Assembly (NCBI GenBank): GCA_016617855.1
Contig: JAECUM010000819.1
Span: 58,501 to 122,500, forward strand
Length of the DNA stretch: 64,000 bases
Origin: Megalonaias nervosa
Lineage: Eukaryota > Mollusca > Bivalvia > Unionida > Unionidae
Direction: 5' to 3'
Position 1 is the first letter of the stretch; every line of letters starts with the position of its first letter. Of this stretch, positions 1 through 64,000 are shown piece after piece. The notes below the pieces were generated by a model. That model made no database searches. It was not told where the DNA came from and saw nothing but the letters and a program-made list of their open reading frames with translations. Made by a program: the position numbers and the translations under genes.

Positions 1-40
1 AGGCGGACGCTCCAACCACTTAGGCCACCAAGAGAGGTCG
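1..40 (-). mobile_element. tRNA-derived SINE, head fragment
   Basis: The first 40 bases are the reverse complement of the tRNA-like head of the SINE found complete at 1606-1886 (same A-box region, reading GTGGCCTAAGTGGTT on the minus strand). The rest of the copy lies outside the window. Only the head can be seen. Confidence 0.6.
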
Positions 41-59
41 ATGCAAGAATGAGTTACGT

Positions 60-86
60 GTGTGTATTTATGTATGTGTGTAGCCA

Positions 87-121
<35 letters not shown>

Positions 122-160
122 ACGTGTGTGTGTGTGCGCGAGGTCGGTCGGTCGGGCGTG
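60..160. repeat. (TG)n-rich microsatellite
   Basis: Imperfect TG/CG alternation. The open frames across it are low-complexity artefacts. Confidence 0.8.
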
Positions 161-850
161 TGTGTAATTGTGCGAACGCACGATTACCTGATGCAGTCTG
201 GTCGGGTGAGTTTTGATAGTTGCCCATTTCGTCACAGTAGAAGAGTTTTCCGATCAATCCTGTCTGCATGTATTCATATTTGTCCCGAGCACACTCTACA
301 ATTTAAAGAAAAGAAAATTTTTAAAACAATGACACGTCTGCAGAATCTTTTTTTTAAAAAATCTTGTCTCAACATTGCTTAAAAAGGCTTGATTAGAAAC
401 ATCTCTAGAAATATTTTGTTTTTAATCACGTCTTTCAGTAAGGATGAGGATAACTTCACAGTTTACTTGTATCTGTCCGCCTTTCTTGATATCTTTATGC
501 GTGTCTGTCTGTCTTAGTTTTATCTATAGACATACCATTCTTCATATCTGACTTACTTTTGTTTGAATTGTGTTGATTCATCATCGTACCCCATACAGAA
601 AAAGTCAGAAATAACACCGTCTGGTTTGAAACCTCTTGATTATTAGTGCATTATAGATTATTATTTATAAGAATTAAAATATTAATTGGTCTTTTACATT
701 TATATGCATCTACTCCCCACCCCACACACATACACACATACAAAAAGAGGAAAAAGAATATGCTTACGGCAGGTCATCTGAGAAGCCATGTAAATGGCAA
801 CCTGGTAACTCTCGATCTTTGCACCTGTCTGTGTGACACAGTAGCAGCTA
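161..850. other. No gene seen
   Basis: AT-rich unique sequence with only short chance ORFs on both strands. I see no splice-bounded coding segment or RNA gene. Confidence 0.6.
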
Positions 851-891
<41 letters not shown>

Positions 892-929
892 TAATAATAA
901 TAATAATAATAATAATAGTAATAATAATC
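851..929. repeat. (AAT)n microsatellite
   Basis: About 26 units of AAT with single-base interruptions. A minus-strand poly-leucine ORF across it is an artefact. Confidence 0.9.
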
Positions 930-1564
930 CCCTCGAACAAGAATGTATCCATAGATAATAAAGAGAATAAAACCAATAACAATAAAACTTTAGATAGTTC
1001 ACGAACTCAGAAGTTCCTTTGTTAATGTTAATTTAAACTATGTTTCTTAATGATAGTTTGACAATTTGCCTCATCGGTTCTCGACGGTTCAGATGTCTGC
1101 GTGATGTGTAATATGAGTTGGATAAAACCTTTGACCGCGGATGGGCGATAATGCAATCTTGCAGATATCGAAACCGGTGATAGAACCAATGACCACAGTT
1201 ATGCAGAAAGTGGGCTTCAACCGCAACGCTATCCTGGCCCATGGAAACTATTCGACGGATAGTGTATGATGACAAAAAGTCTTGACTATAGTCATAAGTT
1301 ACGACGACCAATTTCAAGCTGACACAAGGTATGAACAATGCCGTGATATATGGCATTTTAAGTTACACTTAGTTCTTTATCATCACGGTCACGATATTTT
1401 GAAGATAAGACAGTAAACTTGTGACGATAGATAAGAATCCTCAAATTTTCAAGCAAAATAAGCTGTTTGAGATGGTCATTCCCTTTAACTTACACACTCA
1501 TTCCCTTTAACTTACACACTCAGGTATGGTGGTGTATTAACAAAAAGCACAGCAGGTCAGCAAC
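930..1564. other. No gene seen
   Basis: Unique AT-rich sequence. A 107-codon minus-strand ORF (1033-1356) shows no recognisable domain, signal peptide or splice context. A 25-bp direct duplication (cattccctttaacttacaca) lies near 1478-1525. Confidence 0.5.
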
Positions 1565-1603
1565 ACTACTACTACTACTATTACTACCAATACTACTATT
1601 ACT
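1565..1603. repeat. (ACT)n microsatellite
   Basis: Imperfect trinucleotide run immediately before the SINE. Confidence 0.75.
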
Positions 1604-1605
1604 AA

Positions 1606-1886
1606 CCGCTCCGATGGCCTAAGTGGTTAGAGCGTCCGCCTCGGATGCAGGAGCGCCCGGGTTCGAAACCCGGCAGAGTCATACCAAAGACATAAAAATG
1701 GTACAAGCAGCTGCATCGCTTGTCGCTCAGCATTAAGGGGTTAGTGTTAGGACTGGTCGGTCTGGTGTCAGGATAATGTGACTGGGTGGGACATAGTGCT
1801 ACATGTCTGCTGCATCATGCCCCATTGCTAGACATCACTATAAACTGCCACACTGCAGACATCGTAGCATATGACTGAAAATTCAA
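1606..1886 (+). mobile_element. tRNA-derived SINE, RUDI-like
   Basis: Full-length-looking SINE. A tRNA-like head carries an A box (GGCCTAAGTGGTTAGAG) and a B box (GGTTCGAAACC). It is followed by a conserved body containing CGCTCAGCATTAAGGGG and GTGTCAGGATAATGTGACTG, and it ends in a (CA)n tail. The body agrees with what I remember of the pan-molluscan RUDI SINE family, so the family name is recollection and the SINE structure is seen directly. A second copy lies inverted at 23,815-24,075 and a head fragment at 1-40. Confidence 0.75.
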
Positions 1887-1892
1887 ATCACA

Positions 1893-1899
1893 CACACAC

Positions 1900-1933
<34 letters not shown>

Positions 1934-1950
1934 CACCACCACCACCACAA
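1893..1950. repeat. (CA)n(CAC)n microsatellite
   Basis: CA repeat passing into CAC and then CAA-rich sequence. It forms the 3' tail of the SINE at 1606-1886. Confidence 0.85.
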
Positions 1951-2175
1951 CAACAATAACAAGGATAATACTGAGAATAATAATAACCAAAACAACAACA
2001 ACATAATTATATGTTCTGGCACTTGTCCGTACTACGCACATGACCCTCAGGCCGAAGCAATAGCTTACTGAGTAGGTCTTAGATGACAAGGACTACCACA
2101 GTGTCAAAAGTCAGTTGGGTATACATTTTTTGTGGGAATGTAATCTGTTTCTAAGTTATGAGTCAGGATCTAATT

Positions 2176-2176
<1 letters not shown>

Positions 2177-2219
<43 letters not shown>
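2177..2219. repeat. (GT)n microsatellite
   Basis: About 21 uninterrupted GT units. Confidence 0.9.
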
Positions 2220-2494
2220 AGCATTAATACATTTTAGGGCCAATATCAAATATCACTTGGATGTACACGTTTATCTTTTCATGCTCAGTAATTGTTTAGT
2301 TGGTTTTATGGTGGAGATTTCAATATTTGTTAAGTTATGACCCATGCGTTAAATCTCCCGATGTAGGAATGACTCGCAGAACGTGTATTGCACTTGTTTC
2401 CAAAATATGGCCCAGGGAGCTAAGTCCCTGGGAAACGACACTGGAGTCGATATCAGTTGTGTTTGTAAATATATTTCTCATCCCTATTTGAAAA

Positions 2495-3115
2495 TTAAGT
2501 AAATGAACTCAACACCTGATCTCTACCCACAATAGCATAATCTACATTTAAATAACCCTAAGCCAGGGGTGCACAACCTTTTTCGACCAAGGGCCAGATT
2601 GCATTTTCTAAGACCTCTCGAGGGCCGCAAATACCAATTTCAATACATTATTGTTTACGGGCCAGATTTCTGTGTTGTTTTAATTTGCCCCGAGGGCCGG
2701 ACAGAACACGTTCGCGGGCCAGGGTTTGTGTACCCTTGCCCAAAGCCATATTCTCATCCACAAGGACGCGAGGTACATTAAAATAACCCTAAGCCATGTT
2801 CCCATCCTCAAGGACGTAAGCTACATTAAAATAACCCTAAGCTATGTTCCCATTCACAAGAACGTAATCTACATTTAAATAACCCTAAGCTATGTTCCCA
2901 TCCACAAAAACGTAATCTACATTTAAATAACCCTAAGCCACGTTCCCATCCACAATGACGTAATCTACATTTAAATAACCCTAAGCCATGTTCCCATCCA
3001 CAAGGACGTGAGCTACATTCAAATAATCCCACACCACAATCCCGCTCACAAGACGTGAGCTACATTAAAATAACCACAAACCATATCCCCGCCCACAAGA
3101 GCGTGTCTACATTAA
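2495..3115. repeat. 48-bp tandem repeat (satellite)
   Basis: Eight or so diverged 48-bp units share the core TAACCCTAAGCCATGTTCCC. The period was measured from the repeated CAAGGACG/CAAGAACG word at 2761, 2809 and 2857. The array is interrupted by a MITE at 2564-2738, so the first monomer lies on both sides of the insertion. The minus-strand 68-residue ORF across it (GLFKCRLR repeats) is the repeat read in frame, since 48 is a multiple of three. Confidence 0.85.
2564..2738. mobile_element. hAT-type non-autonomous MITE
   Basis: A 175-bp insertion with imperfect terminal inverted repeats. It begins CAGGGGTGCACAACC, and its end read on the other strand is CAAGGGTACACAAAC. It is flanked by an 8-bp direct repeat with one mismatch (CCCTAAGC before, CCCAAAGC after). 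The 8-bp duplication and CAGGG-type ends are the known hAT hallmark. There is no transposase. It sits inside one monomer of the 48-bp satellite. Confidence 0.75.
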
Positions 3116-3239
3116 GAAAGAGTTCTGCTCAATACACAATCATAGGACTACTAAGTACACGATTTTCATGTTAATGGTTTGACGTTATAGGAAGAGATTA
3201 ATGATATTATACATTTACATACGAACTGACGAACGGACT

Positions 3240-4000
3240 GTATCACAGCATACCCGCGCTTTTAAAGAAGCACGGTAATAATAATAATAATAATAATAAT
3301 CGCCATGTAAGTATGTGTTTGTGTATGTGAGGGGGAGAGGGAGAGTGGAAACGTACACATATCCCGCTCATTGTACTGAGTGTGAGGGTAGGTAGCGTAT
3401 GAAAGAGATACGTACAGAGATCCTTAACACTGTGCTGTGTTTGATAATGGATACATTCACAGATCCTTAACTCTGTACTGTGTTTGAGAAGAGACAGAGA
3501 GGGAGAGATGTAATGTACATAGATCCTCACATTGAGCTGGATCCCGTGAGATAGAGTGATTATGTACACGGATTCAACATATTGTACTGTGTGTGATAAG
3601 AGATAGTGGGTTGAAGGAGAGATAGAGATGGAGAGAGATTACCTACCCTGGTTTCTCACATTGTGTTGGGTATGATAGTAGATAAAGAGAGATGGGAAGA
3701 TTACGTATGGAGGGTCCTCACATTGTGTTTGGTGTGGGTTGAGAAAGAGAGATTACGTACACAGATTCCTCTGGTATGGATGGGGTTAGAGATGCGAGGT
3801 GTTGGGTGAGAAACAGAGATTACGTACACATATTCATCTGGTATGGATGGGGTTAGAGATGCGAGGTGTGGGGTGAGATAGAGAGGGAGAGAGATTATAT
3901 ACAACAACATCCGTAGAATGTACTGGGTGTGATGAGAGATGGAGAGAACAGAGAATACGTACACAGATCCATGACACTGCACTGGGGCATAATAACCGTC
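3240..4000. repeat. Degenerate GA-rich minisatellite
   Basis: Repeated blocks of AGAGAGATTACGTACACAGAT followed by TACTGTGTGTGATAAGAG-like sequence, strongly diverged and irregular in length. It contains an (ATA)n run near 3275-3300. Two minus-strand ORFs of ~108 residues are repeat translations. Confidence 0.65.
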
Positions 4001-4402
4001 AGAAGTACACGTTGGCTTAAATACTCCCAACAGGTGGATGCCATTTTGCTGGCTAGTCTCAATTTCGTGTAGTCTCGCAGCACAAGAGTCTGGAATATAT
4101 TAAAACAATGAATTAACCCTTCCATGAGTACACACATTAATTTGTTATCCGTTTAAAAAATTAAGTCCACCTGAAAGGCACACGCCATTCTCAGCAATAT
4201 TATGTCGTTATTTTCATTTCCTTTAATATAATGGCAATGCAAAAGTACACTTCACATGCTGGTAGATTTTCAACTTTCGTCGTTACCTACCCATATGTAT
4301 ATACTATGCACCAGGCTTATGGAGTTATTCCTGTTTATGCATCTGTGCCTTGACGCATATTGTTTTTCCCGTTATTTGCTTTTGCCTTTTTTCAGCTCGG
4401 AT
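4001..4402. other. No gene seen
   Basis: Unique sequence between two repeat arrays with nothing recognisable on either strand. Confidence 0.5.
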
Positions 4403-4540
4403 CGTCTTTCTTAATAGAGATCTCGAATATGGCACCATATACTTCCATTGTGTGCTACTGTACTTCACGTCTTCCTTATTAGAGATTTCGAATATGGCAC
4501 CCTATACTTCCATTGTGTGCTACTGTACTTCACGTCTTCC
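4403..4540. repeat. 65-bp tandem duplication
   Basis: Two near-identical 65-bp units (CGAATATGGCACC...CTTCCATTGTGTGCTACTGT), with start words at 4403, 4468 and 4533. It abuts the 72-bp array. Confidence 0.85.
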
Positions 4541-5240
4541 AATTTATCACAGTCTAAGTCATCAAACGAAATACTTGTTCCTTCACAGACATCAACCATT
4601 AACTCTAACCACATATACAATTTATCACAGTCATCAAATGAAGTACTTGTTTCTTGATAGACATCAACCATTAACTCTAACCACATATACAATTTATCAC
4701 AGTCATCAAATGAAGTACTTGTTTCTTGATAGACATCAACCATTAACTCCGACCACATATACAATTTATCACAGTCTAAGTCATCAAACGAAGTACTTGT
4801 TTCTTGACAGATATCAACCATTAACTCTAACCACATATACAATTTATCACAGTCATCAAACGAAGTACTTGTTTCTTGACAGACATCAACCATTGACTCT
4901 AACCACATATACAATTTATGATAGACATCAAACGAAGTACTTGTTTCTTGACAGACATCAACCATTGACTCTAACCACATATACAATTTATGATAGACAT
5001 CAAACGAAGTACTTGTTTCTTGACAGACATCAACCATTGACTCTAACCACATATACAATTTATGATAGACATCAAACGAAGTACTTGTTTCTTGACAGAC
5101 ATCAACCATTGACTCTAACCACATATACAATTTATGATAGACATCAAACGAAGTACTTGTTTCTTGACAGACATCAACCATTGACTCTAACCACATATAC
5201 AATTTATGATAGACATCAAACGAAGTACTTGTCGTTTGAT
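4541..5240. repeat. 72-bp tandem repeat array
   Basis: About nine units of 72 bp carrying ATCAAACGAAGTACTTG and CTAACCACATATACAATTTA. The last five copies are almost identical, and some early copies have a short insertion (AAGTC). Because 72 is divisible by three, both strands stay open: 305 codons plus (4350-5267) and 245 codons minus (4465-5202, a 24-residue unit with YMWLESMVDVCQETSTSFD). No signal peptide, splice context or known domain supports either frame as a gene. Confidence 0.9.
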
Positions 5241-5346
5241 AGGCTTGAGGATAATGTAGTAATTTAAAATGAAAAGATCATTGCTTACAGAAGGATTGTG
5301 TTCAATTGAGGTGTTTAACTCCTCGTGGTATCTGATTGTTACATGT

Positions 5347-5530
5347 CATGTATTTATTGTACGGTGACATTTACCATATAGAATGCTATATATCATGTAT
5401 TTATTATACGGTGACATTTACCATATAAAATGCTATATATCATATATTTATTGTACGGTGACATTTACCATTTACAATGCTATATATCATGTATTTATTG
5501 TACGGTGACATATTTACCATTTACACTGCT
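5347..5530. repeat. 47-bp tandem repeat, four copies
   Basis: Units of 47 bp sharing CATGTATTTATTGTACGGTG and ACATTTACCAT. Period measured between 5347 and 5394. Confidence 0.85.
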
Positions 5531-6522
5531 TAAATGCTACTCGTTGATCTATTGACTGAGGCGAGGTGTGAACAGTATCCATGACAAGTGCAGAGAATAT
5601 GCATATGCACTTTACTTGGTTATTAGAGAGTTTTTAATGTAGTGGTTTCTAAATTGTTACATTACCTTCTAGGTGAGTAGATATATCGATGTCAGTTGAA
5701 ACGGATGGAGCAAAAGCATCATCCAGGTCAAATATAGTCTTTTGTCGCCAAACCATGTTCTTTCAATCTTTCTTTTTCGCATTCCCTTATTTGCTATGTT
5801 CTCAATGAACTTTGCAGTTTGCTATTCATTTGAAAATCTTGCCATGAAGACGGTGATGATCATGTCTAGGCATTCGTTCAAATAGAAATTGAAAATACTA
5901 TAAATTTGTCTAAAAATTTCGCATAATAAAGTACCCGAAGTTGTGGCGATATCAGACTAATTGGCGAATGAAGGCTTCAAGCCAAGTTATCGTCTTGTAC
6001 CATGGAAGACATAAAATGAATTGCAATAGCATTTTGGATAAAAACAACTTTAAAATGCAAATCAACGCGCTATTATGTGAAACCAAATGGTAAGAAAGTT
6101 TAAAGTTAAAGAAACAGTCGATATCAGAACGATGTCAACATTCATAGCCCATCACTATAACAGGCCTGACTGGGAGGGAGGGGTGTCGGTTACAATAGGC
6201 TGTATAAGACAGGCGATAAATGGAAGGTTCCTGTTTTGAGGATATGAACCTAATTGTCGGCTTGAACATACTGTAGTCCAAAGAAAACTAATATAGGACC
6301 CCGGTGAAACAGACACTCAAACAATAGATAACAATAGTCTGTTTGATGATAAAGTAAATGCTACTGAACTGATAATTGATGAATGCCACAGAAGAAATGA
6401 AATAATAGAAGTAACATTTGAGAGTGAAAGATCCCCCACTACACAAGAAGAACGGGAATTGAACAGTTATGTAAAGACTGTGTAACTGAGTAGAATCTAT
6501 CAAATCTGATGCTAAAATTAAA
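5531..6522. other. No gene seen
   Basis: Unique AT-rich sequence. Open frames are under 100 codons and featureless. Confidence 0.55.
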
Positions 6523-7030
6523 GTGTACACAAAAGTCCATAGGGTTACTATTATTATATGTGCTACCATTAGTATCAATACAATTTTAAAAAGTACACCA
6601 AAGTCCTCATGTTACCATGAATATCAATATTAATTTAAAAACGTACACCAAAGTCCTTATACCATGAGCATCAATATAAATTTAAAAACGTACACCAAAG
6701 TCCTCATGCTACCATGAGTATCAATACAAATTTATAAACGTACACCAAAGTCCTCATGCTACTAGGAGTATCAGTACAAATTTATAAACGTACACCAAAG
6801 TCCTTATACTACCATGAGTATCAATATAAATTTAAAACCGTACACCAAAGTCCTCATGTTAATATGAGTATCAATATTAATTTAAAACGTACACCAAAGT
6901 CTTTATGCAACCATTAGTATCAATATAAATTTAAAAACAAACACCAAAGTCCTTATGCAACCATTAGTATCAATATAAATTTAGAAACGTACACCAAAGA
7001 CCTTATGTTACCATTAGGATCAAAATAAAT
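6523..7030. repeat. 50-bp tandem repeat, about ten copies
   Basis: Units of about 50 bp sharing GTACACCAAAGTCCT and ATGAGTATCAATATAAATTT. Period measured from 6593 to 6643. Units diverge by about 10-20 percent. Confidence 0.85.
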
Positions 7031-8979
7031 TGATTTTTGAAGTTTCTAAGAAGTTTCCGGCTTTGACGTTATGACAACACAACTGTCATCATTAGCAGAA
7101 TCGGATATATATTATTGAATTTATTTTTACCTTATTGTATTTTTATTTGCCTTATCCTTTCTCTCATAAAAGTAAATTTTTCATACCTTTGTAACAGTTT
7201 GTGATACTGTTGAAACCGGCTGTGTAAATCACAAATTTCTATTTTGTACACGCACGCCTAATATGCAGATTCAACAAATCCCTAAATTTCATTGAACCAA
7301 ACAATTCCTTTATGTATTAAACCTTTTTCTTGCAGAAAGACATCAGTACAGCCAGTTGGTTCATCTTTGTCTGCCACCTAATTAATTTTATAAGATGCCA
7401 TGATACAAGGGCATACTAAGATGAATATACCTCAACATCCCAAAATGTAGTCTGCATTTAAAGCTAGGGATAATTTTCGGTTGCTAAGCAGTTCATACTG
7501 CATGGGACACGTGGAAAACCTATGACGATGTCACGCCAGCATGGTCACTGCTTGTCCCAGATGAACAAAAATGACAAATGTGCTGGATAACTCTTTCAGA
7601 AGCTACGAAAGCATGTTACAACTAACGTTCTATAACTGCAAGAAGGGTTCCTGGGGACAGTGTAAGTGCAGTAAGGCAGGTCTCCATTCCATTTCCCATT
7701 ATCAATGTAGTAGAGAATGTCCTTGAACCTAACTTGTATGTTATATAAACACTGTGCTTTTAATAGCAGGTTCTACAGTTGTAATTGGTGGATATACTGC
7801 TTTATTTGGTATGAATAATTTTTCCTTGCACATTTAACATGTTTAAACCTAACAATACGAAATAGATCAATTATATTCTCTGATATGACCTTTGTACAAT
7901 TATTATATTATTATAAACGCAAATATAATTGGGATAATACAATCTAATCAAGTTTGCAACCCCACAAGTGGACGCAGTCTACCAGAATAAGGGCAACATT
8001 TAAATGGATAGAGGCCATTTTGGAAATTGACTGTCATTTACGCCTAGGAAAAATCTGCGATGGCTCTGTCGCTAAGTATCTTTTTAGGACATACCCTAAT
8101 AGATGCCAGATCTGATGTTTGTATCAATAAACCATCAGTTCATTGACTTATCAACTGCAGCATGTCTTATCATTATGATGAATAATTTGAAAATGTAGCT
8201 ATCAAAAATGTCTAGTGTTTTGTATGCACAGATTTAGTCTTAATGCAGTAAATTTGCATCTCCCTAAATGCATTTGTTAATTTGCTTTGACTGAGGTTAA
8301 TAACTTATTTTGATGAACGGCGCCATGATGTCCATTATTTGGTCACCAAAAATTTAACTGCGATTTTCGTACGTAAATCCATTCTGCCTCTATTTATTGT
8401 TTTTCCACATTGACATGCAATTCGTTGTTGATTTATATATTTTATCTGTATTATGTACACCATTGTAATATCAGGCTAATATTTGTCTTTTATACAATCT
8501 ATACATTTCTTGTGTTTTGCATTTCAATTTTCCTTTTCCTGTTTCAGTATTTTTCATTTACAACTGGTGCATGCTGTCTGTGAAGAGTTGCTTCACGACA
8601 ATACCTCACTTCCTGCGGCGATTGTCTCAAGTGTTAAGTGACCATATATTGGTGGAGGAAGATTTTAAGTACTGTGAAAGTGCTGAGAAAATGTTTACAT
8701 ATACCCACTCAATCTGATTTTACTTCATTCATGTCGTAGAAAAATATACTCCCATATCAACTAATAATGTTTAATGTTTTATTTTCTTTGTCATTGAAGT
8801 TTCGTTTTTTAATTAAAATTGTAAACAATAAAAATTCTGTCACGGGCAAATGCTTATTTGATTGTGCATTTGGTATATATTAGTATGCCCTCCTTGAAAG
8901 AAATTAGAGAACAAAGCTTAAATGTCTTCGTGAATGCATCAACATTAGTCACTATATTTTATTTTGGAATTGTTTCATA
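7031..8979. other. No gene seen
   Basis: Unique AT-rich sequence without long ORFs, tandem arrays or recognisable transposon ends. Confidence 0.55.
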
Positions 8980-9030
8980 AAGATAGCACTCTTTGACATT
9001 ATATTTATATTCCAAAGAGTGTGCTATCTT
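8980..9030. repeat. Short perfect-stem hairpin
   Basis: Arms AAGATAGCACTCTTT and its near-exact reverse complement AAAGAGTGTGCTATCTT are separated by an AT-rich loop of about 18 bases. It could be a tiny foldback MITE or a structured transcript. No flanking duplication was recognised. Confidence 0.5.
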
Positions 9031-11303
9031 ACTCTCTATCCATAAATAGCCTTTAAAGATGTAGTTGGAATCAACTTCATATTTTGAGTGTTTTCTGTTG
9101 TCATTTCTTCTGTAATATGATTTGATCTTCGGCTTGTATCATTTGCTTGTTTGCTGATGATGTTTCTGGAGCTACTTTTCTGGTATGTCGCATATATATG
9201 TTTACTTCCTTCATGTTTATTTCAGCGTTATTTTCAACATCTGTTACATTCTAGAAACAAAGTTTATCAACACCTCGAAGTTTTCTTGATCTTGTCAGGG
9301 CAATTTTATGTACTTTTCTTCGGTCCTTTCCAGTGGAGAGGCCAGATTTTGGTACATCGTCGCTGAAGCCGAGGTCTTCTGTAAGCTGATCTTCTCAAAA
9401 GGAGAGGCATACTTTTCGTAAGTCATCGACTCAATTGTATACTATTTTCAGTACAATCGCACTGTTTATCAATGCATCATATGCTTTCCATTTCAGAAAC
9501 GTTTTTGACATTCATCCGTTGAATTGTTTAACCTTGAAAATTTTGCGTATCTATGTGTAATTATGTCAGCTTGTATCTTGTTGTTTTAAAATTCCTGTCC
9601 ACTCAAATCTTCCAGCATATAAAGCAGTGTATCGTCTAATGTTAGTTCAGTGTATTTAAATATTTCTGCAGCAAAAGTATATCCTTTGGAAAAGAATTGT
9701 ATTCAAAATTATGTATTTGCTATTAATCTATTTAAATTTAGGATTTAGAACTTATCTGTTGGTGGATTAACCAATGAAGCTGATTCGTACTTTATCGTTT
9801 AGCTTCCTTGCTGCTTGCGTTAACTCGATTCATGTATATTGATCTGCGATTATTATTATTGTATCCCTCAATTTGCATTGGTAAAATGTCAACGCATTCT
9901 CTGGTTTCAGCGAAATGATCTCACTTTCTTGTATTTAGATTCTGCTAGGCTTTTCTATTTTCAAATGATATTTTGTCCGAGCATTTTCAAAAGTCTTCGA
10001 ATTTTTCCTTTTCCAATAAATCCTTAAATTTCTTATTGCAAAATTCTTTTCCCCACTCAAAATATATCCTTTCAGATTATCAGTCTTTGAAGATTTATTT
10101 AAAAGCGATGAGCATCATTATTTTGTGCTGTCCCGTTTTCCACCCAAGATTATTTATAAAAACAAATATCACTATCAAAATTTACCCTTATCCATTATGA
10201 TATTGTTATATGCTTGCATGTCAATAATTATCCATGTGGCTACCACCACCTCCTTTAACCGCTGGTTTGCCTATATATTGTTTAGATATAACATTTAGTT
10301 AACCATTCCTTTAAATTCCGTAGATTTTTCAACAGTTGGTATATATTTTGGTAAACAACTGGACATTCAAAATCGCAGTAACGATGTCTTAAATAAAGGT
10401 CTTTGTCTTGTTCTGCAACCTTCCTGACGCTGGTCATAAAAGTCATCCCCATATTTACTTATATCAGATAAGTAACTTACTCATTCCCCATACCACAGTG
10501 TTGCAAATATGTGTTTACTCCTACTCCATACCGTATTGTTGTAACAATTTTGCGACTAAGGTTGTTAATTAGAATCATTTCCAAAGGATTGTCATTTATC
10601 ATTTATTCAATATTTGATAAATAAAATGAACATGTGTATTCTCTTAAACGTTATTGTGTAACACAACTAGCTTTGATTACACTTTTATCTCATCCAAATA
10701 TGTAAATAAATGCACATTATAACTTTATAACGATATGGTTGCTTTCATGGTAAGTAATGAAATATTTCTCTCACCCGCAAAAACTGTTGAATTCATTCAA
10801 ACTTTATCTGTATTGTGAAAAATGAATAAATAAATTAGTGTTGTTCCTTTTACGAATTGTAACGTTCTCTAATTCAAATTTCAATTGTAACGTTCTCGTA
10901 TCCTGATGTATGAATATGATACATTAATACTATTCCAAACATCTGGAGACTTATGGAACTATTGCAATCCCTAGAATACGCTTTCCCTTGCTTATATTTA
11001 TGATATGTTTACGACTAAATTGATGAAAAATGATCGATACTTACTTAGGGATTTCTTGGCTGTAAGAAAGAAACTTTTCAGTTAAACATTCCTTTTCACT
11101 GCATAAATGTGTGCATGCGAATATAATATCAAAGTTTCAGTTAAGTTTGTGTTATCGTTTCAAGATGTGATGATTGACAAACAATGAATGAAAAGAACAG
11201 GAAACTAATAATGCAAATTCTCGATAATATTAGATTATATCAACTGCAAATGCAGTTATTTAAAAATTTCAAACATCGTCATACTTAAATTTAAATATGC
11301 TTT

Positions 11304-11304
<1 letters not shown>
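9031..11304. other. No gene seen
   Basis: AT-rich, only short ORFs, no recognisable exon or RNA gene on either strand. Confidence 0.5.

Positions 11305-11371
<67 letters not shown>
11305..11371. repeat. (TA)n microsatellite
   Basis: About 33 TA units. Confidence 0.9.
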
Positions 11372-11375
<4 letters not shown>

Positions 11376-12566
11376 GTCTATCTACTAAAACGGAGTGCAT
11401 TATGGATTAAATCGACAATTAGTAGAATACAGAAGAACAGAAAAAGAAATTCGAAGATTTACAAAAAAGTACTATCGTACGCAATATCATTGTCCATTGT
11501 CACGTCAATGGGATATGAAAACGTAAATCATCCTTTCCCATTCAGACGTCTACAGATAATATTGATGAAGAATGAGCTCCATTAGCAGGCCTTGATCATA
11601 AAGTGAACAAAATGTTGCAAGACTAGTAGTAGGGGCGTGGGTTACCGTACGGACAAAAATGTCCATCCATGGAGAAGTGGAATTAACAGAACGGCCGTCA
11701 TCTTGAAAATATAGACAGATGTTGACAACGGGAACCTACGCTGATAATGGAAATTTAATCCAGACTCACGTGAAAGAGCTGAAAGGCATTTTACGGTGAG
11801 TGAAACGTACAAACCAACATATTCTTATATAATCCAACTTTGGAGTGAAAGGCCGTTTGTATTGTCAAATGTATTGAAAAATATGCAATGTCAGTTTGGT
11901 TCACTTTGTAACAAATACAGTTTTGTTTTGTAGCCCTAGACTGTAGACAATCACTCTACTGCTAAATATTGGTTTGAGCTGTTGGCGAAAGACGATGAAG
12001 CAATGTTACACTAACAAACAAGGTCCGACTTTGTGCTAAGATAAGGCTTTCGCGCGCTTTGAAGTTGTTACATTTTCTATTTATTCTAAACAGCAAATAA
12101 CATATATTTTTCATCTATTTGACTGATTTATTGACAGAAGAAATGACACAAAATACGAGACATTTTTACACTGATAAACAAGGTCAGACTTTGCAGACCT
12201 TAGAAACAGATTCGTAACAGGATTTTTAAAAAAAAAAATCATATGTGGACAAATCTATTTCTTTAATGAAGTCTCAACGTGCACAACGTCTTTGCAGCAT
12301 TACACAAAATAAAGCAAATGGACATGTAACTATTTTTTCTAGATACATACAGTATCACAGCTATGTAAATCTATTTCTGTTTTATCTGCGTACATATTCC
12401 TATATATATATATATATGTGCTAGATTTATTTTTGATTTTTCACTTTTTCCACCTCACTGTGTTAAATTTAATTATAATATGGAGTTCTGCACCATTGCA
12501 ATATTGTTCTGCAGCTGTAGTATTATGGGTCTATGGCCAGCATTACCAGTCAACTATTCTCACCGT

Positions 12567-12568
<2 letters not shown>
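11372..12568. other. No gene seen; possible 3' part of IGFBP-like gene
   Basis: No coding segment recognised. If the donor at 12,610 (minus strand) is used, a terminal exon of the IGFBP-like gene should lie here or beyond, but none is visible. The partial words CACTAACAAACAAGGTCCGAC and CACTGATAAACAAGGTCAGAC (near 12,010 and 12,170) form a short diverged direct repeat. Confidence 0.45.

Positions 12569-12599
<31 letters not shown>
12569..12599. repeat. (GA)n microsatellite next to exon
   Basis: About 15 GA units lie roughly 12 bases past the end of the minus-strand exon at 12,611-12,718, so on the coding strand it is a CT tract just inside the intron or 3' extension. Confidence 0.9.
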
Positions 12600-12603
<4 letters not shown>

Positions 12604-12610
12604 ATTACAC

Positions 12611-12718
12611 CTGCTCTGATACACCTGTGTGTCACGGGATCACAATGGAGACCGACAGCACATGCCGTATTAGATGGTACACCCAGAAAGATGCTGCTGA
12701 GGCAAAGCTGTCCTTCAT
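12611..12718 (-). CDS. IGFBP-like secreted protein A, exon 2
   Basis: A 35-codon exon that completes an IGFBP N-terminal-type fold: EGQLCLSSIFLGVP, then ACAVGLHCDPVTHRC. The acceptor is TTCATTACAG ending at 12,719 and the likely donor is GCAG|GTGTAAT at 12,610. The exon starts in the phase (two bases, AT) that fits the phase-1 donor of the cysteine-rich exons at 17,556-17,712 and 18,644-18,806. The join restores the family spacing C-x2-C-x4-5-G-x2-C. Secreted single IGFBP-domain proteins (SIBD type) are known from arthropods and molluscs, and a role in immunity or shell matrix would be inference only. If the donor is not used, the frame runs through the CT repeat and stops at 12,543. Confidence 0.65.
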
Positions 12719-14269
12719 CTGTAATGAAATTTTGCTCCATGAATTATAAGCATTATGAAAAAATAGACAAATTTGTAATCGCTGTAACTGTATTATATGC
12801 AGAAAAACTTTTTATCACACCCACAAGTGTCACTCTTAGCATTATATTTTCATTAGAACAATTTTAGATATATCAGTAGCCTGTCATATTTTATTATCTA
12901 TTTTAATAATTGGAAATATATGCAGTATAGTTTTGATTTTATTACTTTATCAGTAATATAATTATGAAAAGAGGAAAAAAATTCGTATGTCACGTTCGAG
13001 ATAAAAATTGCCATAAAATTTGCTTTCTACTTTAAATATCTTTTTCATTTTTGGTACACAAAATCGGATTTACCAATTAAGGATGAGTTTAGGAATAGGT
13101 GTGAGCACTTAGAGAATTCTTTAAATCCTAACACAAAACCTTGCGCGATTGGAAACCAAATTTCATTGCCCTTTCGACATACGAACACTTCGGCATATAA
13201 AAGCTGCGTATACCTTTTTTTTTTCAATACCACACAATACTCCATTAAAAAATTACCACCTTGGTTATTAATCTACCCCGAAATAACATTTACATTTAAT
13301 TTTTTCCATTACAAAAAGACTACTATCAATCCACTCGTCTTTCAGAGTAAATTCAATGAAACTGGACCTCACCCTATCGTGGCCACAAGTCCATGCATAC
13401 AAACTTTTCGAAAGCTGGAGGGAAGGTTGCAGTTGCCGTTCCAGCACTTCACTGCATCATCTCAAACCAGTTATCAAAGATGGGCTACGCGTTTTGCGTA
13501 GAAACTGTAGCCATACTTGACACAACCCAAAACGATAATGTCATAATTCCACACTGAAAGCCTTACAAAAGTTTACATCTGACAACCCTTAAATATGCCA
13601 CAATACCCGATTTATATACACGATTTGCTCAAAACAATCTGGAAAAGATGTTTGCGTGTCAAATTGGTATGGTGGGGCCGGTCAAGCAACCAGAGCTGTC
13701 CCTCTGTCACCCGTTTTTGGTTGAATATTCCAGAAACAGAATTCAAATATTATTAATCGAGATATTATACATGCTTGGCAAAAGGTTGGAATGAAAAACT
13801 CCGCAAACAAGATCTGAAACATGAAACCCATCTTTGAAGAGTTGTGTCCGTCATATAGAACAAATCGTAGAGATGCAGTGGCATTCGTCATCGCAAGCCG
13901 CGGGCGATAAATCATCATTAGTGGCACCATGCGCCAATATTTTCTTGTTTTTCATGAATATGTATAAGCCTAATTAACCAGTCACCGCGAGCATGAAGAA
14001 ATTTTACTCGCTATTGTGACCAAACTTGACCTTTCACGCTGTATGAATGAGCTAATCACAGTTACTCTTCCACACACAATAGCTTATTGATGGATAAAGC
14101 GGACCCTTTTATTGATGTGTAGGAGATTATTAAATTGTGTTGTTGATGACGTATTATAATAAACCGAGGGTATGTTCTATTTGTATTTACGTCTCTGTTT
14201 AAAATTTATTTAAATTTTAGTGATTATTTGTTGATTATGGGAGCTGGTGTTGAGAAGATATTTCTCATA
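12719..14269. other. Intron of IGFBP-like gene A; no other gene seen
   Basis: Lies between exon 1 (17,556-17,712) and exon 2 (12,611-12,718) of the minus-strand gene. ORFs at 13,045-13,501 show no domain. Confidence 0.45.
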
Positions 14270-14300
<31 letters not shown>

Positions 14301-14302
14301 CA
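14270..14302. repeat. (CATA)n microsatellite
   Basis: Eight tetranucleotide units. Confidence 0.85.
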
Positions 14303-14634
14303 TCAGATCCTCGGAACTTAGATGCGAAAAATATTCCTCATGCTGTTTCCTGCGCGCCGAAAGAGGCAACACGTGGAGACGACCTTTATACCGTAGGAAT
14401 GCGTCCTGTGATGATTTTCCATCTCAAAATGTCTTATATGTTTTAAAGAGTGTGGTTTATACCAGAAATTTGCCCTTGGGCGTTAAGAATTTCATCCACT
14501 TTTCTTTGTCTTTGTTTTGTCTGCCATTTGGGGGTATATAGATTTACTAAAATGAGTTTTACGTGTACAGGTTTGTTATTTACTGTTTACAAGTTCCAGT
14601 GACTTTGATTTCTTTTACCTCAGCATCCCTGTCC

Positions 14635-15420
14635 AAAATGACAAGCATGCAAGCCTTACGTATGCAATGTACGCACATTCATGCCAATCCCTGCCAAAAT
14701 GACAAGCATGCAAGCCTTACGTATGCAATGTACGCACATTCATGCCAATCCCTGCCCAAAATGACAAGCATGCAAGCCTTACGTATGCGATGTACGCACA
14801 TTCATGACAATCCCTGCCCAAAATGACAAGCATGCAAGCCTTACGTATGCGATGTACGCACATTCATGACAATCCCTGCCCAAAATGACAAGCATGCAAG
14901 CCTTACGTATGCGATGTACACACATTCATGCCAATCCCTGCCCAAAATGACAAGCATGCAAGCCTTACGTATGCAACGTACGCACATTCATGCCAATCTC
15001 TGCCCAAAATGACAAGCATGCAAGCCTTACGTATGCAGTGTACGCACATTCATGCCAATCCCTGCCCAAAATGACAATCATGCAAGCCTTACGTATGCAA
15101 TGTACGCACATTCATGCCAATCCCTGCCCAAAATGACAAGCATGCAAGCCTTACGTATGCAATATACGCACATTCATGACAATCCTTGCCCAAAATGACA
15201 AGCATGCAAGCCTTACGTATGCAATGTACGCACATTCATGCCAATCTCTGCCCAAAATGACAAGCATGCAAGCCTTACGTATGCAGTGTACGCACATTCA
15301 TGCCAATCCCTGCCCAAAATGACAAGCATGCAAGCCTTACGTATGCAATGTACACACATTCATCCTGCCCAAAATGACGAGCATGCAAGCCTTACGTATG
15401 CAATGTACGCACATTCATGA
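14635..15420. repeat. 62-bp tandem repeat, 13 copies
   Basis: Highly uniform array of 62-bp units (AAAATGACAAGCATGCAAGC, then CTTACGTATGCAATGTACGC). The first unit is 61 bp and the next to last is shortened. Copies differ at a few positions (GCAATG, GCGATG, GCAGTG, GCAACG), which gives a mosaic typical of ongoing unequal exchange. It lies in the putative 4.8-kb intron of IGFBP-like gene A. Confidence 0.92.
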
Positions 15421-15955
15421 CTGGAAGAACTACTGATCTTCTGACTTAGATGTATAAACTTTTGACCGTAAGAGTCCAAGATTGGTCCTTTGTTTGGTTA
15501 CAAGAAACATTTGAAAAGTGGTTCAAACTTATGGCTGAAAAGATACCATCTTACACTAGGGTATTGGAAAGCAGATGGAAAAGAACATATAGATAATATC
15601 ATACAATCCGAAATACGGAGGGATGTCAAATATATGGTGCTTGATTTAACTCTAGAGTTCTCCGGTTGTTTAAAAATACGTTAATGTCTTTATATCAAGT
15701 GCTAAACGCACATTTGATAACGTGCTTCACAAAATACTAATCCTTGACTCATGAAAGTCTCCACTGAGCATGTCTGAAATATATATTAGATACTATAATC
15801 TATAGAACCATCAAGTCAGATACATCAAAGCTTATCTTTTAATAACTACATTTTTTTCTTGAGGACCACACCACAAATAAGGAGAGTTTTAATTTTTCAA
15901 AATTCCGCAATTAAAATATGAATTTGAAAGATAAACTGCACTTCCAGCTATGAAC

Positions 15956-15959
<4 letters not shown>
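15421..15959. other. No gene seen
   Basis: A 64-codon plus-strand ORF at 15,490-15,684 has a protein-like composition but no recognised domain. It may be a transposon remnant. Confidence 0.4.
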
Positions 15960-16029
<70 letters not shown>

Positions 16030-16030
16030 G
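15960..16030. repeat. (TA)n(CA)n microsatellite
   Basis: About 26 TA units passing into CA units. Confidence 0.9.
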
Positions 16031-16992
16031 CACACAAATGCATAATTTTAAGGACCATACTTTATAGGAAACTGGTTTTTTTATTCTTTATAACTTTGAT
16101 CGATACCATAGTCTCCCATTGCCTACGTGGACGCCCCTACCCCCGCCTCATTTCAGAGTGGAAGGAGCTTGAAGGAGCAGGTTATAAGAGCTAAGACCCA
16201 GCGAGATAAGACATGGAAACTGTGACTTTTAATCATGTCTTCGTATGGGAAAGTAGCCTGGTTATCTTGAACCGGATAACACACGGGAATTGTACATGCG
16301 TACTAGGATTTTAAAAGCGTTTCATACATCTAATACAAAGCTATAGAAATTCTTAGATATGGTTCATACGGCTCTAAAATTCTTAGTAGTAAAATTGTTG
16401 GCATTGCGAGGGTTCGAAGCGTACAGAGCTGGAGGGGGACCAGTGGTCTTTAGTGGCTCCCCTACTTGGTTACAGATAAATACTTTTATGTCAGTTTACA
16501 AACTCCCCCTCCCTCTATATACGTTTTGTGAAGACTAGTCCCCATTATGCTAACGTTAAGGTGAAAATACTATGAACATTTCAGCTGCAAAATAAAAAAG
16601 CCTGCGACGGAGCAACTTCATAAATATTCTCTAATTTTGTGCTTACGTGAGAATATAATAAACAAACGTATCTCTTGAGAAATTTCAAAAGCTTTTCTAA
16701 TTAACATGGACAATTACAATTCCTGATATACAGACCACTGAATAATTATCGTTTGATAACTAATTTTAATTTTAATAATACCTTTTTTTGATATAAAGCT
16801 TTCTTTATTTTCTATAACCTGCCAATGTAAATTTATTATTGCTGTGTTCAAGCCGGAACTGGTAGAAGTGCATATACAAGTTGTGAGCTTCACAGCATTC
16901 ATGTCTGTCAAAATGTGAAATTAAGATGAGATGAAGTAGATGCAAAATACCACATACCATTGACAACAACATTTAAAAAAAATACATTCTAA

Positions 16993-16995
<3 letters not shown>
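16031..16995. other. No gene seen
   Basis: Unique intronic or intergenic sequence with no supported feature. Confidence 0.5.

Positions 16996-17026
<31 letters not shown>
16996..17026. repeat. (ATG)n microsatellite
   Basis: Ten ATG units followed by TTG/TTA-rich sequence. The poly-Met/poly-Leu ORF here is an artefact. Confidence 0.9.
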
Positions 17027-17555
17027 GCGGTGATGATTGTGTTGTTATTATCATTGTTATTATTGTTGCTGTTGTTGTTGGTTCATAGTTTTAGTTGCTG
17101 TGTGTTAGTGGTTACAGTAGTAGTTGCTTCTAGTGCTGAGGTTATTATAGTTGTTAAAGACATAATGGTGGGAAATAATTATTATAATCAAGTGGCATCA
17201 TTTACCTGTGAGAATTGTATTGACTCCAATGAGAGAAAACAGATTAGCACATGTAACTTGGTCGTCTGAGTGATTACAACACGAATATTTTTAAAAAATT
17301 GTTAAATCTTCTATCAAAAACCAGGAAGAGGTGTTCATTTCACAGCAGAACGTCAAAACCTCAACTGAAGAACGGAGATTATTTTGTCTGTAAATAACAA
17401 TCCCTATAGGTAAAATGTTCAACAGCAACAACAAAATAAAGTGATTTGAACTATTGACCTCTCCACCTTTTCAGGAAACCGAGCTTCTCTACAATACACG
17501 TTTATGTCTGATAAAAAATGCAATAAAAATATTTTCATTCCATAATATACTTCAC

Positions 17556-17712
17556 CTAATTCTGTTACACACTTCTCGCAACAGCCGCAAGTTGTCCTGA
17601 CTATGATTCCATTGCATGACATTATATTGGGGCAAGTAACAGTTTCACAGTAATTAGGACATATATAGAACCCTTGAACCGTCGCTACTATCGCGAGTAT
17701 TAGCCAAGTCAT
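17556..17712 (-). CDS. IGFBP-like secreted protein A, exon 1
   Basis: Encodes a signal peptide and the first half of a cysteine-rich domain. The likely start is the ATG at 17,712 (MTWLILAIVATVQG, a typical signal peptide), with in-frame alternatives upstream at 17,730 and 17,757. The mature part contains CPNYCETVTCPNIMSCNG, then TCGCCEKC, which is the IGFBP N-terminal pattern with the CGCC core. The exon ends in phase 1 at TTA G|GTGAAG. The paralogous exon 1 kb upstream ends at exactly the homologous base. The natural partner is the exon at 12,611-12,718. The product would be extracellular. IGFBP-domain assignment rests on cysteine spacing, and hormone binding is not implied. Confidence 0.7.
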
Positions 17713-17920
17713 CTTCGATTTGTTCGTCATCAGGAGACGGGGGCTGTCTTTCAGCATTTTTGCAACGGAAAATCCAGGTAAACCATATAGACTTGGAATG
17801 TCTTTCAGAATATTTGTAACTGAGAATCCAGGTAATCAGCTGATAGGCGCTCCTTTTCTTCTCATAAGTGCCGATGACGTTAGTAGGGAAGATAAAAATT
17901 AGGTGAAATTTGATCACACA

Positions 17921-17926
17921 TTTATT
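17921..17926 (-). terminator. Poly(A) signal of IGFBP-like gene B
   Basis: AATAAA on the minus strand, 53 bases after the stop codon of the candidate terminal exon at 17,979-18,111. It fits the usual spacing of a eukaryotic polyadenylation signal. Confidence 0.4.
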
Positions 17927-17978
17927 TCAAGTTTAATTCAATGTATGTCAAGAGTGCTTGGAAAAAATTGCTGAAAAT

Positions 17979-18111
17979 CTAAATTTCTTTTCTGGAAGCA
18001 CAAACATCAAGATATGATTGAATACTAGCGCCTAGTCTGCTCAGCACTTTGACACAGCGTTTATGTAACCCGTCCCCTCTTCCATTCCTCCCGACGGCAC
18101 AACTGTTCTTG
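17979..18111 (-). CDS. IGFBP-like protein B, candidate last exon
   Basis: Open segment with an upstream acceptor (CATTTTAG at 18,112). It encodes NSCAVGRNGRGDGLHKRC followed by a 25-residue tail with one more cysteine, then a TAG stop at 17,979. The pattern CAVG...H-x-RC matches CAVGLHCDPVTHRC of exon 2 of gene A, so I read it as the diverged second exon of gene B. Weakness: with this acceptor the phase does not match the phase-1 donor of exon 1B, so the true acceptor may be different (the frame is open up to 18,209) or a small exon is missing. An AATAAA lies 53 bases after the stop. Confidence 0.4.
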
Positions 18112-18643
18112 CTAAAATGATATACTTGCAACCATTCCAGATTAAATAATAACATTTTATAGATAGAAATAATTAAGTTTTTGACCAAAATTATCCTGCC
18201 TTGATGCATTTTAAATTTATTTTATGGCAAGCATTACTTTTGTATCAATGAATATTAAGCGCGTGACTGAATTTTCATTTGTAAAAAGCAGTTTTAAAGG
18301 AAGAAAAAAACTTTCTACGCTGTTTAATGCAACCGATTCTCGTATCTTCTTATATCTGTGCAAGAGCTAGCATTATATTCTAAAAAAGGAGTATCAAACA
18401 CACTAGAACCCAATCTTGAGAGCTAGAGATTAAAGAAATTCTTTCAGTGTGAACAGAATGTACGCTGCATTAAAAAGGCATTGATAAAAACATTGAAATA
18501 TTTAGCAGTGATAAATAAATTAGAATTTTATCAAATATCAATAAAACACTGGTTTTAAAAATATGAAATTTTCACATTAATCAGTGTTTTGTTAATCTCT
18601 TTTCGTCCTGAATGGGTTATCAATCTAATGCATGAATTCTTAC

Positions 18644-18806
18644 TTATAACGGTGGCACAAATGTCACAACATCCACAGAATCCCTTCTGAAGAACACCAT
18701 TGCAGGTGGAAACATCTGGGCAGTCAACACTATTACAATAGTTCGGTGGGCATACAATGGCCTGCGTGTAGACCAGAATGGCTGCGAATAACAAAAATTG
18801 AAACAT
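18644..18806 (-). CDS. IGFBP-like secreted protein B, exon 1
   Basis: Paralogue of the exon at 17,556-17,712. It starts at 18,806 with a hydrophobic signal peptide (MFQFLLFAAILVYTQA) and continues CPPNYCNSVDCPDVSTCNG, then FCGCCDIC. It ends in phase 1 at ATA A|GTAAGA, the same position relative to the last cysteines as exon 1A. The two exons share the cysteine frame and NYC/SC-NG motifs but differ elsewhere, so they are old duplicates rather than an assembly repeat. They may be two genes in tandem or two alternative first exons for the exon at 12,611. Confidence 0.7.
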
Positions 18807-19197
18807 TCTGTATAAACGTTGTACAATGTAAACGGTAAGAAAATACAAGTTTGAGTGTAAAAAAAGTATCAACTGTTGATCTGCTACCAATTAAACCAGG
18901 TTATATATTGGCACTTAACCCATGGGATGTTCGAGATAAGCATATCTAGACGTCACGAGACCAATATTACTCATGCCAGGATGGGTAGTTTCTTAGATAA
19001 ATTAATACCGTACCTATGGTGGCAGAACTTTCCGTATGTGAATTTTTCAGACAATGTCATATGTTTATCTAACATTCAATAGGAGAGGCTAGAGCAAGGT
19101 GATAGTATGAGAATGAGTTTTGTTTGGGACATATTTAAATTGTAACAAATCTGTAAATGTAAATTTCATTGCAGCAGTATATATGCCATTTTTATTG

Positions 19198-19199
<2 letters not shown>
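18807..19199. other. Upstream region of IGFBP-like gene B; no gene seen
   Basis: AT-rich, no recognised promoter motif. Confidence 0.4.

Positions 19200-19236
<37 letters not shown>
19200..19236. repeat. (CA)n microsatellite
   Basis: About 18 CA units. Confidence 0.9.
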
Positions 19237-19238
<2 letters not shown>

Positions 19239-20619
19239 TGTAACGAACGTTTTAAACAATCTGTAAAAACTAAAAAAAGACCGTAATATTTCCAGACAAG
19301 AAAGATATAGAAAAGCGAAAAACAGAAGTATAAAGATGCAAGGAATGTAACAAAAAAGACACGTTAGAAACTCCTATATGCTGCAGTTGATTCTGTTGTA
19401 ACATAGAAATATATGGTAGACGAAACCACGAAAATAAAGGCTTATAAACATATATTAAGTAATCGCGAAGTATAAGAGTCAAAGTGCTGGCCTAAATTTT
19501 CTGATGGAACTTACATTGAAGTAATGTTTAGTGAGGTGAATTCTTTATGGACCATACTGAAATTTAAATATAAGTGAAATTGATGTGATCCATTAATTTA
19601 TTCACTGAGAGAGGAAGGAAATCAGTCGTAAAATTGATAAACAACGTATATTAATTATAACTGACCTGTTTCTAACTCTGCTCCATAAACAATTTAAATG
19701 ATGTTTCTTTCTAACATGTTTGCTTAACCATTATATATGACAAGAACATAATGTCCCGTGGAGATAAAACTAGAAAAGGACGTACCTAATGATAGGGTTA
19801 ATGCGAGAAACGTCGTTTTTGTAATTACTACTAATGATGAGGCGAGACAATGGAGAGACATTGAAGTGAAAGTCGATGACAAGAACAAATAAATAATTTT
19901 GAAAGTTTAATAGAAGTTAGGGGAGTCTACAGAATTTTGTATTTAGAAATCAACATGTTTAAAATTCAGAGATTTGTGGGTAAGTTTATCGACCTAAAAG
20001 ATAACCAGACCTACATAAATTTCAAGAATAAATATCATTTATGCCGATTATTTTGAATACATCTATTGGTCATGTCACAAGACAATCAAAATAAAATTTA
20101 GTCATTGATTTCAATAGATGAATACATTTTTCACGTGTGATATAATTATGAGATTGACTAATACTCACGAAATTATGGAGAACTTCTGAGAATTGAATAT
20201 TAAAATTCCTATCATTAGAATATAATATGCAGGGGAAAGCATGTGAATATGCTAAGAGTTTCAGATATAGCGAACTATGAAGTTTCAAATTCTCATATAT
20301 TAGGCATTAAAGGTAATCAACAATTGATAGAAAATGATGTGACATCACATAGAAATAAGTATATGTGTGATAAAAGTCTTTATTACATACCCATTTAGTT
20401 TTTCATCCTTGTTATGGCGTTCAATACAGCTTTTCTATCCGCACTTCGTATCACTGACCCAGATTAGAGCTATTTAGGTACCTTCATTAAATAATTTTAG
20501 ACTAAGTGAATCGAACTTTTATAAATAAAAGTCGTTTTGAATTTGATTCAAAGAGTTAAGTTAAAAATATTTAGGTAGTGTATGCAATAAATATAAAATG
20601 CGTTCGTGTTATGTACTGA
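19237..20619. other. No gene seen
   Basis: AT-rich unique sequence. Minus-strand ORFs of about 70 codons are featureless. Confidence 0.5.
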
Positions 20620-20800
20620 GTCGAGGGAAAGAACTCGTTTGATATGGCTCATGAATACATGTCGACCAGACGGCCTTGACGTATCCCTACATCATTAAGC
20701 CGACTCAAAAGAAAATACTTTTAAAGTCTTGTGAATACGTAGCTTTCGGTCTATTGATGTATTTAATGCAGTCTTTAGCTTATGTAGGGAACATACGTGA
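20620..20800 (+). mobile_element. Dispersed repeat, copy 1
   Basis: About 180 bp related to 60,105-60,270. Shared words are GGGAAAGAACTCGTTT, ACATGTC...GGCCT and a CCTAC.TC block, then AAGAAAA and TGAATACGTAG/GTCTACGTG-like sequence. Family unknown. Two copies about 40 kb apart show that it is interspersed. Confidence 0.5.
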
Positions 20801-20998
20801 AATGTTACCTAAAGCGAATTATATAAAAGTAACGTGCATATGTTGAAACTGAATGTTTCAACCTTGGCTAATCTTGAGGCAATAATTTTACCTACGGATC
20901 CTGCTGTTCATTCAAACTAGGAAAGTAAAAATGCTTCATTGTTGAAAGAATTAACACATTTACCTAATATTTGGTTGTCATATTTTTCGAACTTGACA

Positions 20999-21003
<5 letters not shown>

Positions 21004-21053
<50 letters not shown>
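21004..21053. repeat. (GA)n microsatellite
   Basis: 25 GA units. Confidence 0.9.
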
Positions 21054-21055
<2 letters not shown>

Positions 21056-22338
21056 TGTTCGTTTAGATCAACAACTAAATTTATCTTCTGCATTCTGTAT
21101 CCGACTCACACTTAACTGACAGGTCTTTCTCTTGGTTTTTTCGTCAACGTCTTTTGCAATAGATGAGAGAGACTGGTGACCGTGCTGTGATGAACATATG
21201 ACTTACGTCTTCATGAGAGAGAGCAGAAACTTTGTTTATTAAGGAAGAGCCTCCCTGGAGCTGTATTTTTTTATCACATGTTCGCCCTTTGTGTTATTAA
21301 CATTGAAACGCAATGCATTTTTGATCTAAAACATGGTAATGGTGCCATCAAATTGGAAAATTTTAGTTGCTATTATTTATTCGAACCACTGAGTGCCTGA
21401 CACAATAAATCTGGAACATAGCACTTCTTATTGTTGCTTTTGTGTGTACACCTATATGCATTTTGAACGGGCATATTGCCAGTTGCTGCAAAAATCAATG
21501 TAAGCTTTCTTGCTTCACTACCTCTGGACAAAATGTTACAAGTTTTACCGACCAAAGCAACTACTTGTTTTAAATACCATTCATTAGTCAACATTGCTGT
21601 CTAAAATGTGTCAGTTTTTTTTCATTAATAGTTAGTTTTCTAAATTTAAATATTTACTTAAATTTCTATTACAATTTAATTTATCAGTGTTTGATATTTG
21701 TAGCATATTCTTAGATAGAACTTATCTTAAATTACAATAAAATTTTTAATGCATTGAAAAAATTACTATAATTAAGGAAGATATAATATTATTTAGTTTT
21801 GGTTTCTCAAGAGCACTTGGCCCAAAAAATGCACCCTGTGCAACACCAGCGCTACATTCTCCCTGACAGATGTCACACTCCGATTTCGATGAAATTCAAA
21901 AAGACATAGGTGTTGCATGTAAATATAAATGTTTCACTAAACTGGCTACAAATAATTGGACCTAATAAGACTCTAGTCACAATTATTACTTTCGGTTCAT
22001 TACTCAAGAATGTAGTCCCAGTCTATTTTTAGAGCATTTTATTGCTGTCTCATTTTTATGGTGATACAAGAGTTAGATTTAAGCAGTCTTGGTATTAATC
22101 ATTTGTCAATGGATTAAATTGAGTAATGATGCCGTCAGATTTGTAGTAGCAGTAGTAGTTTATTCAATCCAATTATTTCCAAGACGCTATTATATGCACT
22201 TGCGGAAATTAAATAAATGGGCGTTTTCTGCTGATTCCTATTATATATCAAATGGGGTTTTTTGGAAAGGATGGTATGAAAGAAAAATACGTATTAATTA
22301 CAGATTAATACGTAATGGTATTTATTCCAGTGCACAAT
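21054..22338. other. No gene seen
   Basis: Unique AT-rich sequence. Nothing supported. Confidence 0.5.
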
Positions 22339-22352
22339 CCCCCCCCCCCCCC
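22339..22352. repeat. C14 homopolymer
   Basis: Run of 14 cytosines. Confidence 0.85.
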
Positions 22353-22849
22353 GACTTATTACCGACATCATTACTGTTTCATACCCAGTTAAATTACATG
22401 GTATTTATCCCTTAAGCTTTTGTATGTTTAGTCGTTAATATAATGAAGAAATAGCTCTAGATTTCTTTTTTTGTTGTTGTTGTAGAAATTCGTGTCATAT
22501 TATTGCATTTATGTCCCAAGATTTTTTAAATGTTGCATTTAGTAACTCGAAAATTAAGGATAATTCGTTGTAAATATACAGATACACAAAATAGTATTTT
22601 ATTTTTATGAAGTTTGTATTCCTGAACCCTTGCATCGAAAAAAGCCTAGGTCATATGGTACTGAGCTTCAAGCTGATATTGCACCATTTGTCTCGTAAGA
22701 ACGTAAAGATAGAATTGAACCTTAAAAAGACGTACACCAGTTTTATATTAATTTTAGAACAATTAAGCATGAAAATCAGTATAATTTCTGGTGTGAAAAA
22801 TGTCCAAAATGTTTTATATCATTCATAAGGAGAATTTACATATATTCAT

Positions 22850-23095
22850 GGGGGCCCCCGGGTGGCCAAGTGGTCTAAAGTGCTCATCATTACAGTTCAC
22901 TGCCCTCTCTCCTCTTTCTGCGTAGGTTCGAGTCTCTGGCTCGGCCAATGTGGGTACGTGAGAAAACCCGCCAGTAGCTTCCCGTGGGTAGGTGGTTCTT
23001 CCCGGGGTTTCATGGGTTCTTCTTCCGCATCTATGGTAGACTGTCTCGTCCAGTTTGACGATCCACAAGCACATATACAATAAGTATATACAATT
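22850..23095 (+). mobile_element. tRNA-derived SINE, second family
   Basis: Starts at CCCCCGGGTGGCCAAGTGGT with an A box (GTGGCCAAGTGGTCTAAAG) and a B box (GGTTCGAGTCT). It is followed by a body with GTGAGAAAACCCGCCAGTAG and CCCGTGGGTAGGTGGTTCTT and ends in an AT-rich tail with the word ATATACAA repeated. The body is different from the SINE at 1606, so this is a separate family. I do not name it. Confidence 0.65.
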
Positions 23096-23202
23096 TAAGT
23101 TTTAAGATAATAGAAGACAGGTTTATAACATTTAGAATCCAGCTACCAAACACCGGGCTCCGTCCTCTAAACTATCTTTTACTCCACGTGGTCATTCTTA
23201 TT

Positions 23203-23208
<6 letters not shown>

Positions 23209-23275
<67 letters not shown>
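23209..23275. repeat. C9(TC)n(AC)n microsatellite
   Basis: A C run followed by about 14 TC and 16 AC units. Confidence 0.9.
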
Positions 23276-23276
<1 letters not shown>

Positions 23277-23762
23277 GAATAGTGATGCGCAAAAGATTTG
23301 TACTAATCAGCATCAGGAGACAGTATAATGATAAGCAATAATGAGATCGATAATGATAAATATAAGCAACCCTTTGAAGGTTAAAACTGACATGCAACAT
23401 GCAAATTATTATCTGTTGATAGCATGTTGCCGTGCGGAGTTCTTTTGGGTAAGATCAATTACTGCTAAATATTCTGTTTTCACTTTTTCAAAAAATTATT
23501 TGACACATTTTTTGCTTTACATGTAGAGAAAAATTCATGAGACTGCAATATAATCCCTTTCTCTGATAAATACTTCTTCGATAACCATACTGCATTGCTA
23601 TATTTTTGTGCCGTTTTATTGTCAGCTGGAGACAGAAATCTTGTATTCAGCAGAGGATACTGTGAAGTTGCGTACTGAAGTTATTCATCAAATGGGAAAG
23701 ATACAATGTATTGTTAATTTTGTCATCACTCCATTATCGTTTTGACCACTTTAGTAAAATAA

Positions 23763-23773
23763 TGTGTGTGTGT

Positions 23774-23808
<35 letters not shown>
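23763..23808. repeat. (TG)n microsatellite
   Basis: About 22 TG units with one interruption, at the 3' tail side of the inverted SINE. Confidence 0.85.
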
Positions 23809-23809
<1 letters not shown>

Positions 23810-23814
23810 AACGT

Positions 23815-24075
23815 AGCTTTAACGCTTTTTTAAGTCGTAATGCTACGATGTCTGCAGTGTGAAAGTTTATAGTGGCATCATGCCACAGACATGTAGCATG
23901 ATGTCCCACAAAGTCACATTATCCAGACACCAGGTCAACCAGTCCTAGCAATAACTTCTTAATACTGAGCGCCAAGCGAGGCAGCTGCTAATGCCATTCT
24001 TATAAGTCTTTGGTGTGATGAGGCCTGCTACCTCCCGCATCAGAAGCGGACGCTCTAACCACTTAGGCCACGGGA
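23815..24075 (-). mobile_element. tRNA-derived SINE, RUDI-like, inverted copy
   Basis: Reverse complement of the SINE at 1606-1886. The head lies at 24,045-24,075 (GGCCTAAGTGGTTAGAGCGT on the minus strand). The body shares CAGACATCGTAGCAT, GATAATGTGACTT and the CATGATGCCAC block. It has drifted more than the first copy. Confidence 0.75.
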
Positions 24076-25400
24076 TCGATAAAAAATAATACGTAAGCTG
24101 CTTGTTCTTGTTGCTGTGGTTCAACTTCCTCAATGCGCCTCTTCTATATTTAACTTACCCTCATCTCAAAATTTAGAGTGTCGCAAAACACGATTAGAGA
24201 ATTGAGAAACAAACAAACAAACAAAGAGGAGATAAAGGCATTTTATGATACTTTGTACTGGAATTGTGTTGCCCACAGTGCGAGAGACATAAAGTGGTAA
24301 GCCAATAACACGGTTTGATTTATCTAGATTTGTGTGGGGGGGGGGCGGGAGGGTTTCGTTGAAGGGAAATGAGAATACTTTTGTAATTTGCATATATGAT
24401 AGATTTTGTTTTGTAAGCGTGTTCCGTCAAAAAATAAGACATGGTCGCTGGTAGTTGTGAGCTGTTTTGAAGATGCAGAAGTATGTTGAAATGTGCGGGT
24501 TTTGAACAAAACAACAAAATTAAATGTTTATTTCATGGTTTCACTATACCATATATATTGCATTAATGTCATAGTGGTCATTTTGCCATATGTCAAAATT
24601 ATTTGTTGCATTGATTTTAGCAGAAGCATCAGTTAATATCAAGTTAATACTTGACTACTGAAGAGATGCAAGGTTCCAATGAACGGTGACTCATATGGTA
24701 CACATGCTGGAACCAAAACTAAATTCTCGTAAAGGATTATTCACACATTCTTTTATATTCGGTAAAAATAGGAATTTTTTCCCACATGTGGACCTCCTTA
24801 ATGTTTTAAAAATAGCCCTAACTTTTCGCTCAAAATCACCATTTTATAGCCAAATGTGACGTCATGGGCACGTTCCTAGGACGTTGTATCAAATATATTT
24901 TAAAAAACAATTCCAATTGTTTTCAAAAAACAATGGCGATTTTAAGTTTTTCAAATATTGATACAATCTTGTCATTGTATTATTTGATAAATAACGATTT
25001 TGAAAATTTGTGAATTTTTGGGTCAGAAAGAGTACGTACTACTTTGAGGTGATCGTCAATATCCCAAAACGTGCTGCATGATATGTACTCGTGCCCTTGT
25101 GAACCATTCATGAGAAAACAACAGCTTTGAATAATACTTATCTCAAACCATTTTTGTCTTGTATGTAGGTTAATGGAGAATACTAGGAACTAAGTTCTGT
25201 AGTTACTAGATATTCAGTCAGTGAAAATTAAAAGAATGTGTATACGTCCAAGATGATCTGAGCGAAGTTAAATAGATTAGCCCACATCAATTTATCCCAA
25301 ACATTCAGTTTAATTATCTACAATCCAAATTTAAAATGATCAAACAATAAATTTGGATTTATTTGAAATAAAGATCTAAGTAAAAGGAAAGATCTGCATC
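24076..25400. other. No gene seen
   Basis: AT-rich unique sequence. Overlapping minus ORFs at 24,166-24,517 cover a G-rich tract and carry no domain. Confidence 0.5.
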
Positions 25401-25566
25401 ATGCCTTTTATGACACGAGTTTATACATGCAATATGCCTTTTATGACACGAGTTTATACATGCATTATGCCTTTTATGACACGAGTTTATACATGCAATA
25501 TGCCTTTTATGACACGAGTTTATACATGCATTATGCCTTTTATGACACGAGTTTATACATGCAATA
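25401..25566. repeat. 33-bp tandem repeat, five copies
   Basis: Five almost perfect 33-bp units (CCTTTTATGACACGAGTTTA). Units alternate between ending CATGCAAT and CATGCATT, which implies that a 66-bp dimer was the amplified unit. It is open in frame as an 11-residue repeat (MPFMTRVYTCN/I), with no support for translation. Confidence 0.9.
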
Positions 25567-25897
25567 AAGCATTCCTGGTTTAAAATTAATCTTTTTATTT
25601 AGACGGTCTATATGAAATCGATACAGGGTACATCACGTTTTCAAATGACAGCATACTAACTATCGATTGGTTTCTACTAAGAATACTATCGACAATGGAA
25701 GGAACGTCTGTTTCATTTGGTTAGGTATTGTAGACCCCGATGTATTACAACATTTTGGGAATCTTCTCAGAAGAGTCAATATTTAAATTAGAAGCTTTTC
25801 TTCCAGTTTCAGTAGCACATTTTCTGATGTGTTGTCTAGATAACACTTTCCCAAACATAATTTATCACTGTACATACAATCATAAAGAAATGATTGA

Positions 25898-25945
<48 letters not shown>

Positions 25946-26431
25946 CTATGAAGTCATTTCTCTTCATTACATTTGAAGAGGTATTAAAAGTACCACAACT
26001 TGTAAAAAATAAAGGGTGCATATTTGATTTCAAATATAAGATAAATAAACCGCCTGGAACTCAAACAAAACATTATTCTATCAACTCCACTACTGTCAGA
26101 CTAGTGGGTTTTTTTAAAAAACATCTGACGAGTGCTTATCTATATAAAAGATATTAAATAGAGGACCAGCCTGAAAAGTCTCACAGTAGCTAAAACAGTA
26201 CTGTATTACACACGGATCATACATGGTTGATATGGTATTTCTGTATCATAAAACTCAAGCAATCTCTTTTGATATTTCCCCTGACGATAGCGCGTCTATA
26301 TTACTAGATGTCTCAAATCACGCCTTTACATATACATTTAACCGAATTCGTTTCGAATTCATTCACACTGCATAACTTTGTTGAAACAAAATAGCATTCG
26401 CGCGTAGTTTTGTGTCAAGGGAAAGAACTCC
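25567..26431. other. Left flank of Polinton-like element; no gene seen
   Basis: AT-rich host flank with an (AAT)n run at 25,898-25,941. Confidence 0.5.
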
Positions 26432-26617
26432 AGCAGTAGGGAGGGTGAACAGTCCACTTTTTGTAGAGCCTTTATTTTTGAAAAATAAGGGTTCCTACAA
26501 GGGTTAAAAAAGATTATGTTTGAAACAAAGGGACTACGAACAATAGAGCCTTTATTTTTGAAAAATGGAACCAAAAAAAAAATCACATACATGTGGTCGC
26601 ACCCTTCCTGCTGCTGT
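26432..26617 (+). repeat. Left terminal inverted repeat
   Basis: 186 bp, about 93 percent identical to the reverse complement of 41,833-42,017. It starts AGCAGTAGGGAGGGTG and ends CACCCTTCCTGCTGCTGT in inverted form, so the TIR is itself flanked by inverted copies of its end. The word AGAGCCTTTATTTTTGAAAA occurs twice inside it as a direct repeat (near 26,465 and 26,543). Confidence 0.92.
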
Positions 26618-27250
26618 ATTTCTGAATAAAAATAAACAACAACTATGATGGTCGGTCTACCATTCCACGGGGTCCTTCATTGCCAATAAAGCCTTTACCA
26701 TAAGGTCCTAAGAGTCCTTTTTTTAATTTTTTTTTTATTTGGTAAAGGCCTTTCTTATGGCCCACAGGCACTCTTTCATTGGTTAAGACCTGTCTTGTGG
26801 TCCACAGGCACCTTATTGAGACTTTTTTTGTCTAGCGGACATTCTTTCTGAATGTCCCTATGGACATTCTTTCTGAATGTCCCTATGTGGGTACCCTTCA
26901 GTGAGGTCACAAGGTCACGAGCTCACATCATCCTGTTGTTTATTTTAGGGGCGCAAGCGCATAGACCCCCAGCAAATTTAATTTATGTAACCCGCCCCCC
27001 CAAATCAAACCTCGGGGTAAGTGCAAAACTACACTCGACTCGCCACGTTGTTTGACGTTGGCGATGGGGACAGGAGTTTGCTTGCGCCCCCAATTATTAA
27101 AAAAAATGGCATCCTAACGCCGCCCCCGACATATGTCCGGTACGGGGAATCGAACCACGGAACTCGAGTATGAGAGCCAGACGCGCTACCACTGCACCAT
27201 GAGCTCCAGTTATACATATATGTTTCAAAAATAAATATATAGCTATCTTA
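26618..27250. other. Left non-coding arm with small repeats and tRNA-like head
   Basis: Holds a ~48-bp direct duplication (GGCCCACAGGCAC/GGTCCACAGGCACC, 26,740-26,815), a 25-bp tandem pair (GGACATTCTTTCTGAATGTC at 26,837 and 26,862), and an inverted pair GGGGCGCAAGC (26,948-26,958) with GCTTGCGCCCC (27,080-27,090). It ends in the tRNA-like segment listed next. No gene. Confidence 0.6.
26940..27206 (-). mobile_element. tRNA-Met-like SINE or tRNA pseudogene
   Basis: Minus-strand head at 27,206-27,135 with a D-arm region GTGCAGTGGTAGCGC, a loop with CTCTCATA resembling an elongator tRNA-Met (CAT) anticodon loop, and a B box GGTTCGATTCC. The acceptor arms do not pair, so it is not a working tRNA. 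It reads as a SINE head, and the ~190 bp downstream on the same strand carries the GGGGCGCAAGC inverted pair. It probably inserted into the element. Confidence 0.5.
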
Positions 27251-27251
27251 A

Positions 27252-27731
27252 CCTTGACTCAGTCACCTTGACGTTGTCAACGATGATAAGTATATACTAT
27301 CAAAATATTTTTCTGATTCTGAATAAAATCTGCAATTTTACATATTTCTGACGTTTTTGCCTTGGTTAAAATATTATATTTTCAAGCCTTTTGACACAGT
27401 CAAGAATTTTATCAAGGCAGAACTGTGTTAGTAATATGCGTTGGATCGATATTAATCTGGTTCCTTACGCCTATGTTGAAGTCTGAACAAAAAAAAAATC
27501 GATAATGACTATATTTCACCGCACGGCTTATGTGAAATATCTATAGCGTGGTTCGTCGTGATTTTATCCTTGACAACATCAAGAAATTCAGATTTTTGTG
27601 CTTGATATCATATGAAATAGGTAGATTCTTCAGACTTTAGTGTTTGAGGGATACGGAGCTGGGAAATCGAAGTCAAAGAAGAACTATGCACCGTTTTTCA
27701 AGACTACGCTATATCCTTGACAATGTCAAGG
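27252..27731. promoter_or_regulatory. Array of TTGAC-N3-GTCAA dyads
   Basis: At least four short palindromes of one type lie in 480 bp of non-coding sequence: TTGACGTTGTCAA (27,268-27,280), TTGACACAGTCAA (27,391-27,403), CTTGACAACATCAAG (27,569-27,583) and CCTTGACAATGTCAAGG (27,715-27,731, a perfect 17-mer). A weaker one is TGACTCAGTCA near 27,256. They look like repeated sites for a dimeric DNA-binding protein. Function is inferred only. Confidence 0.5.
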
Positions 27732-27944
27732 GGGAAATAACTGTTTAATTACTCTATCGTTGTGACAGGGTTATTTGACCGCTGAACGCATCAAGGACCA
27801 AACATTTTATCAATACCTATACGATACCTCGACCTAGGATCATGTAAATTTATTGTTATAAAACCAAACGGGGTAGCTTGTGCTTTTTAAAAGAAATTTT
27901 TAAATTTAATCATGTCCATATCCCCTGAACACCAAGTTTGATGA

Positions 27945-28457
27945 CTATTTCGCAGCGTATGTGTATCCATTAAACACAACTAAAATATTACAGTTATCTC
28001 TGATCACTTTTGGAATTTGTGGATACCGCTGGGTAACATAAATCACGTCTGTGTTTTTATGTCTGCCTCTGGAAAATATCCGGGCAGGATTTGATTGTTT
28101 ATCCAGCATCAATTCATCGTATATTACAAGATTGTTAATAAATCCGTCAAGGTCGTCTACGGATGGGGCTTCATCAATATCGGTAATAAAATCAATAATA
28201 TTGTTACCGTTTTCATTAAACGACTTTGCATTTTCATTAAAATCCTTAAGTACTTCATAGCATCGCTGATCATCTACGGATGGAGCTACTAAATATAATT
28301 TATCCCACTTGAGCCATCTCATTATCAAATTAAGCAATAATTGTGTTTTGCCTGATCCAGATGGACCTATTATGATTGCCCTAATAGAACTTGGCAATGC
28401 TGGGTGATGCTTGACTGGTTCTTGTTTTCGTGTCGCTGAAAAGTCAATTATATCCAT
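27945..28457 (-). CDS. Genome-packaging ATPase (A32/FtsK-HerA type)
   Basis: 170 codons from the ATG at 28,457. It has Walker A GPSGSGKTQ (residues 31-39), Walker B-like NNLVIYDELM, and the downstream strand IYVTQRYPQIP leading to NCNILVVF, as in the DNA-packaging ATPases of Polintons, virophages and poxviruses (A32). The enzyme would drive DNA into preformed capsids. The family usually runs to 200-250 residues. Here a TAG ends it soon after the last core strand, so the C-terminus may be lost. The upstream in-frame extension to 28,703 crosses the opposing PLA2 gene and is not likely to be used. Its start is only 13 bp from the divergent start at 28,471. Confidence 0.85.
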   Translation of the reverse strand: MDIIDFSATRKQEPVKHHPALPSSIRAIIIGPSGSGKTQLLLNLIMRWLKWDKLYLVAPSVDDQRCYEVLKDFNENAKSFNENGNNIIDFITDIDEAPSVDDLDGFINNLVIYDELMLDKQSNPARIFSRGRHKNTDVIYVTQRYPQIPKVIRDNCNILVVFNGYTYAAK

Positions 28458-28470
28458 GATAATAAATAGT

Positions 28471-28973
28471 ATGTATTTATATTGTGTTAGATGCAAGGCA
28501 ACCACCCCCACCACTGGATTAACAACAACAACAAAAATAAAAAGCGTGAACTCACAGGTAAGTGTGAAAAATGTGGTACAAAAAAAATACAAATTTATTT
28601 CGTCTAGCACAAAAACAGGAGGTGATATCGCTGCTTCGTTGGGAAAGTTACCAGGGGTTCCGTGGGCGAAGTATCCCGGGGGAAAACATCTACCCGGATA
28701 CAATTATTGTGGTCCTGGAACTCGACTTGATATTCCACTTGATATCAAAATCAACCAAAACCAGGAGAATACCCAATAAATAGTATTGATCAAGCGTGTC
28801 ATATTCATGATGTCGCGTATAAGAGTAATGATTTACAACAAAGACATCTCGCAGATGTAAAATTGATTCATGCGTTAAATTCTATAAAGAATAAATCTCT
28901 CAGAGAAAAACTCGCTAGTTTTCTAGTAAAAACTGCTATGAAAGGTAAAATAATGCTAGGGGCTGGTAATTAA
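28471..28973 (+). pseudogene. Zinc-ribbon plus phospholipase A2-like virion protein, frameshifted
   Basis: Begins with a zinc-ribbon half (YCVRCK in frame 1). The second CxxC pair (CEKC, at 28,563-28,574) is in another frame next to an A8 run. It then returns to frame 1 for a basic linker and the PLA2 calcium-loop-like YNYCGPG (28,699-28,719), and shifts again for the catalytic-type ACHIHDVAY motif (28,794-28,820). It ends at TAA 28,971. At least three indels separate the parts. The zinc ribbon resembles DUF5679, and the PLA2 part resembles parvoviral VP1 and adintovirus PLA2 domains, which help virions leave endosomes. The breaks may be true decay or homopolymer errors. Confidence 0.7.
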
Positions 28974-28990
28974 TTATAATGATTATTATA

Positions 28991-29962
28991 ATGGAGTCCA
29001 TTTATTATAGCCCAAAAGGATATCGGAAGGGCAGAGCAGCGATTAGTAAACTCGCTACAGCAGCAAAAGTCTCACGTGCTGTTGCTGCAGCGTGGTTATC
29101 ACGACAAGCAATATGGCAAATATATCTACCACCACCTAAAAGAATTCAGCACGCGTATTTTGATGTCAGCGTTCCCATTGAAGTTCATCAAGCAGATATT
29201 TTGTTTTTACCACATGATACCATTAAAACACGTGGACGTCAATCATGCACATACAAATACACGTTAACTGTTGCTGACGTTGCAAGTAGATATAAAGAAG
29301 CGGAACCATTATCAACAAAAACAACATCTGAAGTTGCATCTGCGTTTAAATGAATTTATCAGCGAGGACCATTACGATGGCCACAATTATTACAGGTTGA
29401 TCCTGGCAAAGAATTTCTCGGTGAAGTATCATCGCTGATGAAGCAACATAATGTCAAAATCAGACGAGGACACACTACAATTCATCGTGATCAGGCAATA
29501 GTTGAAAGATTTAATCGAACACTCGCTGAGCGGTTATTTGGATACCAGTATGCAAAGGAAATAATTCAGAGCGACATGAGATCTCGTGAATGGGTTGCAA
29601 GATTACCGAGTGTGATAGCTGCGTTAAATAATGAGATTACTCGTTCAATTTCTATGAGACCGATTGATGCGATTACGGAAAAATATATAATACCTGGGAA
29701 CAAAATCATACAATCTCAACCAGTATTAGGCAATGTGACTATAAGATATCTATATGAACCTGGTGAACTCGAAGGGGGTAAAAAAAGAGCAACTGATCCT
29801 ATCTGGAGTGTGACTACACATAAAATTTCTAGCGTGGTTAGATCCACGGGTAGACCCGCAATCTACAGACTGGATTCAACTGCTCCTCAGCGTGGATTTG
29901 TACGTGAACAATTACAAGTAATTCCTGAAGACACACAATTACCACCGCGTTCACTTTTGTAA
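28991..29962 (+). pseudogene. Retroviral-type integrase (rve), one in-frame stop
   Basis: Reads 28,991-29,962 in a single frame broken only by TGA at 29,351-29,353. The N-terminal region (~50 residues) is helical and basic. The DDE catalytic core has HQADILFLP (Asp codon 29,195), VDPGKEF (Asp 29,399) and IVERFNRTL (Glu 29,504), which gives 34 residues between the second Asp and the Glu. A C-terminal chromo/SH3-like part (YLYEPGELEGGKKR ... PAIYRLDS) follows. It would insert the element into host DNA by acting on the terminal repeats. The stop codon probably inactivates it unless read through. The start at 28,991 is preferred, with an upstream ATG at 28,979 also in frame. Confidence 0.88.
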
Positions 29963-31354
29963 ATTGGAACCCCGACGTCGATTGCATTCAATACATTTCA
30001 ATATGACATTATCACGTGTATGACCAAGATCACTATTAATTCTATCCACGGTAAATTGTCTTGGATTATTACTCGAATACTTCCACAACATGTGACAATT
30101 ACAAATTACACAACGATTATTCTGTTGTTGTTTTAGCGTCATAATAAATTCAACATCGATATCAAAATCACGATTATTTTTTTTATCGCATCGTTTATAA
30201 CTGGATAATTTTTTTCTTATTACTTTAACACTAACAGTTTGATTATTATTTTCTGTGGAGTCTATGACAACTCTGTGCAGTTGAGATATTCTCCTGACTC
30301 TAGATACTGCGAGATAAACTAAATTTGACCACTCGATACTTTCATCGACAATCCAGATATTTGTATCAGTGATAGCTAGTCCTTGTGACGAGTGAATCAT
30401 TATGGCATATCCCAATTTCCACGGTGAGTTATTCATACTCAACGCGCTTTCAACAACATCAACATCAACTAAAACAATATCATTTAACACAAGATTCTGT
30501 TTTTCATTTGATCCTGGAATTTCAACTTCAGCCTTCTGTCGTCGAGTATCTGCTGGGCGATAACACAATGGCACAAGTAGATTTGAGAATTTATCTTTGT
30601 GTAACATAAATAATTTCTCCTATAATTCATCTCGAATTATTTTTCTACTCGCAACTATTAAATCATTTGGTGTCCACAGATTCCAGAAATCATCGATGAG
30701 AGTTTCTGGAATTATTTCACGCGCTATCTCACATTGTATTCTATCTGGTTGTAGTCTGATTAATCTTTTAAATTCTTTCAGAGGTTCATCAATAGCTCTA
30801 TAATCATCATTTGTTTCTTCATAATAATCCACAAATGATTTTATCCACTCATGTGGAGATTGACCGACGAAAGGTGGTGGTTTACCATGATCGCCGCACA
30901 TAATTACCGCAGTATTTTTCGTTAATAACCAATTAAGAAATATTCTTAGTGTTTCTAGCGACACCGTACAAATCTCATCCCAGATGATGATTTTGGGAAT
31001 ATATTTCTCACCCATTCGCTCAGGTGTCCACGTATCTCCACACCATCTGAAGAAACTATGGTATGTACATGATTTTATTCCCCGTTGTTTTATTTCTCTT
31101 GCTAGTCTGTGTGTAGATGTCAATACTATCATATCTGAACTCTGACGAAATAACTCAATGGCACGTGTTGTTTTACCAGAACCTCCAGGTCCATTGAGAT
31201 AAATGGTTTTATGTCTGGCCACGGGATCAAATACAGATGGTGCTGTAGATACTGTTATTTGATTGTCATTACCGTAGTATATTTCTTTGATATCAACGTC
31301 TGCTGATTCAGAATAATGAGTATACTTTCGTGTTTTTTTTTCCATGATCCCCAT
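29951..31354 (-). pseudogene. SF1 helicase (RecD/Pif1-like) with C-terminal HNH domain, one in-frame stop
   Basis: One frame from 31,354 to 29,951, broken by a TAG at 30,620-30,622. Helicase motifs in order: Walker A LNGPGGSGKTTRAIELF (31,195-31,145), the Ia region VLTSTHRLA, Walker B PKIIIWDEIC, motif III VIMCGDHGKPPPF, then after the stop motif V IMIHSSQG and motif VI VYLAVSRV. An HNH nuclease-like tail follows: RCVICNCHM ... FTVDRINSD ... CIECNRR with two CxxC zinc pairs. The 5' end overlaps the polymerase frame in another phase across an A9 run (31,334-31,343). Polymerase and helicase may therefore be one protein. It would unwind the template in protein-primed replication. Confidence 0.8.
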
Positions 31355-33359
31355 TCATTACTACCGAGTAACGGTTTTACCAAATCCATGTACGCGCTAT
31401 TTATATAAAATGAATCTGTAGCAACTCTGACAGCGTAACGAGGAAATCTATTTTTGATCGATAATAAATTTATATAAACGTAAGCGAGCATATATGATCT
31501 TAAATGGGTAAATTGCGGTGACTCACCATCGATATAACTCACGATTGTACCTAATTTAATTCCGTCTGATGAATAAGCATTGCTTCTGCTTATCAACGTT
31601 CCTTTGTTCGTTGTGTCAGTAATTATAAAATCTAACTCAGCATCATCCATGATTAATCTTGCACAATGTCGTTTTATGATCATACGAACCACCTTGAGTA
31701 AATTTACCAATTATTTTTCTACCTAGATCTTTTGCAAATTTATTTGCATAATCAATTTTATCACAATCCTCATCCCCTGACTCTCTCAGAGAATATTTCT
31801 TTTGCTGTGGTAACCAAACTTGTTTCTGCGGATGATATGATAGAATAGCTTCACTTACGCTCAACGACACCAAGATTCCAGTATCAAGCATGTATCGTAA
31901 TAGCACTATTGGAACCCAATATTTTTCTGCAAAATGTCTCCCAAACCACGCATAAACGATCGGATGAAGATTATTACGAAACTTCAATGATTTTACACAA
32001 GCGAATCTAGTTAAATCAAAATCAGGTAATGGCCCATTTATCGCAACTCTTGTCATTTCATGTATCGGATGTCCGAATATTTTGAAATATTCAGAACAGT
32101 CTCCGTATCCAAGAAAACTCCCAGGATAACACGCAACCATATCAACCGATATAACTTTACGATGATCGTATTTGGTATTCCATAATCCGCCATGTCCATA
32201 TTCGACACAACTATGCTGAATATCTTCAAGGAATTCTGATCGTGTTGGCTTCCATGAATTTTTCTCTTGAGCGAAGTGAGCAGCAACTGATGGAACTGTA
32301 AAACAATTATTCAATAATCGTTCAACTTCAACATCATCAGCATTATATTTCAATGCAAGATTCTTCATTTCTTCATGGAGAGATTCTTTACGGTAAATCT
32401 CTCCATTAGGTTTTACAAATTGATCATAATTCACAGATTCTGAACTCTGAAATAACCAAACAGATACAGGACCATTCTTACTGACATTTCTGATAGCATC
32501 GAATATATAATCGTGATAAAATTTAACTATTCTATCTCGTGGAAATATTGTTACAGCATTAGTCTATGCATGTGCATTATGATCAATGATTGTTATTGGA
32601 GCTCCTCTTGATGTGTATTATATAAAATCTCTCCGGTTAGTGTTCTTACTGTTATTGGAAATTTTAATTTTTTTTCTAGTTCAGCGACATCCTTAGTAGA
32701 TGCTCCAGTATTCTTAACTGTTTCTGCCCATGTATTTATTTTTTACGTCTTATATCTGTTAAGCCATTCCAACGTATTGCTTTTTTGAAGTGTTCCATAA
32801 CTCGTTCAGCTACACAATTTAACCGTGATGTAGTCACGGAAAATTTCATCGGTTTAAGATTTTCAACGCTGGGTTTATCATTTAACGGATATATCGTATA
32901 AAGAACTGCGGTTACAGGATATGCTCGTTCATAATACGATTTATCAATACCAGTTAATATACCTGGCTTGGATTTTTTATCCAATATAACAGTTTTTCAA
33001 GATTGTGTTACTCTGACAGGTTCACGTTTATCACGAATAATCTAAATATCATGATCCGTCTGCACAATAAATTTGATCAAAATAATATATCGCTGATTAT
33101 CAAGGTAATTGATAATACTTCTTCCTCGTTCGTCATTTATTCTTGTGTCGACGGTATCTCTGATTTTAAATGTCGACCAAGTATGAGTAGCATCATCGTC
33201 GTAAAATTCCTTCTTAGCTTCACGAATACGATCGGTTATATCATCAGTCATCAAGGCTAGGTCTTACATTGAGTATTTAGATTTGGATTTCAGTGGTTTA
33301 TCAAGATCAAATCTTGCACTAGAGGGTTCGATTACAGACAATCTCTTAAATTCCTCCAT
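31255..33359 (-). pseudogene. Family B DNA polymerase (protein-primed type), multiply broken
   Basis: Likely start ATG 33,359, just left of the divergent gene at 33,409. The N-terminal third is in frame 2 with stops at 33,264, 33,042, near 33,000 and 32,736, so the exonuclease part is poorly readable. The polymerase core is then open from 32,434 to 31,643 with motif A VISVDMVACYPGSFLGYG and motif B KFAKDLGRKIIGKFTQGG. It shifts frame near 31,650-31,710 to motif C RVATDSFYI, whose aspartate pair is reduced to ATDS, as in some family members. A further shift at the A9 run at 31,334 leads into the helicase. It is the replicative enzyme of the element, inactive in this copy if the breaks are real. 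Confidence 0.82.
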
Positions 33360-33408
33360 TATAATAATTAAGACAGGATGTGTTTAATTAGATTTTTATT
33401 CATAATAT

Positions 33409-33729
33409 ATGATACAAACAAATAACAAATGCAACTGGTTAATGATCGGGTTTTCATTTCGGTGCAATAAACCATGCGTAAAAGAATTCTGCGTATACCA
33501 CAGGCAGAGTTTTCGTAGAGGAAGCGCAGGACCAAACCTTGTGTTCGATGTGGTGTTGGAGTCAGAGGAAAAACTCAATTATGCGTGCAATGTGGCGGTA
33601 AAAAATATAGAGAGATGAAGCGGTATTACAATGAGGAATATGGACTATCGGCATCTCCGTCGAAAACCATAGAGGATTATTTAGTTAGATTTCAGAATAA
33701 TCATTTAGAAGAATGCTGTTATATATAAA
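33409..33729 (+). pseudogene. Small zinc-ribbon protein, frameshifted
   Basis: Starts at ATG 33,409 with a cysteine cluster (RCNKPCVKEFC). After residue ~35 the better reading moves to another frame with a clean CxxC...CxxC ribbon (PCVRCGVGVRG, LCVQCGGKKY) and ends at TAA near 33,727. One indel is needed. The function is not recognised. Zinc ribbons of this sort are common in virus-like elements. It starts 50 bp from the polymerase start on the opposite strand, so the gap is a likely two-way promoter. Confidence 0.5.
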
Positions 33730-33737
33730 TTGAGCAG

Positions 33738-34233
33738 AATGAGTTTGTGAAACATCCCATCATTAATAATTACGAGGCATCTCGTAGTGGCATTAGCAGA
33801 CACTGTCAACGAAAAAACCAGTTGGTACTGACAATGTTATTGGTTACCTCACTTTTCGTGTTAGGAAAGATAAAACATATTACTCTCATAGATTGATCTA
33901 CGAGTGTTTTAATGGTCCGATCGAAGAAGGATTTGTAATTGATCACATCAATTCAGACACGAAAGATAATTCTTTAAATAATTTGCGTGTTGTTAGACAA
34001 GTCAGAATTGTAAATCAGGAAGAATCGGTTATAACAATAAATATCCAAGATCAGTTATATCCACAAACACAGAAACAGGTGAAGAAATAATCTTCCCATC
34101 GATGATTGCAGCTAGTAAGTATTTTGATATTGTCATGCCTTCAGTACGTTTTGTTGCAAATAATTTAAGAAGATCGGTATTTTCGAAAAAAAACAATCAG
34201 AAGATTAAATTTAGATACACTGCTAGCAATTAA
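33738..34233 (+). pseudogene. HNH homing endonuclease with NUMOD-like modules, frameshifted
   Basis: Three pieces in three frames. NEFVKHPIINNYEASRSG (33,738 on) resembles the NUMOD4 lead-in. RLIYECFNGPIEEGF and VIDHINSDTKDNSLNNLR (33,890-33,995) form the HNH core. SVISTNTETGEEIIFPS (34,050-34,100), followed by a helix-turn-helix-like stretch to TAA 34,231, resembles NUMOD1. At least two indels. These domains are known from phage, organelle and giant-virus homing endonucleases. It is a second, separate HNH gene besides the one fused to the helicase and suggests a selfish passenger in the element. Confidence 0.65.
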
Positions 34234-34238
34234 TAATA

Positions 34239-34480
34239 ATGAACACAAATTTTATTATTTATGATGTTGATAAAATCAGTATTGCTGATAAATTACCTCC
34301 GTGGACTAAAGTCAAAATTACTGAAAGAGATGATATTACTTATATAGAATTCATTGACAAAATTTACGCAGGAAAGGGTTTTCACATCGATCATGTTCGA
34401 TCATGCCTGTTTCACCTGATGAACGTGCGCGCCGACGATTACAAGAAAAATTCAGAGTGAGAATACAAAAGAAAGAATAA
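34239..34480 (+). pseudogene. Small protein of unknown function, one frameshift
   Basis: Starts at ATG 34,239, 6 bp after the stop of the HNH gene. The first ~55 codons are acidic and mixed (FIIYDVDKISIADKLPPW ... GKGFHIDHV). After the repeated TTTCACATCGATCATGTTCG region the better reading moves to another frame that gives a strongly basic tail (PDERARRRLQEKF) ending at TAA 34,478. Not recognised. Position and size resemble the small accessory ORFs of other Polintons. Confidence 0.4.
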
Positions 34481-34719
34481 TCCATGGATTATAAATTAAT
34501 TCTTGTCTTCTGAAATTGTCAGAAATATATTTATTCAGAAAAATCATGAATTCATTGAGATTTGTTTATTTAGTCGTGCAACTACCCCATCAAAATCAAT
34601 GAATTTCGTCAGAATTCCTCAATTTCGGTCGTGTAATTACCCCATCAAAATTATTAAATTAATTCAGAAATAAATTAATTCAGAAAAATGAATTTATTTA
34701 AACAAATGACTTTTATATA
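34481..34719. promoter_or_regulatory. AT-rich spacer with a direct repeat
   Basis: Two copies, 55 bp apart, of GTCGTG(C/T)AA(C/T)TACCCCATC (34,573 and 34,628), plus repeated TTAATTCAGAAA words, directly upstream of the gene at 34,720. It may hold a promoter or replication signal, which is inference from the repetition. Confidence 0.4.
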
Positions 34720-35220
34720 ATGAATCATGAAAATATTAATGCTATTATTCCTGCTATTAAGCAGTTACAACACAGCGGTATAAAAATATCTGATGAGCTT
34801 GATCCTGAAAAAATAATGAGTGATTTTGAATCATTACAATTTCGAAAGTCAGAAAATAGATATACGCTGCCTTCCGATTATAGATTCATAAAGTTGATCC
34901 AGTAGGCGATGTTACAATCGCTGGCAGGAATCACGGATACGCAAGTGAAATTATTTGTTCCTCTTTCACGTCCAATGGAAAGGGTTAGGTCAGAGTTATC
35001 TCACGAATACGAAACGAAAAGACTTGTACACGCTTGTATAAAACAGCTGAGAGATATTATGTCGATGACGGAGTCATTGAACAAAGTTGCGGAAGAGTTA
35101 CTGGCTAAAGATAAGGACGAGTGTGACTCCGTTCATAATAGTGAAAGTGACTATAGTGACGTTGACAACGAAACCAATAGTGTCACCTGTAACGTTGTAC
35201 CAACTAAACAAGAAGGATAA
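34720..35220 (+). pseudogene. Unknown element protein with acidic tail, one in-frame stop
   Basis: A single frame of 167 codons broken by TAG at 34,903-34,905. The N-terminal half is helical (INAIIPAIKQLQHSGIKI). The second half has QVKLFVPLSRPMERVRSEL and a predicted coiled-coil-like stretch, then an acidic serine/aspartate-rich tail. I recognise no family. It converges on the candidate minor capsid gene, whose stop is 73 bp away. Confidence 0.5.
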
Positions 35221-35292
35221 TTCATTTCTGAGCCTGATAAAGTCATAGGTAAAAAAAATATTTATTTAATAGATTTTTTTGCTTGGTGTTTT

Positions 35293-36465
35293 CTACGAAC
35301 GCACATACAAATTTATATTTAACGACTCTGACCTGACATCGAGCAAGTGGCCAGACTGGGCAGTAAGTTTGAAATGTATCCGCGATAAGAATAGATTATG
35401 ACATTTTAGATAAACAACGTTGATTGGTTCTGATACAATCAAATCTCCTGGGTACACTTGAGGGGTAAATGAATACAGAATGTATTTTTGCTGGGCCTGG
35501 ATGGATTTTTCAGTGTCAACTTGATAACTATCGTCGATGACATCACACACTAGATTGACAGCAATCGTTGATGTGACATTGACGATACCCGGTGAAATGT
35601 GACGGTCTTCGTTGTATGGATCGTTATTGTATTTTAAGATGCTTAGTTGTGGAATTATTTTTGAAAAATAAACATCTATAATTTTTTCGTTTGGATAATT
35701 TAGCTCGCCACCAGTATAAGAACGATCATTAATTATATTTGGATCTGCGCTTAATAAATCCGATTTGACATGGTTTAGGTGTTTAGTGGATTCGATGATT
35801 TGTTGTTTTACATCATCGTCGTAAACATGTATTAGATATTTAAACAAACCAGGTAAAGTTTCGTATGTTTTGGAATATTCAGATTTTATTGCGCTAACGT
35901 CATGTAACTGATATTTTGGAATTCTCATATATTTGTTTTCGGTTGTCAAAAACTCATCTCGTCGTGGCTCTGGTGGACCAGAATAGGGTGGAACCTCAGG
36001 CCATCCTAGCACACTTCTAATCGAACTTTGATATATATCCACGGTATATTCCGGAGATAATATTTCAATGGCCGATGACAGCGTTGGTTCGTGAACAGTA
36101 ATGGTTATCTTTGATTCTTTTCCTGTGATGGATTTGATTCTGCGTTTGAATTCTTCATTGATCTGTTCTATTTCATAACTGCCCGTTGGAATACTGACTA
36201 CTTGCCAATCAGGAGTTCCATCGGGTTTATTTTTATTTGCAAATACTAATGAATTATTCGGTTGTAGTCCACCAAACGATTTTGACCTAATATTTGGCCA
36301 ATTATAATAAACCCGTAATTGCGCTAATGCAATTTCTTTTGCTGGAATTGCAGTTGGAAAATTAATATTGAACTCAGGATTAGTTGAACTCGCTGATATC
36401 ATCGTGGTTCTTACCGGAGCAGTATTAGTGACGATCTGTTGTAATAATTCCAATGACGTTGTCAT
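35293..36465 (-). CDS. Candidate minor capsid (penton-like) virion protein
   Basis: Intact 390-codon ORF, the longest in the element, starting at ATG 36,465. Recognisable family landmarks: LAQLRVYYNWPNIRS near the N-terminus, a PTGSYEIEQINEEF block (the usual GSY-x2-x-IN element), IRSVLGWPE, and a C-terminal domain with YSFTPQVYPGDLIVSEP and a beta-rich end. This conserved Polinton/adintovirus protein sits next to the capsid genes. I assign it tentatively to the minor capsid or penton role because of size, beta-rich C-terminus and context. A fold search is needed to choose between penton and fibre-type. Its stop-free state contrasts with the broken polymerase. Confidence 0.6.
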   Translation of the reverse strand: MTTSLELLQQIVTNTAPVRTTMISASSTNPEFNINFPTAIPAKEIALAQLRVYYNWPNIRSKSFGGLQPNNSLVFANKNKPDGTPDWQVVSIPTGSYEIEQINEEFKRRIKSITGKESKITITVHEPTLSSAIEILSPEYTVDIYQSSIRSVLGWPEVPPYSGPPEPRRDEFLTTENKYMRIPKYQLHDVSAIKSEYSKTYETLPGLFKYLIHVYDDDVKQQIIESTKHLNHVKSDLLSADPNIINDRSYTGGELNYPNEKIIDVYFSKIIPQLSILKYNNDPYNEDRHISPGIVNVTSTIAVNLVCDVIDDSYQVDTEKSIQAQQKYILYSFTPQVYPGDLIVSEPINVVYLKCHNLFLSRIHFKLTAQSGHLLDVRSESLNINLYVRS

Positions 36466-36473
36466 TATTATTT

Positions 36474-36965
36474 TTATTGTTGCTCTAAATTATTTATTTC
36501 TGTGACCGAATCACCCGTGGCATCGCTACGGTTAAATACTTCATTGTAGATCTTTATTATAATACTGAATTCTTCATCGGATATTATTCCATCCTTGAGC
36601 GACGAAGAAATCATCGACGATAATTTTGAATATGCTATAGTTGCAGTATGTAATTTCATCGTGTACTCGTTCAATTTTTCATTTGTGCACGTATTTATCT
36701 TTTTCGCGATAATATTGAATATTACAGCGATCGTGATTGACGATGAAACCGCGATTGTTACAACGGTCGGCGCTGTCATCGTCAGCGTTGATAATACTAA
36801 GCCGGTTCCAGCAACAATCGCGGAAACCGAATAAACGATGATATCAACGACAACTGCACGTCTACGATATTTCTTTATCTTTGCTGTATAGTCATCGATG
36901 ATGGTTTTTAGTTTATTCTGCCATGTTGTTACTTGATCGTATCTGTATCGCTGAACGTCTATCAT
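36474..36965 (-). CDS. Two-helix membrane protein of the element
   Basis: Intact 163-codon ORF from ATG 36,965, ending 8 bp before the start of the 390-codon gene. The N-terminus is basic and helical (residues 1-37). Two hydrophobic segments follow at about 38-62 (VVVDIIVYSVSAIVAGTGL) and 66-86 (PTVVTIAVSSSITIAVIF), then a long amphipathic helical tail containing SLKDGIISDEEF. Similar two-TM proteins are common in Polintons, and function is unknown. It may associate with membranes during assembly or exit. Confidence 0.6.
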   Translation of the reverse strand: MIDVQRYRYDQVTTWQNKLKTIIDDYTAKIKKYRRRAVVVDIIVYSVSAIVAGTGLVLSTLTMTAPTVVTIAVSSSITIAVIFNIIAKKINTCTNEKLNEYTMKLHTATIAYSKLSSMISSSLKDGIISDEEFSIIIKIYNEVFNRSDATGDSVTEINNLEQQ

Positions 36966-37079
36966 TATACTGTATTAAGTAATTAATTGAGATGTTTCAG
37001 CTACAAATTCCAGACACCACCAGTAAGACGCCGAGGTTTATTTTTTTTCAGATGATACCAGCATAAACGTTTATTCGGT

Positions 37080-37965
37080 ATCTTTATTTAATATAATAGA
37101 TACAGTCCCAGAAAAATGATCGGTTGAATGACGCCATAGATACGTGGTAAATATACTAAATTTTGCAGAACTAAATACGGACAAACTGTACACGCCAGTG
37201 ACCTCAGTGGTATGTTTGATAGTGTTATTTTGCTGTGTCCATGTTGTCCTGATGATACTGTGTATACGATATTGTTAATTTGTTTGTGTGGAATTTTAAT
37301 CAGATTGGATTTTTGACGATATTAGGAATTCCACCGACAATATCGGTGATTCTAGTATTTATATCTTTGAGATTTATGTCAACGGTTGGTGGACTTCCAA
37401 AAACTTCATTAATGGTGCTGTTTACGTTTATGTGGAAATTCAGAAGCAGTTGTGCTTTATTAGTAAAATCAGTTTTGAGTGTGGTCATTCCATCGTTGAT
37501 TGTAGCTAACGAAGTTGTCACTGGAATTTCCTTATCATCGACATATTTGTTTGTTGCAGCGTCGAAATTATCTGATGGTTCTCCTACGTTGGTAATTTTA
37601 TTATTGTTCATGTTGAGAGCGCCGTGCATTACATCGCCGGCTTTTAACACTCGTTCATTTATGCTATCTCGGATCGACGACGCAGTAACAACACTAGGAA
37701 CAAGTTTGCCCTCTTTGTCATATACAGCAACAAGACCTTCTCGCGGTAATCGATTACGAATAATAATATCGTTGATTGAAATATTACTCGTCTTCAATTT
37801 TCCTTCACGGTTTTGAAATATAACAAGTTCGATTGGATCAACGTTGGCAAGATTGAGCAGGTCAGATAACTCATCATTGATCTGCCGTGTTACTCGCTTG
37901 AGTAAATCCTCAACTGGTGCTTGTTGGGTTTTAGTTTCAGTTGATCTTCCTTAAATATCTACCAT
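37080..37965 (-). pseudogene. Fibre-like protein with phage tail-fibre motif, broken ends
   Basis: The gene probably starts at ATG 37,965 but meets TAA after four codons (37,951-37,953). The same frame is then open to 37,300. The middle carries LKAGDVMHGALNMNNNK followed by ITNVGEPSDNFDAATNKYVD, the repeat that marks phage tail-fibre and appendage proteins, then a coiled-coil-like stretch. After the stop at 37,300 the sequence to about 37,080 still reads as beta-strand-rich protein in other frames, which suggests a lost C-terminal knob. It is likely a receptor-binding spike. Confidence 0.6.
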
Positions 37966-37972
37966 TATATGA

Positions 37973-38383
37973 TTAGCGATTATTTAAAACAGAACCCGTA
38001 TATTCGTGTACAGCTTTACGAGGTAGTTTCGCTGATCTTCTTACAGCATCAAGTACTGCTAGTGTTTCACGGCCACATATCGGCGGGTCGGTTATTTTTT
38101 GTGTTGGTAGCGTTGAATACCAGATTGGAATACTCTGAAGTCTGTCAGTATATGTTAAAAATTCTTTTGGTGGTGCCAGTCCGTACGAATCGAAATAAAC
38201 AATACCACATGGATCAATTGCATATGCAACCCAGTGAGTGCCACGACCAGAGCTTTTATCGAGATTAATAATACCTGTTTCAATCAGATTTGGATTTTTC
38301 GGTAATTGATCACGCATAAAAACACCTCTGAAATTTTTTATATTTAGTTGCTTAGCATTATCGAGTAAATCAAAGTTAGACAT
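37973..38383 (-). CDS. Adenovirus-type maturation cysteine protease
   Basis: Intact 136-codon ORF from ATG 38,383. The catalytic triad fits the adenain/Ulp1 clan: His50 in GTHWVAY, Asp65 in YFDSYG and Cys103 in ICGRE, with Gln95 a candidate for the oxyanion hole. The N-terminal block (FRGVFMRDQLP) is typical of Polinton proteases. It would cleave precursor capsid and core proteins during virion maturation. It lies 8 bp from both neighbours in a tight minus-strand block with the core protein and major capsid genes. Confidence 0.88.
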   Translation of the reverse strand: MSNFDLLDNAKQLNIKNFRGVFMRDQLPKNPNLIETGIINLDKSSGRGTHWVAYAIDPCGIVYFDSYGLAPPKEFLTYTDRLQSIPIWYSTLPTQKITDPPICGRETLAVLDAVRRSAKLPRKAVHEYTGSVLNNR

Positions 38384-38391
38384 CGGGAAAA

Positions 38392-38799
38392 TCAGCGAGT
38401 CCCTGGAAGTCTTAATCCGCGTCCGTATCGAGACCCTGGAAGTCTCAGACCGTGACCTCTTCGTTTCCTTTTTTTAAATCCTTGTTCAGGAGCTTTTGCA
38501 ACAGCTGGAGCGGCAGCGGCTATTAATGCTGGGATAGCTGCAAGAAGTGGAAATATCCCACCAGTCTTAACGATGTCGCTGATAGCACCCGCAGAAAGAT
38601 TTACTCGTATACCTTTCTTTGATTGCTTAGCTTCATTGAAGTGCTTGAACTGGCGTTCTGTCAGAGATAATTTATTTTGGCCACCTGCGATTTGTTCTTG
38701 TTTTAATGATATTTTTGTTCCACATCGCTTCGCTGATGTTGACTGAAGTCTTTTAATTTGACTGGGAGTCAGACTGACACTAACGTGATGATATAGCAT
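38392..38799 (-). CDS. pVI/pX-like basic hydrophobic virion protein
   Basis: Intact 135-codon ORF from ATG 38,799. It carries a conserved Polinton pattern: SLTPSQIKRLQS at the start, an LSLTERQFKHFNEAKQSKKG block, a glycine-hydrophobic segment (TGGIFPLLAAIPALIAAAAP, residues ~79-98) and an arginine-rich tail with RKRRGHG and a duplicated RGLRLPG unit. The composition suggests a membrane-active or DNA-condensing minor capsid protein cut by the neighbouring protease. That role is inferred by analogy with adenovirus pVI and pX. Confidence 0.65.
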   Translation of the reverse strand: MLYHHVSVSLTPSQIKRLQSTSAKRCGTKISLKQEQIAGGQNKLSLTERQFKHFNEAKQSKKGIRVNLSAGAISDIVKTGGIFPLLAAIPALIAAAAPAVAKAPEQGFKKRKRRGHGLRLPGSRYGRGLRLPGTR

Positions 38800-38819
38800 T
38801 TATGATATATTTCTGACTT

Positions 38820-40171
38820 CTAAATTAACTCTTTCATATTTTCTACTGGAGCATCAACGACTCTCGTGCGACCACCAGCACCTTCAAGTAGCATTGTCTT
38901 ATCGCTGAGTATAACGGCGATTGCTCTGTAACTAGCAATAGCTCCTCGCGTCACACAAGCTCGAAAATATATGTCAACGACGGACTGTGTAAACAAATCC
39001 AAATGTTCCAGCGAAAAGTAATAAACCAGTATCAATATTTTGATCACGCACCATAAACGACATCAGTCGATGATATGCGCGCGCCACATGATTTTCTCGA
39101 AATTCAACAAAATATCCTCCGACGGTTCTTGATGTCCATTTATTCTCAATGAAACCTCGGAAACACCGAGTTTGTCAAATATCATTGTACTACGCGTTTG
39201 ATCATTTACTCGTGCAACATCTTGAAGCGCAACGAATATATGTCGCGGCGCAAAGATACCCTGTTGTGATGCTATCTGCCATGTAAATAAACCATTAATT
39301 GTGCTTTGAAAAGCATCTGTGCTTGTTGTTAACCATGATAGCGTCGACTTACCGCCGTTGTCCATGAAAGAAAGCAGCCGCTGTTCTTCAGGTATCGCTG
39401 GAGTCATTATTGGCATCCACAATGAAAGCTTTGTCAGAATTACCTTACTAGCATCACCGGCGGGTCGCCATATTGCATCATCGTCTGTTGCTTTTCGTAC
39501 GAGTACAATTGTATGTTTGGCTCCGAAAATAATTTTCTAACGTGTCTGCAGAATCCAAAAATATGTGATAGTGGAATCGCGCAAGAAAATCTTCTGCTTC
39601 CACCCTGCAACATTGCTCGACGTGATTTAAATCCTAAGTTGAAATCTGGATCGACATTAATAATCATACTTTGCACATCCGCGTTGGCATTTCTAGCAAG
39701 GTTCATTGGTCGTCCTATTTCATACTGGGTGTATTCAGGATGATCAGAAGTATCCTTGGTAAACATCATTGATGGACCAGCTGATCTTGAATACATGTAA
39801 TCGTCGCTGTATCTTGCAAGGCCAAGTATCGTCGTGACAACGTCAACATCTTTTTGAATCGATTCAATATTTCTTCCGTCGATCATGTACGTGGCGCTGT
39901 CGAACAACGCCATGATGCCATTATTAACAAAACCAACACTAATATCAGCTCCGTATTTAGTATTATCTGTTTTTAAAATTTCACCTTATACTTCAATAAA
40001 TGCTTCAGCGGGTAAGAAATATCTACTTGTATCTTGAACTTGTAATTCGATTCGTCCACGCTGATTTGGCTGTCGTGCGTCGTAAGAATAATATTGATAA
40101 TCACGCACAGACTCATCCTTGAGAACTGGCGCATCCATGTCAAATGCGGGATCAGGTACACGTTTGAACAT
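38820..40171 (-). pseudogene. Major capsid protein (double jelly roll), broken
   Basis: Read from ATG 40,171 in four pieces. An ochre stop at 39,986-39,988 lies in frame with the next piece (39,913-39,440). A frameshift follows between 39,440 and 39,422, and a TGA at 39,063-39,065 lies in frame with the last piece (39,047-38,820). Landmarks are the N-terminal PDPAFDMDAPVL, the ATYMIDGRNIESI strand region, the family hallmark AIPLSHIFGF, and WMPIMTPAIPEE with ISRHIFVALQ-like strands further on. Total length of about 450 codons is shorter than the 600 or so usual for the family, so there may also be deletions. It would form the capsid hexons. Confidence 0.8.
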
Positions 40172-40242
40172 ATTATGTTATTGGTCATCGTCAAGACCAC
40201 TTCCTGCCATCAGACTTGCTGCTACGTTTTTTTTCCTTTTCA

Positions 40243-40623
40243 TCAGCTAACTGCTAGTTTTTGATTTGCGGCTTGATTTATTATTTTACTAACACTTGCA
40301 GGCATCACTGCAGTGCTGGGTAATTTTACTGGTGGGGGTCGGACTATTTGTGGTCTGCGTACTAATCGTAATAATCTATCCTTGATTGCAGAAAATGCTT
40401 TACTAGTAGCGTCACCAGCAGCGCTAATACCTTTTTCACGAATAACGTCAATAGCTTTCATTCCTAGTTACTTTGCGATTGGTATTGCTTTGGGGGCTAT
40501 TCTCCTAAATAAACCCTGAATAACATCACCAAATCCATCTCCGTAAAATGTCTTGCATACAGGTAATCTTGAATTTACCACCCTGTCCATAGTTGGTCCA
40601 CGTTGAGCAACAAGTATGATCAT
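40243..40623 (-). pseudogene. Small basic virion protein, one in-frame stop
   Basis: Frame from ATG 40,623 to TGA-less end at 40,243, broken once by TAA at 40,468-40,470. The N-terminal half has YGDGFGDVIQGLFRRIAPK, the glycine/aromatic amphipathic motif of a conserved Polinton minor protein. The second half has a helical REKGISAAGDATSKAF segment and a proline-rich basic stretch (RRPQIVRPPPVKLP). It lies between the major capsid gene and the coiled-coil gene in the minus-strand virion block. Function is unknown, with a likely internal virion component by context. Confidence 0.5.
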
Positions 40624-40649
40624 CTTATTATAGTAATTATATCTGTTTA

Positions 40650-41805
40650 ATCACTGTGATAATCATCGGCGATTTCATTAATGAGGGACCGATATACGCC
40701 AACGTCCATAATACGACCTGTAATAATCGTTGACAAATTGATGACATTTCGTTGATAATTTCATGAGAATTATTACCAGCTCATTTTCCACCGATTAAAA
40801 TTTCTAATCTATCTACGTCGGCAAAGATATTACCGGGACAAGTAACAAGGCCACTTCCTCGAGTATTAATACCACTTCCAGTTGCACCTTTATCGGGACC
40901 TGATAAATCAAGGATACCTGGGGATCCTTCTGGGGAATAAAACGCTTCATCACTGGATGGTGAAGAAGATATTTTTTCTCGTGGTTGTGGTGATAATAAT
41001 TGTTATTGTTGTTGTCTTGTTGATGATAGTCGTTGTCGTCGTTGTTGTGTTCGTTGTTCTAGTTCTTCTTGTCGTAGTTGTGCTCGCTGTTTTGGCGATA
41101 GCGATGATAATTGTTGTTGTTGTTGCATTATTTTTCGTTGTTGTCGTATTTGTTATTGTTGTTCTGGTGGTAATTGTATAAACGAAATATATTCATCTAT
41201 TGCATGAATATATTCCATATATCTTGGATCGCTGTTTCGAGCTTGATCAACGTTATGGTATATGCGAAATATCCATTTGTACCAAGTTTCGCGACTCACA
41301 AGATCATCAGCATATTCAGGTTTTAAAAATTGTTTTCGATTATCATAACCTTTCACAGCACTCGCAGCTAATTGTCTTACATTTTTGGCCTGTCTGATAA
41401 CATTAATGACATCTTCGGTAATTTATCGGACAGATTAGCCCTGACTCGTGCTTGTTCTGGTTCTTGTTGAGTATCACCTTCCGCCTGGTCTGCATCCTCA
41501 GGTATTTCCGGGGTTGGCATCGTAGTAGCTATTTTCTTCGGAAGTTCTCGTAAAAGTTTTTTTGTCTTCTTAGTTCTCTCCGCTATTTTTTCAGTTGATT
41601 CAGCGGTCTTTTTCAACACGGGAAGAATACCTTCAGTTGTCTTCGTGATAGGTTTAAATAATTGCTCTGCGGATTCTGTAAATTCTTCTTGTGTTTGTTG
41701 ACGCTCTTGTAATTTTTGCTTAACACTATTATGAAGCGGAAGATATTTCTGTATCGCTTCTAGTCGCTCTCGAGCTAATCTTGCTGAACGAGCTTCACCA
41801 ATCAT
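40650..41805 (-). pseudogene. Coiled-coil, glutamine-rich virion protein, several breaks
   Basis: Start ATG 41,805, 28 bp inside the right TIR. The first ~136 codons are intact: a basic helix (SARLARERLEAIQ), long coiled-coil-like KTTEGILPVLKKTAES and an acidic Glu/Gln stretch. It then shifts frame near 41,390 to a second block (YADDLVSRETWYKWIFRIYH, 41,356-41,160). A Q-rich tract follows in which CAA codons have become TAA at least twice (near 41,153 and 40,998), then a C-terminal block with SPEGSPGILDLSG. It ends near 40,650-40,790. The TTG/TGT-rich look of the plus strand here is this poly-Gln coding tract. No known family. Confidence 0.5.
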
Positions 41806-41832
41806 TATTGATATAATAATCTTTTTAAATCG

Positions 41833-42017
41833 ACAGCAGCAGGGAGGGTGCAACCACATGTATGTGATTTTTTTTGGTTCCATTTTTAAAAAATAAAGGC
41901 TCCATTGTTCGTAGTCCCTTTGTTTCAAACATCTTTTTTTTTTAGCCATTGTAGGAACCCTTATTTTTAAAAAATAAAGGCTCTACGAAAAGTGGTCTGT
42001 TCACCCTCCCTGCTGCT
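41833..42017 (-). repeat. Right terminal inverted repeat
   Basis: Inverted partner of 26,432-26,617 with about 13 differences, several in A/T runs. It ends CCCTCCCTGCTGCT, and its inner edge is AGCAGCAGGGAGGGTG, again an inverted copy of its own outer end. Confidence 0.92.
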
Positions 42018-43175
42018 CTAGTAATTCCTACTCCATTATACATTTCAGCTGAATATCTCGGGTCAGTGCTGTTTGTATTTGGTGACGGACATGTCGAAAC
42101 CTAAAGGCACTAGATCAATTGAGCCAGACACGAATACAGTGAAAACGTTGATGGCGCCAGGGAAGGTAATACAGGAATACTATTCAAAATAAATCTGATG
42201 ACAAATATTTAAATTTGTATCCACTAAGCATACCAAATTTGAATAAATAGTTTAAACGTAGTTAGTTTATAATACAGGCAGATACATTTTTCCGTATTAA
42301 CTAGAGATATACAACTAGTGAATATGCACCTACATAGTGCATGTGCTGATCCAAGCAGGTTAGTTTATTTTGTTTTTTAATACAACACATAACATGCAGT
42401 CATTGGTGATTGAACATGTATGACAAATATCTTGATTAAAAACAATAGTACCGGATATGACTAACAGCAGCGTTACTGTCTTTGCAATTAATTTTCACTC
42501 AGCCTGTTTTGAGGTTCAGTTTGTGTATAGCAAGATTTAATATAATGAATGAAATAAACACGAAACAACAATCAGAAAATTTAACAAAATATATGGATAT
42601 TTTAGTGATACTTAATTCAGTAATAAAATTCTTATCGACATAAACGAACCTATATCAAATATCAGCTATTCGGAATGTATTTACAAATTAAATTAAAGCA
42701 TCGCATGTTTTATCTCTTTCTGGATAAAATAATCCTCGTTCAAAATGTTCTTTTGTTTTCTCGTCATGACAAAGGAGAAAAAAAAAATCATTAATAATCA
42801 AAGTATAATGGCTGCATCTTAGATTTATTATGGATGCCATCTAATTACAATAAGGCTGAAATGATAAATCATAAATTTTATCATAAGCTATATATCTAGC
42901 TCAACTGTTATGAAAAGTTTGATTGTTTCAATTAATTAACGCAGGTGTCACGTTTATTTAGAAATATATCGGCGGGAGCTGCACTGTACAAATATTTAAT
43001 GTCTCGTAGAAAGCAGATTAAGTGCAAACGACGCCCCACCCTACTCTCCCTCCAAACCAAATGGCAATGAATCAAACATTTACGATCGGAACATCGTTCG
43101 GCCATTTCCTTGAAGTCGAGAAATAGCCCCGGAAGTGGTTGTGGGAATACACGTCAATTTGATGGTTTTGGTACT
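42018..43175. other. Right flank of element; no gene seen
   Basis: AT-rich host sequence with no recognised feature. Confidence 0.5.
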
Positions 43176-43367
43176 TCACATCCAGCTTAGTGCACCACAG
43201 GTTGCGATAGAAAGGGCCGACAATTTTCCGTTTGCAATTTTGCCTCCGTCATGTGAGCAAACGTAATTCCGAATATCGTTCTCAATAGCTGCGTAATACG
43301 TACGACTTAACGGAAAATACTGCGAATGTTCCGACTGCAACCATTTAGTGTACTTATGTGCTAACAT
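43176..43367 (-). other. Possible coding segment, unknown
   Basis: A 63-codon minus-strand ORF with protein-like composition (KYTKWLQSEHSQYFPLS ... YYAAIENDIRNYVCSHDGG) in a locally GC-richer, CpG-containing stretch that continues to about 42,960. I recognise no domain, and no splice sites are convincing. It may be an exon or a gene start, or chance. Confidence 0.25.
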
Positions 43368-43768
43368 TAATATTATTTTCCTGTAGATAACTTAGAAAAT
43401 ATAGACCAAACATTTTGAAATTAAAGAAGAGAAAGTCTAAATAAATGAAAAAGAAGCCTATTTCGAAAACAAAACAGCTATAATAATTACAGATGTTAAT
43501 TAAGACTGTCCGACACACTTTCACATATTTTTTTAGCGCGGATGATAAAGAGAATTCCACATTTATGATACAAAACTTTTTAACGTGCAACGGTGGTGAG
43601 GTTTTATGTTTCGTGGGGCGCAAAACATCCTTAAATATTGACAGTAAAGACAGCTTAAGAAACTTCCAATGTATCATAATTGTTTGCTTTGTATGGAAGA
43701 AAGAGCTGGTTTGATAAGTAAATAATTGAAAAAATCCCACAAGAAATCACGGATTCCCATACTATATA

Positions 43769-43869
<101 letters not shown>

Positions 43870-43963
43870 ATAAACATATGCAATAAACTGACAACGAACA
43901 GTGCAAAACTAGTATCTAACTAGCCAGTGCATTTGAAAGGACTGTTATTCGCCATACGATTTG

Positions 43964-43984
43964 TATATATATATATATATATAT

Positions 43985-44050
<66 letters not shown>
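43964..44050. repeat. (TA)n microsatellite
   Basis: Over 40 TA units with one GG interruption. Confidence 0.92.
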
Positions 44051-44051
<1 letters not shown>

Positions 44052-45539
44052 CGGACAATACTATTCGCAGAACTATCAGTTTATTTATCTAAAATCTAAA
44101 GTTTAGACATATGTGACAAGCTACTGTTCTGATACAGAGTTTTAAAAAAAATAGTCTCATTTTAACATTTTCAACTCATGATAAAAATCAATACATAAGC
44201 AAGGATAATTCATGAAAAATACATGGCGAGATTGAGTTCTACCAGATTTAGAACATCAGAACACTTGCCATAGGACTTGTCTAATTTTATATTTGAATTA
44301 GCTGTTTCGTTTTGAATATTTATTAAATGCCATCAGCAACTACATGATTGATCAAATCTATGAATGCATTCTTAACACTAGATCTATAAGCTTAACATCT
44401 GGCAATAATGATTAAGTGGTTGATACATTTATTGCCATCATTAATACCTAAACCAATATTTTGAGAGGAATCATTATAATTCAATGCGGCTCTTTGTAGA
44501 AACTTTAGATAAGACCTGCATAAATTTCTAGTGGTTATACATGCATATAGCTAATCAAAAATATACTCGTAAACGAATAATAAATAATAGAGAGGTGTAT
44601 TAGTTAATTTAACCGGGCATAGTCTTGTTGCTAAGATGTGATGCAATTCTTCCTATTGGAATTTAAGTAATTTGGCTTCAGAAGTGCACGTGATAGGGAC
44701 GGAGTAAACCCCATTCCATAACATATTTTCAGCTTTGATGATAAGATCTCTTGTTTATTTCGGCCCATTCCACGAACCGATATTTCTGTGTTTGTAATAT
44801 TTCATATATAAGCCTACATCCCTTGTCATGTTAGGTAAGTTTGTAATTTGTATTGTATATGCAAGATTTTTACTCTGTTATATTATTCCTTTATAATACT
44901 AATAATGTCCAATGTATCAAAATAGCTCGTGTAAATCTATAATAATCCAAATAATTCCTTTCGTTTTATATTTTTCTTTGAATGACTTATATTCTTTAAG
45001 ATTCCCTTTTCATCTAAATTCAACTAAAAGCTTTGCCGTATTTTATTTTAGTATATGCTCTTTTTCTTTCGCCGTTCACTTTACATTGTCAAAATCGTGC
45101 AGCATTTGTCGATACTGCACGGCTTCATGCTGCACAACACGTGTTTAAAAATAGAATCGTGTAATAGGCAGTTACTTTGTAAACAACCCGTGTACACTTA
45201 TGTCGTAGACGCTTTAGCTTTTGGTTGATTAGATTTGTTTGTGAATGAACTAAACAAGCTGTTTCTCCCATTTGATAGTATAGACGATAAAGTTGACGAT
45301 GTGGACGAGTTCACTGTGTCACAAACAAAAATTTGAAACAAGCAAGCCAATGTCAGCAACAAACGTGAGACTCGCAATGACTAAAATACAATTATGATCA
45401 TTTAAATAGTTAGTTAGGAGAAATATTCTTACCTTTTCGCAAATAGATTGGTTCAGACTATGACAAGTGCTCTCTAGGGTCGATAAAAATAGCATATAAA
45501 AGCATACTGAGGCAAAAGGGTGTCTATCAAAGACTTATC
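44051..45539. other. No gene seen
   Basis: AT-rich unique sequence. A short inverted pair with GTGCAGCAT/ATGCTGCAC surrounds 45,100-45,135. Confidence 0.5.
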
Positions 45540-46588
45540 AGTTTACAAGTCAGTCAAAACACTAAATTCGAGAACAAATGCAGCTGAAAGTTTTGTTAGG
45601 AGACTAAGAACATCGGAGCCAATAAACCAGTATTATTTACACTGGCTAAATGGACTGTCACACAACAATTGCTTGCAATTATCCCCGTTTAACTATTTTG
45701 ATACAATGGGGCATCCGTGTGACAGGGCATAAACATATGTCTTCTTTAGCTGGTAAAAAGAATGGCAATAAATATACTTACATGTTTGCATCCTGAATGT
45801 CTTCAGAATGTTCTTTCTTAGTTCTGCAAATCCGAATGACACGGCCCATATCATTCATTCCAAAACTTGATACACACCGCGAAATGGTATGTAATTTCGA
45901 CTACATTTCCAACTGAAATTACATTCTCTGTACTGCACTCAAAGAGAAATGAATGATATTCCATAGCGTCGTTTTGATAATTTTAATTAGAAGAATTAAT
46001 ATATTTCGCACTTGATTCTAATCAATCAATGGCAAAACTGAAACAGAGGTGCGGTTGATTCAATGCCAGTCTATAGCTCAAATCAGTACGTCGTACGGAT
46101 TGACACGGCTAGAAATATCCAGCCTATCACGAGCAGAAAAGCAAACTTGAGTTGGATCAACAGAGAAACAAAATTCATCCATTCCAGACCAACTGGAAAA
46201 GATGTTTCAATGTGTATTCATTCATTTACTCTAAATTTAAATTTTAAGCAGAACAAAATAAGAACTAATTTCGAGCGATCGACCAAGTTCAAAGGTCGCT
46301 GGGCGGTGCTATGTGCGCATTAATATTGTTAGTGTGTATTGATGTATCTACGGTTGTGAACGTATTTTGGAATACATCATAAATTCAGTTAATTTGTTTC
46401 TTGTAGTGTATTCCTTTTATTGTTAAGCCTTAGGTAGAAAAACAAAATGAGCATATAATCAAAGGCTTACTGCATTTGTATGGGAAAATATGAACTCTTT
46501 TTTTTCGGACTAATACTGCACTCCCTTGGTCGTGCAGCATTACTCAGAAAAAACTCGTCCATATTTTCCCATACAAATGCAGTAACCT
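45540..46588. repeat. Large inverted duplication, left arm
   Basis: About 1 kb matching the reverse complement of 46,745-47,940 at roughly 70-80 percent by eye. Shared words include AGTTCTGCAAATC, ATACTGCACTCAAA/TACTGCACTCAAAG, TTATGTGCGCATTAATATTGTT and GTAGTGTATT. The outer part contains a peptide-like segment (NAAESFVRRLRTSEP) with a recognisable mate in the other arm (NATEGFGRKVRVSEP), so the duplicated unit once may have coded. Confidence 0.7.
46464..46588. mobile_element. Foldback MITE, copy 1
   Basis: 125 bp with ~27-bp terminal inverted repeats (TTACTGCATTTGTATGGGAA, then AATA, and its complement at the other end). A second copy of exactly the same length lies at 46,745-46,869. Both sit at the inner ends of the large inverted duplication. 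Superfamily is not assigned. Confidence 0.7.
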
Positions 46589-46744
46589 GTGAGTACCATA
46601 TACGCTGACTAGATAAGTGAACATTGTTATCTAAATAAACCATAACAACGAAATGTGACAAGGACTTTAGTACGACAACCCGGAATATTTTAAAAAGAAA
46701 ATTTAATTATTTTAACGAAGAGAGGTCAGTTATCACACAATTAG
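46589..46744. other. Centre of the large inverted duplication
   Basis: About 156 bp of unique spacer between the arms. No coding sign. Confidence 0.5.
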
Positions 46745-46869
46745 AGGTTACTGCATTTGTATGGGAAAATATTAATCAGTTTTTTCGGATGGATAATGCA
46801 CAACCTTGTGGAATGCAATATCCATCCGACAAAACTAGTTCGTATTTTCCCATACAAATGCTGTAACCT
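46745..46869. mobile_element. Foldback MITE, copy 2
   Basis: 125 bp, starting AGGTTACTGCATTTGTATGG and ending with the complement (CCATACAAATGCTGTAACCT). The middle carries its own dyad (CGGATGGATAATGCA / TGCAATATCCATCCG). Partner of 46,464-46,588. Confidence 0.7.
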
Positions 46870-47940
46870 TTTTATTATATACTCATTATCTTATTCTACT
46901 TAAAGCTTACTTATATAAAACAATACACTACAAAAAACACAGTAATTGAATTTATGCTGTATTCCAAAATAAATGTGTTATGTGATGTGATTATGATTTT
47001 TAACGTAGCTTTAACAATTTTTCAGTCATATCCAAAATAAATACTCAATCGCAGATTCGTCAATACACAAGAACAATATTAATGCGCACATAACTCCGCC
47101 CAGCGCAGTTTGAACTTACTCGCGCTCGAAATCACCTTCAAAAAGTATTGTCGCATTAGGTCGACTTAAAATTGAAATTTAGAGTCATATCATGAATGAA
47201 TGCGCATTGCAACACCTTTTCTACTTAGTCTGGAATGAATGGATTTTTTTTTCTTATTTGTCGATTTTACTCAATTTCGCTGGACATGGATTTATTACCT
47301 GTGTCATTTCCACAGAGAATACATGTTTCTGTGATTTGAGCACGGAGGAAAGCGTCATGACTTGGCTGCATGTGTGTTTCTGTTCTGTCACTGAATGCTT
47401 GGAATCATAATGTGGGAAATATATGAACTCTTTCAATTCTAATTATCAAAAAGACGATATGGAATATCACCTTTATTTTTGAGTGCAGTATGGAAATTGT
47501 TATTGTACTTGAAACGTAGTCGAGATTACATTGTAAGTTCTAAATGTGTAATCAAGCTTTAGAACCCATGATACAGCCCATGTAATTCAGATTTGCAGAA
47601 CTAAGGAAGTACATTTTGAGGCAATTCAATATGCAAAAATGTAGGTATATTTATGTCATTCTTATTACCATTTAAAGTAGACATTTTATGCCTGGTCACT
47701 TGCATGCTCCCGCAGCTATGTTATGACCTGTATGGCGTGTACCGCTAGCCTAAATCCGAGACACTGTATCAAAAAAGTTAACGCTGAAAATTGCAAAGCA
47801 GTTGGTGTGTCACAATTCATTCAGCCAGCGGGAATAAAAATTCTTCATCGTCTTGGCTTAATGGCTCTGAGACCCTTACTTTTCTACCAAAACCTTCAGT
47901 TGCATTTCTTTCCCACGAATTTACTACTTTCACTTATAAA
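46745..47940. repeat. Large inverted duplication, right arm
   Basis: Reverse-complement partner of 45,540-46,588. It contains a 113-codon plus-strand ORF (47,723-48,064) that is antisense to the conserved peptide-like segment and not supported as a gene. Confidence 0.7.
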
Positions 47941-48064
47941 ATGGTACGTATCTGATATATATGCAATAGTTCTTGCCCTCAATATGCTTTTATCCGTTAA
48001 TATTATATATCCAATTATTCCATTAAAGAAAAGTTACGAACATTTCTCCTTACTAACTAATTAA

Positions 48065-48819
48065 ATGATTAGAATGGTATTTTCAATTTAGCGTCTCTCA
48101 CGTTTGTTGTGGACGTTGCGAATATCATTTTCATTCATTTGCTTGTATTAATTTACAGATACTTTGAGTTTTGAAATAAAAACCAACATTTTAATCCATA
48201 AAATCTTGAAAGGTTTTACAAATAAAACATAATAGTACAGAAATATTTCAAGATCATAATAAAATGTGTCTGCAAATTAAAATTTTGGGACTTTCCTGCT
48301 TATGGCGATAGAATTTAACGCGGCATGAACGGTTCTGAAGTAGATTTGGTTGGTTTGGCATAGCCCTCATCAGACAGATAATATATGGAATATTTTAGGC
48401 ATGATATAATACAGCTCAAACATTGTCTGATCCAAAGGCTTGTTCTATGTATATAATCGAACGCCGTTGTGAATTCAGCAGAGTAAGAAAGCATGTTATT
48501 TCAATTACTTTAGATGGAAAGTTTCGATATCCAAAAGGGCAATGATTGTGCAACTATTATTCTTAAATAAATATTGTTCATTGGTAATGTAGTCATTTTA
48601 AGTAATCCAGGATGAAATTCTTTGATTCAGGATTTTAGAGAACATTTTTCCAATACAACCATGCAATATTATTATTTATATCACTTTGAAACCCTTTTTG
48701 AAAAGGTGCACAAGAAGTCCTTGACTCCATATGGAATGCAGCATTAAGAAACTTCAAAATACATCCGGACAATAATAGAAAAAGGACCCAGATATGTACT
48801 CATTTTACACTTGTGTTAA
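48065..48819. other. No gene seen
   Basis: AT-rich unique sequence. Confidence 0.5.
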
Positions 48820-48849
48820 ATTATGAAAAGCATGAAGTTAGTTTCAGCA

Positions 48850-49045
48850 CAGATCGTGAATCGGGGAGGCTCAGGGTTTAGTGACTCAAACTCGCGATCA
48901 GAAGGGCGTGGTCTCGAATCCAGCCCAGACCCGACAGTCTTTCGTTGTGTTCATCCTTGCAGGGATACAACTCCTGTTGCCTCAGCATTACATACTTTCA
49001 AGTGTTGATGTGCTCTTATATGCCAAACAAAATCATAGACACACA
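48850..49045 (+). mobile_element. Possible tRNA-derived SINE
   Basis: An A-box-like GAGGCTCAGGGTTTAGTGAC and a B-box-like GTGGTCTCGAATCC lie 40 bp apart, followed by ~120 bp of body. It matches neither of the other SINEs in the window. Family unknown. Confidence 0.4.
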
Positions 49046-50153
49046 GAACATACTACCAAATTCTCCTTTCAATATGTGCAAGAAATGCTCGTATCCAATA
49101 AGTTGCAGCTACAAAGTTTATACTTGACTTCCTTATTGGCCGGTATGATGGTATATTTCTAAATTTCCTCTGTATGTCACCTTACCAGATGCAGAAACAT
49201 GACTCGCAGAAACTGTGTTAATTAATTGGCAGATATTTATATTTGTCACTGAATAGTCGAACAAAGATTACAGAAGTCAAATAATTAATTTAGAAGCAAC
49301 TTCCTAGGTGTGTTATAATTTAGCGGCATGACTTTATAATTAGCAAACTGTTACTATAACTGCCTGCCAAAAGACAAGTAAGAACAAGTTACAAGCATGT
49401 TTATGATAATAAGTCTATGAAACAACGACTTCGCTCAGCGAAACCACAATGACTGTCATGAGTTTAATTTGAACAAAAGTCATTTCCGTTTCTCGTTGTT
49501 TTATGTGTATGCTTCATCATTGAGTGGTATCAGTATCTTGTTGGCTGAATCCACCATCGTCCTTCCTCACAACCTTGCTAGCACATCTACGTGATAGGAA
49601 CTGTTTTTTGCACGTCTTTTGTAATCCTTAATTATACCTTTCGTCTAGGGTACATCACCTCTTACTTTCTTAACATTGTCAAGATTGTCATGATGCTGTT
49701 TATGCTCTGAATTAATTTGAAGATGATTTCCAATCACAATGCAATGCCCTTATTTAAAGAGCCAAATGGGATATGTATGTGTTTAAACGTGTTTGAATTT
49801 AGTAGGGTTCTGCTCTGATGAATGGTACTCGGTTGTTAAAGAGTCTCCAAGTAATAACGCTTGAAAAATGCATATTTGTTCTTCAAAACTAATGTATGAT
49901 CTCCTGAAAATTCTTGCAGACATAGGCTTTTACAGAAGCTAGTAATTTTAACACTTTAAAGCGAAACTGACGAAGACCACAATACGCACTAACTTCAACC
50001 ATCCTTGACGGATATTTTTTAAGAAGAAATTATACGTTCCTTGTAATCCACGATTATTTTCAGTTAGTATGGAATACGCATTGGTGCTGTGTAAAATACA
50101 TAATTCATTCAAAAAAAGACAACTGTCAGCTTGTTTCGAATTCTTTATTTTAG
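49046..50153. other. Upstream of proprotein convertase exon; no exon seen
   Basis: The signal peptide and most of the prodomain of the convertase must lie upstream, but I could not find an exon with their features here. Confidence 0.4.
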
Positions 50154-50234
50154 GTGAAAAAAGTCGAACAACAAGAGTACAAAGTGCGTGTGAAAAAGAC
50201 AGCAGATACACAATGGTCAAACTTATGGTACCTC
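50154..50234 (+). CDS. Convertase exon: prodomain end
   Basis: 27 codons in phase 0: VKKVEQQEYKVRVKK, a basic autocleavage-type site, then QWSNLWYL at the start of the catalytic domain. Acceptor TTTATTTTAG, donor GTAAGT. Confidence 0.75.
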
Positions 50235-52257
50235 GTAAGTATATGCAACGTATTTAATCTTTCTGCAAAGCAACCTTGTTACAATATTAGAAAAACATTA
50301 TCCCCAAATATTAACAAAGGAATCACGAATTTCAAGTTTTGTTTGTTTGATTTAATTTAGAAACATTAATCCATATTCCAAAACTTTAACACACTAGCAT
50401 GGCAATAAACAGGATTTTAATCTGCATCCTTCAGATTGCGACTCCTGAATCACCGTAGAGACCACTAACCCAACGTGATGCTTGGAACCTCATGATACAT
50501 GTGAGTTTAGCTATAGGTAGGAATCGAGACAAACGACTGATAGGCGTGGAGAATGAATGGCAGGAAAAATAACGCGGAGATTTTGATTGCTGATAAGATG
50601 AAATAATCAAAAATGTTTTGTCTTTAGAACGGAGCTATTGCCCCATCCATGAAGATCCAGGAGGCGTGGAATCTGGGTTACAATGGTAGTGGGGTCACGA
50701 TTGCAGTTGTAGACGACGGAGTCGAGATAACTCACACAGATCTGGATGCCAACATGGTTAGTTGAGGAAAGAGTGATTTCTGGATAAGTTAGGATAAAAT
50801 AGATCCCTTTGAGTTCCTCAAAAGATATTACTACCGTGAATGATTGTGAGAATGCGAATATATGCACACGTGTTTGTTTAAAATGCTTGACTTTGTAGGC
50901 ACGTGTCCTTCTCTTCTCTCTAGGTACTGTTTAATTCTGTATATAATTAATAAATATTTCTCATTGTTAGAATATACGTTTAAGTGTAAGGAAGTTTATT
51001 TTTCTGAGTGTGCCTCTTATATACAATCAAATATGTGTTTTATAGAAGGGCATATTGTTCTTTTGAAAATGTTCTAAAATTATGTCAAATATACATAGGT
51101 TTAATTGCTTACATGGCAAGAAACTTGCATGCATATATTGAACTAAGAGAGCTTTAATACTAAGTTAAAAGATATTCAGTGCTTTACCTACATGGTAGCA
51201 GGTAATGATAGAATTTAACACTATCATCACTATGGAGAGAACGATGTAGTTATACAACCTGTCGCTACGACAACTATAGCTGTCAATATTCTTTTTAGTC
51301 CTTATTTGCTGTGCGTTTGTCATTGCGTTTTATTCTTCCAATTTTTCAATCTTGTAATTACATATAATATTTTTATTAAATTAGGAACTTTTACTGGTAT
51401 GACTTAACATTAGGGTCAATGTACGGTTATATTCTATATTATAGACATATAAAAGGTACAAAATTACGTCCAATCGTATCATTAGTTACACGTCTTCTCA
51501 TGGTTACGCAAAGTTCATTGTTTAGTTTATCCTGGTCTGGAAGTATATTATTGAATCACGTATTTAACGGTTTGTTCAATCTTATTAAAAGTAGATCTGC
51601 ACTGTCCTAAATGATGATCTGACAGCAACCGCTTAAGGGTCATGTTGTGATGACCTATTTTATTATTATCAGCTAATCACATGAACTCTTATATCGTCTC
51701 GCTTTGGAGACTGAGCAGTATAGTTCAGGATTTTTGAAAGCTGCATTTCCATTGGTTAATTCAAACGCCACCTGAACATGACCCCTAAGAGGTCGCTGTC
51801 TGATCTTCACGTAGGACAATGGAGATCTAACTTTAATCACACTGACGGTTTGTTGTTATTTCAGTACAGCGGATACCATTACGATTACGTAGATAATAAC
51901 GCAGACCCAGACCCTCGTGACGGTAACGAGTAAGCATTCATATTTTATTGTATACTGCAATCTGTTAAAAAAGTTAGTCTTTACTGACAACAATTAGAGG
52001 CAACAATCCACTACGACAGTTTTATAGATGACTTGATTTGTGTTAAGAGGACCTTATGAACACCATTCGTTTGTTAGTTTAAGAAACACAGTTGAGCTTT
52101 TTCTGACCAAATATTTTAAAGTTCCGATAATTATTTAACCAGAGTTAAAACGTTCATCAATCTTAGTATATAAAATGTATGAATAAGTGAACGAGGAGTA
52201 TATTTGATATAAATAGGAAAGAAAACAACTAACAAATAATGATAGTTCCATGCTGGT

Positions 52258-52336
<79 letters not shown>

Positions 52337-55300
52337 CATAACCTTCTTTTGCTTGGAATGATGACATAATGGGTTTGATAATGTGATAATAAATTCCTGT
52401 AGTCTTTACGTTTATAACAGAAATGTCTTCTTACTCATCTTTAAATATAATGTGCAAATCATCGTTTAATATTGTTGATGTTTGATATTATATTAATTAA
52501 TAGATCCTAGTAATTAAGATACAGAATGGGTTTAATTTGATGAGACACTGTGACAGTGGGTCCTATCCTTTTGTGGCCGATACTCTAAAAAATATTTGTT
52601 TGTGCCTTACGACTCGGCTTCCACATTTTGATAAGCTTTTGCACCCTCAAAACAATCCTGGAGACCTCCGCTACCCCCCCAAGATCGTCCTCGCTACCCT
52701 GATTTGGGTCGCGACTTGGGGGTATGGAACCATTGTTCTATGACATTATTGAACAAGGACCATGTTGAATGAGTAAACACTTGCACGTCTGAATCTTATT
52801 GCAGTCACGGTACCCAGTGTAGCGGTTTAATTGTTGCAGAGGCGAATAACAACGAGTGTGTTGTAGGGGTTGCTTACGGTGCAAAAGTTATAGGTAAGTT
52901 ACTTGGACATATCAATCTTGCGTTTGCTTAAATTCAGTTTGCTTAATCTTCTAGTAAATTTATAATAGCAACCAATGACAAGGGCAAATAAATATGTCCA
53001 ATACAGGTTTTGTTATATAAAAAAATGAATACGATATCGTATTCATTTACGTTTAATTGTTCCATTTTTGGCCTGCAGATATTTACCATATATGTCTATG
53101 TGTTTGCTGTTTCTGTGTAAAGTGAGTACCTCCAGAAGTTGAATAAACTTAAAATCATCTTTTATATCAGCTGCATCAGTTTATAGAAAAATAAGTCTAC
53201 ACGTGTGCAAAGAAATACTGTGCAATGGAACGATTCCTTAACTTAGTGGTTCAGAATTAGTTGTAAAACTTTAACCCTCGATGCTGACTTATCAGCGAGT
53301 CTTAGCTTTGTTTCCTTGAACATTCTGCCAGTACACATATAATATATTTCTTCTTTCTAAACCTTACGTCAGACATTATTCAAATGTGTGTGTTTGCATG
53401 ACTGCACGTATAACAGCATGTTGATGTTCAGGATAAAGGTAGAACGTGTAATTTTATCGTTTCCTTTCAGTTAATAAATCCACTTCGAATTTCGATTTGC
53501 ATGACTTTCTTTTCTCCATTCTGTGCCAATGCGATCAAGGGCTGCATTAATACATCAGTAATAAAAAGTTCCGAAAGTTTGAATAATTTTGGAAGAGAGG
53601 CATTCTAAAAATTTAGCAAGTACATATTATGCTTCAAATTAAATATTTTGTCAAATGATTTGTGTTTTCATACGAAAATGAAGAGATTTTTAAAAAATAT
53701 TTTTGTTAACACATTTCTCGCGCGGATTGATACAGTGAACATGATTGGTGTAGGGATACTGTAGCAGTCGTATCCGACAGATTTGAGAGCGTATTATCTT
53801 TAAACAAAAGATTATAATGATGGAGAGTTTCCTTGTATGGACTTTGGTTCTTTGTATTGTACATTTCAAGCTACGTGCAACACGTACCATATAGCAACAG
53901 CGAAAAGTGTTTGACATCAGAAAGCTTTGCTCTCCAGAGATAAAGAAAGATTTTACTATCTAGCTTAGAAATTGTTTAAATGCATTTGCCAATGATGATG
54001 GGGAAGAGCATAATACAGTTGAAAGTACATGGACTAACATCACAAAAACATACTCTGAAGATGCAAGTAAAATCATTAGTTATAGAACGAAAAAGGAAAA
54101 GAGAGGGTTAAGATCAGGGCCGTTAAGAGAATAGGCGAAAGGAGAAAGGCCAAATACAAACTGCTGAGTTCAATGTCACCAATGTTGATTGGAGTAGCAC
54201 AGAAAGATTAAAAGCTGAAGGATAAAGAAGTGAAAAGGAGTGCATGGAAGGATAAAAGAACCTTTGTTTATGAACTGGCAAATGAGGCAGAACAAACAGG
54301 AGCAAAGGGTGCACTGAACGTAGTAGAAAAGATTACAAAACAGCTCTCCATCCGCTGCATGCCAGTTAAAGAAAAACAGGGAAGAGTGATAACATCGCAA
54401 AGGAATCAGGGTGCGAGATGGGTTCAGCACTTCGAAGAAGTACTAAGCTAGCCAGGGCCTGATCAACCAGTAGACCGGCCACCATCAGATGATATTAATG
54501 GCGTCAATATTAGCCCACCTATCTCAGCAGAGGTCAAAGCAGCCATCAAAGCCATGAAGAGTGGCGAGGTACATGGGATTGATTACCTACAAGCTGAGTT
54601 GCTGAAAACTGATATGACCAAAGCTGCAAACGTGCTAACTGACCTCTTTAGAAAGATATGGGAAAATGATGTCATTCCACAGGACTGGTGTAAGGTCCTC
54701 ATTGTTAAGCTACCATTAAAAGGTGACCACAGCAATCATGACAACTGGCGAGGGATAATACTCCTTTTCATCTCCAGCAAAGTCTTCTGCAGATTTCTTC
54801 TCCGAAGAATTGGCACAGCCATAGTTGACAAACTCAGGCAGGAACAAGCAGGGTTCCGCAAAGGAAGAGGATGCATAGATCAGATATTTGTTCTGCGCAA
54901 CATAATTGAACAGTGTCTAGCTTGGAATGTCCCTCTTTACATCATATTCATTGATTTAAAGAATGCGTTTGGCAGTGTTCAACCCGAGAGTCTATGGACG
55001 ATTCCTAGAGCCTATGGAATACCATCCAAGGTATTCAAACTCATTGGGAAGTTTTACTGGTACTTCGAATCCAGCCTTATCCATAACAACACTCTTACCG
55101 AGTCATTCAGCGTGAAGTCTGGTGTTGCAAGGTTGCATCCTCACTTCCATTCTGTTCCCTATCATCATTGACTGGGTAATGTGTAAACAACATCAAACCA
55201 TGCCAGAGGGATCCGAATTTTGAGCGCCACTTAATTTCGATTTGCAATCAACACTAATTAATGTCCGATTTCTACATCCTTTTCAAATATGACTATGATA

Positions 55301-55545
55301 GTGATAACAGTTTAAACCGCTGGTTAAACAATTTTATTGCTGGCTTTAATGACGAGTCGTTCCTAAATGTGAGTACCGTTTGTCGTAGAGTGTAACATAT
55401 TCACGATACTCTATGGGTGACGTAGAATATCGATTAGGAACTAATTAAGAAAGCTAATACGTGAAGCATACTTTCTGTTGTCTGGAATATGTTTTACATA
55501 AATGATATTTCGATGGTCTAGTCTTGACAAATTTTAAGATATCTT

Positions 55546-55597
<52 letters not shown>

Positions 55598-58500
55598 AGA
55601 AGAAGAAGAAGAAAAATTGAATAGGTCTAAATATGAAAATACATGTTTGAATACCATGCTTATGGACAGATACATTTCCTAAGAATGGAAAAGAAAATAG
55701 TTCAAAAACGTGATATCTCTACTGTGGCGATAAAAGTGGTATCTTCCACTGATATATTTTAATATCTTCTTATAAAATTTATAATTCAAGACGGTTCCTT
55801 TTTAAAGACGAGGACGTGTTCATCTTTATTCTTAGTGAATTGCTATCATGTTTATGATCAACACAAAGTGTGAAACTAAGATAAGCGCAGGTCTGTCATT
55901 TTATTTTATTTGCACATTTTAATTTTCGTTAAATATATATTTTTTATAAAATATTTACCGCACTTACATTTAAGTAACAGCGAGTGTGATACCAATCAAA
56001 GCCATTTCCAAATTTTATTTAGATATGCAGAACTGCAAAAATAAACTTAAAGCGTATTTTATTCATTTTAGAAATGCTTCCTTTACAGTTTTGTTCTGTC
56101 CGTCTGTCGATCCGTCTGTCAAAGTTACCTCGTATCTCATAGACTATTGAGCCAAGCCAGACCAAATAGAACACTTAGATACAATGGGTAGTTCACAAGA
56201 TTAGATTTTGAGATTCTTGTGTCTCTGGTTTTATTTTTTTTTTCATTTTTGATACAATTTTGAACTTTCTCTTCGTGGACATAAGACTTCGAAATATGAT
56301 ACTGTAGAAATAGCTTGATGTTGACAAGACGCGTTATTGAAATCGTCGAAACTTTTACACAAGTTCCTCCATTTTTCTAATTTTCAAGAGCATTTTATGA
56401 AACATTGTCGTTTCCTGTCTTATTATATGTTATACAAATGTCTTCACTTTTCATTGCGGACAATGCTATCACGAGCTAATTTGTGCAGTTAGTAATTATT
56501 TGCGATTGGCTCATGTTATGCCATCTTTTAATAGAGAAGTTAACCGTCTATCTTTTGTGCGGATTATTCGAGGACTCAAAGAAAATTTTAGCGTACATTA
56601 TATAATCATTCGTTTACCAGCATTATTACTTACTAACGTACCCAGTATAGTTATAATTTTTTTATGCATCGTGCAAACCCATTTAAGGTTTGTGGTAGCT
56701 TGTCTCTGACGTTTTCGTTGTCCTAACCACTTTGTTCTATACTTGGATCATTTTTATTTAAGTTGGGCCTTATACGTCTTCCAAGTTCCTCTTGCTCGTC
56801 TTCAGGGTTCTGCGTATTAGGTACTTTTTTATTTTCAGTTCTTCATTTACTGTAAAATATAAATGGAATGTTGCCTTGTTGAATAAAAGCTTCTCTTTTG
56901 ACCAAAAAAGCTAAAGAAACTCATTGTTATTAATAAAACATGGAGACATACGATAATATAATAAACGCAAGTAACCGGCATTATCATTTAGTTAGAGAGT
57001 AGTCACTGTCATTTGCCTTAGAAAGGATTAAATACCCTCAGGACCCCGGAAATACCTGGCAACAGCTGATAATTCGGAACAAACTATTTCGTTACTTTCG
57101 GAGACTAAATCGTTGAATTAAGTCGGGACATTGATGAGATTTCATATATGACGAAGTTGCATTACTTACCTACCCATTTCTAGGAGTCCGACTGTTAACA
57201 TCGAATGGAACCACAGATCTCAAGGAGTCTCAATCGCTAAGTCACCAGCGCTCTATCGTGGACATCTATACCAACAGCTGGGGCCCTCCAGATGGAAGTG
57301 GTTACTATGATACTGGGAGTCTTGTTAAGGCAGCACTGCTAAGTGGAGTAACAACGGTAATTAATCCCTGCAATAGGTTTTTATAGTGTAATGGAATGCA
57401 TTAATACAATTTCGGATCATTCTTGTTATTCGGTACGTTCATAGGTCCTAGTCCAAGAATGTGTCGTTATACAAATTTATAATAAACACGATACTTATGT
57501 TGCACAAAAATGTTTAGCATTTTATGCAGTTTTATATATGCAATTAATAAACACAGTATATTGAAATTTAAGAAAATTGTTGACAATTGTAAAAAGAAAA
57601 TCATGTTGCTATTCTACTTGGAATATTCTGCTATTTATTGTTTTCTGGCTTTTATACTAAAGAATCAATGATACCCTCTGTCTGTCGGTCTGTTTGTTTT
57701 GTACTACACACCTATCTAAACCACAAGGTACACAGTCACAAAAAATAGTCATCTTTTCCGTTTAGTAAACCATGTACAACAGTTATATTGATTTTGGTTG
57801 TCTCTTTTTCTGGTCGGTGGGAACGGTCCAGTCATAAAAATGGGTATGTACTTTACCGTGGAAAGCAATGGAAATAATACAAAGCGGTTTGTTTTTGAAG
57901 GAGGTGCTCGTCATGGAACAGGCAGTTATTTGATGAGTATTAGTGAAAGAATACATATTGACCGCATTAAACCACATAACAATGTAAAAATTAGGTTCAC
58001 ATGGAAGTAGATATTTTGTAAATTTACGTATCTTTAAATCATAAGAGACGTTGGATGTACGATACAAATTTCAGTCATTTATGAGAAAGAGTGATGAACA
58101 CAAAAAGTCTCGATCTTCACATGAGAGTATGAGAGATTTGTATCAACTCAAAAGCAGAATTACTCAAAGCACACCTGAATGCATTAGGAAAGCACCTCAT
58201 CGACTCGACCTATACCCTCGTCATTGCTTTGTGATCTCATAGATGCAGCCTATCGTGACAAGCACATAAGATGGTTAACGCATAAAATCAAATTAAATAA
58301 TACAAACTGTGAACGAACAAGACTCGAGTCTTGATTTATATCATGGAAGTTATGAATTAGCCTGAATACGTATTAGTATCTTCACATACATGTTTCATAT
58401 ACATTTAAATATGGAATATGTCCGAAACGAACTGGCGACACTAATGAATAAAATATTTTTTTTTTGCTAATTCCCATTTAATCTTACATGGCTGGTCTGG

Positions 58501-58910
58501 CGTTCGATACAGATGTTCATTCTGTGATTCTATGTCGCACATTTCGTATTGCACACCTAAAATTTCCGCATTGCACACCCAGCCAGGAACTTTTATTTAC
58601 AACTTGAAATATCCTATAATAGTCCATTTATAAAATATCGGGAATGATTTATTGATATACATTTTTAATTATTCAGAAATGTCACATTTATAATTTTTGA
58701 GAAATGAAGACTTATTGGGTGAAAATGGCCGCTTAGGATACTATTAGAGTACCATAAGTAGCGACGGCAGTTTATGAGCATTTCACGGTATCCAGGCCGA
58801 GAAATGGAAGTTAGTTGAGGTGGACAACAACATTTTGGACAGAATGTTTGACAGTGAGTTCTCAGATGAAGCTGGTGTGAAAAGTGACATCAAACATGTG
58901 TGTGTGTGAA

Positions 58911-58961
<51 letters not shown>

Positions 58962-61900
58962 ATTACCGATGAAATCTTGTATTAAAAATGTAAGCATCCA
59001 GAGAAGTAAGAAAGGCTAAGAGAGTCATGTCAAGCAAGATTCAATGCAGAAATGCTCCACGTTTGGAGCAAAATTTGTCCGCTGTTTATTTTTTGTTAAT
59101 TTAAGAAACACTCCACAATGTAAAGTATATAAAATAATAAACTTAGCGGAAATCCATTTCTGCTTCAGAGTTTAGAAATATGATCAGCAGAATTATATTT
59201 TTCAGGAGCAAGTTTAAGTGGATGGACTTACAAATTGTCCATTAAAATTACCGAGCCTCAGGAATCGAATTACTTTTGTAAATCTGGAGATAAAAATGAC
59301 AAACATTGGCAACATAAAGTCTACTTTGGTTGTAACGCTAATTTAGAAGAATTACATCCTGTTTCAAATTTTTTTGAGACTTTTACAACACTTGAGCATA
59401 TGAAGGGGACCGTATGTTTACATTTTAAATTTTAGGACTATTCAAGTAGAATAAGAGAAGAAAAAAGGACAATATTAAAATTTTGTTTAGAATTTTCTTG
59501 CTAAAAAACATTCAAATGAATAAAAAAAAAAAAATCTAGCCAGCATGGTAGAACGAAGCCTTATTTTCGATTTCTTAAAATATATGCTTAAAAGTATCAT
59601 TTTAAGTTCAACGCGTCAATACTTTCTTGTATTAAAAGAAAACATAAAAATAGAGAGTTTTAATATATTGTAAAGTAATGAGATTTCTGTATAAAATTGA
59701 TGGTATTTAATCAATGTTAGTCTGTGAAATTTGCCTGAAATTTGCTAGGAAGTAGAGTGTGTATTTAGTTATTAGAGTGTCAGAAAAAGGGTCACTTACT
59801 GGTCCAAAACCTATGTTAGATTTGAGAAGTAAGAAACAGTCCACTTGCCTGTGACTCCAGATTAAATCCATTCGTATCTCGTATACAACATTTAAAAAAA
59901 AATTATAGCTAAAGAGTAGATCCATATTTGTAACATAGACAAACTGATGACACAGCTGCATAGTATGTGTCTAGGCCAGGCCCGTTTTACTTACATGAGG
60001 GATCTTTATATATTTAAAGCATACATTGAAAATGAAGGGAAAAAAATAGTGTGAAAAAAAGGTGAAATGTAATAAATAAAATACAACATTAGTTCTTTGT
60101 TTAGAATCGGGGAAAGAACTCGTTTAAGACTGCGTAGGACCACATGTCATGGACTGAGGGCCTCGATATTCCTACGTCGTACGAAACTTGTTCTTTCAGC
60201 CCACTCGGAAGAAAACAAATATGTAGTTTTGTCTACGTGTCGTACAGTAATGCACTTCACGATTACCTGATGCACTTCTTACATTTAAACTTCATACAAA
60301 ATTATAATCATTTTCTTGCTGACGTTATCAAGTCACAAAATAAATTTGCTCGTAGTATGCATATGAAGCCGACTGAGAGAATAAATGATATGTGCAGATT
60401 AATGCTTCGCGTATTGCCTTTATCAAGACCACGTGCTTGTGAAATTTTGAGACCAACCTGCGTAAACAGCGAAAAGCACTGATAAAAGCCATCGTACACA
60501 ATTTGCAACAATCATTTACATGTGTTGAACGGCTACAATTCCAATATTTGATTTTTCCTCAATGTGTATGATAAAAACATGCTGACACTTCACACGTTAA
60601 AATAGCTTACCCGTTTGAGTCACTAAAAATATGGCTCGTTTTACATCGCAAACTTGTTTCCGGTATTTATCACATAGTCGGTACACTTTGCCTACAGTGT
60701 GTGCAGTTCGTACTTTTGATATTATACGTGTGAACATATCACTTTATGTGATTCTGATTGGTCCAAATAAGCCAATGAAATTATTGTGCAGTATTCTCTT
60801 TACTGATTGGCTGCGATCGTGGGAAAACCTTTTTAATCCCGCCTTCTGGAATTATTTGTTTTGAATGAACATTTTTTGCCGCCATTTTTTGATTCGACTC
60901 GCGAAAGGGAATTGGGAAGAAATGGTCTCGTCCAGTCTCAATATTGCCAATTTACACCCACAGGGGTTTGTTATGTCATGTATAACATATCATAACATGA
61001 AAAATGGCAAAAGCCCCAAAACAAGAACAATAACAACAAGTAAAACTATTGCTTAGATGATAACGAGGGTGGGGGTTGGGATGGATGGGCGGTAGCATGG
61101 AATCGACCCTATATACAAGAATGGTTTAAATGTGAACTTACTGAAGTAAATAAACTCACCTTTGGTCACATAAGAATGTAAACATAAACCGGTCTCCCCA
61201 ACTGACAGAACTTTATCCAGCCACAGCATATTTACGCGGTAAATATGTAATGCAAGTCCGACTCAAAAAGAGATTTGTTTACGTCCTCTGTACAGTCTAA
61301 AGTTCCAAATCAAATACTGCAAATATCCGGTCAAAAATACTTTGCCGTAAATATGTGTATTTCTGCATCCAGTAATCTTCTTCTCACAAAAATATTGCAA
61401 CAATGTAACGTTTAGTTGTGATGTGGAAAATTTCAACGTAAACACTGTTACTGTGTTGTGCAGGCCAACCCAACCGGTAGTGTGCACCGTATCAAACAAT
61501 GGAACATCACACGAATTGGACATTTTGTGTTAACAAATGTTTTGCCTTTTGTAAAATGTTCTGTTTATTTGGATGGACGATTATTCTTTGATTTATAGTT
61601 ATCAAAAATGTATAATATACTTTTACTATTTCAACGCTTGTGATGGACTATTTTTTACGCACATCAAATGAAAGGTACAGCGTCTGTCAGAATGAACGAA
61701 ATTATTTGTTCTTCTTTCTATCTGAATAATTTCCCCTGAAATAAAACTATGTGATAAAAAGAATCTCAAATGGGTAATGATTTAATATTAAATTTATGAA
61801 ACTCGTTAAATTATATCCAGCTTTTCCGAGCCAAGGCTCGCAAAAGCTGGACATTATTAAACTCGTTTCATAAATTCAATATTAAATTGTTACCCAGTTG

Positions 61901-63505
61901 AGATCCTTAATATGTAAACCTTTAATAAAATGCATATTGCTGTGACTCATATCAATTTACATTCTAATTTAGGGTCGCTCTGGTAAAGGTGCTATTTTCA
62001 CCTGGGCAGCTGGAAATGGTTACAAGTATGATAATTGCAACGGAGATGGCTACGTAAATAGCATATATACGATCGGAGTGACCAGTCTTGACTCGACTGG
62101 TATACCAGCCTTCTACTCTGAAGTATGTGTAGCTGCAATGGCGACAACATACGGTGGAACGTCTACAAGCCGCTACCTTGTAAGTAGATGAACTCGGGGC
62201 CACAATGTTAAGACCACAATTGGAATCAATCGCAAATATCCGAACATTTCACTTTTCCAACACATCTCTAACTCACGCCATCCCCAACATCTACTCTGGG
62301 ACGATATTTAAGATTCGAAACTGTTGTTGTAATATTTTTATCCTTATGAATTACCATACAAAATCAGCTTACTCTTCCCAAATTGGTGTAGCTGGAGATC
62401 AGGTTTCAAGCTTAGATCCATATTTCTCTTGACACAATGTGGCCTTTGATCCCAATCCCTCCTTGCTAGACCGCTACCTCCAGAGTCTGAAACCTTTGTT
62501 GCCATCTATAGTCATTCTCCTAAAGTGCCATATCAAATATGATAATACCACCTCCACTCCCACCCCACCAGGTCAATATGTGTAGATGGATTACAGGGTT
62601 CCAATTTAACAAAATGACGTGTTGACAGACATAACCTATGACATTATATTCACAAACGATGCAGTTATAAAACTTGGGATTGGGAAAGAAATTAATAGAT
62701 TCAGAATACTCCTTGAAATTAAACCGGATGGATTAAAATATTAAGTCCACCACCATAAATTATCAGTTAAATAAATCCAAGAATCCAATTATCAACAAGC
62801 TCTTGTTGAAAATAGAACTTCATTTCAACAATAGCTATTTCTTTACACTTACAAAGTGGATTAATTCATATGTTGATCCCTATATTTCATTTTATGATTC
62901 AGAAATGAAAGAATAGTTCGTCATTTATGTCCCGTTTAGGTTTGATTTCTTTTCTTTTCCTTATTTAAGCCGTTCGTTTGAAATATATTATACATATTCA
63001 AAGGGATTTAGTAAGAAGTCCACATGAACGTCTCTCAGTATTTTGCTATGTGAAACAAATGTTACAAGTTAAGTTTACTATTGCTGCAAACAAATACACA
63101 TTAAATATACTATTGCTACAATATTCTCCAAGATTTTATTTATCTCACTGTGTAACAAATCATCAAAGATTAATGAGCTCTGCATTAGGTGCATGAGGAA
63201 GGATTCATATAAATTAAAAAGAAATTAATTTATATCGATCATAAAATTACCCCACTCGATTTGCTGATAACAACTCCTTCACTACCTCCTTCATTATAGA
63301 TTGATTTAAGAGATATGGAGAAATTACTCAATAGGCTCGTTAATATAAACGCGGAGTGGAAAATATTTTGAACTACATAAAAGGTGTGTTTGTGTCTCTG
63401 CTAGTATTCTACTGCTTACTCGAGAAGCTGTGCCAGTAATCTCCAGGGAACATCGTTTTCAACTCCAGTGGCAGCTGGGATCATCGCACTGTCTTTACAG
63501 GCAAA
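50154..63505 (+). CDS. Kexin/furin-like proprotein convertase, partial gene (seven exons)
   Basis: Exons 50,154-50,234, 50,628-50,756, 51,865-51,929, 52,805-52,893, 57,184-57,356, 61,973-62,179 and 63,405-63,505 join with matching phases (0,0,2,1,0,0,2) and GT-AG ends. Together they encode the end of the prodomain and most of the S8B subtilisin catalytic domain: Asp in VVDDGVEITHTDL, His in DHGTQCSG, oxyanion Asn in WAAGNGY and Ser in GTSFSTPVAAG. The enzyme cleaves precursors after paired basic residues in the secretory pathway. Asn rather than Asp in the oxyanion position argues against PC2. I cannot decide between furin, PC1/3 and PC5/6 types. The 5' exons and the P domain are outside the window. 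Confidence 0.88.
50628..50756 (+). CDS. Convertase exon: catalytic Asp
   Basis: 43 codons, phase 0. Contains IQEAWNLGYNGSGVTIAVVD, then DGVEITHTDL with the active-site aspartate. Acceptor GTCTTTAG, donor GTTAGT. Confidence 0.9.
51865..51929 (+). CDS. Convertase exon: calcium-site loop
   Basis: 21 codons plus two bases: YHYDYVDNNADPDPRDGN, the family's conserved D-x-N-DPDP-PR loop. Acceptor ATTTCAG, donor GTAAGC. The split codon completes to Asp with the next exon. Confidence 0.88.
52259..52332. repeat. (TA)n microsatellite in intron 3
   Basis: About 37 TA units. Confidence 0.92.
52805..52893 (+). CDS. Convertase exon: catalytic His
   Basis: Encodes HGTQCSGLIVAEANNNECVV, then GVAYGAKVI, with the active-site histidine and the conserved Cys. 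Acceptor TTGCAG, donor GTAAGT. Confidence 0.9.
53023..53048. repeat. Perfect 26-bp palindrome in intron 4
   Basis: Uninterrupted palindrome centred on ACGATATCGT (53,031-53,040), with matching bases out to 53,023 and 53,048. Confidence 0.85.
53990..55225 (+). mobile_element. Non-LTR retrotransposon (LINE) fragment, RT domain
   Basis: A decayed copy in intron 4. After a linker region (54,230-54,451, ending in an in-frame TAG) comes a reverse transcriptase part in the same frame (54,452-55,171): MKSGEVHGIDYLQAELLKTD, DNWRGIILLFISSKVF, QAGFRKGRGCIDQIFVLRNI, and the motif A region YIIFIDLKNAFGSV. It then shifts frame near LHPHFHS and breaks off after an IDWVM-like segment, before the catalytic FADD box. 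The endonuclease is absent. It resembles RTE-like elements, with clade not certain. It is not functional. Confidence 0.85.
55226..55550. other. Intron sequence, nothing seen
   Basis: No feature supported. Confidence 0.5.
55551..55597. repeat. (GA)n microsatellite in intron 4
   Basis: About 23 GA units followed by GAA units. Confidence 0.92.
55598..57183. other. Intron 4 remainder, nothing seen
   Basis: AT-rich. A 69-codon ORF at 56,500 has no domain. Confidence 0.5.
57184..57356 (+). CDS. Convertase exon: SWGP region
   Basis: 57 codons: GVRLLTSNGTTDLKESQSL ... IVDIYTNSWGPPDGSGYY. Acceptor TTTCTAG, donor GTAATT (weaker). Preceded by a 4.3-kb intron carrying a LINE fragment. Confidence 0.88.
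57357..58914. other. Intron 5, first part
   Basis: No gene. A plus-strand segment at 58,793-58,905 (EKWKLVEVDNNILDRMFDSE, then FSDEAGVK) looks protein-like without a start or splice sites and may be a transposase or processed-pseudogene remnant. A 70-codon ORF at 57,798-58,010 is unrecognised. Confidence 0.35.
58915..58961. repeat. (GA)n microsatellite in intron 5
   Basis: About 22 GA units. Confidence 0.92.
58962..60104. other. Intron 5, nothing seen
   Basis: AT-rich, with homopolymer A runs. Confidence 0.5.
60105..60270 (+). mobile_element. Dispersed repeat, copy 2
   Basis: Related to 20,620-20,800 (GGGGAAAGAACTCGTTTAAG, ACATGTCATGGACTGAGGGC, CCTACGTCGTA). Family unknown. Confidence 0.5.
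60271..61762. other. Intron 5, nothing seen
   Basis: Several ORFs of 60-86 codons without domains. Confidence 0.45.
61763..61905. mobile_element. Hairpin MITE just before a convertase exon
   Basis: About 143 bp that folds on itself almost completely. Outer arms are ATCTCAAATGGGTAATGATT and its complement, inner arms TCCAGCTTTTCCGAGCC and GGCTCGCAAAAGCTGGA, with a two-base loop. It ends 67 bp before the exon at 61,973. Confidence 0.75.
61973..62179 (+). CDS. Convertase exon: oxyanion Asn
   Basis: 69 codons, phase 0: GKGAIFTWAAGNGYKYDNCN, GDGYVNSIYTIGVTS, FYSEVCVAAMATTYGG. Acceptor TAATTTAG, donor GTAAGT. Confidence 0.9.
62180..63404. other. Intron 6, nothing seen
   Basis: AT-rich, short ORFs only. 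Confidence 0.5.
63405..63505 (+). CDS. Convertase exon: catalytic Ser
   Basis: 33 codons plus two bases: SCASNLQGTSFSTPVAAG, then IIALSLQA. Acceptor CTCTGCTAG, donor GTAAGT. The next exon is beyond the window. Confidence 0.9.
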
Positions 63506-63584
63506 GTAAGTGTAGAATTGTACATCATGTTTGTCATTTTTAGAAAGTGTAAATCTTCTTTATTTTCAAAAATTTTAAATGGTT

Positions 63585-63690
63585 AAGTATAGCTGACAGG
63601 AGAGAAAATTTTAATTTGTAAAGCATAGCTGACAGGTGAGAAAATTGTAATTGGTAAAGTATAGCTTACAGGTGAGAAATGTTTGCGATC
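63585..63690. repeat. 36-bp tandem repeat, three copies
   Basis: Units with AAGTATAGCTGACAGGTGAG, with AGCT words at 63,591, 63,627 and 63,663, in the intron after the last visible convertase exon. Confidence 0.8.
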
Positions 63691-64000
63691 CAATTGAAAT
63701 AATACCTTGTATAGCGGGTATGTTTTTTGTCCTGCGAACGTCAGAGATTTTGTCCAAAATAGCTTAGTTAAAATTTGCGAGTTTTGTTTTAGATCTTGTA
63801 GGTCTACGTATACTGTTATTTATTGTATTGGGTAATAAACTTGGACGTGGATATTGCAAACTCATTCTGCGACCAATTGATCATTAAAAATTGTTAGATG
63901 CTTAAAATTCCCAACGTATGTATTACGTTCCATAAGAAAAAAGTTTTAGCGTATTGAAACTTTTAATGGTTAAATTTATTTAAAATCCTTTGAACATGTA

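Follow-up and report, generated by a model that had tools for sequence, protein, structure and literature searches.

Polintons/Mavericks and adintoviruses (Polintoviricetes, Eupolintoviridae) combine terminal inverted repeats (TIRs) with an RVE-like integrase, an A32 ATPase, an adenain-like protease and a double-jelly-roll (DJR) major capsid protein (MCP), all of which recur in the mussel element described here, the integrase and protease as candidates, while its replicase architecture, its gene order and its target-site duplication of 5 bp rather than 6 bp set it apart from them. The 6-bp duplication is the one described for vertebrate Mavericks, whose end motif, a doubled trinucleotide, is given as AGTAGT in PMC8097293 and reads AGCAGC in the mussel element. 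In Tlr1 and the Tlr1-like pPolB-S1H proteins of polinton-like viruses (PLVs) and transpovirons, as PMC11071308 and PMC4028283 describe them, a PolB palm is followed by an SF1 helicase, the first Asp of motif C is lost and an HNH or GIY-YIG domain lies at the C-terminus; the mussel replicase shares the order and the loss and has an HNH-like end, and the RVE integrase, ATPase and capsid genes of Tlr1 have counterparts in the mussel element as well, the integrase as a candidate. The mussel element differs from Tlr1, PLVs and transpovirons in its animal host and in its PLA2-like and fibre-like proteins, and it has a protease candidate, whereas the accounts of Tlr in PMC4028283 and of PLVs in PMC4642659 record none. 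Fusion of an SF1 helicase with pPolB also occurs in OmPLV, an endogenous polinton-like virus of Oxyrrhis marina, but there, according to PMC12721341, the helicase lies at the N-terminus and the exonuclease is kept, whereas the mussel helicase lies at the C-terminus. The 390-aa candidate penton of the mussel element, with its variable insert, resembles the adintovirus pentons with inserted domains presented in PMC11071296; in the mussel case the copies that vary belong to a single family within a single genome. Our search of the open-licence literature found no report of an animal element carrying a Tlr1-type replicase.

The element spans positions 26432..42017 of the window, that is, of the whole 64,000-nucleotide stretch analysed. 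We consider it very probable that a linear dsDNA virus belonging to the polinton supergroup (Preplasmiviricota) left this block in the germline as one copy, now decayed, and that the virus joined a polinton-type morphogenesis set and an RVE-type integrase to a Tlr1-type replicase. The first-pass annotation had named a near-complete Polinton/adinto-like element; the supergroup, the element's own TIRs, the animal genome and the near-completeness stand, and the Tlr1-like replicase and the 5-bp instead of 6-bp duplication depart from that label. The features, with profile E-values where relevant, are as follows.

26432..26621, plus strand: left TIR, 190 bp.
27945..28457, minus strand: packaging ATPase (A32-like), 170 codons (Pox_A32 1.2e-10, above the cut-off).
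28408..28973, plus strand: phospholipase A2-like domain in two frames (Phospholip_A2_4, 7e-6 on 28743-28973, above the cut-off, and 8.9e-4 on 28408-28779, below it).
28970..29962, plus strand: RVE-type integrase in two frames (rve 0.013 on 28979-29353, below the cut-off).
29951..30619, minus strand: C-terminal part of the replicase, the SF1 helicase end and an HNH-like stretch (from relatives).
30620..31354, minus strand: first part of the SF1 (Pif1/RecD-like) helicase (AAA_19 2.5e-8 and AAA_30 7.3e-8, above the cut-off).
31255..31710, minus strand: replicase palm with motif C, RVATDSFYIN (frame reading and relatives; no Pfam family).
31643..32563, minus strand: replicase palm with motif A (SVDMVACYPGSF) and the motif B region IGKFTQG (frame reading, relatives and the model of relative P0089).
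32736..33263, minus strand: N-terminal replicase pieces in two frames (no credible family).
33797..34233, plus strand: free-standing HNH homing endonuclease (HNH_3 3.3e-15) with a NUMOD1-like stretch (0.0087, below the cut-off).
34906..35220, plus strand: 104-codon open frame, no function named.
35293..36465, minus strand: 390-aa structural protein, candidate penton or minor capsid protein (comparison among copies).
36474..36965, minus strand: 163-aa protein with a hydrophobic stretch (open frame).
37300..37950, minus strand: phage-tail-fibre-like open frame of 216 codons (phrog_11338 tail fiber 9.1e-7, and others).
37973..38383, minus strand: candidate adenain-like maturation protease, 136 codons (Peptidase_C5 0.0093, below the cut-off).
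38392..38799, minus strand: 135-aa protein, hydrophobic and then with a strongly basic tail (open frame).
38820..39985, minus strand: DJR MCP (DJR-like_dom 1.1e-5, just under the cut-off; database relatives).
41377..41949, minus strand: charged protein of 190 aa whose frame extends into the right TIR (no credible family).
41827..42017, minus strand: right TIR, 191 bp.

The profile check that had been suggested for these frames thus carries the ATPase and helicase across the cut-off, leaves the MCP just under it, and leaves the integrase and protease below. The gene set claimed for the block, including polymerase, integrase and MCP, is present, some of it on weak profiles, with the replicase interrupted into six open frames, the integrase and PLA2 into two each, and the MCP into at least two overlapping frames. 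The open reading frames of 390, 170, 163, 136 and 135 codons all exist, the 170-codon one being the ATPase (28457-27945, minus strand); its alignment reaches only position 156 of the 242 in Pox_A32, and its C-terminus is perhaps truncated. In the integrase part at 29354-29962 the profile search found no family, chromodomain included, and ERFNRTL was read there directly.

The TIRs bounding the 15.6-kb block match as first reported and agree in 175 of 193 alignment columns, or in 175 of 188 when columns with gaps are dropped. The left repeat on its own reads as a long, imperfect palindrome (AGCAGTAGGGAGGGTG ... CACCCTTCCTGCTGCT), and the hairpin fold of 41830-42017 in the right repeat scores z -5.08, with none of 200 shuffles as good; inspection by eye showed no compensatory changes in the hairpin arms. 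Since the edge AGCAGCAGGGAGGGTG is found again, slightly changed, at other insertions of the family, the element coordinates are right. The family makes a 5-bp target-site duplication, read directly in six of the nine copies with both ends read, with four of five bases in one more and none in two; this count leaves out C10752, C29171 and C6285, whose second TIR is absent from the stretch fetched, and C52400, whose identical flank at both edges marks an inverted duplication or an assembly palindrome. Comparison of both edges of the window copy revealed no duplication, and its TIR divergence (K2P 7.3%) is the largest among nine copies, as would be expected if the two repeats came from different insertions or one end had recombined. 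We regard that reading as unlikely, because six of the eight other copies measured span 15.2-16.2 kb, like the 15.6 kb here, and all 24 other loci align around the MCP, from about 40085 to 38486. It is possible that one end of the window copy was eroded or recombined.

The replicase is laid out as a PolB palm with motif C in the form ATD, an SF1 helicase and an HNH-like end, and both joints are present in uninterrupted relatives. Palm and helicase lie in one polypeptide there, the helicase C-terminal, and the corresponding frames of the window overlap but are broken; the helicase search gathered 107 relatives among 390 candidates. In the relatives P0017, P0019, P0020 and P0063 the helicase continues into the C-terminal HNH-like part. 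The HNH pattern in that part was seen by eye, the profile giving 0.024 in P0063, below the cut-off. Motif C reads ATDS in the window and ATDS, TTDS or AIDT in the aligned relatives that hold it, so that the first Asp of DTD is replaced throughout, and because stop-free relatives both join palm to helicase and lack DTD, neither trait is decay of the window copy. The structure model of P0089 finds phi29 polymerase as its best, though weak, match; among the structures that VIA-align lists for this model there is no SF1 helicase chain, which is uninformative for a part that Pfam covers. PDB sequence searches with the helicase, MCP and 390-aa profiles returned nothing usable (a PIF1 helicase at E 0.72). 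About 370 broken codons upstream of motif A, the region in which Tlr1-like proteins have TP and vOTU and lack an exonuclease, gave no credible family in the profile search; LNCVAERV in the N-terminal pieces may, we assume, be a vOTU cysteine motif. The first-pass annotation did not contain the polymerase-helicase joint.

The replicase is of the Tlr1 type and not of the polinton/adintovirus kind, a full pPolB with DTD and without a fused helicase. An ordinary polinton or adintovirus (Eupolintoviridae), with the helicase as a distinct gene next to the polymerase and motif C altered by mutation only, would account for the RVE-like integrase, ATPase, protease, DJR MCP and TIRs, for the adintovirus PolB that ranks third among the viral structure matches of P0089, and for the presence of ordinary PolB elements in the same genome (PF03175, a younger family found by own-genome search). 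The joined, DTD-less replicases of the stop-free relatives, the lack of significant likeness between the window palm and that ordinary PolB family, and duplications of 5 bp instead of 6 bp make this quite improbable.

The morphogenesis set of the Tlr1-type element comprises a DJR capsid protein, an A32 ATPase, an adenain-like protease, a fibre-like protein, a PLA2-like domain and the 390-aa candidate penton, some of them with weak profiles. The MCP relative P0140 reaches 1.9e-23 with DJR-like_dom, and in open copies the upstream end of the MCP frame lies about 190 nt farther out. The protease candidate contains, by eye, H, D, Q and C in what we take to be the adenain pattern, and IAGG|Q in the 135-aa protein may be an adenain site; the count of such sites, 7 against 2.9 in shuffles, is too weak for use. 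The fibre-like frame, in which no ATG start was found, is present in 12 of 12 further copies examined, one with a deletion and one at 43% aa identity. Its supposed hypervariability was discarded, alignments ending beyond 37686 being an edge effect of locus ends. The gene of the 163-aa protein is 92-95% identical at the nucleotide level in three of three other copies examined.

The centre of the 390-aa protein (about aa 156-280) is exchanged among copies, with six types in 22, and differs completely, while capsid genes are about 94% alike; four of 26 segments (L078, L079, L081 and L082) were skipped for a missing end, and L076 has a short first part. This came to light with copies chosen by MCP and not by the 390-aa gene. 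A sliding window over 14 copies had indicated no hot centre, those copies having been chosen by likeness to the window's own gene. No family was assigned, and the AlphaFold model (pLDDT 43) is too poor for use. The exchanged centre may serve in receptor binding. Conversion among dead copies, instead of differences between infecting strains, is a serious though minority explanation: MCP distance does not track the six centre types (0.0533 within, 0.0524 between; 13 loci; 1189 of 2000 shuffles as large), but lumping four related types gives, without a shuffle, 0.0467 within against 0.0551 between, as expected of lineages. Proteins from other sources, too, keep conserved ends while the centre and the length between them vary, which suggests that the variation already existed in the replicating virus but is not decisive.

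Further copies, which the first-pass annotation had proposed to seek in the same genome, are many: MCP places were scored at 40 positions on 40 contigs of the 2.19-Gb assembly, which is a lower bound. The MCPs of 25 copies form a star, with pairs 3.0-7.2% apart and none under 3%. Together with the TIR divergence of the window copy and its broken polymerase, integrase, PLA2 and capsid genes, this speaks against the recent arrival once read from the intact frames. About 2.3 stops are expected in a 390-codon frame at 3.6% neutral change, so that chance alone may have kept an individual frame open, and open frames are weak evidence of recency.

The viral host was most likely a freshwater mussel. 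A protist polinton-like virus, on contigs from a protist or another organism living with the animal, would suit the Tlr1-type replicases described from protist viruses and transpovirons, and helicase relatives are also labelled arbuscular fungi and clam symbionts; it is nonetheless highly improbable, given that the element is embedded in a 172-kb contig beside microsatellites and a LINE-like frame, that the MCP places fall on 40 contigs, and that named relatives, freshwater mussels among them, occur in two annotated mussel genomes. Scans of a viral contig collection, and one scan of a genome contig collection, found no relatives.

In the mussel virus, the integrase would insert the linear genome by a 5-bp staggered cut, and the replicase, probably protein-primed, would begin synthesis at the ends of the TIRs while its own helicase unwinds the DNA in front. 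Packaging of the DNA into putative icosahedral capsids would fall to the ATPase, and protease, PLA2 and fibre/penton may serve maturation and entry.

Tentatively, and at somewhat less than even likelihood, molluscs may host a lineage of infectious, integrating dsDNA viruses that forms a bridge from polintons to the Tlr1/transpoviron branch. Such viruses would combine polinton-type virion and protease genes with a Tlr1-type PolB-helicase, share their host with ordinary polintons and, under pressure from that host, swap the head of a virion-surface protein as a cassette from strain to strain. PMC11071308 draws on the polymerase-helicase fusion to argue how polinton-like viruses, Tlr1 and transpovirons originated from polintons, and an animal family in which this fusion occurs together with candidates for integrase and protease is an intermediate for testing the order of events. 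Maverick virions had not been observed, according to PMC8097293; exchange of the 390-aa centre while the capsid genes stay alike is a trace that could result from infection accompanied by surface diversification, and one that is testable in mussel genomes.

The element is flanked by terminal inverted repeats (TIRs) of 190 bp (26432-26621) and 191 bp (41827-42017), whose alignment is identical in 175 of 193 columns. The outer TIR edge, AGCAGCAGGGAGGGTG, was seen at the 30 repeat loci read, in some with small changes. Each TIR forms a long palindrome capable of folding into a hairpin (folding z of -5.08 for the right TIR), and both 16-base arms, searched with 3 and 4 allowed errors, are present in all 30 loci. 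Some copies (L015, L016 and L034) seem to carry additional repeat units in tandem. The genes between the TIRs are listed below; the five open reading frame lengths in the first-pass annotation (390, 170, 163, 136 and 135 codons) were all verified in the sequence.

Features of the element (window numbering; minus-strand genes in order from the right end)
Minus strand: 190-aa ORF
Minus strand: double-jelly-roll major capsid protein (MCP), reading frame broken in the window copy
Minus strand: 135-aa basic protein
Minus strand: adenain-like protease, 136 codons
Minus strand: fibre-like frame, 216 codons
Minus strand: 163-aa protein
Minus strand: 390-aa protein
33263-29951, minus strand: replicase, broken
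Minus strand: ATPase, 170 codons
Plus strand: PLA2-like domain, split in two frames
Plus strand: integrase, split in two frames
33797-34233, plus strand: free HNH homing endonuclease with a NUMOD1-like stretch, between replicase and structural genes
Plus strand: 104-codon frame

Inside the element, translations of 27032-27258 resemble those of tRNA-derived SINEs, a possible later SINE insertion. Outside it lie tandem arrays at 4560-5232 (72 bp), 14625-15419 (62 bp) and 6561-7031 (50 bp), a 239-codon open frame (54452-55171) resembling by eye a LINE reverse transcriptase, and two cysteine-rich frames (17419-17835 and 18555-18890, both minus strand) that look like exons and resemble each other, perhaps a host gene family.

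The window belongs to a 172 kb contig of the genome assembly (G000; 54,709 contigs, 2.19 Gb). Among nine copies with both ends read, window included, a perfect 5-bp target-site duplication flanks six (TAGGT, TCACT, TAAAT, GCTTT, CTTCT and CGTTT, the last called by eye, the alignment end having shifted); the copy on contig C24546 agrees at 4 of 5 bases, and none was found at the C29372 or window copies. For vertebrate Mavericks, a 6-bp duplication is given (PMC8097293). The TIR-to-TIR span of the eight copies besides the window is 15.2-16.2 kb in six, 13.3 kb in one and 5.1 kb in one; this shortest element, with a TIR at either end (G000:C24546:8499-13635), is probably a deletion derivative. 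At G000:C52400:122650-127250 an identical flank adjoins both TIR edges in inverted orientation, reflecting either an inverted duplication or an assembly palindrome.

The 390-aa gene was compared across 26 segments (window plus 25 loci), 22 of which retain both ends. In these 22 copies the centre spans 375-686 nt and falls into six clusters at 75% identity (14, 3, 2, 1, 1 and 1 copies), frequencies that are without meaning because the 14 copies of the window's type were picked by their match to the window's gene. Between these 14 and the other eight, centre identity is 0.40-0.53 (mean 0.47; shuffled baseline 0.49), and the ends average 0.85 (first 155 codons) and 0.79 (last 110). In these eight copies the MCP shares 94-95% identity with that of the window. 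Exchange of a single clean cassette is disfavoured, since the window and locus L083 have 93 nt in common at 77% at the beginning of the centre, four of the non-window types are mutually related (0.59-0.74), and the two sets of types are likewise more divergent from each other in the last 110 codons. Grouping 13 loci by the six types makes no difference to MCP distance (0.0533 within, 0.0524 between); with the four related types lumped, it is smaller within (0.0467) than between (0.0551). A variable centre with conserved ends recurs in database relatives. The 390-aa protein is a candidate penton, and its centre may form a receptor-binding head.

Potamilus streckersoni and Sinanodonta woodiana supply the annotated relatives of both the 390-aa protein and the MCP, and Sinanodonta one annotated helicase relative, which points to a freshwater mussel as the host. 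Other helicase relatives bear the names of the sea slug Elysia, the fungi Paraglomus and Cetraspora, and clam-symbiont bins. Those labelled as the clam symbiont Candidatus Thiodiazotropha (P0018, P0024, P0029-P0031 and others), on contigs of about 1-4 kb, probably derive from the clam host and were binned with the bacteria; none turned up when the genome contig collection was scanned.

Judged from TIR and MCP distances, short inner branches of the MCP tree and mostly non-open MCP frames, the window's family is an old burst that is now decaying. Within-copy TIR K2P is 1.6% to 7.3%, the window being the maximum of nine copies. MCP K2P has a minimum of 3.0%, a median of 5.5% and a maximum of 7.2% (300 pairs among 25 loci, the best 25 of 40 matches to the window's MCP), the copies having been picked for likeness to the window, so that younger groups may be hidden. 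With 40 candidates scored per search, copy numbers are lower bounds: at least 39 other places in the assembly match the window's MCP (88-96% identity), and at least 39 its palm (93-96%). The MCP frame is open (461-469 codons) in five of the 25 loci, with dN/dS of 0.42-0.73 among them, and not in the window.

A PF03175 profile search of the assembly gave at least 75 places of ordinary PolB. The best scores 6.6e-18, and every place matches on both the exonuclease side and the palm side; 14 control genomes gave no match. The palm-side match lacks a stop in 74 of the 75, and open frames reach 708-1408 codons. The window is absent from these places, which carries little weight alone as 75 candidates were scored; PF03175 also failed to match its palm pieces at any E up to 1, and blastp of these against ten ordinary palm pieces gave E of 1.2 or worse. 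Pairwise identity among those ten has a median of 98.3% (range 95.6-100%, 3 of 45 pairs identical). The sequence next to one ordinary copy codes for a BIR (inhibitor-of-apoptosis) domain (1.2e-21) and, at 0.0017 and thus below cut-off, for part of an A32-like ATPase. Because the palm pieces are near-identical, the frames mostly unbroken and the neighbours BIR and A32-like, a polinton-type family of the ordinary kind, mostly intact and young by its looks, coexists with the old Tlr1-type family in this genome.
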